NCBI GenBank assembly: GCA_937894085.1
Contig: CALCSG010000553.1
Coordinates: forward strand, 1 to 32,546
Direction: 5' to 3'
Length of the DNA: 32,546 nucleotides
Source: an uncultured Gammaproteobacteria bacterium
GTDB lineage: Bacteria > Pseudomonadota > Gammaproteobacteria > GCA-001735895
Positions within the stretch are counted from its first letter, which is position 1. Every line of letters begins with the position of its first letter. The position numbers and the translations under genes were made by a program. The notes under the pieces were generated by a model. That model was not told where the DNA came from and ran no database searches. It worked only from the letters and a program-made list of their open reading frames with translations. Positions 1 through 32,546 of this stretch are shown piece after piece.

Positions 1-930
1 GGTGTTAAATTAAAGGGTGCTGATAAAGTAGCTCGTATACCTATCAAAGTAGTGCCTAGTACTAACGTTCAGAGGAAACCTTCCTGGATCAGGGCCAAGG
101 CTCCGACCAGTGACCTGGTGAAGCAACTGAAGAGCACCTTGCGCGAAAATAATCTGTATACGGTTTGTGAAGAAGCGGCCTGCCCAAATCTGGGAGAATG
201 TTTCTCTAAAGGCACTGCCACTTTTATGATTATGGGTGATATCTGTACCCGTCGATGTCCTTTCTGCGATGTCGGACACGGGCGCCCCAATCCGCTGGAT
301 GAAGATGAGCCTTATAATGTTGCAAAAACGATTCACAACATGAAATTACGTTACGTGGTAATAACGTCAGTGGATCGTGATGATTTACGTGATGGAGGAG
401 CGTTGCATTTTGTTAAATGTATCGATGAAATTCGACGGCTGAATCCAGATATTCAGATTGAAATTTTAACCCCGGATTTCAGAGGGCGAATGGATATCGC
501 GCTGGATATTCTGACTCGTTCTCCGCCGGATGTCTTTAATCATAATCTCGAATCAGTGCCCCGCCTGTATAAAAAAGTACGTCCTGGTGCGGATTATATG
601 TGGTCTCTGGAATTACTACAGAGCTTTAAACAGCTATACCCTTCGGTGCCAACCAAGTCAGGCATTATGCTTGGGCTAGGTGAAGAAATGGATGAAGTTG
701 AGCAGGTGTTACGTGATATGCGCGCGCATGAGGTGAATATGTTGACTCTGGGCCAATATTTACAGCCCAGTCGGGATCATCTTGCGGTAGAGAGGTTTGT
801 GACACCTGATGAGTTTAAACAACTGGAGGAACTGGCTTACGGGCTTGGTTTTGATCAGGTCGCTAGCGGACCGATGGTGCGTTCTTCGTATCATGCTGAT
901 TTACAGGCGAGTGAAGTTTTAAACTCATAA
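1..930 (+). CDS. lipA: Lipoyl synthase LipA (5' end outside window)
   Basis: Radical SAM enzyme that inserts two sulfurs into octanoyl groups on lipoyl-dependent enzymes, completing protein lipoylation in the cytoplasm. The reading frame is open from base 1 and the residues before the GTG at 52 ([16 protein letters not shown]) match the usual LipA N-terminus, so the true start lies upstream and only a few codons are missing. The auxiliary cluster motif CX4CX5C ([12 protein letters not shown], bases about 166-201) is followed by the radical SAM motif CX3CX2C (CTRRCPFC, about 244-267). The C-terminal RSSYHAD, with the serine that ligates the auxiliary cluster, is present. The gene ends at TAA 928-930. 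lipB normally lies nearby and may be just upstream. Identification is very secure. Confidence 0.98.
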
Positions 931-1028
931 GTAATAAATGTAGCAATATTAGTTTTTTCTGATACAACTAGTAAGATAATTATTATTATCAACAATAAGT
1001 GTTGCAAACACGGTTAACAGGAGAAACT

Positions 1029-2474
1029 ATGAATATAAGAAATAATCCCGGGTGGATTTTTTTACTAATAACAATCGGGTTTTTTTTTCCGATTAGCAGT
1101 TTTGCATCCACAGCAGGTGAAACCCTGGATCTTACCCAACATTGGGTGGGTTATAGCGCTATCGCAATTTTTGCTTTCGCATACCTGCTGGTCATGGCCG
1201 AAGAATTCATGCACCTGCGTAAATCCAAGCCGGTTATTCTGGCTGCCGGTCTGATCTGGATTTTAGTGGCCTATGTGTATGCACAGCATGGTGATACACA
1301 CACTGCTGAAATCGCAATCCGTCATAATATTCTGGAATACTCCGAACTGTTCCTGTTCCTGCTGGTGGCGATGACTTATATCAATGCGATGGAAGAGCGG
1401 CTGGTATTCGATAAGCTTAAGTCCTGGCTGGTGAGTAAGGGGTTTACCCTGCGTCAGTTATTCTGGATTACCGGTATCATTGCTTTTTTTCTATCACCCA
1501 TTGCGGATAACCTGACCACCGCCTTATTAATGTGTGCGGTGGTCATGTCAGTAGGCGGTGATAATAAAAAATTCATACTTTTGGCGTGTATCAATATTGT
1601 GGTTGCCGCCAATGCTGGTGGCGCATTTAGCCCGTTCGGCGATATCACCACGTTGATGGTGTGGCAGAAAGGATTAATTGATTTCTGGACTTTCTTTAGC
1701 CTGTTTATTCCGTCGGTGGTTAATTTTGTGGTTCCAGCAGCGATTATGTCGTTTGCCGTGTCAACCGATAAACCGGATGTGAAAGACGAAGCGGTAGAGA
1801 TGAAAAAGGGGGCGATGGTCATCGTCGGTTTATTTGTACTTACCATTATCACCGCCGTCAGTTTTCATAACTTTATGCATTTACCACCGGTAGCCGGCAT
1901 GATGACTGGTCTCAGTTATTTAATGTTTTATGCGTTTTACCTGAAAAAATCTGGTCATAGCCAAAAGAAAGTTTTCCTTTCACAGGCCGAAGACAACAGT
2001 GTTTCTGCGCACAGTGACACTCAGTTTGATGATACTTACGAAATTTTTAATAAGGTCAAAAGAGCCGAGTGGGACACGCTGTTTTTCTTTTACGGAGTCA
2101 TTTTGTGTGTGGGTGGACTAGGGTTAATCGGTTATCTGGCAATGGCATCAGAGTTTATGTATATCGACCTGGGACCAACGACCGCGAATATCATGGTGGG
2201 TGTGCTATCAGCAATTGTCGATAATATTCCGGTTATGTTTGCAATCTTAACTATGAATCCAGAAATGTCACAGGGGCAATGGTTGCTGGCGACATTAACA
2301 GCCGGTGTCGGTGGTAGTATGTTGTCTATTGGTTCTGCTGCCGGTGTTGCCCTGATGGGACAGGCTCGTGGCTATTATACGTTTTTTGGACATTTAAAGT
2401 GGTTGCCGGTTATTGCACTGGGTTATGTGGCCAGTATTTATGCTCACTTCTGGGTTAATGCAGCACTTTTTTAA
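1029..2474 (+). CDS. nhaD: Na+/H+ antiporter NhaD
   Basis: Inner-membrane sodium/proton antiporter of the NhaD family (ion transporter superfamily), about 481 residues with roughly a dozen hydrophobic segments and a cleavable-looking N-terminal segment ending near SSFAS. Two related halves show the repeated Asp-Asn signature: SPIADNLTTALL in the first half and SAIVDNIPVMFA in the second. The family-typical stretches SPFGDITTLMVWQ and GSMLSIGSAAGVALMGQ are present. A GTG at 999 is in frame, but the ATG at 1029 is chosen because an AGGAG box (1019-1023) sits five bases before it and the signal-like segment begins there. NhaD proteins serve salt and alkali tolerance. The gene is followed by a strong hairpin shared with convergent ndk. 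A 16-bp AT-rich dyad (GATAAT/ATTATC, 975-990) lies upstream; its role is unknown. Confidence 0.95.
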   Translation: MNIRNNPGWIFLLITIGFFFPISSFASTAGETLDLTQHWVGYSAIAIFAFAYLLVMAEEFMHLRKSKPVILAAGLIWILVAYVYAQHGDTHTAEIAIRHNILEYSELFLFLLVAMTYINAMEERLVFDKLKSWLVSKGFTLRQLFWITGIIAFFLSPIADNLTTALLMCAVVMSVGGDNKKFILLACINIVVAANAGGAFSPFGDITTLMVWQKGLIDFWTFFSLFIPSVVNFVVPAAIMSFAVSTDKPDVKDEAVEMKKGAMVIVGLFVLTIITAVSFHNFMHLPPVAGMMTGLSYLMFYAFYLKKSGHSQKKVFLSQAEDNSVSAHSDTQFDDTYEIFNKVKRAEWDTLFFFYGVILCVGGLGLIGYLAMASEFMYIDLGPTTANIMVGVLSAIVDNIPVMFAILTMNPEMSQGQWLLATLTAGVGGSMLSIGSAAGVALMGQARGYYTFFGHLKWLPVIALGYVASIYAHFWVNAALF

Positions 2475-2493
2475 AGGCTTTTGACCGCTATTT

Positions 2494-2523
2494 AAAAAGC
2501 CGCGAATTTTCGCGGCTTTTTTT
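2494..2523. terminator. Bidirectional intrinsic terminator (nhaD / ndk)
   Basis: A perfect 13-bp stem with arms AAAAAGCCGCGAA (2494-2506) and TTCGCGGCTTTTT (2509-2521) has a 2-nt loop as drawn (it would open to about 4-6 nt). It carries a T-run on the plus strand and an A-run before the stem, so it can stop transcription from nhaD and from the convergent ndk. Confidence 0.93.
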
Positions 2524-2554
2524 GTTAACTGATTTTTTCAGGCTGAAATAATTA

Positions 2555-2986
2555 TCAGCGTATACGGTCACACAAATCTTCATCTGCAAAAAAATAAGCA
2601 ATTTCAATTTTGGCGGTATCTGGACCGTCAGAACCATGTACGGCATTCTCATCAATAGTCGATGCAAAATCAGCACGTATTGTTCCCGCTGAAGCCTCTG
2701 CAGGGTTAGTTGCTCCCATTACTTCACGATGAGCGTTGATGGCGTTTTCACCTTCCAGTACCTGTACCATAACGGGGCCGGAGATCATGAAATCCACCAG
2801 GTCATTAAAGAAAGGTCGTTCCTTATGCACGGCATAAAAACCTTCAGCTTTATCACGGCTGAGTTGCATCATTCTGGCAGCGATAATTTGCAGGCCCGCT
2901 TTCTCAAAGCGGCTATAGATTTCACCGATTACATTTTTGCCGACAGCATCCGGTTTGATAATAGACAGGGTTCTTTCAATATTCAT
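2555..2986 (-). CDS. ndk: Nucleoside diphosphate kinase
   Basis: Transfers the gamma phosphate of ATP to nucleoside diphosphates through a phosphohistidine intermediate, balancing NTP and dNTP pools. The 143-residue length is the normal bacterial size. The protein begins [17 protein letters not shown], with the nucleotide-binding Lys11. The active-site signature NAVHGSD places the phosphorylated histidine at residue 117. The start ATG is at 2986 on the minus strand; the Shine-Dalgarno is weak. The gene converges on nhaD, with a common terminator between them. Confidence 0.98.
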
Positions 2987-3313
2987 AAACAGTTCTCAGG
3001 GGTGATTGGGAAAGCGGCAAATTCTACGCAGTTTTGATGATTAGTAGAAAGTATCAGAATACATAATCATAGACATAGAAAAAATAACCAGGTTACAACT
3101 TCTTTCTGTCAACCCGTGAGTAGACGGCCTGCAGGAGTTAGCAAATGGAATTCATGTTAGCAACTATTAGCGGCCTTTCATGCTCAACTCTGCATTTCCA
3201 GGGTTAATCAAATAAAAGGTAAATATTGCCTGAAAAAAATCTAAATTTCATCTGGTAACAGCTGCTCTGATTCGCCATAATCGCGCTCCTTTTCCTGCAG
3301 AGATAACCTTTTT

Positions 3314-4219
3314 ATGTGGTTCCGTAATTTACAGATTTACCTACTATCAGAAACTTTTGAAGCGTCGGCAGAAGAGCTGCACGAGGCCCTGCTGGAAAAA
3401 GCTTTTAAACCCTGTCAGGGGCTGGATACATTTAGAGTGGGCTGGACAGCGCCACTGGGTAAGCACGGGGATCAGCTGGTGCATGCTACCAATGGACGCT
3501 TAATGTTATGTATGCGTCGTGAAGATAGAATTTTACCAGCCGCTGTTGTACGCGATGCGGTTGAAGAAAAAGTAGACGAAATTGAAGCTGCAGAAGCCCG
3601 CACAGTTGGCCGTAAAGAGAAAAGTGAGATTAAGGAAGAGGTTATCGTGGATTTTTTGCCACGCGCATTTACCAAATCCAGCCGCAGCTATGCGTATATT
3701 GATCCACAAAATAACTGGGTCATTTTAGACTGTACTACGGCAAATAAAGCCGAAGAGATTTTAAGCCTGATACGCGAGTCCCTTGGCTCATTTAAGATAA
3801 AGCCACTTGCTGTCAATAATGCGCCTTCTGCGGTAATGACAGACTGGGTTAAAAATAAAGCACCTGATGATTTGCTGGTTGAAGATGAATGCGAGCTTAA
3901 AGAGCCAGTTGAAAATGGCGGAGTGATTCGTATACGTGGTGTTGATCTGGGCAGTGACGAAGTCCAGCAGCACCTAAGTTCCGGTAAGGTTGTGTCAAAA
4001 TTAGCAATACAATGGCAGGAGCGCATTGCCTGTGTCCTGGTGGAAGATTTATCCATTAAAAGACTGAAATTTATGGATCTGGTAATGGAAGAAGCCGCTG
4101 ATACGGCGGCAGATGATGAAGTAATGCGATTCGATGCTGATTTTGCTTTGATGTCACTGGAAATTTCACGATTTATTCCAGCTTTATGTGAATATCTGGG
4201 TGGTGTTGATAAGAATTAA
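3314..4219 (+). CDS. rdgC: Recombination-associated protein RdgC
   Basis: DNA-binding ring protein of beta/gammaproteobacteria that restrains RecA-dependent recombination and is thought to protect DNA at the nucleoid. The 301-residue length is normal. The N-terminus MWFRNLQIYLL and internal blocks such as LPRAFTKSSRSYAYID, GGVIRIRGVDLGSDEV, GKVVSKLAIQWQERI and MRFDADFALMS follow the E. coli protein closely. The start is ATG 3314, after a leader with only a weak purine-rich box. Downstream, a MITE-like repeat separates the stop codon from a strong intrinsic terminator at 4463, so the insertion apparently landed in the original 3' untranslated region. Confidence 0.97.
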   Translation: MWFRNLQIYLLSETFEASAEELHEALLEKAFKPCQGLDTFRVGWTAPLGKHGDQLVHATNGRLMLCMRREDRILPAAVVRDAVEEKVDEIEAAEARTVGRKEKSEIKEEVIVDFLPRAFTKSSRSYAYIDPQNNWVILDCTTANKAEEILSLIRESLGSFKIKPLAVNNAPSAVMTDWVKNKAPDDLLVEDECELKEPVENGGVIRIRGVDLGSDEVQQHLSSGKVVSKLAIQWQERIACVLVEDLSIKRLKFMDLVMEEAADTAADDEVMRFDADFALMSLEISRFIPALCEYLGGVDKN

Positions 4220-4224
4220 TTTTA

Positions 4225-4447
4225 ATGGCTCTGAATGAAAATCATGTAATGTCGTCATTGCGTCCATTGGTTCGGTAAACGGTGCTCCATGCACCACTAC
4301 TCCCGCATGCTTTTAGCGGGAATCCATCGAACAGCAGTTATTTATTAGCGTAATTGCTTCAATTTATAATGGATTCCGGCCAAATGCGTGGCGGAATGAC
4401 GCCGATAGTAAACAGAAACTATCTACATGATACTCCTACAGAGCCAT
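4225..4447. repeat. MITE-like inverted-repeat element, copy A
   Basis: A 223-bp non-coding element bounded by terminal inverted repeats. The left end begins ATGGCTCTGAATGAAAATC (4225) and the right end finishes ATACTCCTACAGAGCCAT (4447). The left arm differs from the better conserved copy B (30411-30591) at one position in the outer 25 bases; the right arm differs at about four. The direct repeat TAATTTTA flanks the element at 4217-4224 and 4449-4456, as expected for an 8-bp target duplication. Inside are nested dyads containing CCCGCATGC, GCGGGAATCCAT and ATGGATTCCGG. Copy A carries about 42 extra bases (4260-4301) within the otherwise conserved GTCATTCCCGC motif, and that insert has its own small hairpin (GGTGC/GCACC). 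There is no transposase, so it is non-autonomous. Confidence 0.82.
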
Positions 4448-4462
4448 ATAATTTTAATATGA

Positions 4463-4495
4463 CAGGGTGCCAGCAGGCACCCTGCCTTCTTTTTA
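4463..4495 (+). terminator. Intrinsic terminator for rdgC
   Basis: A perfect 9-bp stem with arms CAGGGTGCC (4463-4471) and GGCACCCTG (4476-4484) has loop AGCA and is followed by CCTTCTTTTT. It is the first terminator after rdgC but lies beyond the inserted repeat 4225-4447. Confidence 0.88.
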
Positions 4496-4619
4496 GGTCA
4501 TTTATATAATAAAAATGGATTGTTTCAGGGCTTTTTACCTGGTTTGTGTTTTATTTTAGTCATAGACTTTTTATTAAATGACTTTTATGCTGGCTATAAC
4601 TTTTTGTATTTCTTAAGTT

Positions 4620-6764
4620 ATGGCTCAAAGCAGCATCACCCAGAGGTTTATTCTATGTATTGTACTGATGTTGTTAGTCAGTGGGGTATATAGCAGTGAT
4701 TTGTCCGAGCGTCAGATTACAAACCTGTCTTCGTCAGAACAACTTAATGGCGATTTCGATGCGATAAAAAAGCGTGGTAAATTGCGCATTATCATTCCGG
4801 CCAATATAGGAGGAGGTCGGTATCTGCCACGTAACGGTTCACCGGTTAGCGAACAACATGAAATAGTCGAAGCTTTTGCACAGTTCCATCATTTAATTCC
4901 AGAACTGATTATTGCTGAAAATTTTGGCGATATGATTCCCGCACTGGCTGACGGGCGTGCTGATATTGTTGCAGGTAATTTAACTATTACTGAGGCTCGT
5001 CGCAAAAATATAGAATTTTCCATCCCTCTGGCGCATGTACGCGAAAAAATTCTGGTACAAAAAACTGATAAAAGTATTCAGACAGTGGCTGACTTAAATC
5101 ATAAACGGGTCATGGTTTCCAGTGATTCTACTTTCTGGGATGCTTTACAGTGGCTAAAGAAGAATAAATATAAAGACATTCAATTACTGGCCAGACCGGC
5201 AGGTATGCTGGATGAAGAAGAGCTCGACCTGCTGGCCAAAGGTGAAATTGATGCGACCATACGCGATAGTAATATCGTCGATATGTATTCTGGATACAGA
5301 GATGATTTTAAGGTCGCCACCAACTTTAGTGGACAAAGAGATATCGCCTGGGGGGTACGCAAGGAGGCGCCAGGCCTGTTATTAGCGCTAAATGAGTTCT
5401 TACAGCTGGAGCACATGACTGCTGACGACAGTGAGTTTTCTACCGATGGTTTCGATAGCATTAAAAAACGTAAAGTGTTACGAGTTTTGCTCAGAAATAA
5501 TGCTTCATCCTATTTTTTATACAAGGGAGAATTGCTTGGTTTTGAATATGAAATGGCAAAAGCATTTGCCAAATTTCATGGTTTACGTCTGCAAGTGATT
5601 GTGCCACCGACACATAAAGAACTGCTCGGTTGGCTGGTTGACGGAAAAGCCGATCTGGCTATTGGTTTTCTGGAGCCGACAGCCAGACGCAAAGCGCTGG
5701 GTATTGAGTTTTCTGAACCTTATAACTATGAATCACAACATATAGTGGTTAATGGCAAAAGCACTATAAATAAATTGCAGGATCTGGATTCGCACACGAT
5801 CAGTGTCAGGAAATCGAGTGCTTACTGGGAAACCCTAACGAAACTTAAACAGTCGGGCAGCAGGTTTACCTTAAAACCTGCTCCTGAAGATGTGGAAACT
5901 GAAGAACTGATTAAGGCCGTTGGTTCTAAAAAAATTGATTTAACTATGGCCGATGAGCATATTCTGGATATAGAGCTGGCAAAATCTGTACCGGTAAAAT
6001 CGGCTTTTACAATTGGAGAAAAACGTCCTCAGGCAGTTGCTATACGCAAACATAATAAAAAATTAATTAATGCGATTAATGCTTTTATAAAAAAAAATAA
6101 TAAAAGTGAATATTATAATGTGCTGTATAAAAAATATTTTAAAAGTCGAAAATCAATCTTAAAACTGGCTAAAGGACGCATCCACAATATCGGCGAAAAT
6201 AATTTGTCACCGTGGGATAATATAACGCGCAAATATGCAGAAAAATATGGTTTTGACTGGCGCTTGATTACCGCCCAAATGTATCAGGAAAGTCGCTTTG
6301 ATCCTAAAGTGAAATCGTTTGCAGGTGCAAAAGGATTGATGCAGTTGATGCCACAGACTGCCAAGTCGGTTGGGGTTACAAATCTTGAAAAACCGGAAAA
6401 TAGTATCAGGGGCGGGATAAAATACATGGACTGGTTACGTGACAGGTTTGATGAAAGCCTGCATGTTTCAGAGAGGTTGTGGTTCACGTTGGCCGCTTAT
6501 AATGCAGGGTATGGTCATGTGCAGGATGCTCAACGGCTGGCCAGTAAAAAAGGCTGGGACAAAAAACGCTGGTTTGATAATACAGAAAAAGCGATGTTGT
6601 TATTGTCCAGAAAAGATTATTCCAGTAAAGCAAGATATGGCTATGTGGATGGAGATGAACCGGTTCAGTATGTGAGAAGTATTCGTGACCGTTTCGAAGC
6701 GTATGCAAAACTTAATCAGAATAAAATATCACAACAGAACAGTTTAATTATTGCGCGCGAATAG
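4620..6764 (+). CDS. MltF-like lytic transglycosylase with two solute-binding domains
   Basis: A 714-residue envelope protein. An N-terminal hydrophobic signal (about residues 8-24) is followed by two tandem family-3 periplasmic solute-binding domains (about 50-262 and 280-510) and a C-terminal SLT-type lytic transglycosylase domain (about 530-665). Each binding domain starts with the same pattern (FDAIKKRGKLRI at 46, FDSIKKRKVLRV at 278), which suggests an internal duplication. The transglycosylase domain has the catalytic glutamate in QESRFDP (Glu557), the GLMQLMPQTA block (572-581) and AYNAG (626-630), so it is likely active in cleaving peptidoglycan to 1,6-anhydromuropeptides. E. coli MltF has one binding domain, so this is an extended relative. 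No lipobox cysteine is seen after the signal. The start is ATG 4620 with a poor Shine-Dalgarno. It appears to be transcribed alone. Confidence 0.88.
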   Translation: MAQSSITQRFILCIVLMLLVSGVYSSDLSERQITNLSSSEQLNGDFDAIKKRGKLRIIIPANIGGGRYLPRNGSPVSEQHEIVEAFAQFHHLIPELIIAENFGDMIPALADGRADIVAGNLTITEARRKNIEFSIPLAHVREKILVQKTDKSIQTVADLNHKRVMVSSDSTFWDALQWLKKNKYKDIQLLARPAGMLDEEELDLLAKGEIDATIRDSNIVDMYSGYRDDFKVATNFSGQRDIAWGVRKEAPGLLLALNEFLQLEHMTADDSEFSTDGFDSIKKRKVLRVLLRNNASSYFLYKGELLGFEYEMAKAFAKFHGLRLQVIVPPTHKELLGWLVDGKADLAIGFLEPTARRKALGIEFSEPYNYESQHIVVNGKSTINKLQDLDSHTISVRKSSAYWETLTKLKQSGSRFTLKPAPEDVETEELIKAVGSKKIDLTMADEHILDIELAKSVPVKSAFTIGEKRPQAVAIRKHNKKLINAINAFIKKNNKSEYYNVLYKKYFKSRKSILKLAKGRIHNIGENNLSPWDNITRKYAEKYGFDWRLITAQMYQESRFDPKVKSFAGAKGLMQLMPQTAKSVGVTNLEKPENSIRGGIKYMDWLRDRFDESLHVSERLWFTLAAYNAGYGHVQDAQRLASKKGWDKKRWFDNTEKAMLLLSRKDYSSKARYGYVDGDEPVQYVRSIRDRFEAYAKLNQNKISQQNSLIIARE

Positions 6765-7013
6765 GTGCTTAGTTTTAATAAACATTTCGTATCTATGCAG
6801 TAATAATAAAGTCAAAAGACATTCACCACGAAGCCACGAAGTACACGAAGAAAAACAAATGAGCATAAAAAGGTAACCAGATAAATCAGCACCTATCATA
6901 ATTTTGAAAAAACTTATCTGCATCTGTGTGATTACCAAGGGATAGTGTCGGTCTAATTACCGAGCGACTTTGTCGTAAGTAGCGTATCAGCCAGTTGCTA
7001 CACTGGCTATGGT
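6765..7013. other. Intergenic region with short repeats
   Basis: No convincing gene was seen. It contains three CACGAAG heptamers at 6827, 6835 and 6844 and a small perfect hairpin with arms AGCCAGT (6989-6995) and ACTGGCT (7002-7008). No terminator for the upstream transglycosylase gene is evident. Confidence 0.5.
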
Positions 7014-7301
7014 TTATGCACTTTTCTGCCAAGCTTGTGCTTTCGCTACTCTTAAGGCCGTGGTATTCATATTTTGCCGCAGCCATATACCACGTACACC
7101 GTTTGGACTTATATCAACACCCAGAGCGGCCGTGAGTTTCAAGGCCACCTTTTGCTGACCAAGATGAGGATGTTCGACTGAGAATTGCACAACGGCATCC
7201 TCGATCGCCTTATCCACGCTGTTTTTATAACGTATGTTAGGTGTTTCTTGTCCGACCCCTGAATTAAAATGATTACTGGATTGCGACTTCATTGACCGCA
7301 C
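7014..7301 (-). pseudogene. Transposase N-terminal helix-turn-helix remnant
   Basis: A 95-codon stretch whose middle and C-terminal parts (IEDAVVQFSVEHPHLGQQKV, ISPNGVRGIWLRQNM) resemble the DNA-binding N-terminal domain of IS481/ISNCY-type transposases, which typically read ALGQxRVAxELxxRGxxISPAGVRxVWxRH. The frame stops at 7014-7016 and no DDE catalytic domain follows in any minus-strand frame before the transglycosylase gene, so this is a decayed fragment. Its apparent GTG start at 7301 overlaps the promoter/operator of vapB and is probably not a real initiation site. No terminal inverted repeats of the original element could be recognised. Confidence 0.6.
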
Positions 7302-7330
7302 GTAAAATACGTGCTACAAATTTTCACGTG
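7293..7330 (+). promoter_or_regulatory. Probable vapB promoter with embedded operator palindrome
   Basis: A TTGACC -35 box (7293-7298) and a TACAAA -10-like box (7315-7320) are 16 bp apart. The spacer is almost exactly a perfect palindrome with arms GCACGTA (7298-7304) and TACGTGC (7308-7314) around AAA. A second CACGTG lies at 7325-7330, near the expected transcription start. Binding of an antitoxin or toxin-antitoxin complex here would block RNA polymerase, the usual autoregulation of such operons. The function is inferred. Confidence 0.6.
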
Positions 7331-7350
7331 TAGACAGTTAGGAAAATCAG

Positions 7351-7581
7351 ATGAAACAAAACATTACTTTATCCCTTGAAAAGGACATCATTCAAGGTGC
7401 TAAAGTGCTGGCAGCCAGAAAATCCACTTCAATCAGTGCATTGATAGCTGAAGAGCTTATTCGAATTGTGCAACAGGATAAGCGATACACACAAGCAAGG
7501 CTTGATGCGCTTGCTGATCTTGAACAAGGTTTTGAATTGGGTGGTAAACCTGCCAGTCGAGAATCACTTTATGAGCGATAA
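7351..7581 (+). CDS. VapB-type antitoxin (ribbon-helix-helix-like, DUF6364-like)
   Basis: A 76-residue protein starting MKQNITLSLEKDIIQGAKVL, the pattern of small ribbon-helix-helix DNA-binding antitoxins: a short beta strand (ITLSLEK), then helices. The charged C-terminal part (residues about 45-76) is the likely toxin-binding tail. The start ATG at 7351 follows an AGGAAAA box at 7340. It overlaps the downstream PIN toxin gene by 11 bp, which suggests translational coupling. The family name is a judgement from pattern; the pairing with a PIN protein makes the antitoxin role likely. Confidence 0.8.
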   Translation: MKQNITLSLEKDIIQGAKVLAARKSTSISALIAEELIRIVQQDKRYTQARLDALADLEQGFELGGKPASRESLYER

Positions 7582-7993
7582 GTTTTTTGTAGATACCAAT
7601 ATCCTCATATATGCCTATGATACGGAAGCTGAAAACAAACATTTGCGTTGCAAAAACATAATACGTGAACTTTGGAATGACGATAATGGAGTGATTAGTA
7701 CACAGGTCATGCAGGAATTCTACGTGAATGTCACCAGAAAAATTCCAACCCCACTGTCCTTAGAGCAAACCCGTAGAATATTGGCACAGTATGAGACCTG
7801 GCAAGTTGAAGTGATTGATGCTCCGTTAATAAATTTTGCCTCAAAAATACAGGAAAGAAACCGGTTATCATTCTGGGATTCTCTAATCATTGCTACCGCT
7901 ATCCAGGGAAATGTGAAAATTCTTTATAGTGAAGACTTGAATGTAGGACAAATAATTGAAGGGATTGAGATAGTTAACCCTATGCTTGCATAA
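7571..7993 (+). CDS. PIN-domain toxin (VapC-type ribonuclease)
   Basis: A 140-residue PIN-domain protein, probably an Mg2+-dependent RNase held inactive by the preceding antitoxin. The acidic active-site set is visible: Asp8 in FVDTNILIYAYD, Glu49 in MQEFYVN, Asp103 in FWDSLIIATA and Asp122 in YSEDLN. The frame is open further upstream to 7466, but that extension lies inside the antitoxin gene and lacks PIN features. The ATG at 7571 gives the normal N-terminus MSDKFFVDTN and an 11-bp overlap with the antitoxin gene. The cellular target (tRNA, rRNA or mRNA) cannot be told from the sequence. Confidence 0.9.
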   Translation: MSDKFFVDTNILIYAYDTEAENKHLRCKNIIRELWNDDNGVISTQVMQEFYVNVTRKIPTPLSLEQTRRILAQYETWQVEVIDAPLINFASKIQERNRLSFWDSLIIATAIQGNVKILYSEDLNVGQIIEGIEIVNPMLA

Positions 7994-8309
7994 CTGGGTC
8001 AAATACACGTTAAAACATCATCCTGTTGTTACTGCTTGCTGAATTTCATCAGTGTAGATCGAGTAGTAAACCATCTGAAACAGGAGATACGTCTACGTCC
8101 GGTTTGTGTTCATACTGTTCCCTATAGCTTGTCAGGGATGATCAAAAAACAGCACCTATTTGCCCCTATTACAGCGCACCATACCAATGGCAGCTTTTAG
8201 TGTATTCCTCTGTCGATCAGGCACTAAATAAAAAGGCATTTCTAAGTAGAGAGAATTTCATGATTAATAACAGTTAACCGGTTTTTCTGGTGGTATATCC
8301 AGGGGTTGT
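7994..8309. other. Intergenic region without recognisable gene
   Basis: It lies between the converging PIN toxin and transporter permease genes. A plus-strand frame is open for about 60 codons, ending in TAG at about 8200, but it has no good start and resembles nothing I recognise. No strong terminator was seen; CAGTTAA (8271-8277) and TTAACTG (8310-8316) form only a loose dyad. Confidence 0.4.
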
Positions 8310-9803
8310 TTAACTGGCATTTACCTGTGCGCTCATTGATAGTCTCATGGATGATCTTAAGTAGCGTGATAGAGTATCGATGCAAACATTTAACAGCGCA
8401 GTGATGGTGATTAACATCATGGCCCGATCGAGCCGGATATCCTGAATAGCACTGTCGATATAAAACCCCAGGGTGGCGATTCCTAAAATTCCCAGAATGG
8501 CTGTCTCGCGCAAAATAATTTCCCAGCGGTAAAACAGGAATGCCAGGAACTGGCCATAGATTCGAGGTACCACTTCGTAAAAATATCGATTGAAACCTTT
8601 TGCCGCATCCTGGCGTATAGGCAGAGCATCGCTATAACGACCCATCAGGTGAGCGATAATAGCCCCGTTATGCAGAGCCAGCGCAATGATAGCCGGTAAC
8701 ATTGATGGCCCCCACAGGGTCAATAGAATGAATGCAAGAATATATTCCGGTGTAGAACGCATGACTACCAGAAAAAGATGTCCCGCACTACGCGCAAATC
8801 GAGCAAAAAATAATTTAGAAATTAATGGAAACCATATAAGAGCAATAAATCCGGTCAGAATCAGGGCTAGCTGAGTTAATAATAAACTGTTAACAATACC
8901 GGGCAGAGCCTCGTTCATGAATAGTTCAGAAAACCAGTGCCAGAGTCCGTTTAAATCCTCTCCCCGACGTATCGGTAGAGGGATAATGTCATGGGTGAAA
9001 AATCTAATGACATTGTCAAATGAAATGCTGCTGTCATTGGCGATGATGAAAGGTGAAGCAACCAGGTACAGGGGTAACAGTTTCGGTCTAACCCAGTATT
9101 TGATGCCGGCAATTAACAGGTAAAAAAGAATTAATAAAGCCCAGACTTCTGAATACAGTCCTTCATAAAAGGCAGTACTCAGGTAATAACCTAATGTGGG
9201 CAGCCCGACAAAACCCAGCACGGCACTGGAACGTAAACCACATTCCAGGCGGTAACTGGTATAGGTGATAAAGTGTTGCCACAGGTCGGGTAATCTGGCG
9301 TAAAAAAAAGAAGAAGTAAGGCCTGCACTGTGGCGAATGTTGTCATATGCCCGACGATCACCTTCTTCCAGAATTTCTGCATACACTTTGGCAAAAGTGG
9401 CAGCATAGGGCAGACCAATGGCGAGCAATCCTGTCAACGGGTGTAAGCCGAATATTTGCAAAAAAATTAAAGCCCAGAATAATTCATGAACAGCACGAAC
9501 TAAAGCGCAGAGTATTCTAACCAGTCGAAAATGAAATAACTGTGCCAGGACAAAACCGCTGATGCATCCGGCCGAAACTCCGAGCATGGCAAAAGCGACG
9601 GTTTGCAATAGCGCATGTAACGGGTTTTCAATATTGAATAGTGACGGTGATAACAGGCCGGAAAACAATCGCCCCAGTTCAGACATCGGGTCATAGGTGT
9701 TTATCGACAGGTCTGCGAAAGGCAGGCAGGCCAGGGCTATGGCTATAAAAATCCAGCTTACTTTCCATCGGGCTGAACGTATATGGCTTAGACCTTTATT
9801 CAC
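8310..9803 (-). CDS. PhnE-like ABC transporter permease, two fused permease domains (putative selenium oxyanion importer)
   Basis: A 497-residue inner-membrane protein made of two consecutive binding-protein-dependent permease domains (about 1-255 and 285-497), each with several hydrophobic segments. Standard PhnE proteins are about 260 residues and dimerise; here both halves are one chain. Corresponding segments of the two halves can be matched: SYRLECGLRSSAVLGFVGLP with FYRWEIILRETAILGILGIA, and RAVHELFWALIFLQIFGLHP with RSTPEYILAFILLTLWGPSM. The start is GTG 9803, overlapping the ATPase gene by 8 bp, so translation is probably coupled. It is the last gene of the order binding protein, ATPase, permease. 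No carbon-phosphorus lyase or phosphonatase gene is present, while the neighbours are selenium genes, so selenate or selenite is a more likely cargo than phosphonate. Substrate is inferred. Confidence 0.85.
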   Translation of the reverse strand: MNKGLSHIRSARWKVSWIFIAIALACLPFADLSINTYDPMSELGRLFSGLLSPSLFNIENPLHALLQTVAFAMLGVSAGCISGFVLAQLFHFRLVRILCALVRAVHELFWALIFLQIFGLHPLTGLLAIGLPYAATFAKVYAEILEEGDRRAYDNIRHSAGLTSSFFYARLPDLWQHFITYTSYRLECGLRSSAVLGFVGLPTLGYYLSTAFYEGLYSEVWALLILFYLLIAGIKYWVRPKLLPLYLVASPFIIANDSSISFDNVIRFFTHDIIPLPIRRGEDLNGLWHWFSELFMNEALPGIVNSLLLTQLALILTGFIALIWFPLISKLFFARFARSAGHLFLVVMRSTPEYILAFILLTLWGPSMLPAIIALALHNGAIIAHLMGRYSDALPIRQDAAKGFNRYFYEVVPRIYGQFLAFLFYRWEIILRETAILGILGIATLGFYIDSAIQDIRLDRAMMLITITALLNVCIDTLSRYLRSSMRLSMSAQVNAS

Positions 9804-10446
9804 CGTAGAGTTCTAACAGGTCTTCTCGTTTGAGGTTTTTAGCGGCCTCATCAATAGTAATTCGTCCATGATCGAGGCCGATGATACGGTCGCAATAGGC
9901 CAGCGCCAGGTCAATATCGTGCATGGCAAGAACAACAGTGTCAAAGAGTCTGCATAATAGTGACATCACCAGTTTAGACTGTTGCTCATCAAGTGATGAA
10001 ACGGGCTCATCGGCCAGCAAAATATCGCCACCCTGCATAATCGCCCGTGCTATTGAAGTTCGTTGCTGTTGACCACCGGATAGTTGAGCGACCGGTTCGA
10101 ACAGTTTGTCGCTCAACTGCATTTCCTGCAGTATCTGTTCAACTTCAGCAACCGGCTTTTTAAGTGGTTTGATTAAATTGAGCAGGTTGTAGCCGACAGA
10201 TTGCCGACCCAGCTGGCCCATGTAGACATTGTGATATACCGAGAGACTGGCAACCAGCCCATAATCCTGTGGTACCAGCGCGATATCTTTCGGGCGTTGT
10301 TCATAAAGCAGTTTAATAAGTGTCGATTTACCGGAACCACTGTGCCCCACCAGTGCCAGCTTCTGGCCGGCAGGAATGTGCAGGGTAATATCAGTCAGCA
10401 CAATTTCATCTTTATACGAGGCATTGGCTGACTGTAGATTAAACAC
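9796..10446 (-). CDS. PhnC-like ABC transporter ATPase (putative selenium oxyanion importer)
   Basis: A 216-residue cytoplasmic ATPase subunit. Walker A is GHSGSGKST (residues 34-42), the Q-loop is VPQD (Gln60), the signature is LSGGQ (122-126), Walker B is ILLADE (142-147) and the H-loop histidine is in MHDID (His176). All catalytic features are intact, although the protein is shorter than typical PhnC (about 250-260). The start is GTG 10446, ten bases after the binding-protein stop codon. It overlaps the permease gene by 8 bp. It should power the importer formed with the flanking subunits. Confidence 0.9.
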   Translation of the reverse strand: MFNLQSANASYKDEIVLTDITLHIPAGQKLALVGHSGSGKSTLIKLLYEQRPKDIALVPQDYGLVASLSVYHNVYMGQLGRQSVGYNLLNLIKPLKKPVAEVEQILQEMQLSDKLFEPVAQLSGGQQQRTSIARAIMQGGDILLADEPVSSLDEQQSKLVMSLLCRLFDTVVLAMHDIDLALAYCDRIIGLDHGRITIDEAAKNLKREDLLELYGE

Positions 10447-10456
10447 CAGATCAGGA

Positions 10457-11338
10457 CTAGTCGATTAAGCCGATTTCCTTAGCGGTATCAAGGATGGGCT
10501 GGTAATCATTATTGCTGGCCTTGATGAAACTGCTGCGTGGAAAAGCTTCCAGTAGTGCCGGGTCTTTCATATCCAGCAGGGCTTGCTGAACACGCGCCTT
10601 AAAGCCTTCTCCCCATTCTTTATCAACATCTCCGCGAATGGACCATTGATAGTCAGGATAAGCGGGAGTTTTCCAGATTACAGAAACTTTACTGCCATCA
10701 ATTTTTCCGTCTTGCATTTCCTTTTCCCATACTTTGTAATTAGTTGCACCAACCTGATAAGCACCGGTTTGTACCAGTGCAATTGTGCGTGAGTGATTTC
10801 CACTGAACCCGACACGTGAAAAAGTATCATCCGGGGATTTTTTTAAATATTCACGAATATAAAACTCAGGCATTAATCGACCAGAAGTCGAACCTTTTGA
10901 GCCGAATGTGAAGGTTTTTCCGGCAATATCGGCGGGGAATGCTGCGGACTCTTTTAGCCCTGTACTGTGATGAGCAATAAAGTACGTTACGAACTCTGTG
11001 TCTTCCTTGCCCTGGGCAATGGCTTCAGAACCGGGCACCAGTAGACGCGCACGTACACCGGATAATCCGCCAAACCAGGCCAGTTGAATCTGATTATTTC
11101 TAAACGAAGTGATGGCCGCCGAATACGATTTGACCGGTACATATTTTACCGGAATACCCAGTTGCTGAGTAAGGTAGTCGGCTACTTTCCCAAATCGCTT
11201 GATTAACTGAGATTGATCCTGGTCGGGAATGGCAGAAAATACCAGTGTTTTTGGTGCACTGTATACCTGGGTAGAAAAAGAGATGGCCAGTATTGACAGG
11301 CAAAAAAACTGAGTAATACGATTAATTTTTGTTTTCAT
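10457..11338 (-). CDS. PhnD-family periplasmic binding protein (putative selenate-binding type)
   Basis: A 293-residue secreted binding protein. Residues 1-28 form a typical signal peptide with probable cleavage after VYSA. The mature part has the PhnD-family layout: VFSAIPDQDQSQL, then YLTQQLGIPVKYVPVKSY, NNQIQLAWFGG and FTFGSKGSTSGRLMPEF. Family members bind tetrahedral oxyanions such as phosphonate or phosphite. A subfamily found near selD genes is described in protein family collections as putative selenate-binding. This gene sits with senB, senA and selD, which supports that role, but the ligand is not proven. The ATG at 11338 has a strong AAGGAG box (11345-11350, minus strand), so this subunit is probably the most abundant product of the operon. 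Confidence 0.88.
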   Translation of the reverse strand: MKTKINRITQFFCLSILAISFSTQVYSAPKTLVFSAIPDQDQSQLIKRFGKVADYLTQQLGIPVKYVPVKSYSAAITSFRNNQIQLAWFGGLSGVRARLLVPGSEAIAQGKEDTEFVTYFIAHHSTGLKESAAFPADIAGKTFTFGSKGSTSGRLMPEFYIREYLKKSPDDTFSRVGFSGNHSRTIALVQTGAYQVGATNYKVWEKEMQDGKIDGSKVSVIWKTPAYPDYQWSIRGDVDKEWGEGFKARVQQALLDMKDPALLEAFPRSSFIKASNNDYQPILDTAKEIGLID

Positions 11339-11554
11339 TTAAGACTCCTTTTAGTGTTTTTAATTATTTACCTGAATCCGTAGCTTCAGGTATTGCCCCA
11401 TAAATAATATAAGTTTTCTGGCAGATAAAAAACGTTATCTTTCATGAGGCTAAACAGTAACTGCTTTTTAACTTGCTGTGCTTGATAGTGATCAGCATGG
11501 CAATACAATATTGCTGAGTCATATTGCTAGCTTTTTCATACTAAATATCCTGCT
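11339..11554 (-). promoter_or_regulatory. Leader region of transporter operon with several dyads
   Basis: The 216 bp between senB and the binding-protein gene are long enough for a separate promoter. They contain a dyad with arms ACCTGAA (11370-11376) and TTCAGGT (11385-11391) in the leader, a dyad GATAA (11424-11428)/TTATC (11435-11439), and one just after senB with alternative pairings TCAGCA/TGCTGA (11492-11517) or GCAATA/TATTGC (11500-11514). None has a T-run, so none is a clear intrinsic terminator. A regulatory role is only suggested. Confidence 0.35.
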
Positions 11555-12502
11555 TTATAATTTATTTAGAAGTTGCCGCCAGCCGTTTAGTTCATTATCT
11601 GTGGTGAATAATGGCTGTCTGGCGATACAGGCCTTTTCTAACTGGTTATAAAATTTGTGATCTGACTCTGCTTTTAGCAGAAGTTCTGATAATGCCTGCT
11701 CATCTTCAACCGGATAATATCCCGCATAGTCTTCTCCGAGTAAGCCGATCGAACCTTCTATATTGGAGGCGATGACCGGAATACCTGCCACTATTGCTTC
11801 CGAGATGACATTGGCTCCGCCTTCCATCCGTGAGGGTAGCAGCAGCACATGAGTGCGTTGATAAACCTGTCGAATTTTGTGATGTGCAATTTCCCCATGC
11901 CAGTGATAGCGGGAATTTATTCGCATCTCTGCTGTGGCCTGTTGTGCCCACTCAGCTGAATGCGCCTTGCCAAAATGATGAACCTGGATACGACTGCTGG
12001 CAGGCAGATTGCGTACTGCCATGGCAGGTCTCATGGGGTCTTTTTCTTCGCGTAAATGACCCATTACTGATACGTGAAAATAGCGTTTGTATGGATTACG
12101 TTTAGCGACAGGTTCGGCAGACTGATGAATGACATGCATTTTATGCCGTTGATCTGCGGGCAGGGTATTGTTGATTAAATCATGCAGCCCCACCAGTTGA
12201 TGTGCCAGTCGAATGGATTGCAAAGTGGGTTGCGGGTGACTATGGATGAAACGATAGGCATCAGTACCGGTGATAGCGACAATTAACGGCCGATGCGGGA
12301 ACCGTTCAGCAAACAGTTGAATGGAGTCGGCACTACGCCAGGCATGTAAAGCCAGCATCATATCAGCAGTCTGGTTTGTATAGGACACACTGATTTCGAC
12401 TGTATGTCCTAATGTCCTGAGTATATGTGCCCAACGGGCGGCAGTGGCCCGGTTGCCTGCTCTGGAGCGGGGTGGAGCAGGTGTGATAAGAAGTATGCGC
12501 AT
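11555..12502 (-). CDS. senB: Selenosugar synthase SenB (glycosyltransferase-like)
   Basis: A 315-residue GT-B-fold protein of the family first catalogued as a selenium-associated glycosyltransferase and later shown to be SenB, which forms a carbon-selenium bond by joining selenophosphate to a UDP-sugar. The N-terminus MRILLITPAPPRSRAGNRAT carries the SRxGNR segment typical of this family. The C-terminal half has the nucleotide-sugar binding motif PSRMEGGANVISEAIVAG (Glu227 and Glu235) and GIPVIASNIEGS. The frame extends upstream to 12541, but the ATG at 12502 gives the conserved N-terminus. It is divergent from senA with 121 bp between the starts. The assignment rests on motif pattern plus the senA/selD context. 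Confidence 0.9.
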   Translation of the reverse strand: MRILLITPAPPRSRAGNRATAARWAHILRTLGHTVEISVSYTNQTADMMLALHAWRSADSIQLFAERFPHRPLIVAITGTDAYRFIHSHPQPTLQSIRLAHQLVGLHDLINNTLPADQRHKMHVIHQSAEPVAKRNPYKRYFHVSVMGHLREEKDPMRPAMAVRNLPASSRIQVHHFGKAHSAEWAQQATAEMRINSRYHWHGEIAHHKIRQVYQRTHVLLLPSRMEGGANVISEAIVAGIPVIASNIEGSIGLLGEDYAGYYPVEDEQALSELLLKAESDHKFYNQLEKACIARQPLFTTDNELNGWRQLLNKL

Positions 12503-12623
12503 TGTTTTATTATTAACCTTACCTTCGGCTAACCATATCATAAATAATCGTCAGGATGACATCCGTTCCACAGCATGGGACAATGGCTTTCATACTTTTA
12601 GCCAACAAATTTTAAAAAGCTGT
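12503..12623. promoter_or_regulatory. Divergent senB/senA promoter region
   Basis: These 121 bp separate the start codons of senB (minus) and senA (plus), so both promoters should lie here. Overlapping short dyads occur at GTCA-GGA-TGAC (12550-12560) and GGAT-GAC-ATCC (12554-12564), near the middle. GGCTAA (12527-12532) and TTAGCC (12598-12603) form a widely spaced inverted pair. No consensus promoter could be fixed with confidence. Confidence 0.4.
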
Positions 12624-13925
12624 ATGGATAAACTGAATCCCATCGTTATCGCTGAACAGGCGCAGGATGCACATTGTCGCACATTAGCATTAATCGAAGG
12701 ACTGGATGCCGAACAGTTAATGGGGCCGTTGCTGGCAACGGTAAACCCGTTGCGCTGGGAAATAGGGCATGCAGCATATTTTTATGAATACTGGGTCCTG
12801 TGCCATCACCTGCAGCAACCATCGATTCGTGAAGATTCTGATGATTTGTATGATTCAATCACTATCGCCCATGATGATCGCTGGAATTTAGCGTTACCTG
12901 AACTGTCAGAAACATTGAATTATATGCAGACTGTGCTGGAAAATATAAAGCAATGTCTTGCTGGCGGAGAAGATGCCAGGCGCGATTACCTGGCGTTATA
13001 CGCTGTATTTCATCACGATATGCATAACGAAGCCTATACCTATACCCGGCAAACCCTGAATTACCCGACTCCTGATTATGGCGGGGATAGCAGTAACAAT
13101 TATCAGGCCGGTGCGCTACCGGGTGATGTGCAAATACCCGGTGGACGCTTTAAGTTAGGGGCAACAGCAGAGGATGGTTTTGTTTTTGATAATGAGAAAT
13201 GGGCGCATGAAGTCGATATAAAACCATTTGGCATTGCAAAAGCAGCGGTCAGTAATGCTGATTTTTTGAAATTTGTGGAAGCAGGTGGCTATAACAATAA
13301 ACAATACTGGCTGGATGAAGGCTGGAAATGGCGCGAAAAATCAAACCTGGCGCATCCTGTGTACTGGCGTAATACTTCATCAGGCTGGGATATAAAGCAG
13401 TTTGATCAATGGAACCCGATGCCGGTGAATGCAGCAATCATTCATGTAAGCTGGTTTGAAGCACAGGCTTACTGTCGTTGGGCCGGAAGACGCTTGCCGG
13501 GCGAAGCGGAATGGGAAGTGGCAGCTTCAGCAGAAGCAAGTCTGGATGGAAAAAAATTATCGGCCAGTAAACGACACTTTCCCTGGGGAGATGAAGCTCC
13601 CCGTGCTGATCAGGCTAACCTGGACGGATACGCACTCGGAACAGTGGATGTTGCTGCATTTCCAGCCGGTGACTCGGCTTTTGGCTGCCGACAGATGATC
13701 GGCAATGTATGGGAATGGACAGAGGACAGCTTTAATCCCTATCCGGGATTTAAAGCGGATATGTACCAGGATTATTCGCAACCTTTATTCGGCATTACCA
13801 AAGTTTTACGTGGAGGGGCCTGGCCCACACGTGGCAGAATGATTAGAAATACCTGGCGCACCTACTATGGCCCCGATAGAAATGATGTTTTTGCCGGTTT
13901 TCGTACCTGTGCCCTGAATGAGTAG
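12624..13925 (+). CDS. senA: Selenoneine synthase SenA (EgtB-like)
   Basis: A 433-residue iron enzyme of the EgtB/OvoA/SenA superfamily. SenA couples the selenosugar from SenB to hercynine and leads to selenoneine. The N-terminal DinB-like domain has the three iron-ligand histidines: His49 in EIGHAAYFYEYW and the HX3HXE motif HHDMHNE (His130, His134). The C-terminal formylglycine-generating-enzyme-like domain (about 165-433) shows HVSWFEAQAYCRWAGRRLP, GNVWEWTEDSF and LRGGAW. The frame is open to 12444, but that part runs through senB; the ATG at 12624 starts the conserved domain, although no good Shine-Dalgarno is present. It is called SenA rather than ergothioneine EgtB because of the adjacent senB and selD and the absence of egtA, egtC and egtE. 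The sequence alone would allow EgtB. It overlaps egtD by 8 bp. Confidence 0.88.
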   Translation: MDKLNPIVIAEQAQDAHCRTLALIEGLDAEQLMGPLLATVNPLRWEIGHAAYFYEYWVLCHHLQQPSIREDSDDLYDSITIAHDDRWNLALPELSETLNYMQTVLENIKQCLAGGEDARRDYLALYAVFHHDMHNEAYTYTRQTLNYPTPDYGGDSSNNYQAGALPGDVQIPGGRFKLGATAEDGFVFDNEKWAHEVDIKPFGIAKAAVSNADFLKFVEAGGYNNKQYWLDEGWKWREKSNLAHPVYWRNTSSGWDIKQFDQWNPMPVNAAIIHVSWFEAQAYCRWAGRRLPGEAEWEVAASAEASLDGKKLSASKRHFPWGDEAPRADQANLDGYALGTVDVAAFPAGDSAFGCRQMIGNVWEWTEDSFNPYPGFKADMYQDYSQPLFGITKVLRGGAWPTRGRMIRNTWRTYYGPDRNDVFAGFRTCALNE

Positions 13926-14904
13926 CAGACCATTGAGAAAAAATAAAATACAGTTTCATGATTTACATACCAGTCGCAACGAATTCGCCAGCGATGTTTT
14001 AAAGGGGCTGAGTGTTCGCCCGGCATCGATACCACCGAAATATTTTTACGATGCCAAAGGCTCAAAATTATTTGATGCCATTACACAATTACCTGAATAT
14101 TATCCAACTCGCACCGAGATAGATCTTTTATCAAATAACGCAGCACAAATAGCCCGACACGTTGGAACCGGAAGTTTACTGGTTGAGCCGGGTGGTGGTA
14201 GTTGTGCCAAAGTACATATTTTACTGGAAGGACTGAAACCCCGGGCATACGTGCCGATGGATATTTCCAGGGATCACTTGCAGCTGGCGGCAGAAGAGCT
14301 GGCTATTGCCTTTCCATGGCTGGAAATCCATGCTGCCTGTACCGATTTTACGCAGGAAATGTCATTACCGCCGAGTGCGCCCAGGGGCACACATGTCGCG
14401 TTTTTTCCGGGTTCCAGTATAGGTAATTTTGATCCTGATGCTGCGGTCGTATTTTTACAGGCAATAGCTGAATTAGTGGGACCGGGAGGCTACCTGTTAA
14501 TTGGTGTAGATCTGAAAAAAGACAAGGCAATACTGGAAGCGGCTTATGATGATTCAGCTGGCATAACGGCTTCATTTAATTTGAATTTACTGTCGCGTAT
14601 AAATCACGAGTTAAATGCTAATTTTGATTTAACAAAATGGCGACATAAAGCGTTATATAACGAACAGGTTGGTCGTATTGAAATGCATCTGGTAAGTCAG
14701 CAGGATCAAACTGTGGAAATCAATGAGGATTCTTTTAGTTTTGTTGAAGGTGAAACTATTCATACCGAAAATTCGTATAAATATACCAGTGATGAATTTA
14801 TCAGGCTGGCTTCGAAAGCCGGTTTTCAATCGGATGAGTTATGGATAGATGGAAATCGTTTATTCAGTGTGCATCTGTTCAGGGTTAATGATTTGCAGCG
14901 CTAA
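13918..14904 (+). CDS. egtD: L-histidine N-alpha-methyltransferase EgtD
   Basis: A cytoplasmic SAM-dependent enzyme that trimethylates histidine to hercynine, the acceptor in ergothioneine and selenoneine synthesis. It has 328 residues, near the usual 320-330. The family start PPKYFYDAKGSKLFDAITQL and EYYPTRTE (residues 39-67) are present. The SAM-binding loop is LLVEPGGGSCAKV (about 87-99), followed by FPGSSIGNFDP and GGYLLIGVDLKKD. The start ATG 13918 lies inside the end of senA, an 8-bp overlap that implies translational coupling. Its place between senA and the selD fusion makes hercynine supply for selenoneine its evident job. Confidence 0.96.
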   Translation: MSSRPLRKNKIQFHDLHTSRNEFASDVLKGLSVRPASIPPKYFYDAKGSKLFDAITQLPEYYPTRTEIDLLSNNAAQIARHVGTGSLLVEPGGGSCAKVHILLEGLKPRAYVPMDISRDHLQLAAEELAIAFPWLEIHAACTDFTQEMSLPPSAPRGTHVAFFPGSSIGNFDPDAAVVFLQAIAELVGPGGYLLIGVDLKKDKAILEAAYDDSAGITASFNLNLLSRINHELNANFDLTKWRHKALYNEQVGRIEMHLVSQQDQTVEINEDSFSFVEGETIHTENSYKYTSDEFIRLASKAGFQSDELWIDGNRLFSVHLFRVNDLQR

Positions 14905-14956
14905 CAATTGATAAAATTCCAGGGTAAAGTTCCGGTCAAATAAACAGATATAAACA

Positions 14957-17218
14957 ATGAAAAGTAATAATTCTCCCGTAGTAAAAGATCTGGTGCTGAT
15001 TGGTGGCGGTCATGCGCATGTTGCTGTGTTAAAACGTCTAGGCATGCAACCTGTCCCGGGGTTAAGAATTACCCTGGTTACACGCGATATTCATACACCA
15101 TATTCCGGCATGTTGCCGGGTTATGTAGCCGGTCATTATAGTTATGATGATTGTCATATTGATCTTGGTCCGCTGGCAAGATTTGCCGGAGCACGTCTAT
15201 ATCATGCACCGGTAACAGGCCTTGATATCAAAAATAAACAGGTGCTGGCTGCGGGTCGGCCAGCTATCAATTACGATCTACTTTCCATTAACACCGGCTC
15301 AAGACCCGATAGTGTCAATATTCCGGGTGTTGATGAATTTGCCATAGCAGCTAAACCCATCGATATCTTTTTAACAAAATGGGAGGCGCTGATCGAGCGC
15401 GTAAGCAATAGCCAGGGTGAATTTAAAGTCGTCGTAGTGGGCGGTGGAGCCGGTGGTGTCGAACTGGCATTATCCACACAGCACCGTTTACAAAACATGT
15501 TACGTGAGCAGGGTGACGATCCTCAACGATTGAGTTATACCCTGTTAACGCAAAGTGATCGTATCATGCATATGCATAATGGCGGAGTGCGGGACCGTTT
15601 TGAGCGCATATTTAGTGAGCGTGATATCTCTATTAAAGTTAGAAGTAGAGTGGCTGAAGTTAAAGCCGATCAGGTATTGCTGGATGATGGCACTGTATTT
15701 TCTACTGATGCGATTATATGGGTGACTACGGCATCCGCCCCTGCCTGGCCTGCTGAAGCGGGACTTTCCGTCGATGAAAATGGTTTCATCCGGGTCGATA
15801 AAAACCTGCAATCACTATCACACGAAGGTATTTTCGCAGCGGGTGATATTGCTTCGCTGAAAGATCCCAGGCCAAAATCCGGTGTTTTTGCGGTCCGTCA
15901 GGGACCGGTTTTAGTGCATAACCTTAAAGCTGCTGCGACTCACAAAAGGTTAAGGCCATATCGACCGCAAAAGAATTTTCTGGGACTGATTAGTACCGGG
16001 GACAAATATGCTATCGCATCACGCGGGAATTTTTCGTTTGAATCAGCCTGGTTGTGGAAAGTTAAAGACTGGATTGATGTGCAGTTCATGAGAAAATTTA
16101 ATGAATTGCCTGACATGGATGAACAGGATAATCCCCGCTTTGCCTCGGGTATAGCCGATGCGGATGCGATTAAGGAGCTTTCAACGCTGGCAATGCGCTG
16201 TGGTGGTTGCGGTGCCAAAGTGGGTGCCACCATTTTATCCAGGGTCATGCAAAGGTTACCCGATGAAAAACGTGATGATGTATTGATCGGCAGAGATTCA
16301 CCGGATGACTGTGCCATGCTGGCAGTACCACCAGGCAAGGTCATGGTACAAAGTGTGGATTATTTTCGCGCTTTTATCGAAGATAGCTATACATTCGGGG
16401 CCATAGCGGCTAACCATGCACTTGGAGATGTATTTGCGATGGGTGGAGAAGCTCAGTCGGTACTGGCTATTGCGACGGTTCCCTACGGTCGTGAACGGGT
16501 GGTGGAAGAAACATTATATGATGTGATGGCTGGAGCCATGTCAATAATTCAACCCAGTGGAGCGGTATTAGCTGGTGGACATTCCAGTGAAGGGGCCGAA
16601 CTTGCTTTTGGTTTGACGGTGAACGGCCTGATCGACCCGAACAGAGTCTGGCGTAAGAGCGGATTACAACCGGGTGATGCAATTATTTTAACCAAGGCTA
16701 TCGGCACTGGTACCTTATTTGCTGCAGAAATGCGCGGTAAAGCGAAAGGCCGTTGGGTTGATGCTGCCATACAGTCCATGCTGGTTTCCAGTCAACAGGC
16801 CGCTGAATGCCTGCAGCGGTTTAATGCCACGGCCTGCACAGATCTGACCGGCTTTGGTATCATCGGGCACCTGATCGAAATGACAAAAGCTTCTCAGGTT
16901 GATGCAGAGATTTATATGGATAACTTGCCATTACTGGATGGAGCAATGGAAACTGTGGCTGCCGGTATCCTGTCTTCGTTACAGCCTGCTAATCTTCGCT
17001 TGCGTCGGGCCATTCATGATATTGAAAATGCAGCAAAGCATCCAGCTTTTCCACTGCTATTCGATCCGCAAACCGCTGGCGGTTTACTGGCCGGTGTACC
17101 TGCTAAAAAAGCAGAAGCCTGCGTAGCAGAACTAACAAAACTGGGGTATACAAACACCCGCATAATTGGTAGTGTAAACGATTTATCTGATGAGCAGGCA
17201 CCTGTGCAAATAAAGTAG
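14957..17218 (+). CDS. selD: Fused NADH-type FAD oxidoreductase - selenide, water dikinase (SelD/SenC)
   Basis: A 753-residue two-domain protein. Residues about 10-385 form an NDH-2-like pyridine-nucleotide oxidoreductase: the FAD dinucleotide loop is LIGGGHAHVAVL (14-25), the NAD(P) loop is VVGGGAGGVELAL (160-172), and FAAGDIAS (293-300) is the second FAD contact. Residues about 408-753 are SelD, which makes selenophosphate from selenide and ATP. The SelD active site is CGGCGAK, with Cys418 and Lys421 matching Cys17 and Lys20 of E. coli SelD. The residue is cysteine (TGC), not selenocysteine. SPDDCAML and GGHSSEGAE follow as expected. Such fusions are known, and the oxidoreductase part is thought to supply reduced selenium. 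In a sen cluster the SelD protein is also called SenC. It lies 52 bp after egtD, probably in the same operon. Confidence 0.95.
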   Translation: MKSNNSPVVKDLVLIGGGHAHVAVLKRLGMQPVPGLRITLVTRDIHTPYSGMLPGYVAGHYSYDDCHIDLGPLARFAGARLYHAPVTGLDIKNKQVLAAGRPAINYDLLSINTGSRPDSVNIPGVDEFAIAAKPIDIFLTKWEALIERVSNSQGEFKVVVVGGGAGGVELALSTQHRLQNMLREQGDDPQRLSYTLLTQSDRIMHMHNGGVRDRFERIFSERDISIKVRSRVAEVKADQVLLDDGTVFSTDAIIWVTTASAPAWPAEAGLSVDENGFIRVDKNLQSLSHEGIFAAGDIASLKDPRPKSGVFAVRQGPVLVHNLKAAATHKRLRPYRPQKNFLGLISTGDKYAIASRGNFSFESAWLWKVKDWIDVQFMRKFNELPDMDEQDNPRFASGIADADAIKELSTLAMRCGGCGAKVGATILSRVMQRLPDEKRDDVLIGRDSPDDCAMLAVPPGKVMVQSVDYFRAFIEDSYTFGAIAANHALGDVFAMGGEAQSVLAIATVPYGRERVVEETLYDVMAGAMSIIQPSGAVLAGGHSSEGAELAFGLTVNGLIDPNRVWRKSGLQPGDAIILTKAIGTGTLFAAEMRGKAKGRWVDAAIQSMLVSSQQAAECLQRFNATACTDLTGFGIIGHLIEMTKASQVDAEIYMDNLPLLDGAMETVAAGILSSLQPANLRLRRAIHDIENAAKHPAFPLLFDPQTAGGLLAGVPAKKAEACVAELTKLGYTNTRIIGSVNDLSDEQAPVQIK

Positions 17219-17220
17219 TC

Positions 17221-17313
17221 AAAACTTAAAAGGTGCTATGTTTGCAATGGATTCCATCCTCAGGTCCGTTGTTGCGATTTCTTACGGTAGAGTGACTAGC
17301 GTGGCGAAATCGC
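17221..17313. repeat. MITE fragment plus REP-like dyad
   Basis: Bases 17221-17255 match the inner part of MITE copy B (30485-30520): about 30 of 36 positions agree, with one gap, and the substitutions are all transitions. Neither terminal repeat is present, so this is a relic. Just after it, GCGATTTC (17274-17281) and GAAATCGC (17306-17313) form an 8-bp inverted repeat, and the text around the second arm (GGCGAAATCGCGCCTACC) looks like a REP-type unit. Confidence 0.55.
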
Positions 17314-17364
17314 GCCTACCAGCTGACCTGTCTCGTGTCGTCTATTTATGCGCTCAGTACAGGA

Positions 17365-17394
17365 CACTACACTACACTACACTACACTACACTA
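17365..17394 (+). repeat. (CACTA)6 microsatellite
   Basis: Six perfect tandem copies of CACTA occupy 30 bp and end ten bases before the start codon of the exonuclease gene, directly abutting its GAAGG ribosome-binding box (17395-17399). Perfect 5-bp repeats of this kind can change length by slippage. Confidence 0.97.
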
Positions 17395-17404
17395 GAAGGC
17401 AGGG

Positions 17405-17917
17405 ATGATGTTTAGCAGGGAATTTATTCCTATTATTATCGACATAGAAGCTTCCGGTTTCGATCCACTCAGTTACCCGATAGAAGTAGGTCTCGTACTC
17501 GAAAATGGAACCCGCTATTCTACTCTGGTTAAACCCGTTACGGAATGGCAACACTGGGATAGTAGCGCAGAGAGACTTCACCATATACAACGCGAAACTT
17601 TGCAACAATATGGCAAGCCGGTGATGGAAGTTGCGCTTAAATTGAACCAGTTACTGGATGGTAAAACGATTTATTCTGACGGTTGGGTAGTTGATAAACC
17701 GTGGCTGGATAATCTGTTTTTTCGGGCGGGCATTGATCGTTCATTTTTTATCAGTCCTCTTGAGATGATACTGAATGAACAGCAGATGGAGTACTGGCAT
17801 GAAATTAAAAATACGGTGATTGCTGAAACAGACCTGCAACGTCATCGTGCAAGTAGTGATGCCTGGGTCATTCAGCAAACTTTTGTACGCACTTTAGCTT
17901 TACTGAACACTGCTTAA
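17405..17917 (+). CDS. DEDDh-type 3'-5' exonuclease (RNase T / DnaQ-like)
   Basis: A 170-residue protein with the exonuclease fold of DnaQ and RNase T. Motif I is IIDIEASGFDP (Asp13, Glu15). Motif II is probably in YSDGWVVDKPW (Asp92 or Asp97). Motif III is HRASSDAW (His147, Asp152), the H-x4-D spacing of DEDDh enzymes. It probably trims DNA or RNA 3' ends, but the substrate cannot be read from the sequence. Two ATGs (17405, 17408) are possible; GAAGG at 17395-17399 serves either. The (CACTA)6 tract directly upstream could alter expression. There is no clear terminator after it; TTAGCCTG/CAGGTTAA (17930-17949) is a weak hairpin followed by TTTT. Confidence 0.85.
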   Translation: MMFSREFIPIIIDIEASGFDPLSYPIEVGLVLENGTRYSTLVKPVTEWQHWDSSAERLHHIQRETLQQYGKPVMEVALKLNQLLDGKTIYSDGWVVDKPWLDNLFFRAGIDRSFFISPLEMILNEQQMEYWHEIKNTVIAETDLQRHRASSDAWVIQQTFVRTLALLNTA

Positions 17918-17976
17918 AATTTCTGACTGTTAGCCTGCAGCCAGGTTAATTTTCCGGTTTTTATATTTCAGTTAAG

Positions 17977-19167
17977 TTATGCCAGCTCAAGGTGCGCAAG
18001 CATTTCTTTACATAACGCAATGTTAACCTGTTTTCCATACCTTTTTTCAGGATCACTGATCAGGTTCCTGGCGACTTCCAGTTTATCTGTTTCTATCGCC
18101 AGTCTGGCGTAATAAACGGTTTGTGATAAATCGGCTAAAATAAATTGTGGACTGATTTGCTGACATTTTTCAATGAAAAATAATGCTCTGCCATAACGTC
18201 TCTCTTCATTTAACATTTCAATAATTAAACGGCCAACACAAAGCTGGGTTCTTGATGCTCCCCACTTCTGGATATAGTCAAATATTTCTTCAAATTTTAT
18301 GGCTGCTGTTTGCAGGTAATCATATCTTTCCAGTAACATTAAAACAGCTTCACTATCCCTGTGTGTGGTCACGGCCTTATAAACTTTACCCATAAAATGA
18401 TCATATTCACGCTGGCTTTCTTTAAGAATTTTTTCCTGTTCTATTTCGTTTCTTCTGCGATAAGACATGGATGCCGATTTTCCATGCTTTTTCTGTAACT
18501 TCATTTCTTCTATTTCTGCTTCCAGTTCTTCCCTTACTTCCTCCTTACGCTCTTTAAGCCATATTAATCCAAATACATAACCCGCAATACCTCCTGTGAC
18601 ATGAGCAACCACATTAATTCCTGCAAAATCGTTAGAAGTGAACATTTCCCAGCTATCGAGGCCAATGTAGGCAATGGCCAGTATCCAGGCTGGAACATAA
18701 AAAGTTTTCCAGAAAATGATATACCACCAGAAGACCTTGATTCTGGCCTGCGGCATCATAAATGCCGATAGTCCAATCATGCCCATTACAATGCCGGAAA
18801 GACCTAATGAAGGTAATGGCTCTGAGCTTCCAATAAAGGTTGATATTGAATAACTGACTCCGACCACAATAGAGATAAATAGCATTAGTGCGATATAACG
18901 AACAGTACTGCCTATTAAAATCTCTAAAGCCGGTGCAAAAGCAAGAAAAAATATCAGGTTACCGATTAAATGTGTCCAGCCGCCATGTGCAACAGAAGCG
19001 GTAATCATGGTAAACGGATTCCATGAAGCGGGGTAATACATCAGGCTTTCGGTGATGGTAGAAGTCAGCTGAAAAGAGAAAACCAGAACGCATAAAAAAA
19101 CAGTGATATAAGTGACTACCGGAGGCTTGGCCAGAGTCAGGGCGGTACTGTAGGGAAAAATAATCAC
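17977..19167 (-). CDS. Rhomboid-family intramembrane serine protease with C-terminal cytosolic extension
   Basis: A 396-residue protein. The first 205 residues form a rhomboid core with about six membrane segments: HGGWTHLIGN (61-70), the catalytic GLSG (Ser124) and AHVTGGIAGYVFG with the catalytic His189. It is therefore a likely active protease that cuts substrates within the membrane. Residues about 205-265 are highly charged (KERKEEVREELEAEIEEMK) and probably a coiled coil; the remaining 130 residues are helical with a repeat-like look and no domain I can name. The substrate is unknown. It is on the strand opposite the exonuclease gene and 104 bp after the GGDEF/EAL gene on the same strand. 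Confidence 0.9.
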   Translation of the reverse strand: MIIFPYSTALTLAKPPVVTYITVFLCVLVFSFQLTSTITESLMYYPASWNPFTMITASVAHGGWTHLIGNLIFFLAFAPALEILIGSTVRYIALMLFISIVVGVSYSISTFIGSSEPLPSLGLSGIVMGMIGLSAFMMPQARIKVFWWYIIFWKTFYVPAWILAIAYIGLDSWEMFTSNDFAGINVVAHVTGGIAGYVFGLIWLKERKEEVREELEAEIEEMKLQKKHGKSASMSYRRRNEIEQEKILKESQREYDHFMGKVYKAVTTHRDSEAVLMLLERYDYLQTAAIKFEEIFDYIQKWGASRTQLCVGRLIIEMLNEERRYGRALFFIEKCQQISPQFILADLSQTVYYARLAIETDKLEVARNLISDPEKRYGKQVNIALCKEMLAHLELA

Positions 19168-19271
19168 TTGGAATCAGATATATAAATAATTTTATGGTAG
19201 TTGATCAGAGATTGTAAATGTTGCATTCACCGAAAAACAGAGAAATATTTTATTCTGGCTTAGCTTTGACG

Positions 19272-21521
19272 CTACACAGGTAAATTTTGACAGGGCTTCT
19301 TTTCAAGTGTTTTAACCCGAGCCGGCGCTCCAAACAGGTAACCCTGCGAAAAGTTAAATCCAGCATCCATGACTTTTTGTAGCAATTCTTCGGTTTCAAT
19401 ACCTTCTGCCACCAGGTTGTAGCCCAACCCGGTTAACATGCCTGCCATTTCTCCAACCATTTTAGCCAGGCGTTCATCCATCATTCCCTGGATTAACGAG
19501 ATATCAAATTTGACGATATCGACAGGCATACTGGTTAGATAGCGTAAAGAGGAATAACCACTGCCAAAATCGTCGAGTGCGACTTTAAAGCCCAGTTCGC
19601 CAAGCATCTTCAAATTACCGACGGCCGTATTCAGCTGAGTAATTAATGAAGTTTCAGTGACTTCTATGACGATAGTGTGACGTCGAGTGAACTCAGAAAG
19701 AGGAATTAACCACTCAATTACATCCTGATGAGCGACCGATTCGGCAGATAGATTGATTGATATTCCGCAGCCTTCAGCAATAAATTGTGACTTCAAGTCT
19801 TCTAACACCTTAGCGATAATAGCCCGATCCATTTCTGTTTCCATGTGGCGCATGGTGACGACAGGAAAAATATGAGATGGAGGTATTAATTCCCCTTCAT
19901 GACGAATACGCAACAGGGCTTCAAAGTAAGCAGTTTCCCGGGAGTGAGAATTAACGATTGGCTGGTAATGGATTTCAATGCCGGTGCCATGCGCTACCGC
20001 ATCATAAACAGCATTACTCATCCAGTTTGAAAAAACTGCCTCGGTACCATCGGCCATATCATCACTGAATAAAACCGGTCGTGTATTGCCGGGTCTTTTG
20101 GCCTGATAAACAGCGATATCTGCCTGCCACTGCAGCTTATCCAGTTTTTCCAGTTCATCTGCCTGACAATGAGAAATCCCGCAACTTATACGTACAGCCT
20201 CCTTAATACCCAGATCGCTAAAGTCGTAGTTTTTAATGACTTCGGCGCAACGTTTAGCCACTTCCAGTTCTTTTTCTACGTTGCTACCAATAATGATGGC
20301 GGCAAATTCATCACCACCAATGCGATATAAATATTCGGCTTTACGCATAGACTGCTGAATGCATGCACTGATGGCGATTAACACTTCATCACCCACCTGG
20401 TGACCGTAAGAGTCATTGATGGCTTTAAAATGATTTACGTCGAAAAGAAGCAGGCAAATACCCATGCGATGATGGCTCAAAAGTTGTTTTGCTTTACTCC
20501 ATTCTAATTCAAAGGCACGACGATTAAGCATGCCAGTAAGAGAATCATGGTGAGCGAGTTTCCATAACTCCTTATTTTTATCATCCAGATCTTCGTGTGC
20601 TTTTTCCAGTTTGTGATGGTATTGATTTAATGATGTCCTTACTTTTTCTAATTCTGCGACCGGAAAGAATGAGTTAATACCCCCGGATAAAGCCCCGGGA
20701 TTAGAATATCTCAATTTGTCGATATAGGCTGAAATTTCTACCAATGGTTTTTCCAGTAGAAACACCATTAAAAAATAGAAAAATAAACACAATATACCAA
20801 CGAGAGTAGCTACCTGAATGACAGTTTCTTTGACAATTTGCATCATTGTTTCAGCTTCGGGGCTTGATTTAAGTTTGAAGCTGATAAATGAAGAGGCTCT
20901 GGATAAGGGTATTTCAGTATTTTCAGGTAATGATATTTTTATTGTGCTGGAGTCCAGGTAATGAAACTGAAATTGTTTTATCAATGTTTTAATTAAGGGT
21001 AAATGTACTCCCAGATAACCTTCCAGTTTAGCTTTATCTCCGTCCCGTTTAATAGGTAGATAATAGATGAGACTCTCGCTATTACCCCTTGAATAGAGTA
21101 AAGGAGTTAATGATTTGACATTTATTCTGGCTGGGAATTTGCTCTCAGATAAGATCGCAAGTGCATTTCCTTGAGTGTCGAATACTTCGGCAGCTTCTAT
21201 ATACTCTGGCAAAATTCCGGAATTTAGCATTCGCAGTTTACGCCAGTAAGAATAATAGGAAGTGTTACCCAGTTGCTGAAAAATCTCATCCCAATTTGAA
21301 ATGTCTTTGGATATGCGGTTAATCGAATCTGTTAAAAGCTCAATAGCATGCTCAATCTCCTGATTCGCGGCAATTAGATTATTCGCATGAATATCTGACC
21401 TGGCCCTTTCTATGCTGTTCAAAGCATAGACTCCAATACCGGTGAAGAAACTGGCAACTAAAAATAAAAATACCAGCGCATAGCCACTGATTGATAAAGG
21501 GAATAGAGATTTTTTGAACAT
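19272..21521 (-). CDS. Membrane GGDEF-EAL cyclic-di-GMP enzyme with CHASE4-like sensor
   Basis: A 749-residue inner-membrane signalling protein. Two membrane segments (about 13-33 and 236-256) bracket a periplasmic CHASE4-like sensor region with the typical NWDEIFQQL (76-84) and VFDTQGNAL (113-121). A linker leads to the GGDEF domain (about 318-485, RIGGDEF at 400-406) and the EAL domain (about 505-738, EALLR at 534-538, NLSAE at 590, VIEVTE at 618, DDFGSGYSS at 650). Both catalytic signatures are intact, so it could make and degrade cyclic-di-GMP. The inhibitory RxxD site before GGDEF is RKAE here, so product inhibition may be weak. It starts 8 nt after the stop codon of the hydrolase gene, so the two are probably one operon. 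Confidence 0.93.
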   Translation of the reverse strand: MFKKSLFPLSISGYALVFLFLVASFFTGIGVYALNSIERARSDIHANNLIAANQEIEHAIELLTDSINRISKDISNWDEIFQQLGNTSYYSYWRKLRMLNSGILPEYIEAAEVFDTQGNALAILSESKFPARINVKSLTPLLYSRGNSESLIYYLPIKRDGDKAKLEGYLGVHLPLIKTLIKQFQFHYLDSSTIKISLPENTEIPLSRASSFISFKLKSSPEAETMMQIVKETVIQVATLVGILCLFFYFLMVFLLEKPLVEISAYIDKLRYSNPGALSGGINSFFPVAELEKVRTSLNQYHHKLEKAHEDLDDKNKELWKLAHHDSLTGMLNRRAFELEWSKAKQLLSHHRMGICLLLFDVNHFKAINDSYGHQVGDEVLIAISACIQQSMRKAEYLYRIGGDEFAAIIIGSNVEKELEVAKRCAEVIKNYDFSDLGIKEAVRISCGISHCQADELEKLDKLQWQADIAVYQAKRPGNTRPVLFSDDMADGTEAVFSNWMSNAVYDAVAHGTGIEIHYQPIVNSHSRETAYFEALLRIRHEGELIPPSHIFPVVTMRHMETEMDRAIIAKVLEDLKSQFIAEGCGISINLSAESVAHQDVIEWLIPLSEFTRRHTIVIEVTETSLITQLNTAVGNLKMLGELGFKVALDDFGSGYSSLRYLTSMPVDIVKFDISLIQGMMDERLAKMVGEMAGMLTGLGYNLVAEGIETEELLQKVMDAGFNFSQGYLFGAPARVKTLEKKPCQNLPV

Positions 21522-21529
21522 TCTTGCGG

Positions 21530-22399
21530 TTAGTATTCTGATAATATATTTTCAACACTTTCCAGTAAGTCAAACTCATGAGCCTGATCAAAAAAATGAT
21601 TAGCACCTCTTATTATAATAACGTGGTCAGTGGTCTGTTTTAATTTATTTATCCATTGCTCACTAATACGATCATCAGCGCTTCCCAGAATGATATGCTT
21701 TTGAGTTGAGTCAGTAGTGATCCCTGTTAACACCTGCTCTCTGGACCAGTTATAATAAGATAAAAAGTTTTCAGCAGTCGTTACATAATCTTTACAAAAC
21801 TGCAGCGAGAAATTATGTAATCCATTGTCCCCCCTGCTTATCATGTCTGTTGCAAATTCTGCCTGCTCTTTTGTTTCGAAGGCCATAGACTGATCTGAAG
21901 CAAAAAATGTTAAACTAATTAAAATGGATTTTATGACGGCAGGGTGATTTCCCCTGGCCAGATAAGCCGAAATATTCACACTGCCTGAACTATGCCCGAT
22001 CAGGATGATTTTTTTATGACCCTGCCGGGTCGCCCAGTTGACCCATTTATCGATTTCATCAGTATCATCATTTAGAGAGTGCAGTTGAATGGATTCGCAG
22101 GGAATGCTCTGTACACGGTTGGAAATTCCCAGTGAAAGGGTGGGCGCAAGTATTGGAAAGCCATTTTCATGTAAAGCCTCAGATAACCTTTTAACGGTTG
22201 AAAACTCACGGGTCTGCAGGAACCCATGAATAATGATGAGTAAGGGTTTGTCTGCATCACCGGTGAGGTATTCCGCTGTTGAGGTAATGTTTTTTGATAC
22301 CTGTAACGAAACGATGTTTGCCTGTGACGAATTTACACAGAAAAACAGGGTTATTAGCAGCAGGTACTGAGCTGATTTTGGCAATATATTTTTTGTCAT
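21530..22399 (-). CDS. Secreted alpha/beta hydrolase
   Basis: A 289-residue alpha/beta-hydrolase-fold protein with an N-terminal signal (about residues 10-27, ending SSQA). The nucleophile elbow is GHSSGS (Ser137), the oxyanion-hole segment is IIHGFLQT (57-63), and a likely acid and histidine are in GSADDRIS and GANHFFDQ near the C-terminus. It probably acts on an ester or similar bond in the periplasm; the substrate is unknown. It is the first gene of a two-gene operon with the GGDEF/EAL protein and is divergent from lhr. The 252-bp upstream gap contains the direct repeat TTTTGTCATA at 22504 and 22519. Confidence 0.82.
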   Translation of the reverse strand: MTKNILPKSAQYLLLITLFFCVNSSQANIVSLQVSKNITSTAEYLTGDADKPLLIIIHGFLQTREFSTVKRLSEALHENGFPILAPTLSLGISNRVQSIPCESIQLHSLNDDTDEIDKWVNWATRQGHKKIILIGHSSGSVNISAYLARGNHPAVIKSILISLTFFASDQSMAFETKEQAEFATDMISRGDNGLHNFSLQFCKDYVTTAENFLSYYNWSREQVLTGITTDSTQKHIILGSADDRISEQWINKLKQTTDHVIIIRGANHFFDQAHEFDLLESVENILSEY

Positions 22400-22651
22400 C
22401 TGTGTGTCTTTGTTTTAAACGGCATGATCCTTAACCGCAATATTGATATGGATATTCAATTTCAAACAGGTACAACTTTACTTCTTAGTATAGTTTAAAT
22501 ATTTTTTGTCATATCAACTTTTGTCATAGCAGAGATTGTCAGGCTTCCGGTGTTAAATTCAGCTCTAAAATTTATTAACTTCTGCAGCAAAATCGGGTCA
22601 CTGAAAAAATTAGCCAAATGACATCAATATCAAAAAGAGTATGATTATTAA

Positions 22652-25600
22652 ATGCATTCGATAAATTTTCACCCTGCTGTCACCGAGTGGTTTCAGGCTA
22701 ATTTTGCTGCAGCTTCGCTTGTACAGATGGAAGCCTGGCCGGCAATTCAGGCCGGGCAGCATACATTGATCGCTGCCCCCACCGGCTCCGGTAAAACACT
22801 GGCCGCGTTTCTGGCTGCTATAGATCAACTGGTGCAGGAAGGCCTGAAATTTCCGCTGCCGGATGAAACCCGTGTGCTGTATGTTTCTCCACTCAAGGCA
22901 CTTTCTAACGATATTCACAAAAACCTTGAACTGCCATTGAACGGTATTCGCGATGCTCTGCTGGAAAATGGTTGCCACGATGTGCCGATACGGGCGATGG
23001 TTCGCACCGGTGATACGCCACAGTCGCAGCGTGCCTCGATGAAACGCAATCCACCACATATCCTGGTCACTACACCCGAATCATTATTTATCCTGCTTAG
23101 TTCAGATTCCGGCCGTGAAATGTTATCAACTGTACGCACTGTCATTGTGGATGAAATTCATGCCATCGCAGGTAATAAACGTGGTGCCCATCTGACTTTA
23201 AGCCTCGAGCGTCTTGAGCAGTTATGTCCCAGATCTCCGGTACGGATAGGTATCTCAGCTACCCAGAAACCCATCGAGGAAATGGCTGGTTTTTTAAGTG
23301 GTAATCACGCTGATAATGAGAAACGACACTGTACTATCATCGATACCGGCTATAAACGCGAGCGTGATCTGGCGATTGAAATGACCGGTTCACCGATGGA
23401 AGCGGTGATGGCGAATGAAGCCTGGGATGAAATTTATCAACGACTGGAAGAATTGATCAATACACATCGAACCACACTGATTTTCGTTAATACGCGACGG
23501 CTTTCAGAACGTGCGGCAGCCGCGCTGGCTGAAAAGCTGGGGGATACAGCGGTTACATCGCATCATGGTAGTCTGGCTAAAGAGCACCGACTGGATGCAG
23601 AAAAACGACTCAAATCTGGAGAATTACGTGCGCTGGTAGCAACCGCATCGCTGGAACTGGGTATAGACATTGGCGATATCGATCTGGTTTGCCAGATAGG
23701 TTCTCCACGCAGTATCGCCACTTTTCTGCAAAGAGCCGGGCGCGCCGGTCACCAGCTTGAAGGCATTCCGAAAGCACGCCTGTTTCCACAGAGCCGGGAT
23801 GACCTGGTGGAATGCGTCGCATTACTGGATGCTATCAGGCGTGATGAACTGGATCGTATAATTCAACCTCAACACCCGCTGGATGTGCTTTCACAACAGA
23901 TTATTGCCGAGGTAGGCAGTCGGGAATGGCAGGAAAAAGAACTGTATCAGGTGGTCAAATCGGCCTGGTCATATCGCCATTTAAAATATGACCAGTTTCT
24001 GCAAGTAGTGAAAATGCTGGCGGATGGTTTTCATACCCGGCGCGGGCGCCGTTCAGCTTACCTGCATCGAGATGGGGTAAATGGTGTGCTACGTGCGCGT
24101 CGCGGAGCGCGTCTTACGGCACTGACCAATGGTGGCGCGATCCCTGATCATTTTGACTATGATGTGATATTACAACCTGAAGGGCTTTATGTCGGCTCGG
24201 TTAATGAAGATTTCGCGTTTGAGAGTATGCCGGGTGATATTTTTCAGCTCGGTAATATTTCATACATCATGTTAAAGATTGAACAGGGTCGGGTATTTGT
24301 ACAGGATGCCCAGGGGTTACCACCGACCATACCGTTCTGGGTCGGTGAAGCACCGGGGCGAACTGACGAACTCTCATTTGCGGTGTCCCGATTGCGTCGG
24401 ACTCTGGATAAAAAACTGGATGTCAGTCAACAAAACGCAGTCGATTACCTGTTAAACGACTTGCAGACTGGCGAGCTGGCTGCCAGTCAGTTAGTGGAAT
24501 ATATGGCAGCCAGCAAAGCGGCACTGGGGGTTATTCCCAGTCAGCTGGATATAGTCTTCGAACGCTTTTTTGATGAAACCGGTGATATGCATTTTGTCAT
24601 TCACGCACCTTTTGGTTCCAGAGTCAACCGGGCCTGGGGACTGGCATTAAGAAAACGTTTCTGCAGGCGATTTAACTTTGAATTACAGGCGGCGGCTAAT
24701 GAAGATAGCCTGGTATTATCGCTCGGGCCAACGCACAGTTTCCCGCTGCAGGAACCAGCCTCCTATTTAAAATCTGATAGTGTTGAACATATCCTGGTAC
24801 AGGCTTTACTGGATGCCCCTATGTTCCCGACCCGCTGGCGCTGGGTAACCAATATTTCACTGGCCGTTCCGCGATTTCGTGGCGGAAAAAGAGTGCCTGC
24901 ACCTTTCCAGAGAAATAATGCAGAAGACCTGGTGGCAGTGATTTTTCCGGATCAGCTGGCCTGCTTTGAAAACATTCAGGGTGAGCGGGAAGTGCCGGAT
25001 CATCCGCTGGTGAACCAGGTACTGGATGACTGTCTGCACGAATTAATGGATATCGACGGGCTGAAAAAAGTGCTTGAAGATATTGAACATAAACGCATCA
25101 ATATCATTACACGAGACGTCACCACGCCTTCACCGATGGCACAGGAAATTATCAACGCCAGACCCTATGCCTTTCTGGATGATGCGCCGGCAGAAGAACG
25201 TCGCACACTGGCGATTCAACAACGAAGACATTTGGATCCGCAAACTGCGGCAGACATAGGGCGGCTTGATCCGGCGGCGATCGACAGGGTAAAACAGGAA
25301 GCCTGGCCGCAACCGCGTAATGCGGATGAGTTACACGATTCACTGGTGATTATGGGGTTCATTGCTGAACAGGAAATAAAACAAAATGAACTGGCTAGCT
25401 GGATGGACTACCTGGGCGAATTACAGCAAGCAAAACGCGCAACAAGATTACAGGGCGGTGATCAGCAGGTTCTGTGGGTAGCGGCAGAACGGTTACAGGC
25501 CATGTTAAAAATTTGTCCGCATAAAAAGCCTGCACCGGTCATCGAAGCTCTGCCTTCTACAGAAGCAGAAACTTTTGAAATGGCTTTGATTGAGATTAGT

Positions 25601-26956
25601 CGCAGTCGTCTGGAAGGGCTCGGCCCGGTTACCTGTCAACAACTGGCGACACCACCCGGATTAACTGAATCAGTTGTCATGCAGGCATTACTTGCGCTGG
25701 AGCAGGAAGGTTTCATCATTCAGGGGAATTTTTCGCCACGCCAGACACAAACTGAATGGTGCGAACGCGGTTTGCTGGCTCGTATACATCGTTATACCTT
25801 AAAACAGTTGCGTAACGAAATTGAACCGGTTTCTGCCTCTGTTTTCATGCGCTTTTTATTCAACTGGCAGGGGCTGGATGAACCTGCTGAAGGCATCCCG
25901 GCACTGGAAAGGGTCATGTTACAACTGGAAGGTTGTAGCCTGCCAGCCGCAAGCTGGGAAGAGGATATATTACCCGCACGATTACAGCCTTTTTTCCCCA
26001 GCCAGCTGGATGAATTATGCAGCTCAGGAAAATTAACCTGGATGCGCCTTCGCGCTCCTGCTACAAAGGAAAATAAACGTAAGAACCCGGCCATTAAAAC
26101 CACACCCGTTTCCTTTATTGCCCGCCAGCATTTGCAATACTGGTGCCAGAGTGAATCGGTGGTGCCTGGAAACCTGAGTTCAGCTGCTGACAAGGTATTA
26201 ACTGTTTTACATCAATGGGGTGCCAGCTTTTTCGATGAACTACAGCAGCAAACAGGCCTGCTTAAAACTCAACTGGAAATTGCGCTGGGAGAACTGGTTG
26301 CCTGGGGATTAATTAATTCTGATCATGTTCAGGGATTGCGCGCACTGATCAGGCCGCAAAAGAATCAACATCGAAATAGAAAAAGAGTCTCGCTATCGAC
26401 CCCGTTGGCAGCCGGAGGCCGCTGGTCTCGAATACGCCCGCTGGCACCGTTGAAAAATAACATGGAACTGGTAGAGCATATCGCAACAACCCTGTTAAGC
26501 CGATACGGTGTTGTATTTCGAAAGTTGCTGGAACGGGAGAGTGGCTTACCATCCTGGAGAGATTTACTGTATGCCTGTCGGAGAATGGAAGCTCGTGGTG
26601 AAATTCGCGGTGGACGCTTTGTGCAGGGTTTTGCCGGGGAGCATTTTGCGTTACCGGAAGCGGTTAGCCTGTTGAGAACTGCCAGGAAAAAACAGGGAGA
26701 TAGCCAGTTGATTACGATCAGTGCTGCCGACCCGCTTAACCTGACGGGTATTATTACACCCGGGCTGCGAATTGCTTCCCAGTCGGCACACAGAATTCTA
26801 TATCGTGATGGAAAGCCCGTGGCAACTAATCAGAGTGGTCAAATACAGATTGATGACTGTATTGCAGTTGAAGACCACTGGCAAATTAAAAACCTGTTAA
26901 CCCGAAAATATCATCCAACGGCAATGCATAAAGCGCATAATGGGCGATTGCTTTAA
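22652..26956 (+). CDS. lhr: Lhr-type DEAD/H-box helicase
   Basis: A 1434-residue superfamily 2 helicase of the Lhr (long helicase related) group, implicated in DNA repair. Motif I is APTGSGKT (residues 42-49), motif II is DEIH (167-170), motif III is in GISAT, and motif VI is QRAGRAGHQ at about 360. After the two RecA-like domains comes the Lhr core with its winged helix (to about 850), then a long C-terminal part with more winged-helix-like segments. The length is close to E. coli Lhr (about 1538), so this is the full-length form rather than the short Lhr core. The start is ATG 22652, next to the conserved beginning FHPAVTEWF. The gene is 29 bp upstream of the mutarotase gene and may share its transcript. 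Confidence 0.95.
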   Translation: MHSINFHPAVTEWFQANFAAASLVQMEAWPAIQAGQHTLIAAPTGSGKTLAAFLAAIDQLVQEGLKFPLPDETRVLYVSPLKALSNDIHKNLELPLNGIRDALLENGCHDVPIRAMVRTGDTPQSQRASMKRNPPHILVTTPESLFILLSSDSGREMLSTVRTVIVDEIHAIAGNKRGAHLTLSLERLEQLCPRSPVRIGISATQKPIEEMAGFLSGNHADNEKRHCTIIDTGYKRERDLAIEMTGSPMEAVMANEAWDEIYQRLEELINTHRTTLIFVNTRRLSERAAAALAEKLGDTAVTSHHGSLAKEHRLDAEKRLKSGELRALVATASLELGIDIGDIDLVCQIGSPRSIATFLQRAGRAGHQLEGIPKARLFPQSRDDLVECVALLDAIRRDELDRIIQPQHPLDVLSQQIIAEVGSREWQEKELYQVVKSAWSYRHLKYDQFLQVVKMLADGFHTRRGRRSAYLHRDGVNGVLRARRGARLTALTNGGAIPDHFDYDVILQPEGLYVGSVNEDFAFESMPGDIFQLGNISYIMLKIEQGRVFVQDAQGLPPTIPFWVGEAPGRTDELSFAVSRLRRTLDKKLDVSQQNAVDYLLNDLQTGELAASQLVEYMAASKAALGVIPSQLDIVFERFFDETGDMHFVIHAPFGSRVNRAWGLALRKRFCRRFNFELQAAANEDSLVLSLGPTHSFPLQEPASYLKSDSVEHILVQALLDAPMFPTRWRWVTNISLAVPRFRGGKRVPAPFQRNNAEDLVAVIFPDQLACFENIQGEREVPDHPLVNQVLDDCLHELMDIDGLKKVLEDIEHKRINIITRDVTTPSPMAQEIINARPYAFLDDAPAEERRTLAIQQRRHLDPQTAADIGRLDPAAIDRVKQEAWPQPRNADELHDSLVIMGFIAEQEIKQNELASWMDYLGELQQAKRATRLQGGDQQVLWVAAERLQAMLKICPHKKPAPVIEALPSTEAETFEMALIEISRSRLEGLGPVTCQQLATPPGLTESVVMQALLALEQEGFIIQGNFSPRQTQTEWCERGLLARIHRYTLKQLRNEIEPVSASVFMRFLFNWQGLDEPAEGIPALERVMLQLEGCSLPAASWEEDILPARLQPFFPSQLDELCSSGKLTWMRLRAPATKENKRKNPAIKTTPVSFIARQHLQYWCQSESVVPGNLSSAADKVLTVLHQWGASFFDELQQQTGLLKTQLEIALGELVAWGLINSDHVQGLRALIRPQKNQHRNRKRVSLSTPLAAGGRWSRIRPLAPLKNNMELVEHIATTLLSRYGVVFRKLLERESGLPSWRDLLYACRRMEARGEIRGGRFVQGFAGEHFALPEAVSLLRTARKKQGDSQLITISAADPLNLTGIITPGLRIASQSAHRILYRDGKPVATNQSGQIQIDDCIAVEDHWQIKNLLTRKYHPTAMHKAHNGRLL

Positions 26957-26985
26957 ATGCATTAATAATCAATAAGTGGAAAATT

Positions 26986-27903
26986 ATGAACTCAACTGAT
27001 ATTCAAATATTAAATGAAAAATTTTCTTTGCATGAAGATAATAACAGTCTGCACATAAAACAGGGGCAGGGTGATATCCCGCTGATTGAAATTAAAAATA
27101 TACAGGCCTCTGCCTTAATCAGTTTGCAGGGTGCGCATCTGCTAAGCTGGATTCCGGCCGGTGAGGAAGAGGTGATCTGGTTGTCACAGGATGCGGTTTA
27201 TAAAAACGGAAAGTCCATCCGCGGCGGTATTCCGCTGTGCTGGCCGTGGTTTGGTGCGCATCAGTCAAACCCTGATTATCCGGCACACGGTTTTGTACGA
27301 ACTTCCATGTGGCAAATACTCGCTACCGAAGCCCTGCAGGATGGCAGCACCCGTATCAGCTTTACTATCGAGCCGGAACTCAATACTGAAACCATGTGGT
27401 TCCCGGCTTCAACAGTACAACTGGTCATTACCATCGGTTCAAAACTTGAACTGGAGATAATAACCCATAATAATGGTGACAAAGCCATAACACTTGGGCA
27501 GGCATTGCATACTTATTTTAAGGTTTCTGATGTCAGTACGGTCTTTCTGCATGGCCTGGATCATACCGATTACCTTGATAAGCTGGAAAATTTTAAGCGT
27601 AAACGCCAGTTTGGTCCGGTCACTATCAGTGAAGAAGTTGACCGGATATACCTTGATACTTTTAATGACTGCATCATTGAAGATAAAGGGCTAAACCGCA
27701 GTATCATTATCAAAAAATCCGGTAGTCACTCGACTGTGGTGTGGAATCCATGGCAGGACACTGCTGCTAAAATGGGTGATCTGGGAGAAGATGGTTATAA
27801 AGCCATGCTTTGTGTGGAAAGTAGTAATGCAGCTGAAGATGTGGTTATTATCGAGCCTGGAAAAGTCCATCAGCTGTGGGTGCAGTACGACGTACAGAGC
27901 TGA
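26986..27903 (+). CDS. D-hexose-6-phosphate mutarotase (YeaD-like aldose 1-epimerase)
   Basis: A 305-residue protein of the galactose mutarotase fold, YeaD group, which interconverts alpha and beta anomers of hexose-6-phosphates. Family blocks include ISLQGAHLLSWIPAGEEEVIWLS, GKSIRGGIPLCWPWFGAH, PAHGFVRTSMWQI (active-site His) and LGQALHTYFKVSDV (second His). VVWNPW and the late glutamate in MLCVESSNA also fit. The start is ATG 26986, after AAGTGGAAAATT, a moderate ribosome-binding box. It follows lhr closely and is followed by a perfect 12-bp hairpin at 27912. Confidence 0.9.
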   Translation: MNSTDIQILNEKFSLHEDNNSLHIKQGQGDIPLIEIKNIQASALISLQGAHLLSWIPAGEEEVIWLSQDAVYKNGKSIRGGIPLCWPWFGAHQSNPDYPAHGFVRTSMWQILATEALQDGSTRISFTIEPELNTETMWFPASTVQLVITIGSKLELEIITHNNGDKAITLGQALHTYFKVSDVSTVFLHGLDHTDYLDKLENFKRKRQFGPVTISEEVDRIYLDTFNDCIIEDKGLNRSIIIKKSGSHSTVVWNPWQDTAAKMGDLGEDGYKAMLCVESSNAAEDVVIIEPGKVHQLWVQYDVQS

Positions 27904-27911
27904 TTGGTTTC

Positions 27912-27941
27912 TGAGCCGATTAGCACTCACTAATCGGCTCA
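27912..27941 (+). terminator. Hairpin after mutarotase gene (possible terminator)
   Basis: A perfect 12-bp stem, arms TGAGCCGATTAG (27912-27923) and CTAATCGGCTCA (27930-27941), loop CACTCA. No T-run follows, so it may be an mRNA-end stabiliser rather than a classical intrinsic terminator. The rest of the gap to 28112 shows no gene. Confidence 0.55.
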
Positions 27942-28112
27942 TACTCATAATTCCTGATAGAGTAAAGTATGCTTATCCGGCCGGTGTCAGTAAGGCAATA
28001 GCACACCGGAATCTTGCAGATCTCGTGACAAAAGTATGCCTGGTTATATTAGCTGTCAGAGGTCGAAGTACCCAAATATCTTCACAACATAAATAAAACC
28101 CGGGAGAACAAC

Positions 28113-28481
28113 ATGAGCCAAAATGTAAAACACAATATCAAGCAGTCATCCACCTGGAAGCGAGGTTTATACATCCTGCTGTTTTCCATCTGTTACCAGC
28201 TGGCGGCAGCCATTCTGTTTGTCATTATCGTATTTCAGTTTGCGCTGAAGTTACTAACAGATGATACCAATGCTGAACTTCGCCTGCTCAGCCGTCGTCT
28301 TGGCAGTTACCTGTATCAGCTAATCCAGTTCATGAGTTTTAATAGTAATGATAAGCCATACCCCTATGGAAGCTGGCCGGAAGATGAACTGGACATAGTC
28401 GATAAAACAAAAAAAGATAAAACCGATGTTGATGAAGTGCTAAAGAAAATTGAACAGGAAGTTGATGTTGATGGGGATTGA
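28113..28481 (+). CDS. DUF4389 membrane protein
   Basis: A 122-residue protein with one long hydrophobic stretch (about residues 17-47, possibly two short helices) followed by RRLGSYLYQLIQFMSFNSNDKPYPYGSWP and a charged tail. The LGxYLxQxxxFxxFxSxxxPyPFxxWP pattern is that of DUF4389 proteins, whose function is unknown. The start ATG 28113 has a GGGAGAA box nine bases before it. It lies between the mutarotase and the SLC13 transporter genes. Confidence 0.82.
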   Translation: MSQNVKHNIKQSSTWKRGLYILLFSICYQLAAAILFVIIVFQFALKLLTDDTNAELRLLSRRLGSYLYQLIQFMSFNSNDKPYPYGSWPEDELDIVDKTKKDKTDVDEVLKKIEQEVDVDGD

Positions 28482-28548
28482 GTGATTGTTCACGCTCAGT
28501 TGTGATTAATATATTTTAGTGTTTTGAAGTTAACAGGCTGGAAATTAA

Positions 28549-30372
28549 ATGACGACTGAAATAATGTCGATTTTTGCTTTGCTTGCGGTAACCGTAGGTT
28601 TGTTTATCTGGGACCGCATCCGCATGGATATAGTGGCGTTGATGGTCGCATTAACACTGGCCCTGTCCGGGCTGATCACACCGGCAGAAGTGTTCTCCGG
28701 TTTTGGCGCGCCGGTGGTGGTGATGATTGCCGGGCTTTTTATCGTCGGCGAAGGCCTGTTTCGTACCGGCATCGCGGCGTCTGCGGGTCAGTGGTTGTTG
28801 CGTGTTGGCGGAGACAGTGAGGTGCGGTTACTGTTATTCCTGATACCGGTTATTGCGTTGTTATCGGCATTCATGAGTTCGACAGGAGCGGTTGCATTGC
28901 TGATTCCAGTAGTGCTTAGCATTTCGCGTAAATCGGGCATGTCACCTTCAAAATTACTCATGCCGCTGGCCTTTGCTTCGCTGGTTGGCGGAATGCTAAC
29001 GCTGATTGGTACACCGCCAAATATCGTGGTCAGTACACAAATGCAAAAAGCCGGGTTCGAGCCTTTCGGTTTTTTTGATTTTACCCCGGTTGGACTGGTT
29101 ATACTGATTGTGACTATCATTTACCTGGTGGTGGTTGGTCGTCGCTTACTGCCAAACCGGGACATCCGTAACCCGGATCATCCGCACCCGCATTTCCATG
29201 AATTTGCCGAGCGCTACGGCATCGATGATCAACTACATTTATTATCTGTAGAAGAAGGATCAGCATTAATAGGTCAGACGGTTTCGTCGGCAGGCTTACG
29301 CACCCATTTTGAAGTGACTGTCTTTGCCATTAAACGTAAAGGACGTTTAACCTCTATGTTGTTGCCGGTCACGATAACAACAGGCATTCAAAAGAATGAT
29401 GTATTGATGGTTTTCGCCACAGCTGAAAATATAGCTCAGCTGAATGCAGAATATAATACTAAATCCCGCAAAATTCCCAAAGGGACTATTGCTAGAATGC
29501 ACAGCGAATTTGGGGTGACAGAAGTCATGTTACGTCGCTCTTCGTCGTTAATGGATAAAACCATTAAAGAAGGAAGATTCAGGGAAAAATTCGGCCTGAG
29601 TGTGATTGGTCTGCGCCGTGATGATGCACCACTTATTACTGATTTTGATGGCACCCCGCTAAAATTTGCCGACAGTTTACTGTTAATCGGTGGCTGGCAA
29701 TTTATAGAGCAGTTAACCGAAAAACGTGACTTTGTGGTAGTTGAAACACCCGCTGAAATGGTCGAAGCCCCATCACATGGTAGCAGGGCACCACATGCCA
29801 TACTGATTATGCTGATGATGCTGGTTACCATGTCGACGGGATTATTACCCTCATTAACCGCTGTAATAGCGGCCGCACTAGCGATGGTTATCGCCGGCTG
29901 TGTAACCATGGAAGAAGCCTATAAATCTCTTAATGGACCGAGTTTAATTTTGATTGCCTGCATGTTACCGCTGGCCATAGCGATGGAAAAAACCGGTGCT
30001 GCAACTCTCATTGTCGATCAGTTAATTAACAGCTTTGGTGGTAGCGGGCCGATGGCGTTGGGTGCAGCGCTGTTTATTTTTACCTCCGTGTTCAGTCAGT
30101 TCATGTCGAATACCGCCACCACCGTATTAGTTGCACCGATAGCCCTCACCGCAGCACAAAGCATGGGCTTAAACCCGGAGCCTTACATGATGATGGTTGC
30201 GCTGGCTGCCTCAACGGCATTCGCCACACCCATCGCCTCACCGGTTAACACACTGATATTAACGCCGGGCAAATACACCTTTATGGACTTCGTTAAAGTA
30301 GGCGTGCCATTGCAATTACTGGCTATGCTTATCTCATTGCTGTTAATACCGCTGGTGTTTCCGTTTTCATAA
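28549..30372 (+). CDS. SLC13/DASS-family transporter with two RCK_C (TrkA_C) domains
   Basis: A 607-residue inner-membrane protein. Two groups of membrane helices (about 1-200 and 410-607) flank two cytosolic RCK_C domains (about 215-305 and 310-400). The paired family motifs are STGAVALLIPV and TLIGTPPNIVVS in the first half and SNTATTVLVAPIAL and ATPIASPVNTLI in the second. This form is usually an anion transporter (sulfate, dicarboxylate or similar), with the RCK_C pair as a regulatory insert; the substrate is not determinable here. Sulfate or another oxyanion is possible given SLC13 relatives. It begins with ATG 28549, and MITE copy B starts 38 bp after its stop codon. Confidence 0.9.
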   Translation: MTTEIMSIFALLAVTVGLFIWDRIRMDIVALMVALTLALSGLITPAEVFSGFGAPVVVMIAGLFIVGEGLFRTGIAASAGQWLLRVGGDSEVRLLLFLIPVIALLSAFMSSTGAVALLIPVVLSISRKSGMSPSKLLMPLAFASLVGGMLTLIGTPPNIVVSTQMQKAGFEPFGFFDFTPVGLVILIVTIIYLVVVGRRLLPNRDIRNPDHPHPHFHEFAERYGIDDQLHLLSVEEGSALIGQTVSSAGLRTHFEVTVFAIKRKGRLTSMLLPVTITTGIQKNDVLMVFATAENIAQLNAEYNTKSRKIPKGTIARMHSEFGVTEVMLRRSSSLMDKTIKEGRFREKFGLSVIGLRRDDAPLITDFDGTPLKFADSLLLIGGWQFIEQLTEKRDFVVVETPAEMVEAPSHGSRAPHAILIMLMMLVTMSTGLLPSLTAVIAAALAMVIAGCVTMEEAYKSLNGPSLILIACMLPLAIAMEKTGAATLIVDQLINSFGGSGPMALGAALFIFTSVFSQFMSNTATTVLVAPIALTAAQSMGLNPEPYMMMVALAASTAFATPIASPVNTLILTPGKYTFMDFVKVGVPLQLLAMLISLLLIPLVFPFS

Positions 30373-30410
30373 CTGTTTTCTGTTCTGGAATGCGGATTAA
30401 ATATAATTAT

Positions 30411-30591
30411 ATGGCTGTGTATGAAAATCATGTAATGTCGTCATTCCCGCATGCTTTTAGCGGAAATCCATTAATAACGAAGTTAAAACTTTAAAAAGTG
30501 CCATATCTGTAATGGATTCCGGCTAAAAAAATGCCGGAATGACAGTAGTTTTGGTATAGAGTGGTTTTACATGATTTTCATACAGAGCCAT
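30411..30591. repeat. MITE-like inverted-repeat element, copy B
   Basis: A 181-bp non-coding element. Its outer 25 bases (left 30411-30435, starting ATGGCTGTGTATGAAAATC; right 30567-30591, ending ATTTTCATACAGAGCCAT) are inverted repeats with a single mismatch. The 8-bp direct repeat TATAATTA lies at 30402-30409 and 30593-30600, one base outside each end. Inside, GTCATTCCCGC and its mate GCCGGAATGAC form a second, nested inverted pair, each side with its own small hairpin. It shares this plan with copy A at 4225 and is the more intact copy. There is no coding capacity, so it would depend on a transposase elsewhere. Confidence 0.88.
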
Positions 30592-30637
30592 TTATAATTA
30601 AATTTTTATATCGGGTTTATATTTGATATGGTAATGG

Positions 30638-30653
30638 GTAATACTGGTATTAC
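30638..30653. promoter_or_regulatory. Probable operator of the AbrB/MazF-type module
   Basis: A perfect 16-bp palindrome GTAATAC-TG-GTATTAC lies 17 bp before the antitoxin start codon, with an extra half-site-like GTAATGG immediately to its left (30631-30637). A possible promoter is TTTATA (30616-30621) with TAATAC (30639-30644) overlapping the palindrome, but this is weak. AbrB-type antitoxins normally repress their own operon. Confidence 0.6.
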
Positions 30654-30670
30654 TTGTAGAGGAGTGCAAA

Positions 30671-30901
30671 ATGTCAGTTTCAACCAGTAAATTAACAAAA
30701 AAATATCAGGCAACTATTCCTGAACCGGTAAGAAATCACCTGCACTTACACGCTGGTGATGCGATTGCGTTTGATATAAAAAATGACAGAGTAATCCTGC
30801 GAAAATCAGTTCCAGTCGATCTGGCTTTTGCTCAAAGCCTTGAAGGTACATTGAATGAATGGGCTTCCGATGCTGATGAGGAAGCCTATAGTGAGTTATG
30901 A
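30671..30901 (+). CDS. AbrB/MazE-family antitoxin
   Basis: A 76-residue protein with the swapped-hairpin DNA-binding domain of AbrB/MazE/SpoVT proteins: SKLTKKYQATIPEPVRNHL, then GDAIAFDIKNDRVILRK (residues about 5-50). The acidic C-terminal tail (EWASDADEEAYSEL) is the likely toxin-binding part. The start ATG 30671 follows a strong AGAGGAG box (30658-30664). It overlaps the downstream MazF-type gene by 11 bp. Confidence 0.9.
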   Translation: MSVSTSKLTKKYQATIPEPVRNHLHLHAGDAIAFDIKNDRVILRKSVPVDLAFAQSLEGTLNEWASDADEEAYSEL

Positions 30902-31232
30902 AGCATTTGATGTCGTCGTCGTTCCCTTTCCATTTACTGATAGTACAACAACCAAACGACGACCGGCACTGGTGATCTCTAATGCAGATACATTTAATAA
31001 ACAGGTCGGGCAATCTGTACTGGCTATGATTACCAGTGCTAAAAATTCAGACTGGCCGCTGGACATTGAAATTGACGATCTTGATTCCGCCGGACTTTCT
31101 TCTGCATCCATAGTTCGAATGAAAATTTTCACACTGGATGACAGGCTGGTACTCAGAAAAGCCGGGGCATTAGCTGCTAATGATCAGAAAAGGATATCAG
31201 CTGTTCTGAAAAAGCTACTGGCCGGTAGTTAA
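30891..31232 (+). CDS. MazF/PemK-family endoribonuclease toxin
   Basis: A 113-residue toxin of the MazF/PemK family, a sequence-specific mRNA/rRNA endonuclease neutralised by the preceding antitoxin. It begins AFDVVVVPFPFTDSTTTKRR and continues PALVIS, the family signature, with a later ASIVRMKIFTLDD segment also typical. In-frame ATGs at 30855, 30870 and 30876 lie inside the antitoxin gene. The GTG at 30891 is preferred because the GAGGA box (30878-30882) is correctly spaced and the product begins just before the conserved fold. The cleavage site cannot be predicted. Confidence 0.9.
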   Translation: MSYEAFDVVVVPFPFTDSTTTKRRPALVISNADTFNKQVGQSVLAMITSAKNSDWPLDIEIDDLDSAGLSSASIVRMKIFTLDDRLVLRKAGALAANDQKRISAVLKKLLAGS

Positions 31233-31263
31233 GTCATTTTTAGTAAACTATAAGTTTTGTTTC

Positions 31264-31361
31264 AGGTGTCGGAGTGTGCAGCATAAACTCTGGAATAGCC
31301 TGTTTTAACAACGATATAGCTGTTTTTTATATCGCTTTTGAGTAGACCGACTACGACACCT
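31264..31361. repeat. 98-bp segment bounded by 12-bp inverted repeats
   Basis: The left arm AGGTGTCGGAGT (31264-31275) and right arm ACTACGACACCT (31350-31361) pair with one mismatch. In the interior, CGATATA (31312-31318) and TATATCG (31328-31334) form a second hairpin. No open frame and no flanking duplication were seen. It could be a small mobile-element relic or a structured RNA. It lies after the MazF-type gene. Confidence 0.5.
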
Positions 31362-31487
31362 CTCCTGCCAGGCACTTCATTTTGATATCATGCACATCAA
31401 CAGGAAAAGTCATACAGTTAAACAGCTAGATTTTGCTAACCGACCCGAAGTGAAGCTGATACGGATTAAAAAATCCGCTAGATGATA

Positions 31488-31775
31488 TTAGTGGATGAAT
31501 TCACCAATTTCTGCCTCGAGCAGAGTGATTAACCTGTCCCGGCAATCCGTAATTTTACAGGCAACAGTATGTTTGCAGGTAAGTTGAATATTCTGAATTT
31601 CGGTATTATCGATATGCAGTAAAGAAACCAGGGCGATCTCTTCTTTTTCGCGTAGCGACCCTGCTTCCTGCATTAAGTCCACCGTATTTCGACCTTCGAT
31701 AAAACGTTTTCTGGCATAAAAGGCAATATGATTAAAATCATAACTACCCAGGCATTCGTTGATTTGGCTGGCCAT
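31488..31775 (-). CDS. Small conserved-looking protein of unknown function
   Basis: A 95-residue, mostly helical protein beginning MASQINECLGSYDFNHIAFYA. I do not recognise its family. It has four cysteines, three of them close together (TCKHTVACKITDCRDRL), and an acidic C-terminus (LEAEIGEF). No signal peptide or membrane segment is visible, so it is probably cytoplasmic. ATG 31775 is preferred over a TTG at 31790; both have only weak purine-rich boxes (AAAAAGA before the ATG). A perfect TATAAT box on the minus strand (31809-31814) lies at a suitable distance, which supports it as a transcribed gene. A small palindrome CGGATT/AATCCG (31462-31477) lies just beyond its stop codon. Confidence 0.55.
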   Translation of the reverse strand: MASQINECLGSYDFNHIAFYARKRFIEGRNTVDLMQEAGSLREKEEIALVSLLHIDNTEIQNIQLTCKHTVACKITDCRDRLITLLEAEIGEFIH

Positions 31776-31808
31776 TCTTTTTCGTAACAAGTTTAAAATT
31801 CTGGCGGG

Positions 31809-31836
31809 ATTATAAGGATAAATTGTGCGATTAAAA
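31809..31836 (-). promoter_or_regulatory. Possible promoter for the 31488-31775 gene
   Basis: On the minus strand a perfect TATAAT (31809-31814) is preceded, 16 bp upstream, by TTTTAA (31831-31836), a poor -35 match. The predicted start of transcription is about 25-30 bases before ATG 31775. Confidence 0.4.
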
Positions 31837-31850
31837 GGGGCTATGTAGTC

Positions 31851-31874
31851 GCGGTATGACCTGTGTCATACCGC
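31851..31874. promoter_or_regulatory. Perfect 10-bp hairpin / palindrome
   Basis: Arms GCGGTATGAC (31851-31860) and GTCATACCGC (31865-31874) with loop CTGT. There is no T-run on either side, so it is not a simple terminator. It lies just upstream of the possible promoter of the small gene at 31488-31775 and could be an operator or a repeat unit. Confidence 0.5.
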
Positions 31875-31990
31875 ACAGGCAGTATGTTTTCATTGTATTA
31901 AGCGTTCTATCAAAAGCCATATATTTTGCTGATAAGCAAAGTACGGTAAGTTCTAGAAATGACCTGGCCAGCTATGATTAATTTTTTGGT

Positions 31991-32053
31991 AGGGTATGCC
32001 GTGCGCACCATTGATGTTGGGTCTGAAATTCAATGTTGCGCACAGCTCACCCT
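31991..32053. repeat. Imperfect inverted repeat with GTGCGCA cores
   Basis: The left arm 31991-32014 (AGGGTATGCCGTGCGCACC then ATTGA) and right arm 32030-32053 pair with a few mismatches over 24 bases, around a 15-base spacer. The AGGGT...GTGCGCA pattern resembles dispersed palindromic repeats of proteobacterial genomes. No second copy was noticed in this window. Confidence 0.5.
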
Positions 32054-32080
32054 GCAAAATACCAGACATAAGTAAGCTAT

Positions 32081-32233
32081 TCAGGAGACGACTTTCAGTC
32101 CATAGTCGTTGAGTTGAGCAGTGTCTGCCTTACTGGATGAGTACTGGATCTTAAGCTGAATAAACTTCATAATCGATTCAAAGTATGATTCCAGGTTAAA
32201 GTCTGCTGGCAGAAAAGTATCTTGAGCAAACAT
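32081..32233 (-). CDS. Possible 50-residue small protein, unknown
   Basis: An ATG at 32233 (minus strand) opens a 50-codon frame to TGA at 32081-32083. The product starts MFAQDTFLPADFNLESYF and looks protein-like (mixed amphipathic helix, few rare residues), but no family is recognised and there is no good ribosome-binding site. Its first 12 bases overlap the likely start of the divergent CoiA-like gene. It may be chance. Confidence 0.3.
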   Translation of the reverse strand: MFAQDTFLPADFNLESYFESIMKFIQLKIQYSSSKADTAQLNDYGLKVVS

Positions 32234-32546
32234 GATTTAAATCTTATCCCGTTCGGCCTCAGCGAAAAAGACGGAAAGTTCCTGGATGTTGCCGAAGTTG
32301 CCCAGGGCAAGCAGTGTGGTTGCATCTGCCCATCCTGCAAGACACCGCTGATCGCTCGCCAGGGGCAGGTTAAAGAGTGGCATTTTGCGCATGCAACTAA
32401 AGTCACTTCATCCGCAACCAGAAAGCCCTGCAAGTTTTCATTCTTTGTCTCAGTTCGTTTAATGGCGCGCCAGATTCTGGGTCAAAATCTTGAAGTTTTA
32501 TTACCTGCATTTGAGGATTCTGCCAGCATTAGCCTGGCCCCTTTTT
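32222..32546 (+). CDS. CoiA-like competence/nuclease-family protein (3' end outside window)
   Basis: The frame is open from a TGA at 32186 to the window end, and the first plausible start is TTG 32222, since no in-frame ATG precedes the conserved part. The visible 108 residues start LSKHDLNLIPFGLSEKDG and contain a paired-cysteine, zinc-ribbon-like segment CGCICPSCKTPLIARQG (about 34-50) followed by EWHFAH (about 54-59). This C-x-C-x2-C...WHFAH pattern is the N-terminal region of CoiA-family proteins, which carry a predicted nuclease domain further on. Family members occur in competence and also in mobile or defence regions; which applies here is not shown. The upstream AGAAAAG is a weak ribosome-binding box. 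Confidence 0.65.
   Translation, partial: MSKHDLNLIPFGLSEKDGKFLDVAEVAQGKQCGCICPSCKTPLIARQGQVKEWHFAHATKVTSSATRKPCKFSFFVSVRLMARQILGQNLEVLLPAFEDSASISLAPF

Follow-up and report, generated by a model that had tools for sequence, protein, structure and literature searches.

Gene content and organization of the locus

Seven genes occupy positions 8310 to 17218 of the window, by which we mean the whole stretch of 32 546 nucleotides that was analysed (Table 1). They had been described initially as one contiguous set, and all seven are indeed there, but they are arranged as two divergent transcription units rather than as one: the minus strand carries senB-phnD-phnC-phnE, and the plus strand senA-egtD-selD. 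The two 8 bp overlaps reported in the initial annotation, between senA and egtD (13918–13925) and between phnC and phnE (9796–9803), are real. The likely start of senA is the ATG at 12624; a GTG-started version of its reading frame at 12444 runs into senB. For senB the likely start is the ATG at 12502, the position from which the family match runs. A promoter scan of the gap between senB and senA returned promoter-like matches at chance level only, and an Rfam search of the window gave no match. The locus had also been called an island, a label for which we found no support: the flanking genes look ordinary, no recombinase was seen among those scanned, and no island features were noticed. Variation in GC content around the locus is mild.

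Table 1. Features of the locus, with positions in the window and the matches on which each assignment is based.
Feature	Position	Strand	Evidence
PhnE-like permease, two permease domains in one 497-aa chain	8310..9803	-	TIGR01097 195 bits in two stretches (equivalog cut-off 216.7)
PhnC-like ABC ATPase	9796..10446	-	Pfam ABC_tran 1.6e-25; TIGR02315 166 bits
Periplasmic substrate-binding protein, TIGR04553 'putative selenate ABC transporter', PhnD1-like oxyanion pocket	10457..11338	-	TIGR04553 381 bits (cut-off 250)
senB, selenosugar synthase	11555..12502	-	TIGR04348 413 bits (cut-off 300); ORF open upstream to 12541
senB/senA intergenic gap, presumed promoter region of both units	12503..12623		Gene layout
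senA, selenoneine synthase (iron-dependent C-Se bond-forming enzyme)	12624..13925	+	NF041186 495 bits (cut-off 420); motifs; tree
egtD, histidine N-alpha-trimethyltransferase (forming hercynine)	13918..14904	+	TIGR03438 411 bits (cut-off 291)
Oxidoreductase-SelD fusion, 753 aa, SenC role	14957..17218	+	TIGR03169 491 bits (cut-off 310); TIGR00476 291 bits (cut-off 125)

Genes were assigned to families by comparing profile scores with the curated cut-offs of the TIGR and NF models, and the scores are far beyond chance. As proposed from inspection, the enzymes for activation, selenosugar formation, hercynine formation and coupling are all encoded in this one locus, and each exceeds its curated cut-off; by gene content the locus is a sen cluster, since senA and senB occur in it together with a gene for selenophosphate synthetase, all three above these cut-offs. 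The SenB-type protein expected from the initial annotation matches the SenB structures 8jjn, 8fbx and 8k5u, and in alignment it retains N20, T23, H58, R61, T83, T85, R155, K158 and E231 of Variovorax SenB, among them the catalytic K158, N20, T23 and E231. The EgtD protein aligns with the EgtD structures 4uy7 and 4pim. SelD is the C-terminal half (residues 413–718) of a fusion whose other half, an oxidoreductase, spans residues 11–381. Cys418 and Lys421 of the fusion align to the active-site Cys17 and Lys20 of E. coli SelD, and the protein scores 473 on the TIGR04369 model ('fusion_not_SelD'), under its cut-off of 700.

Identity of the SenA-type enzyme

The initial annotation classed the protein as SenA-type, and both the motifs and the tree place it outside EgtB and OvoA. 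The motifs of the protein are of the SenA type, not those of EgtB or of the ovoselenol synthase OvsA. In a tree with characterized members, a placement that had been suggested as a check, it falls into a clade of 14 proteins (100/99), apart from EgtB (94/91) and from OvsA (100/100). It lies in the same selenium branch as Variovorax SenA, with the order inside this branch left open, and both the window enzyme and its clade are only 34% identical to that assayed protein.

That the enzyme is a true EgtB, with ergothioneine as the product of the locus, is scarcely credible. The EgtB model TIGR03440 does match it and a gene for EgtD is adjacent, but the score of 318 bits is below the cut-off of 360, the EgtB motif HEQQH is absent, the tree separates it from EgtB, and its gene adjoins those for SenB and SelD. 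The layout resembles egtB-egtD ergothioneine operons, such as that of Halomonas sp. KO116 (L236), in having an EgtD gene directly 3′ of a gene of the EgtB family. The Halomonas EgtB, in contrast, has HEQQH, and neither SenB nor SelD is encoded in the annotated stretch retrieved.

A serious alternative that the initial annotation did not raise is that the enzyme is OvsA and places selenium onto histidine, yielding ovoselenol instead of selenoneine. Among solved structures, that of OvsA (8u41, 8ux5), a selenoxide synthase of the same superfamily, comes closest to the window enzyme (327 bits and 41% identity; Variovorax SenA scores 231 bits and EgtB 237). Marinobacter OvsA proteins also score above NCBI's cut-off for SenA (NF041186). 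We nevertheless reject this assignment as very improbable on the basis of motifs and tree: all three OvsA motifs, which include FMSTLQF and YRQAY, are missing from the window enzyme, which stands in a distinct clade outside that of OvsA. In addition, one genome (G218) encodes OvsA plus a relative of the window enzyme, and in the window it is egtD that overlaps senA.

The locus might instead make a related but different selenium metabolite, either another regioisomer or a product that retains the sugar. The distance of this clade from Variovorax SenA, whose grouping with it the tree leaves open, is consistent with such an outcome, as is a Thr in the window enzyme at a position that is mostly Asn in other SenA and EgtB proteins. 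However, the SenA motifs persist in most proteins of the clade, and the occurrence of EgtD in all genomes with SenA points to hercynine as the acceptor. EgtD is encoded in 23 of the 23 SenA-positive genomes of our survey, compared with a background of 123/369 (33%; p = 2e-12). We therefore regard a different metabolite as improbable, and selenoneine as the probable product.

Proposed pathway and selenium use in the host

The locus very probably directs selenoneine biosynthesis, provides the precursors itself and includes a linked importer for an oxyanion; we deduce the enzyme steps from the protein families, the residues conserved, the placement in the tree and gene co-occurrence. The PhnDCE-type ABC transporter would import a selenium oxyanion, most likely selenite, whose reduction to selenide may be aided by the oxidoreductase half of the fusion. 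The SelD half would then form selenophosphate, and SenB is predicted to move selenium onto a UDP-sugar to give a 1-selenosugar. Histidine would be trimethylated to hercynine by EgtD. SenA, with iron and O2, would couple hercynine and the selenosugar into a selenoxide; loss of the sugar and reduction would subsequently give selenoneine. The other use of selenium in the host genome would be tRNA selenouridine, by way of SelU.

Genome searches proposed in the initial annotation found SelU and did not find SelA, tRNA-Sec or EgtB in the host, and OvoA was likewise not found; these absences are not absolute, because the assembly is fragmented (567 contigs). From this distribution, the most likely fates of selenium in the host are selenoneine and tRNA selenouridine rather than selenocysteine. 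The suggestion that selenium serves a small molecule rather than, or in addition to, selenoproteins agrees with the lack of SelA and tRNA-Sec, but the presence of SelU in the genome means that the small molecule is not its sole destination. No match to the tRNA-Sec model reached the cut-off, and at these sites ARAGORN predicts ordinary tRNAs. By length and sequence, the other AIRS-family genes of the host were read as ThiL, PurM and two HypE rather than as SelD, and its other FGE-sulfatase proteins do not have the layout of EgtB or SenA on reading.

A sen cluster is known from Variovorax paradoxus, reportedly through the work of Kayrouz et al. in 2022. Papers citing that work describe the cluster as SenA, SenB and SenC (PMC10891094, PMC9814287, PMC10702425). 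Homologs of the selenophosphate synthetase, the selenosugar synthase and the selenoneine synthase are likewise brought together in the window. Unlike the cluster as those papers describe it, the window has SelD fused to an oxidoreductase and adds egtD and a PhnDCE-type importer. This fuller gene set recurs in several other genera and phyla, and so is not unique to the host.

The PhnDCE-type importer

The substrate-binding protein belongs to family TIGR04553, and its nearest solved structures are those of PhnD1 (7s6g and 5lq5). The pocket residues Y72, S150, T151, S152, H182, D229 and Y230 are conserved. Picocyanobacterial PhnD1 is a member of the same family and has the same ligand-contact residues. 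PhnC carries a Walker A motif (GHSGSGKST) at 34, LSGGQQ at 122 and ADEP at 145. PhnE is a tandem fusion, with permease halves that are 26% identical over 134 residues. Both PhnC and PhnE score below their equivalog cut-offs.

We consider this system a probable selenium importer, its selenium specificity being read from gene association only, and selenite is our best guess for its substrate. Selenium genes lie within 10 kb of TIGR04553 in 52 of 80 loci, compared with 0 of 20 control loci carrying other PhnD proteins. SelD is encoded in all 15 surveyed genomes that have TIGR04553 (background 24%, p = 1e-10). The family is found alongside SenA, OvsA, SelU and SelA clusters. At Marinobacter loci (L160, L165-L188), as in the window, a TIGR04553 importer (phnDCE) stands beside SenB and a fused SelD, but there OvsA is the C-Se enzyme and its gene lies in another part of the genome. 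Loci of this genus that encode SenB and SelD and lack SenA had been considered as a new type of selenosugar user; 20 of the 22 genomes checked have a match to the SenA model elsewhere, and these matches in Marinobacter and Tamilnaduibacter are OvsA by motif.

Alternatively, the transporter may take up phosphite, phosphate or phosphonate, with no role for selenium, and merely adjoin the selenoneine genes. Picocyanobacterial PhnD1, a phosphite binder whose role is unexplained, prefers phosphite, followed by phosphate and methylphosphonate, and its PhnDCE genes are reported beside tesA, not selenium genes (PMC10284923, PMC5700983). We found no TIGR04553 member with measured selenium binding, and the relatives measured so far bind phosphite. 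At one locus (L137) a gene for a TmpA-like (phosphonate) dioxygenase is directly upstream of a family member. Uptake of phosphorus compounds without selenium is nonetheless rather doubtful, given the SelD and control-locus counts above and the presence of SelD even in 24 of the 26 genomes whose TIGR04553 locus has no local selenium gene. The C-P lyase protein PhnJ was not found in the host and occurs in only 1 of 15 TIGR04553 genomes, and strains with PhnD1 are unable to grow on phosphite.

For the family as a whole, the balance is even as to whether TIGR04553 PhnDCE systems, including those of picocyanobacteria, are dedicated high-affinity selenium (selenite) importers common to users of selenoneine, ovoselenol, selenouridine and selenocysteine. 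If they are, their affinity for phosphite would be an isosteric accident, because the anions hydrogen selenite and hydrogen phosphite share a pyramidal shape with three oxygens.

The selenoneine pathway itself is already known, and therefore the locus mainly widens the range in which selenoneine is expected, to gammaproteobacteria, alphaproteobacteria and Gemmatimonadota metagenome-assembled genomes in which hercynine synthesis is encoded along with uptake. Because NCBI's SenA model also takes in OvsA, it can blur the distinction between organisms that make selenoneine and those that make ovoselenol. The importer is the interesting part. According to reviews from 2022 and 2026 (PMC9312934, PMC13188914), prokaryotes have no known transporter that is both specific for selenium and of high affinity, and the TIGR04553 family offers a testable candidate for the transporter still listed as missing, a question that is tied to the unexplained PhnDCE systems of picocyanobacteria.

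Gene layout and family assignments

Seven genes on two strands occupy positions 8310-17218 of the window, and their sequences make it likely that this is a selenoneine locus. The initial annotation was right to see selenoneine genes alongside an importer, as the enzymes and the binding protein match curated models (see table) and both 8-bp overlaps are real. The ATPase and permease are PhnC- and PhnE-like and score under both equivalog cut-offs, and the permease is a single chain with two PhnE domains.

Genes of the locus and other features of the window, with likely start codons and model scores
Feature	Strand	Position	Model	Bits (cut-off)
senB	minus	likely start ATG 12502	TIGR04348 (NCBI curated)	413 (300)
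phnD, binding protein	minus		TIGR04553, 'putative selenate ABC transporter substrate-binding protein'	381 (250)
phnC, ATPase	minus
phnE, permease	minus
senA	plus	likely start ATG 12624	NF041186 (NCBI curated)	495 (420)
egtD	plus		TIGR03438 (NCBI curated)	411 (291)
selD fusion, oxidoreductase half	plus		TIGR03169	491 (310)
selD fusion, SelD half (C-terminal)	plus		TIGR00476	291 (125)
(ACACT)n repeat, about six units, just upstream of next feature		17364-17394
Exonuclease-like ORF		17405-17917
Single protein: two family-3 solute-binding domain stretches, then transglycosylase (SLT) domain		4620-6764

The proposed contiguous unit stands as a gene set at one locus, but not as one operon, since the likely starts give two units that point away from each other across a gap of roughly 121 bp; the word 'island' needs trimming. 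Adjacent senB/senA pairs are divergent throughout the surveyed loci, except in two Gemmatimonadota MAGs (L164 and L190) where both genes share a strand: a shared layout rather than a single operon. The closest surveyed relative, of the same genus, has the same seven genes in unchanged order, and egtD lies within or next to sen genes in eight loci, the window counted.

Window SenB keeps N20, T23, H58, R61, T83, T85, R155 and E231 of Variovorax SenB, as well as its catalytic K158, and has EGGANV where the latter has EGGAHV; residue 235 touches C4 of the sugar, and variants at that position retained part of the activity. EgtD aligns with mycobacterial EgtD over almost its full length, and SelD keeps its active-site Cys and Lys.

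SenA and its acceptor

Among solved structures, window SenA is closest to the ovoselenol enzyme OvsA (8ux5 and 8u41; E 2e-96 and 9e-95), followed by EgtB 4x8b and Variovorax SenA (about 1e-67 to 1e-69). Kayrouz et al. reportedly found in 2024 that OvsA acts on histidine to give ovoselenol, as against hercynine to selenoneine. Motifs separate three groups: EgtB (HEQQH or near variants), OvsA (HQNMHIES or near variants, FMSTLQF and YRQAY, a group that takes in 15 Marinobacter and Tamilnaduibacter proteins), and Variovorax SenA with the window clade (HxxMHxEA, YSxP and (W/Y)RN in most). Window SenA carries FHHDMHNEAYTY, YQDYSQPLF and TWRTYYGPDR, in which Thr replaces Asn, a change shared by five relatives; judged from sequence, these motifs are of the SenA type. 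The family tree that had been proposed as a check agrees: in a maximum-likelihood tree of 70 proteins, all selenium enzymes separate from EgtB (94/91), OvsA forms a single clade (100/100), and window SenA falls outside it in a clade of 14 (100/99) whose branching relative to Variovorax SenA is not settled. In one genome (G218) the genes for OvsA and for a relative of window SenA lie some 1.2 kb from each other, separated by a selD, so the two enzymes are distinct. Within 20 kb there (L101, G218:C4:76001-96000) lie OvsA with a separate SelD, SenA, a fused SelD, SenB and phnDCE; this genome, with its two SelD genes, appears equipped to make ovoselenol as well as selenoneine.

Because Marinobacter OvsA proteins score 424-442 and OvsA 8u41 scores 414 on NF041186, that model cannot separate OvsA from SenA. 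Proteins over its cut-off in Marinobacter and Tamilnaduibacter (L197-L211) are OvsA by motif and tree, and SenA annotation in both genera is thus likely wrong. In Marinobacter similis, a SenA/OvsA match runs across several frames (G408:C1:3879419-3880742), a broken gene or sequencing error.

SenA exceeds its cut-off in 23 of 369 surveyed genomes of the class, and EgtD does so in all 23, compared with 123/369 overall (p 2e-12). This co-occurrence, the best available evidence on the acceptor, suggests hercynine. In two of the 23 (G185 and G250) SenA is the sole EgtB-like match, and the SenA of another (G107) is of the Variovorax type.

The importer and its candidate ligand

The binding-protein family TIGR04553 exceeds its cut-off in 15 of 369 genomes, 10 of them with SenA (p 3e-10) and all 15 with SelD, which occurs in 87/369 overall (p 1e-10). 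PhnJ, the C-P lyase subunit, was found in one of the 15 and not in the host. Among 80 named loci from a scan of GTDB contigs, 52 have SelD, SenA, SenB, SelU or SelA within 10 kb, versus none of 20 control loci of other PhnD proteins (Fisher p 3e-8); the 80 are best matches to the query, a non-random sample that includes close relatives, so p-values overstate independence. Two further loci break off within the oxidoreductase portion of a SelD fusion, and for the 26 lacking a clear selenium neighbour, SelD is over cut-off in 24 genomes, the remaining two being MAGs.

Contexts vary: proteobacteria and Gemmatimonadota MAGs show complete sen sets; other loci have selD-selU-phnDCE without sen genes (L134, L145, L146, L149, L153, L155, L159, L170, L184, L189 and L191); Marinobacter, where the C-Se enzyme is OvsA, has SenB with fused SelD; and two loci have SelA. 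The importer family is tied to selenouridine users too, and the factor common to these contexts is SelD, not any single product. Directly upstream of a TIGR04553 binding protein, a Halomonas locus (L187, 7702-9852) encodes a VTT membrane domain fused to a MerA-like FAD oxidoreductase. In the same position relative to a family member, locus L137 (~8674-9792) has a TmpA-like 2-trimethylaminoethylphosphonate dioxygenase, a possible counter-example to selenium specificity.

Among solved structures, the window binding protein is closest to the PhnD1 proteins from Synechococcus MITS9220 (7s6g) and Prochlorococcus MIT9301 (5lq5), which at 338 and 302 bits fall within TIGR04553, yet were measured as phosphite binders. 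These PhnD1 proteins favour phosphite over phosphate and contact the ligand through two Tyr residues, one of them capping, together with an STS motif, a His and an Asp that acts as acceptor (PMC10284923, PMC5700983); the main text of the PhnD1 paper does not mention selenium. Every contact is present in the window protein (Y72, S150-T151-S152, H182, D229 and Y230), which also has D39 and N200 for the cap. The role of PhnD1 is unexplained, because phosphite is of no use to these strains and phosphate starvation does not induce the genes. At seawater pH, selenite is a pyramidal three-oxygen anion, as is phosphite, and selenate is tetrahedral. From anion shape, the window pocket would therefore be expected to take selenite better than selenate. 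Some selenium oxyanion is the probable cargo of the importer.

Selenium use by the host and prior knowledge

The host genome comprises 6.02 Mb in 567 contigs, the window being one complete contig. Host searches found SelU (319 bits, cut-off 220) and no SelA, no further EgtB-type gene and no tRNA-Sec, the eight weak matches to its model being under cut-off and on ordinary tRNAs; with 4% contamination and a fragmented assembly, these absences are strong, not absolute. A single SelD was found; other AIRS proteins were rejected as SelD and read as ThiL, PurM and HypE. The suggestion that selenium goes to a small molecule rather than, or besides, selenoproteins fits the lack of SelA and tRNA-Sec and needs trimming on account of SelU: selenium should reach a small molecule and tRNA selenouridine, not selenoproteins.

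Plasmid-borne divergent senB-senA pairs occur in Methylorubrum populi (pMPOP01, L232) and Hydrogenophaga (pBPS33-1, L238), one with a transposase gene right after senA and the other in a chromate/arsenic resistance region, indicating that sen genes can move.

The three-gene sen pathway has already been described (PMC10891094, PMC9814287, PMC10702425), an ABC ATPase in the neighbourhood of orphan selD genes was recorded in a survey of 2016, and the name that NCBI gave TIGR04553 shows that its curators already had a role in selenium in mind. According to reviews from 2022 and 2026, no specific high-affinity prokaryotic selenium transporter is known (PMC9312934, PMC13188914). The window locus has more genes than the three-gene core and strengthens the testable hypothesis that TIGR04553 is a selenium importer.

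Follow-up and report, generated by a model that had tools for sequence, protein, structure and literature searches.

The transporter locus

The window, by which we mean the whole 32,546-nucleotide stretch of DNA that was analysed, carries the genes of a putative ABC importer next to a set of selenium genes:

8310..9803, minus strand: fused double permease, PhnE-PhnE, 497 aa (open reading frame, GTG start; TIGR01097 matched in two stretches)
9796..10446, minus strand: ABC ATPase, PhnC-like, 216 aa (open reading frame, GTG start; family profiles and alignment)
10457..11338, minus strand: PhnD-fold periplasmic binding protein, 293 aa (ATG start; TIGR04553 profile)
11339..11554, minus strand: spacer of 216 bp separating the binding-protein gene from senB; a Shine-Dalgarno-like AAGGAG stretch lies ahead of the ATG (by eye)
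11555..12541, minus strand: SenB, selenosugar synthase (TIGR04348, 413 bits, cut-off 300)
12444..13925, plus strand: SenA, selenoneine synthase (NF041186, 495 bits, cut-off 420)
13918..14904, plus strand: EgtD, histidine N-alpha-methyltransferase (TIGR03438, 411 bits)
14957..17218, plus strand: oxidoreductase-SelD fusion (TIGR03169 and TIGR00476; SelD part 291 bits, cut-off 125)

The three open reading frames that the earlier note had described are all present; the ATPase and permease genes overlap by 8 nt, and a gap of 10 nt separates the binding-protein and ATPase genes. The operon adjoins senB, as that note had also said: the binding-protein gene lies downstream of senB on the same strand, 216 bp from the SenB end at 11555. 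The genes for SenA, EgtD and the oxidoreductase-SelD fusion occupy the strand opposite to the transporter genes. This fusion is the only SelD above cut-off in the assembly, senA, senB and selD together identify a sen cluster by their profile scores, and the genome also encodes mnmH (2-selenouridine synthase). Judged by eye, the true start of SenB may be near 12502 and that of SenA near 12624.

The 11339-11554 spacer had no terminator-like and no minus-strand promoter-like site among those listed, promoter and terminator scans of the locus gave counts near the shuffled mean, and an Rfam search returned no match; on these results RNA regulation of the transporter was dropped. No PhnJ (C-P lyase) is encoded anywhere in the assembly, in keeping with the earlier remark that no phosphonate-degrading gene is present, and phosphonate use was rejected on the PhnJ results. 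PtxD, to which PtxB is linked in the literature, was not called among the seven neighbouring proteins scanned.

The binding protein, which carries an N-terminal signal peptide (by eye) and passes Pfam Phosphonate-bd, matches TIGR04553 over all 266 positions of the profile (1-266) with 381 bits against a cut-off of 250, and scores 145.6 bits against PhnD TIGR03431, under the cut-off of 261.1. Its structure model has a pLDDT of 90.8, and its closest solved structures are 7s6g and 5lq5. TIGR04553 is the NCBIfam entry "putative selenate ABC transporter substrate-binding protein" (hypoth_equivalog), so as an annotation the selenium assignment already existed, in a name that is itself a prediction. 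In our tree the 71 family rows form one clade with 100/99 support, set against 18 outgroup rows of which one, on a long branch and of unsure place, falls inside the family clade; the tree takes 17 of the 80 cyanobacterial loci and leaves out L005 (dropped) and L006 (without a match). The window protein belongs to clade A (100/99), nested within the family clade. A scan of viral contigs found no relatives.

The two partner proteins fall below the cut-offs of their phosphonate counterparts. The permease reaches 195 bits over two stretches of PhnE TIGR01097 (cut-off 216.7), and the best PDB match of its AlphaFold2 model (pLDDT 87.8) is the single-chain permease of FbpBC (E 1e-4). The ATPase reaches 165.5 bits against PhnC TIGR02315 (cut-off 266.1); in alignment it keeps Walker A, the Q-loop, LSGGQ, Walker B and the switch histidine, and it is short because about 25 residues are missing between Walker A and the Q-loop. 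The fused permease that the earlier note had singled out is real, at 497 aa, and loses its special status: the permease is one chain in all 14 clade-A loci that have one, in many cyanobacterial loci and, judged by a single open frame, at three of the 19 clade-B loci (L052, L055 and L063, which make the group label B_split approximate). Both the fusion and the short ATPase are traits of the clade; with the single-chain double permease FbpB already known, we dropped the fusion as a novelty.

Association of the TIGR04553 family with selenium genes

We surveyed 398 genomes of the window's phylum (Pseudomonadota) and 194 cyanobacteria. The family occurs in 34 of the 398, and selD is present in 32 of these 34 carriers as against 97 of 364 non-carriers (p=4e-15, with genomes that are not independent and kinship uncorrected). 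All 23 cyanobacterial carriers have both selD and mnmH, compared with 14 of 171 non-carriers for selD and 5 of 171 for mnmH. The wide occurrence in genomes lacking selD that the earlier note had held against a selenium importer was therefore not seen. Of the two exceptions in the window's phylum, one is a genome that is 78% complete; the other, G143, lacks both selD and mnmH and has an orphan binding protein in which the cap tyrosine is changed. Relatives found almost only in selenium-using bacteria suggest selenium import.

Gene order points the same way. Of the 32 genomes that have both genes, 14 carry the family gene no more than 10 kb from selD, where 0.15 would be expected, and these 14 cases span 7 families and 10 genera; 20 of the 34 carriers have no selD within that distance. 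As a control we took 89 PhnD-like matches below the cut-off, the first listed. Among these listed matches, none of 47 in selD genomes is near selD and 9 of 22 are near phnJ, as against none of four for TIGR04553. Across both surveys only 4 of 57 carriers have phnJ at all. A gene that sits beside selD or senB and never beside phnJ, and whose carriers track selD and mnmH in two phyla, is poorly explained as a phosphite, phosphate or small-phosphonate importer with a selD link that is a by-product of genome history.

The earlier note had proposed an importer dedicated to selenoneine synthesis. The transporter does adjoin senB wherever a carrier in the window's phylum has senB, at no more than about 8 kb in all eight cases. 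However, senB is missing from the other 26 of the 34 carriers, which rules out a selenoneine-only role for the family, and from all 22 cyanobacterial carriers examined (SelD, SenB and mnmH were checked at 22 of the 80 loci). The senB-linked members are also scattered over clades A and B, and mnmH is present in 31 of the 34 carriers. We regard the dedicated role as very improbable. The frequency of mnmH in carriers, 31 of 34, is not significantly above the 18 of 24 found among other selD genomes (24 examined of the 97 lacking the family). These 97 show that the family is missing from many selD genomes in the window's phylum, and therefore that other selenium import routes exist. In one transporter-less genome (L076), the neighbours of senB are an MlaE-like permease and hydrolases, and none is an oxyanion importer by name.

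PhnD1 and the predicted ligand pocket

New here is that the crystallised PhnD1 belongs to the TIGR04553 family, as judged by profile: PhnD1 of Prochlorococcus and Synechococcus passes the cut-off. PhnD1C1E1 is present in all picocyanobacteria examined, and no selenium gene lies near it in the picocyanobacterial loci. PhnD1 was published as a phosphite binder with an open in vivo role and was later proposed to be a phosphate transporter (PMC5700983; PMC10284923). The main texts of these two papers mention no selenium ligand. No publication joining PhnDCE, selenium and cyanobacteria, or tying PhnD1 or TIGR04553 to selenium or selenite transport, was found in a search that mostly left subscription journals outside its reach, so an earlier report is possible. 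Nor did measured binding or uptake of any selenium compound come up.

The pocket of the window protein matches the cap and contacts of PtxB, with cap Y230, its partner D39, S150-T151-S152 and H182, and has F116 where PtxB has Y94. The oxyanion contacts and cap are conserved in the family, and the pocket residues of the window protein are the same as in proteins crystallised with phosphite. Selenite is an isostere of phosphite, which favours a high-affinity selenite importer; selenite and selenate are both natural forms.

A phosphite importer draws on much of the same evidence, including the oxygen-contact residues common to PtxB, PhnD1 structures with phosphite, methylphosphonate and phosphate, and the phosphite affinities of two family members, 51 nM and 0.67-4.3 uM (PMC5700983; PMC10284923). 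Against it, the PtxB tyrosine Y94, which hydrogen-bonds a phosphite oxygen, is Phe in every one of the 71 family members, whereas 17 of the 18 outgroup rows have Tyr, and the two strains tested neither grew on phosphite or methylphosphonate nor showed induction under phosphorus limitation (PMC10284923). Together with the genomic associations, this leaves phosphorus import improbable in our judgement.

Selenium could instead enter as selenate or a small organic selenium acid (e.g., methylseleninate), as the NCBIfam name and the natural occurrence of selenate would allow, and the cap pocket weakly tolerates methylphosphonate (PMC5700983). However, phosphate is the closest stand-in for selenate that has been measured, and its binding is some 6- to 3500-fold weaker than that of phosphite (ratios from published values); the cap tyrosine also restricts a fourth substituent. 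We consider these forms unlikely, if worth keeping in view. The pocket evidence points to selenite over selenate. Phosphite recognition in the published structures includes a P-H...pi contact with the cap tyrosine that selenite is unable to make.

Proposed function and known systems

Selenium is probably what the TIGR04553 family imports, and we lean towards selenite as the main form. The genomic evidence, selD co-occurrence and linkage, supports selenium import well, as the earlier note had proposed, an idea that already existed in the NCBIfam name. In the window, the product of the three genes would be an ABC importer that takes up a selenium oxyanion, selenite being the likeliest. The binding protein would close over SeO3(2-)/HSeO3(-), with the three oxygens of selenite in the phosphite-oxygen positions (S-T-S, H and Y contacts) and its lone pair replacing the P-H bond below the cap tyrosine. 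The fused permease and a dimer of the short ATPase would drive uptake, after which selenium may be reduced to selenide and converted by the SelD fusion to selenophosphate, for use by SenB and SenA (selenoneine) and by MnmH (tRNA 2-selenouridine). The transporter would thereby serve selenium use generally, whichever sink a genome has, and PhnD1C1E1 would be a relative in the same family.

According to reviews of 2022 and 2026, no high-affinity prokaryotic selenium transport system has been identified (PMC9312934; PMC13188914). We narrowly favour the reading that TIGR04553 is such a transporter, with selenite as its ligand, and that PhnD1C1E1 supplies the SelD fusion and MnmH of picocyanobacteria, with incidental mimicry accounting for its affinity for phosphite. 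Should the cyanobacterial member take selenite, this would solve the paradox that cells unable to use phosphite conserve a phosphite binder and make it constitutively (PMC10284923), and the marine phototrophs that are most abundant would have a conserved transporter belonging to the selenium rather than the phosphorus cycle. The near-perfect genomic linkage to selenium use, the published structures and the culturable hosts make the question testable by calorimetry.

Several known systems share parts of this design. The FbpB-type double permease (9j4r) likewise joins a pair of permease domains in a single chain (about 490 aa), but is 15% identical (E 1e-4) and belongs to an iron importer. The PhnD/PhnJ phosphonate system has the Pfam Phosphonate-bd fold and PhnC/PhnE-like partners as in the window, whereas the window proteins fail the PhnD, PhnC and PhnE cut-offs, their genome lacks phnJ, and the cap residue is Tyr rather than Asp. 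AioX and ArrX (PMC5908839) have a PhnD-type fold like that of the window protein and bind metalloid oxyanions, which lends some colour to import of another oxyanion of like shape, such as sulfite or arsenite; they are, however, distant (19-20% identity) and are signalling components rather than ABC importers, and that reading, to which we give very little credence, would leave unexplained why, in two phyla, the family goes so strictly with selD and mnmH. PtxB (5o2j, 5jvb, 5lv1) has its fold and oxyanion contacts in common with the window protein, but is 25-28% identical and differs from the TIGR04553 family at Y94. Closest is PhnD1C1E1 (7s6g, 5lq5, 5lq8), with a binding protein 42-43% identical to that of the window in sequence alignment, the same pocket and a single-chain permease; its ATPase is of normal length (252 aa, compared with 216), it is not beside selenium genes, and it was published as a phosphite/phosphate binder. 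For TIGR04553 itself, the name says selenate, whereas the evidence here speaks for selenite and brings picocyanobacterial PhnD1 into the family.

Family membership and anatomy of the transporter

An ORF search recovered the three genes that the earlier note had read as a PhnDCE-like importer at window positions 8310-11338, in the minus-strand order senB, a 216-bp gap, the binding protein, 10 nt, the ATPase and, with an 8-nt overlap, the fused permease. On the plus strand, pointing away from senB, are senA, egtD and an oxidoreductase-selD fusion, the sole SelD above cut-off in the window's assembly; mnmH is encoded in this assembly and phnJ was not found in it. Also in the window is a larger protein with solute-binding stretches:

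Window 4620-6764: a protein of 714 aa in which two family-3 solute-binding stretches are combined with a lytic transglycosylase (SLT) domain

On the NCBIfam model TIGR04553 ("putative selenate ABC transporter substrate-binding protein", cut-off 250) the transporter's binding protein scores 381 bits; it falls below the cut-off of the PhnD model. The selenium reading of the earlier note agrees with this name but is not new, because the annotation was already there; the locus belongs to an established family whose function is only predicted. In a tree of 89 rows, clade A (the window and relatives, 16) and clade C (cyanobacteria, 36) are sisters (support 97/88), and clade B (19) holds the remaining members from the window's phylum. 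A single-chain permease occurs in all 14 clade-A loci that have a permease, in most clade-C loci where one was found, and in 3 of 19 clade-B loci; the ATPase deletion is present in 8/8 clade-A sequences aligned, 0/3 of clade B and 0/1 of clade C. Neither feature is specific to senB-linked members. A model of the permease (pLDDT 87.8) best matches an iron importer whose permease is likewise a single chain.

Co-occurrence with selenium genes

Among 398 genomes from across the window's phylum, taken as Pseudomonadota, 34 carry a TIGR04553 member (326-423 bits; next match 171), spread over 11 families and 22 genera. selD is present in 32 of these carriers versus 97 of 364 non-carriers (p=4e-15), and in 14 of the 32 genomes with both, the two genes lie within 10 kb (0.15 expected), but not in the other 18. 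As controls, other PhnD-like matches were near selD in 0/47 in selD genomes and near phnJ in 9/22 in phnJ genomes; TIGR04553 genes were near phnJ in 0/4. The two selD-less carriers are G263, a genome 78% complete, and G143, which belongs to the same genus as G271:

L072 (G271) 8459-10345: a tandem pair of genes for TIGR04553 binding proteins, adjacent to selD
L073 (G143) 9002-9802: a TIGR04553 binding protein in a selD-less genome

The cap tyrosine is replaced by threonine in the G143 protein and by asparagine in one G271 copy, its nearest relative, and the 19-kb stretch searched around the G143 gene gave no ATPase or permease match. The protein may have taken on a different role once selenium use had been lost.

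senB occurs in 13 of the 398 genomes, eight of them carriers, and in all eight it shares a contig with the TIGR04553 gene, within about 8 kb. Five senB genomes (G219, G246, G338, G139 and G294; loci L074-L078) are without the family. Coupling specifically to selenoneine, as earlier proposed, does not hold for the family: because 26 of the 34 carriers are without senB while 31 of 34 have mnmH, the transporter tracks selenium use rather than any single product. mnmH is found in 18 of 24 selD genomes without TIGR04553, a frequency not significantly different from that in carriers.

Among 194 cyanobacteria, TIGR04553 is found in 23, mnmH in 28 and selD in 37; all 23 carriers have both selD and mnmH, and the 171 non-carriers have mnmH in 5 and selD in 14. 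For 22 cyanobacterial genomes picked from a separate scan, SelD is above cut-off in 20, slightly below in one and missing in one, mnmH is above cut-off in 20, a fragment at a contig start in one and missing in one, and senB is found in 0/22. In the 80 cyanobacterial loci examined, several of which end early at contig ends, the 10 kb on either side of the transporter contain no selenium gene. In the cyanobacterium G602, in-frame stop codons interrupt both mnmH and selD (C1:999918-1000739, C1:1389335-1390249) and no TIGR04553 member is present, a pattern resembling decay of the entire selenium pathway. An mnmH match in another cyanobacterium (G558 C1:1236013-1236921) is interrupted only by a single in-frame TGA, which may reflect a frame error, a pseudogene or a selenocysteine codon.

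In the oxidoreductase-SelD fusion of WH7803, the catalytic residues Cys and Lys of the active-site motif of SelD are retained. TIGR04369, the NCBIfam model for such fusions (window 14957-17218; L167, L171), is named 'fusion_not_SelD', which may mislead because the fusions keep this motif and co-occur with mnmH in cyanobacteria; the window's fusion scores under its cut-off. A passage of PMC1273633 had noted the fusion together with ybbB (mnmH) in these cyanobacteria.

The ligand pocket and picocyanobacterial PhnD1

The solved structures nearest to the window's binding protein by sequence, and also by fold (AlphaFold2 model, pLDDT 90.8), are those of PhnD1 from Synechococcus MITS9220 (7s6g) and Prochlorococcus MIT9301 (5lq5, 5lq8). 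The window's binding protein shares with PhnD1 and with the phosphite binding protein PtxB the residues that contact the three ligand oxygens and form the cap (D39, Y72, S150, T151, S152, H182 and Y230 in the window's protein). A tyrosine that hydrogen-bonds a phosphite oxygen (PtxB Y94) is Phe in 71 of 71 TIGR04553 members aligned and Tyr in 17 of 18 outgroup rows, a change in the ligand site that marks the family. Selenite, an XO3 anion of trigonal-pyramidal geometry, resembles the PO3 portion of phosphite in shape and has its lone pair where phosphite has hydrogen. From values in PMC10284923, phosphate binds about 6- to 3500-fold more weakly than phosphite, and because phosphate is the measured analogue of selenate, the more probable ligand would be selenite, not selenate as the family is named. 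Against selenite, the P-H...pi contact with the cap tyrosine, part of phosphite recognition according to PMC5700983, is impossible for this anion.

The selenium assignment of the TIGR04553 importer has strong genomic grounds, and we consider it a probable hypothesis. Partial sequences of the published PhnD1 proteins of MITS9220 and MIT9301 reach 338 and 302 bits on the TIGR04553 model, so both proteins are members by NCBIfam's own criterion. As described in sections of PMC10284923, PhnD1 is present in 97/97 picocyanobacteria examined, is not significantly induced by phosphorus limitation and has phosphite affinities of 0.67-4.3 uM, and WH8102 and MITS9220 do not grow on phosphite or methylphosphonate; its authors regard the affinity for phosphite as fortuitous and suggest that the substrate is phosphate. 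PMC5700983 gives 51 nM for phosphite binding by Prochlorococcus PhnD1 and says that the protein's role in vivo is not known. No word containing 'selen' occurs in the main text of either paper, and a specialist would find surprising the tie between the window's family and picocyanobacterial PhnD1.

Follow-up and report, generated by a model that had tools for sequence, protein, structure and literature searches.

In which form selenium reaches selenophosphate synthetase (SelD) in vivo, and from which donor, is described as incompletely elucidated in the available text of a 2026 review (PMC13188914). In vitro assays of SenC and SenB were run anaerobically with Na2Se and DTT supplied, so that, as far as the accessible part of that report goes (PMC10891094), those assays leave the cell's own reductant unassigned. 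A gene coding for an NDH-like flavoprotein fused to SelD, present in a predicted selenoneine (sen) cluster of an uncultured gammaproteobacterium, raises the question of whether one polypeptide might both reduce selenium and activate it for this pathway, which is summarised in PMC9814287 and in the accessible text of PMC10702425. We analysed this gene within its window, i.e., the whole 32,546-nucleotide stretch of contig CALCSG010000553.1, and in related genomes.

That the fusion type is known, as a preliminary description of this DNA had stated, is borne out by the literature, since such proteins were published in 2008 (available text of PMC2398784). These Ndh-SelD (NADH-SPS) fusions, their CxxC motif and their frequency are covered by Zhang & Gladyshev 2008 (PMC2398784) and Mariotti 2015 (PMC4561486), in whose available passages they appear as widespread in bacteria and present in some protists. 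The idea of a reductant function for the N-terminal half is not new either, as an NADH oxidoreductase that reduces a selenium compound for SelD was proposed in 2008 (accessible text of PMC2432076). We did not find the fusion named as a recurrent SenC or sen cluster component in the available portions of the literature covered, including PMC11448449, PMC5322559, PMC5029168 and PMC9312934; Kayrouz 2022 lay outside this scope, and we do not claim absence from print. The protein of the window belongs to a fusion family already described, and its setting is both recurrent and useful.

The sen locus and its fused SelD

The relevant genes, domains and motifs of the window are as follows.

8310..9803, minus strand: ABC transporter permease, PhnE-like, 497 aa (profile search)
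9796..10446, minus strand: ABC transporter ATPase, PhnC-like (profile search)
10457..11338, minus strand: putative selenate/selenite ABC transporter substrate-binding protein (TIGR04553, 381 bits, cut-off 250)
11555..12541, minus strand: senB, selenosugar synthase (TIGR04348, 413 bits, cut-off 300; likely start near 12502)
12625..13925, plus strand: senA, selenoneine synthase (NF041186, 495 bits, cut-off 420; likely start ATG 12625)
13918..14904, plus strand: egtD, histidine N-alpha-trimethyltransferase, hercynine supply (TIGR03438, 411 bits, cut-off 291)
14957..17218, plus strand: NDH-like flavoprotein/SelD fusion, a fused SenC-type selenophosphate synthetase (ATG start, 753 aa, single ORF)
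14987..16099, plus strand: N-terminal FAD/NAD(P)H oxidoreductase domain, aa 11-381, NDH-2-like fold (TIGR03169)
15002..15019, plus strand: FAD dinucleotide-binding loop GGGHAH, aa 16-21 (H19 in 101/101 and H21 in 100/101 sampled fusions)
15440..15463, plus strand: NAD(P)-binding loop GGGAGGVE, aa 162-169 (sequence and alignment of 101 fusions)
15875..15901, plus strand: KSGVFAVRQ, aa 307-315, at the position of the NDH-2 quinone motif (alignment)
16193..17110, plus strand: SelD (selenide, water dikinase) domain, aa 413-718 (TIGR00476)
16199..16219, plus strand: SelD selenium loop CGGCGAK, aa 415-421, with CxxC and Lys421 (alignment)

The gene order on the plus strand is senA-egtD-fusion, with the end of senA overlapping the start of egtD and 52 bp separating the end of egtD from the fusion gene. 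On the minus strand, senB and then an ABC operon of the selenate type run divergently down to position 8310, an arm absent from the preliminary description. Genes for SenA, SenB and SelD/SenC are thus grouped within positions 11555-17218. The longest senA ORF begins at a GTG codon, at 12444. A promoter scan returned 18 candidates, vs 19.2 in shuffled sequences, and is uninformative; a terminator scan returned 14, vs 9.3 (sd 3.0), and does not enter our argument. Tandem CACTA-like repeats are found at 17360-17395, between the fusion gene and a downstream exonuclease-like gene, and a PemK/MazF-like toxin gene and a PIN-domain gene, at 30855-31232 and 7466-7993, are likely parts of toxin-antitoxin systems.

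EgtD is present as a single over-cut-off copy in the genome, and besides SenA no match to the SenA model falls in the EgtB-like range, any others being weaker than E 2e-26, the value of the last match listed. For these reasons, hercynine is probably made here for selenoneine. As SenA exceeds its cut-off and egtD is in the operon, we favour selenoneine over ovoselenol as the predicted product. No SelD other than the fusion exceeds the cut-off in this genome, which also codes for one SelU, and profile searches yielded no SelA, SelB or YqeB over cut-off. This gene content suggests that the fusion most likely supplies the synthesis of selenoneine as well as that of tRNA selenouridine. A role restricted to selenoneine was considered for this genome and discarded, given the presence of SelU and the absence of a second over-cut-off SelD. 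In another genome of the same genus (G154; locus L195, G154:C220), we observed an extra stand-alone SelD of the CxC type, though SelU and SelA were not found there.

Both halves of the protein are recognized by curated profiles on one chain, in the order TIGR03169 then SelD. The N-terminal half is a full-profile match to TIGR03169 (Nterm_to_SelD) over aa 11-381, with 491 bits for a cut-off of 310, and aa 413-718 match TIGR00476 (selD) with 291 bits for a cut-off of 125. We rejected a loss of SelD function, which the related family TIGR04369 (fusion_not_SelD) would suggest, because the score of 473 bits is below the curated cut-off of 700 and the catalytic residues are intact. To evaluate conservation, we used 101 sampled fusions, namely 22 from the class, including that of the window, and 79 of 80 named loci that are the best 80 of 579 confirmed ones; the truncated fusion of L026 was left out of alignment A1, yet is counted among the 101. 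The FAD loop has the pattern G16xG18(H19)xH21 and the NAD(P) loop the pattern G162xG164xxG167 with E169. G16, G18, H19, G162, G164, E169 and D297 are invariant in the sample, as are C418, K421, D451, D468 and D491 of the SelD half; D629 is conserved in 100/101 with one gap, and only G167, the last Gly of the NAD(P) loop, varies more (83/101). The claim of the preliminary description that both dinucleotide loops and the Cys418/Lys421 pair are intact is therefore confirmed, these elements being near-invariant among the 101 fusions. The invariance of Cys415 and the loss of the NDH-2 quinone motif, both described below, had gone unnoticed.

With its loop Cys and Lys and its conserved Asp residues, the C-terminal half also has the SelD fold, as aa 456-753 match SelD structures 3u0o/2zod with a Z score of 35.1 and 2.5 A over 288 residues. 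An AlphaFold2 model of the whole chain, from a 21-row alignment, has a mean pLDDT of 90.4 and a pTM of 0.90, the latter of which suggests a defined rather than floppy domain arrangement. The selenium loop is the weak part of this model, with a pLDDT of only 56 for the block aa 411-420.

Acceptor site of the flavoprotein half and CxxC loop of SelD

The closest solved folds to aa 8-385 are those of NDH-2 (5kmq, 4nwz; Z ~42), followed by sulfide:quinone reductase (SQR; Z ~35) and FSP1 (Z ~32). A HMMER alignment with NDH-2 of C. thermarum (5kmq) places SGVFAVRQG opposite TAQIAIQHG. The latter contains AQxAxQ, the quinone-site motif of NDH-2. This motif is missing from the window protein, in which both of its glutamines are replaced, by V310 and R314, to read GVxAVR. 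V310 and R314 are each found in 100/101 sampled fusions, and K307 in 98/101. Since GVxAVR is near-invariant in place of AQxAxQ, the N-terminal half is, on alignment evidence, not an ordinary quinone reductase. The acceptor site appears to have been rebuilt for something other than quinone, plausibly an anion, which near-invariant K307 and R314 would suit.

The catalytic cysteines that SQR has beside its FAD (Cys128, Cys160 and Cys356 in PDB titles) are not found in the window protein, whose N-terminal domain harbours only one Cys, C66. No column of this domain has Cys in more than 51 of the 101 sampled fusions. Unlike glutathione or thioredoxin reductases, the domain thus has no conserved cysteine of its own. 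It ends in a Trp- and Lys-rich helix in the model (aa 364-382), with W367 in 98/101 and K370 in 101/101 sampled fusions, at the place of the C-terminal helix of NDH-2.

In the SelD loop, Cys415 and Cys418 form a CxxC motif (C415-G-G-C418), which is present in 101/101 sampled fusions vs 0/27 stand-alone SelDs of the class. The loops of the latter correspond to x..C.CK and are of the CxC type. This set of 27 excludes L171, a fusion cut by a contig end that looks like a stand-alone SelD with CxxC, as well as L095, which is partial, and L094 (genome G134), whose stand-alone SelD gene has one in-frame TGA. The latter protein is probably a selenocysteine-containing SelD, and SelA is present in that genome. 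Another observation is the presence of two SelDs within 20 kb in L188 (genome G218; 2966-6796 and 16479-19888), with a stand-alone CxC SelD between two SenA-like genes and a CxxC fusion next to senB, 11 kb away.

In a quick LG+G4 tree of SelD, with stand-alone sequences from this class only and without L134, which was too short, a single branch (support 100) separates the fusions from the 27 stand-alone SelDs. Since every sampled fusion lies on the same side of this branch, the CxxC motif may be a mark inherited within the lineage rather than a functional fit to the NDH half. Where NDH and SelD are coded by separate genes, in G107 and G038, SelD has an ordinary CxC loop, so that a SelD does not require CxxC to function together with the reductase. 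For both reasons, we do not take the motif to prove that SelD is coupled to the NDH half.

Distribution of the fusion and its association with sen genes

We surveyed 229 genomes of the class, counting genes over profile cut-offs. TIGR03169 proteins were found in 27 of them, with 22 fused, SelD in 49, SelU in 35 and SelA in 8. SenA is present in 14 genomes, SenB in the same 14, and fused SelD in 12 of these. In 11 of the 12 genomes that have both, the fusion and sen genes lie side by side, and chance adjacency was rejected on this basis; in the exception, G042, the fusion is found elsewhere. As for the other two SenA genomes, G107 has a stand-alone SelD and, ~1.7 kb beyond selD in the sen cluster (L189), a separate TIGR03169-like gene, and in G183, which harbours SenA and SenB and is 87% complete, SelD was not found. 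A similar split arrangement occurs in G038 (L194), with three adjacent, separate genes for SelU, SelD and NDH. SenA is present in 12/22 fusion genomes vs 1/27 genomes with stand-alone SelD only (Fisher p 7e-5), and the difference holds by family, with 10/17 vs 1/22 (p 3e-4).

In the other 10 fusion genomes of the 22, SenA is missing; seven of them have SelU instead and three have SelA. Because of these ten, the fusion is, judging from gene content, a general selenophosphate module that often, but not only, serves as the SenC of sen clusters. The preliminary description had linked it to selenoneine. This link is real and recurrent, as the 12 of 14 SenA genomes indicate, but in the window's genome it does not extend to selenoneine alone, given SelU and the sole SelD. 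In 5 of the 12 genomes with both fusion and SenA (G127, G055, G121, G126 and G124), no SelU, SelA, SelB or YqeB was found over cut-off, and SenB/selenoneine is therefore the only known use of selenophosphate there.

The named loci, i.e., the best 80 of 579, whose shares are not population shares, include Marinobacter, Halomonas, Halospina, Comamonadaceae and Rhodospirillaceae, as well as Cyanobacteria, Acidobacteriota and Binatota. In the stored flanks of these best 80 loci, we identified SenB in 17, SenA in 9, SelU in 15 and SelA in 4; 45 have none of the four in the stored flank, some contigs being short. Eight fusions without sen genes (L140, L143, L146 and relatives) adjoin genes for a TPR protein and a putative aminopeptidase (PF10023), and in L140, L143 and L146 no selenophosphate user was detected in the flank. 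Six loci of a Comamonadaceae-type group (L126, L127, L130, L134, L136 and L149) harbour a second, separate TIGR03169-like gene closely downstream of the fusion; the copy of L127 has 375 aa, and the group shares 23-30% identity with the N domain of the window protein. Near some fusions, we also found proteins in which a VTT-domain (DedA/TVP38-like) membrane part is fused to a MerA/glutathione-reductase-like flavoprotein (L126:7786-9966, L113:14246-16387 and relatives). Members of their wider family, found in 12 loci, may serve to provide selenite or to reduce it.

In a tree of the 101 fusions, all 28 sen-labelled rows belong to one 48-row group, with an SH-aLRT of 93, below the value of 95 that earns a star. 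The sen label changes 9 times vs 23.0 times in shuffles; at least 7 changes are required by starred branches. In this scoring, 24 of the 101 fusions are without a sen label because of short flanks, and G042, with SenA on another contig, counts as 'no sen'. The sen-linked fusions as one clean clade are only partly in agreement with these 9 changes and this support.

A proposed reductase and activator on one chain

We propose, with slightly more belief than doubt, that in this sen cluster the part of SenC is taken by the fusion, as a selenium reductase and activator on a single chain. The N-terminal half would transfer electrons from NAD(P)H to FAD, and from there most likely to selenium in an oxidised form, retained at or close to the SelD loop, for instance selenium derived from selenodiglutathione and bound to Cys415/Cys418 as S-Se-S or Cys-SeH. 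Selenide would be released where SelD uses it, and the SelD half would convert it with ATP to selenophosphate, destined for SenB/SenA, with hercynine from EgtD, to make selenoneine, and for SelU to make tRNA selenouridine. We infer NAD(P)H as the donor, selenium as the acceptor, CxxC as the hand-over site for selenium or electrons, and channelling between the two halves; selenium reduction by the flavin half would also limit free selenide. This reading is supported by the scores of both halves over curated cut-offs, the near-invariant catalytic residues in the 101 sampled fusions, co-location with sen genes, the association of CxxC with the fusion, the non-quinone acceptor motif and the unfused NDH genes near selD in G107 and G038. 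We count against it that the N domain lacks a conserved Cys and that 45 of the best 80 of 579 loci have no partner gene in the flank. CxxC as the hand-over site is further weakened by the split NDH and CxC SelD of G107 and G038 and by the single lineage formed by the fusions in our sample.

Flavoenzymes are known to reduce selenite and selenodiglutathione with NADPH. On general redox grounds, the reducing power of NADH does not suffice to form free selenide from elemental selenium, which is for this reason the least promising of the three substrates put forward in the preliminary description. Elemental selenium would thus be a poor candidate, and selenodiglutathione or protein-bound Cys-Se species are likelier. 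A bolder version, which we find rather doubtful, is that the fusion is a loading machine that never releases selenide. CxxC would take zero-valent selenium from selenodiglutathione as S-Se-S and swing to the flavin, reduction by NAD(P)H/FADH2 would take place in a pocket lined by GVxAVR, and the loop would swing back to the ATP site. One subclade would then have become the usual SenC, giving many SelD genomes without genes for Sec, SeU or Se-cofactor their only known selenium use.

Alternatively, the flavin half might keep Cys415 and Cys418 reduced so that SelD works in oxygen, with no reduction of a selenium substrate. We regard such a protective role as unlikely: the strict association of CxxC with the fusion in our sample agrees with it, as does a GOS study in whose available text the fusion is described as abundant in marine samples, with CxxC in every case (PMC2398784), but thioredoxin could also reduce a loop disulfide, the usual relay would call for a disulfide that the N domain lacks, and the split NDH genes near CxC-type SelDs in G107 and G038 suggest a role beyond this CxxC. 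It is less probable still that the N-terminal half is a quinone- or membrane-linked flavoprotein that, in the manner of NDH-2 or SQR, still trades electrons with quinones, be it to draw on quinol or to oxidise excess selenide as a safety valve. The ranking of the closest folds, the position of the Trp- and Lys-rich helix and the existence of an SQR structure solved with sodium selenide (PDB title, 3sz0) point in this direction, but the replacement of AQxAxQ by GVxAVR and the missing SQR-type cysteines argue against it. Finally, the N-terminal half might regulate SelD according to its NAD(P)H/FAD state, or dock a selenium carrier, selenium receiving no net electrons in either case. Proteins of this fold do have diverse acceptors; however, both dinucleotide loops are kept in the sampled fusions, G167 being the residue that varies, as expected for turnover, and we hold a sensor or scaffold role to be very improbable.

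A protein that probably brings its reductase along, in a pathway leading to a single product that is easy to measure, represents a clean system for the question of selenium delivery to SelD, and its recurrent sen role makes the selenium route to the activating enzyme testable. The five genomes of the class with SenB as the only detected selenophosphate user would show whether selenoneine explains lone SelD genes.

Compared with known systems, the window protein shares its domain order and the CxxC of its SelD loop with the published Ndh-SelD fusions. In the available text, the latter are tied to Sec/SeU genomes, whereas the window fusion belongs to a selenoneine cluster in a genome in which neither SelA nor SelB was found over cut-off. 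It resembles the SenC of the Variovorax paradoxus senABC cluster by co-location with senA and senB and by its predicted role, the provision of selenophosphate to SenB. The engineered V. paradoxus SenC appears to be single-domain, since in the accessible text its residue numbers go up to 316 and it was modelled on 2yye (PMC11929427), whereas the SenC-type protein of the window is fused to a flavoprotein. With E. coli and Aquifex SelD (3u0o, 2zod, 2yye), it has in common the fold of aa 456-753 (Z ~35, 30-32% identity) and the catalytic Cys and Lys, and it differs from them by its CxxC loop and N-terminal flavoprotein, the stand-alone SelDs of the class being of the CxC type. With NDH-2 (C. thermarum 5kmq/4nwz; YjlD), it shares the two dinucleotide sites and, over aa 8-385, the fold, but where NDH-2 has the quinone motif AQxAxQ, the fusion has GVxAVR.
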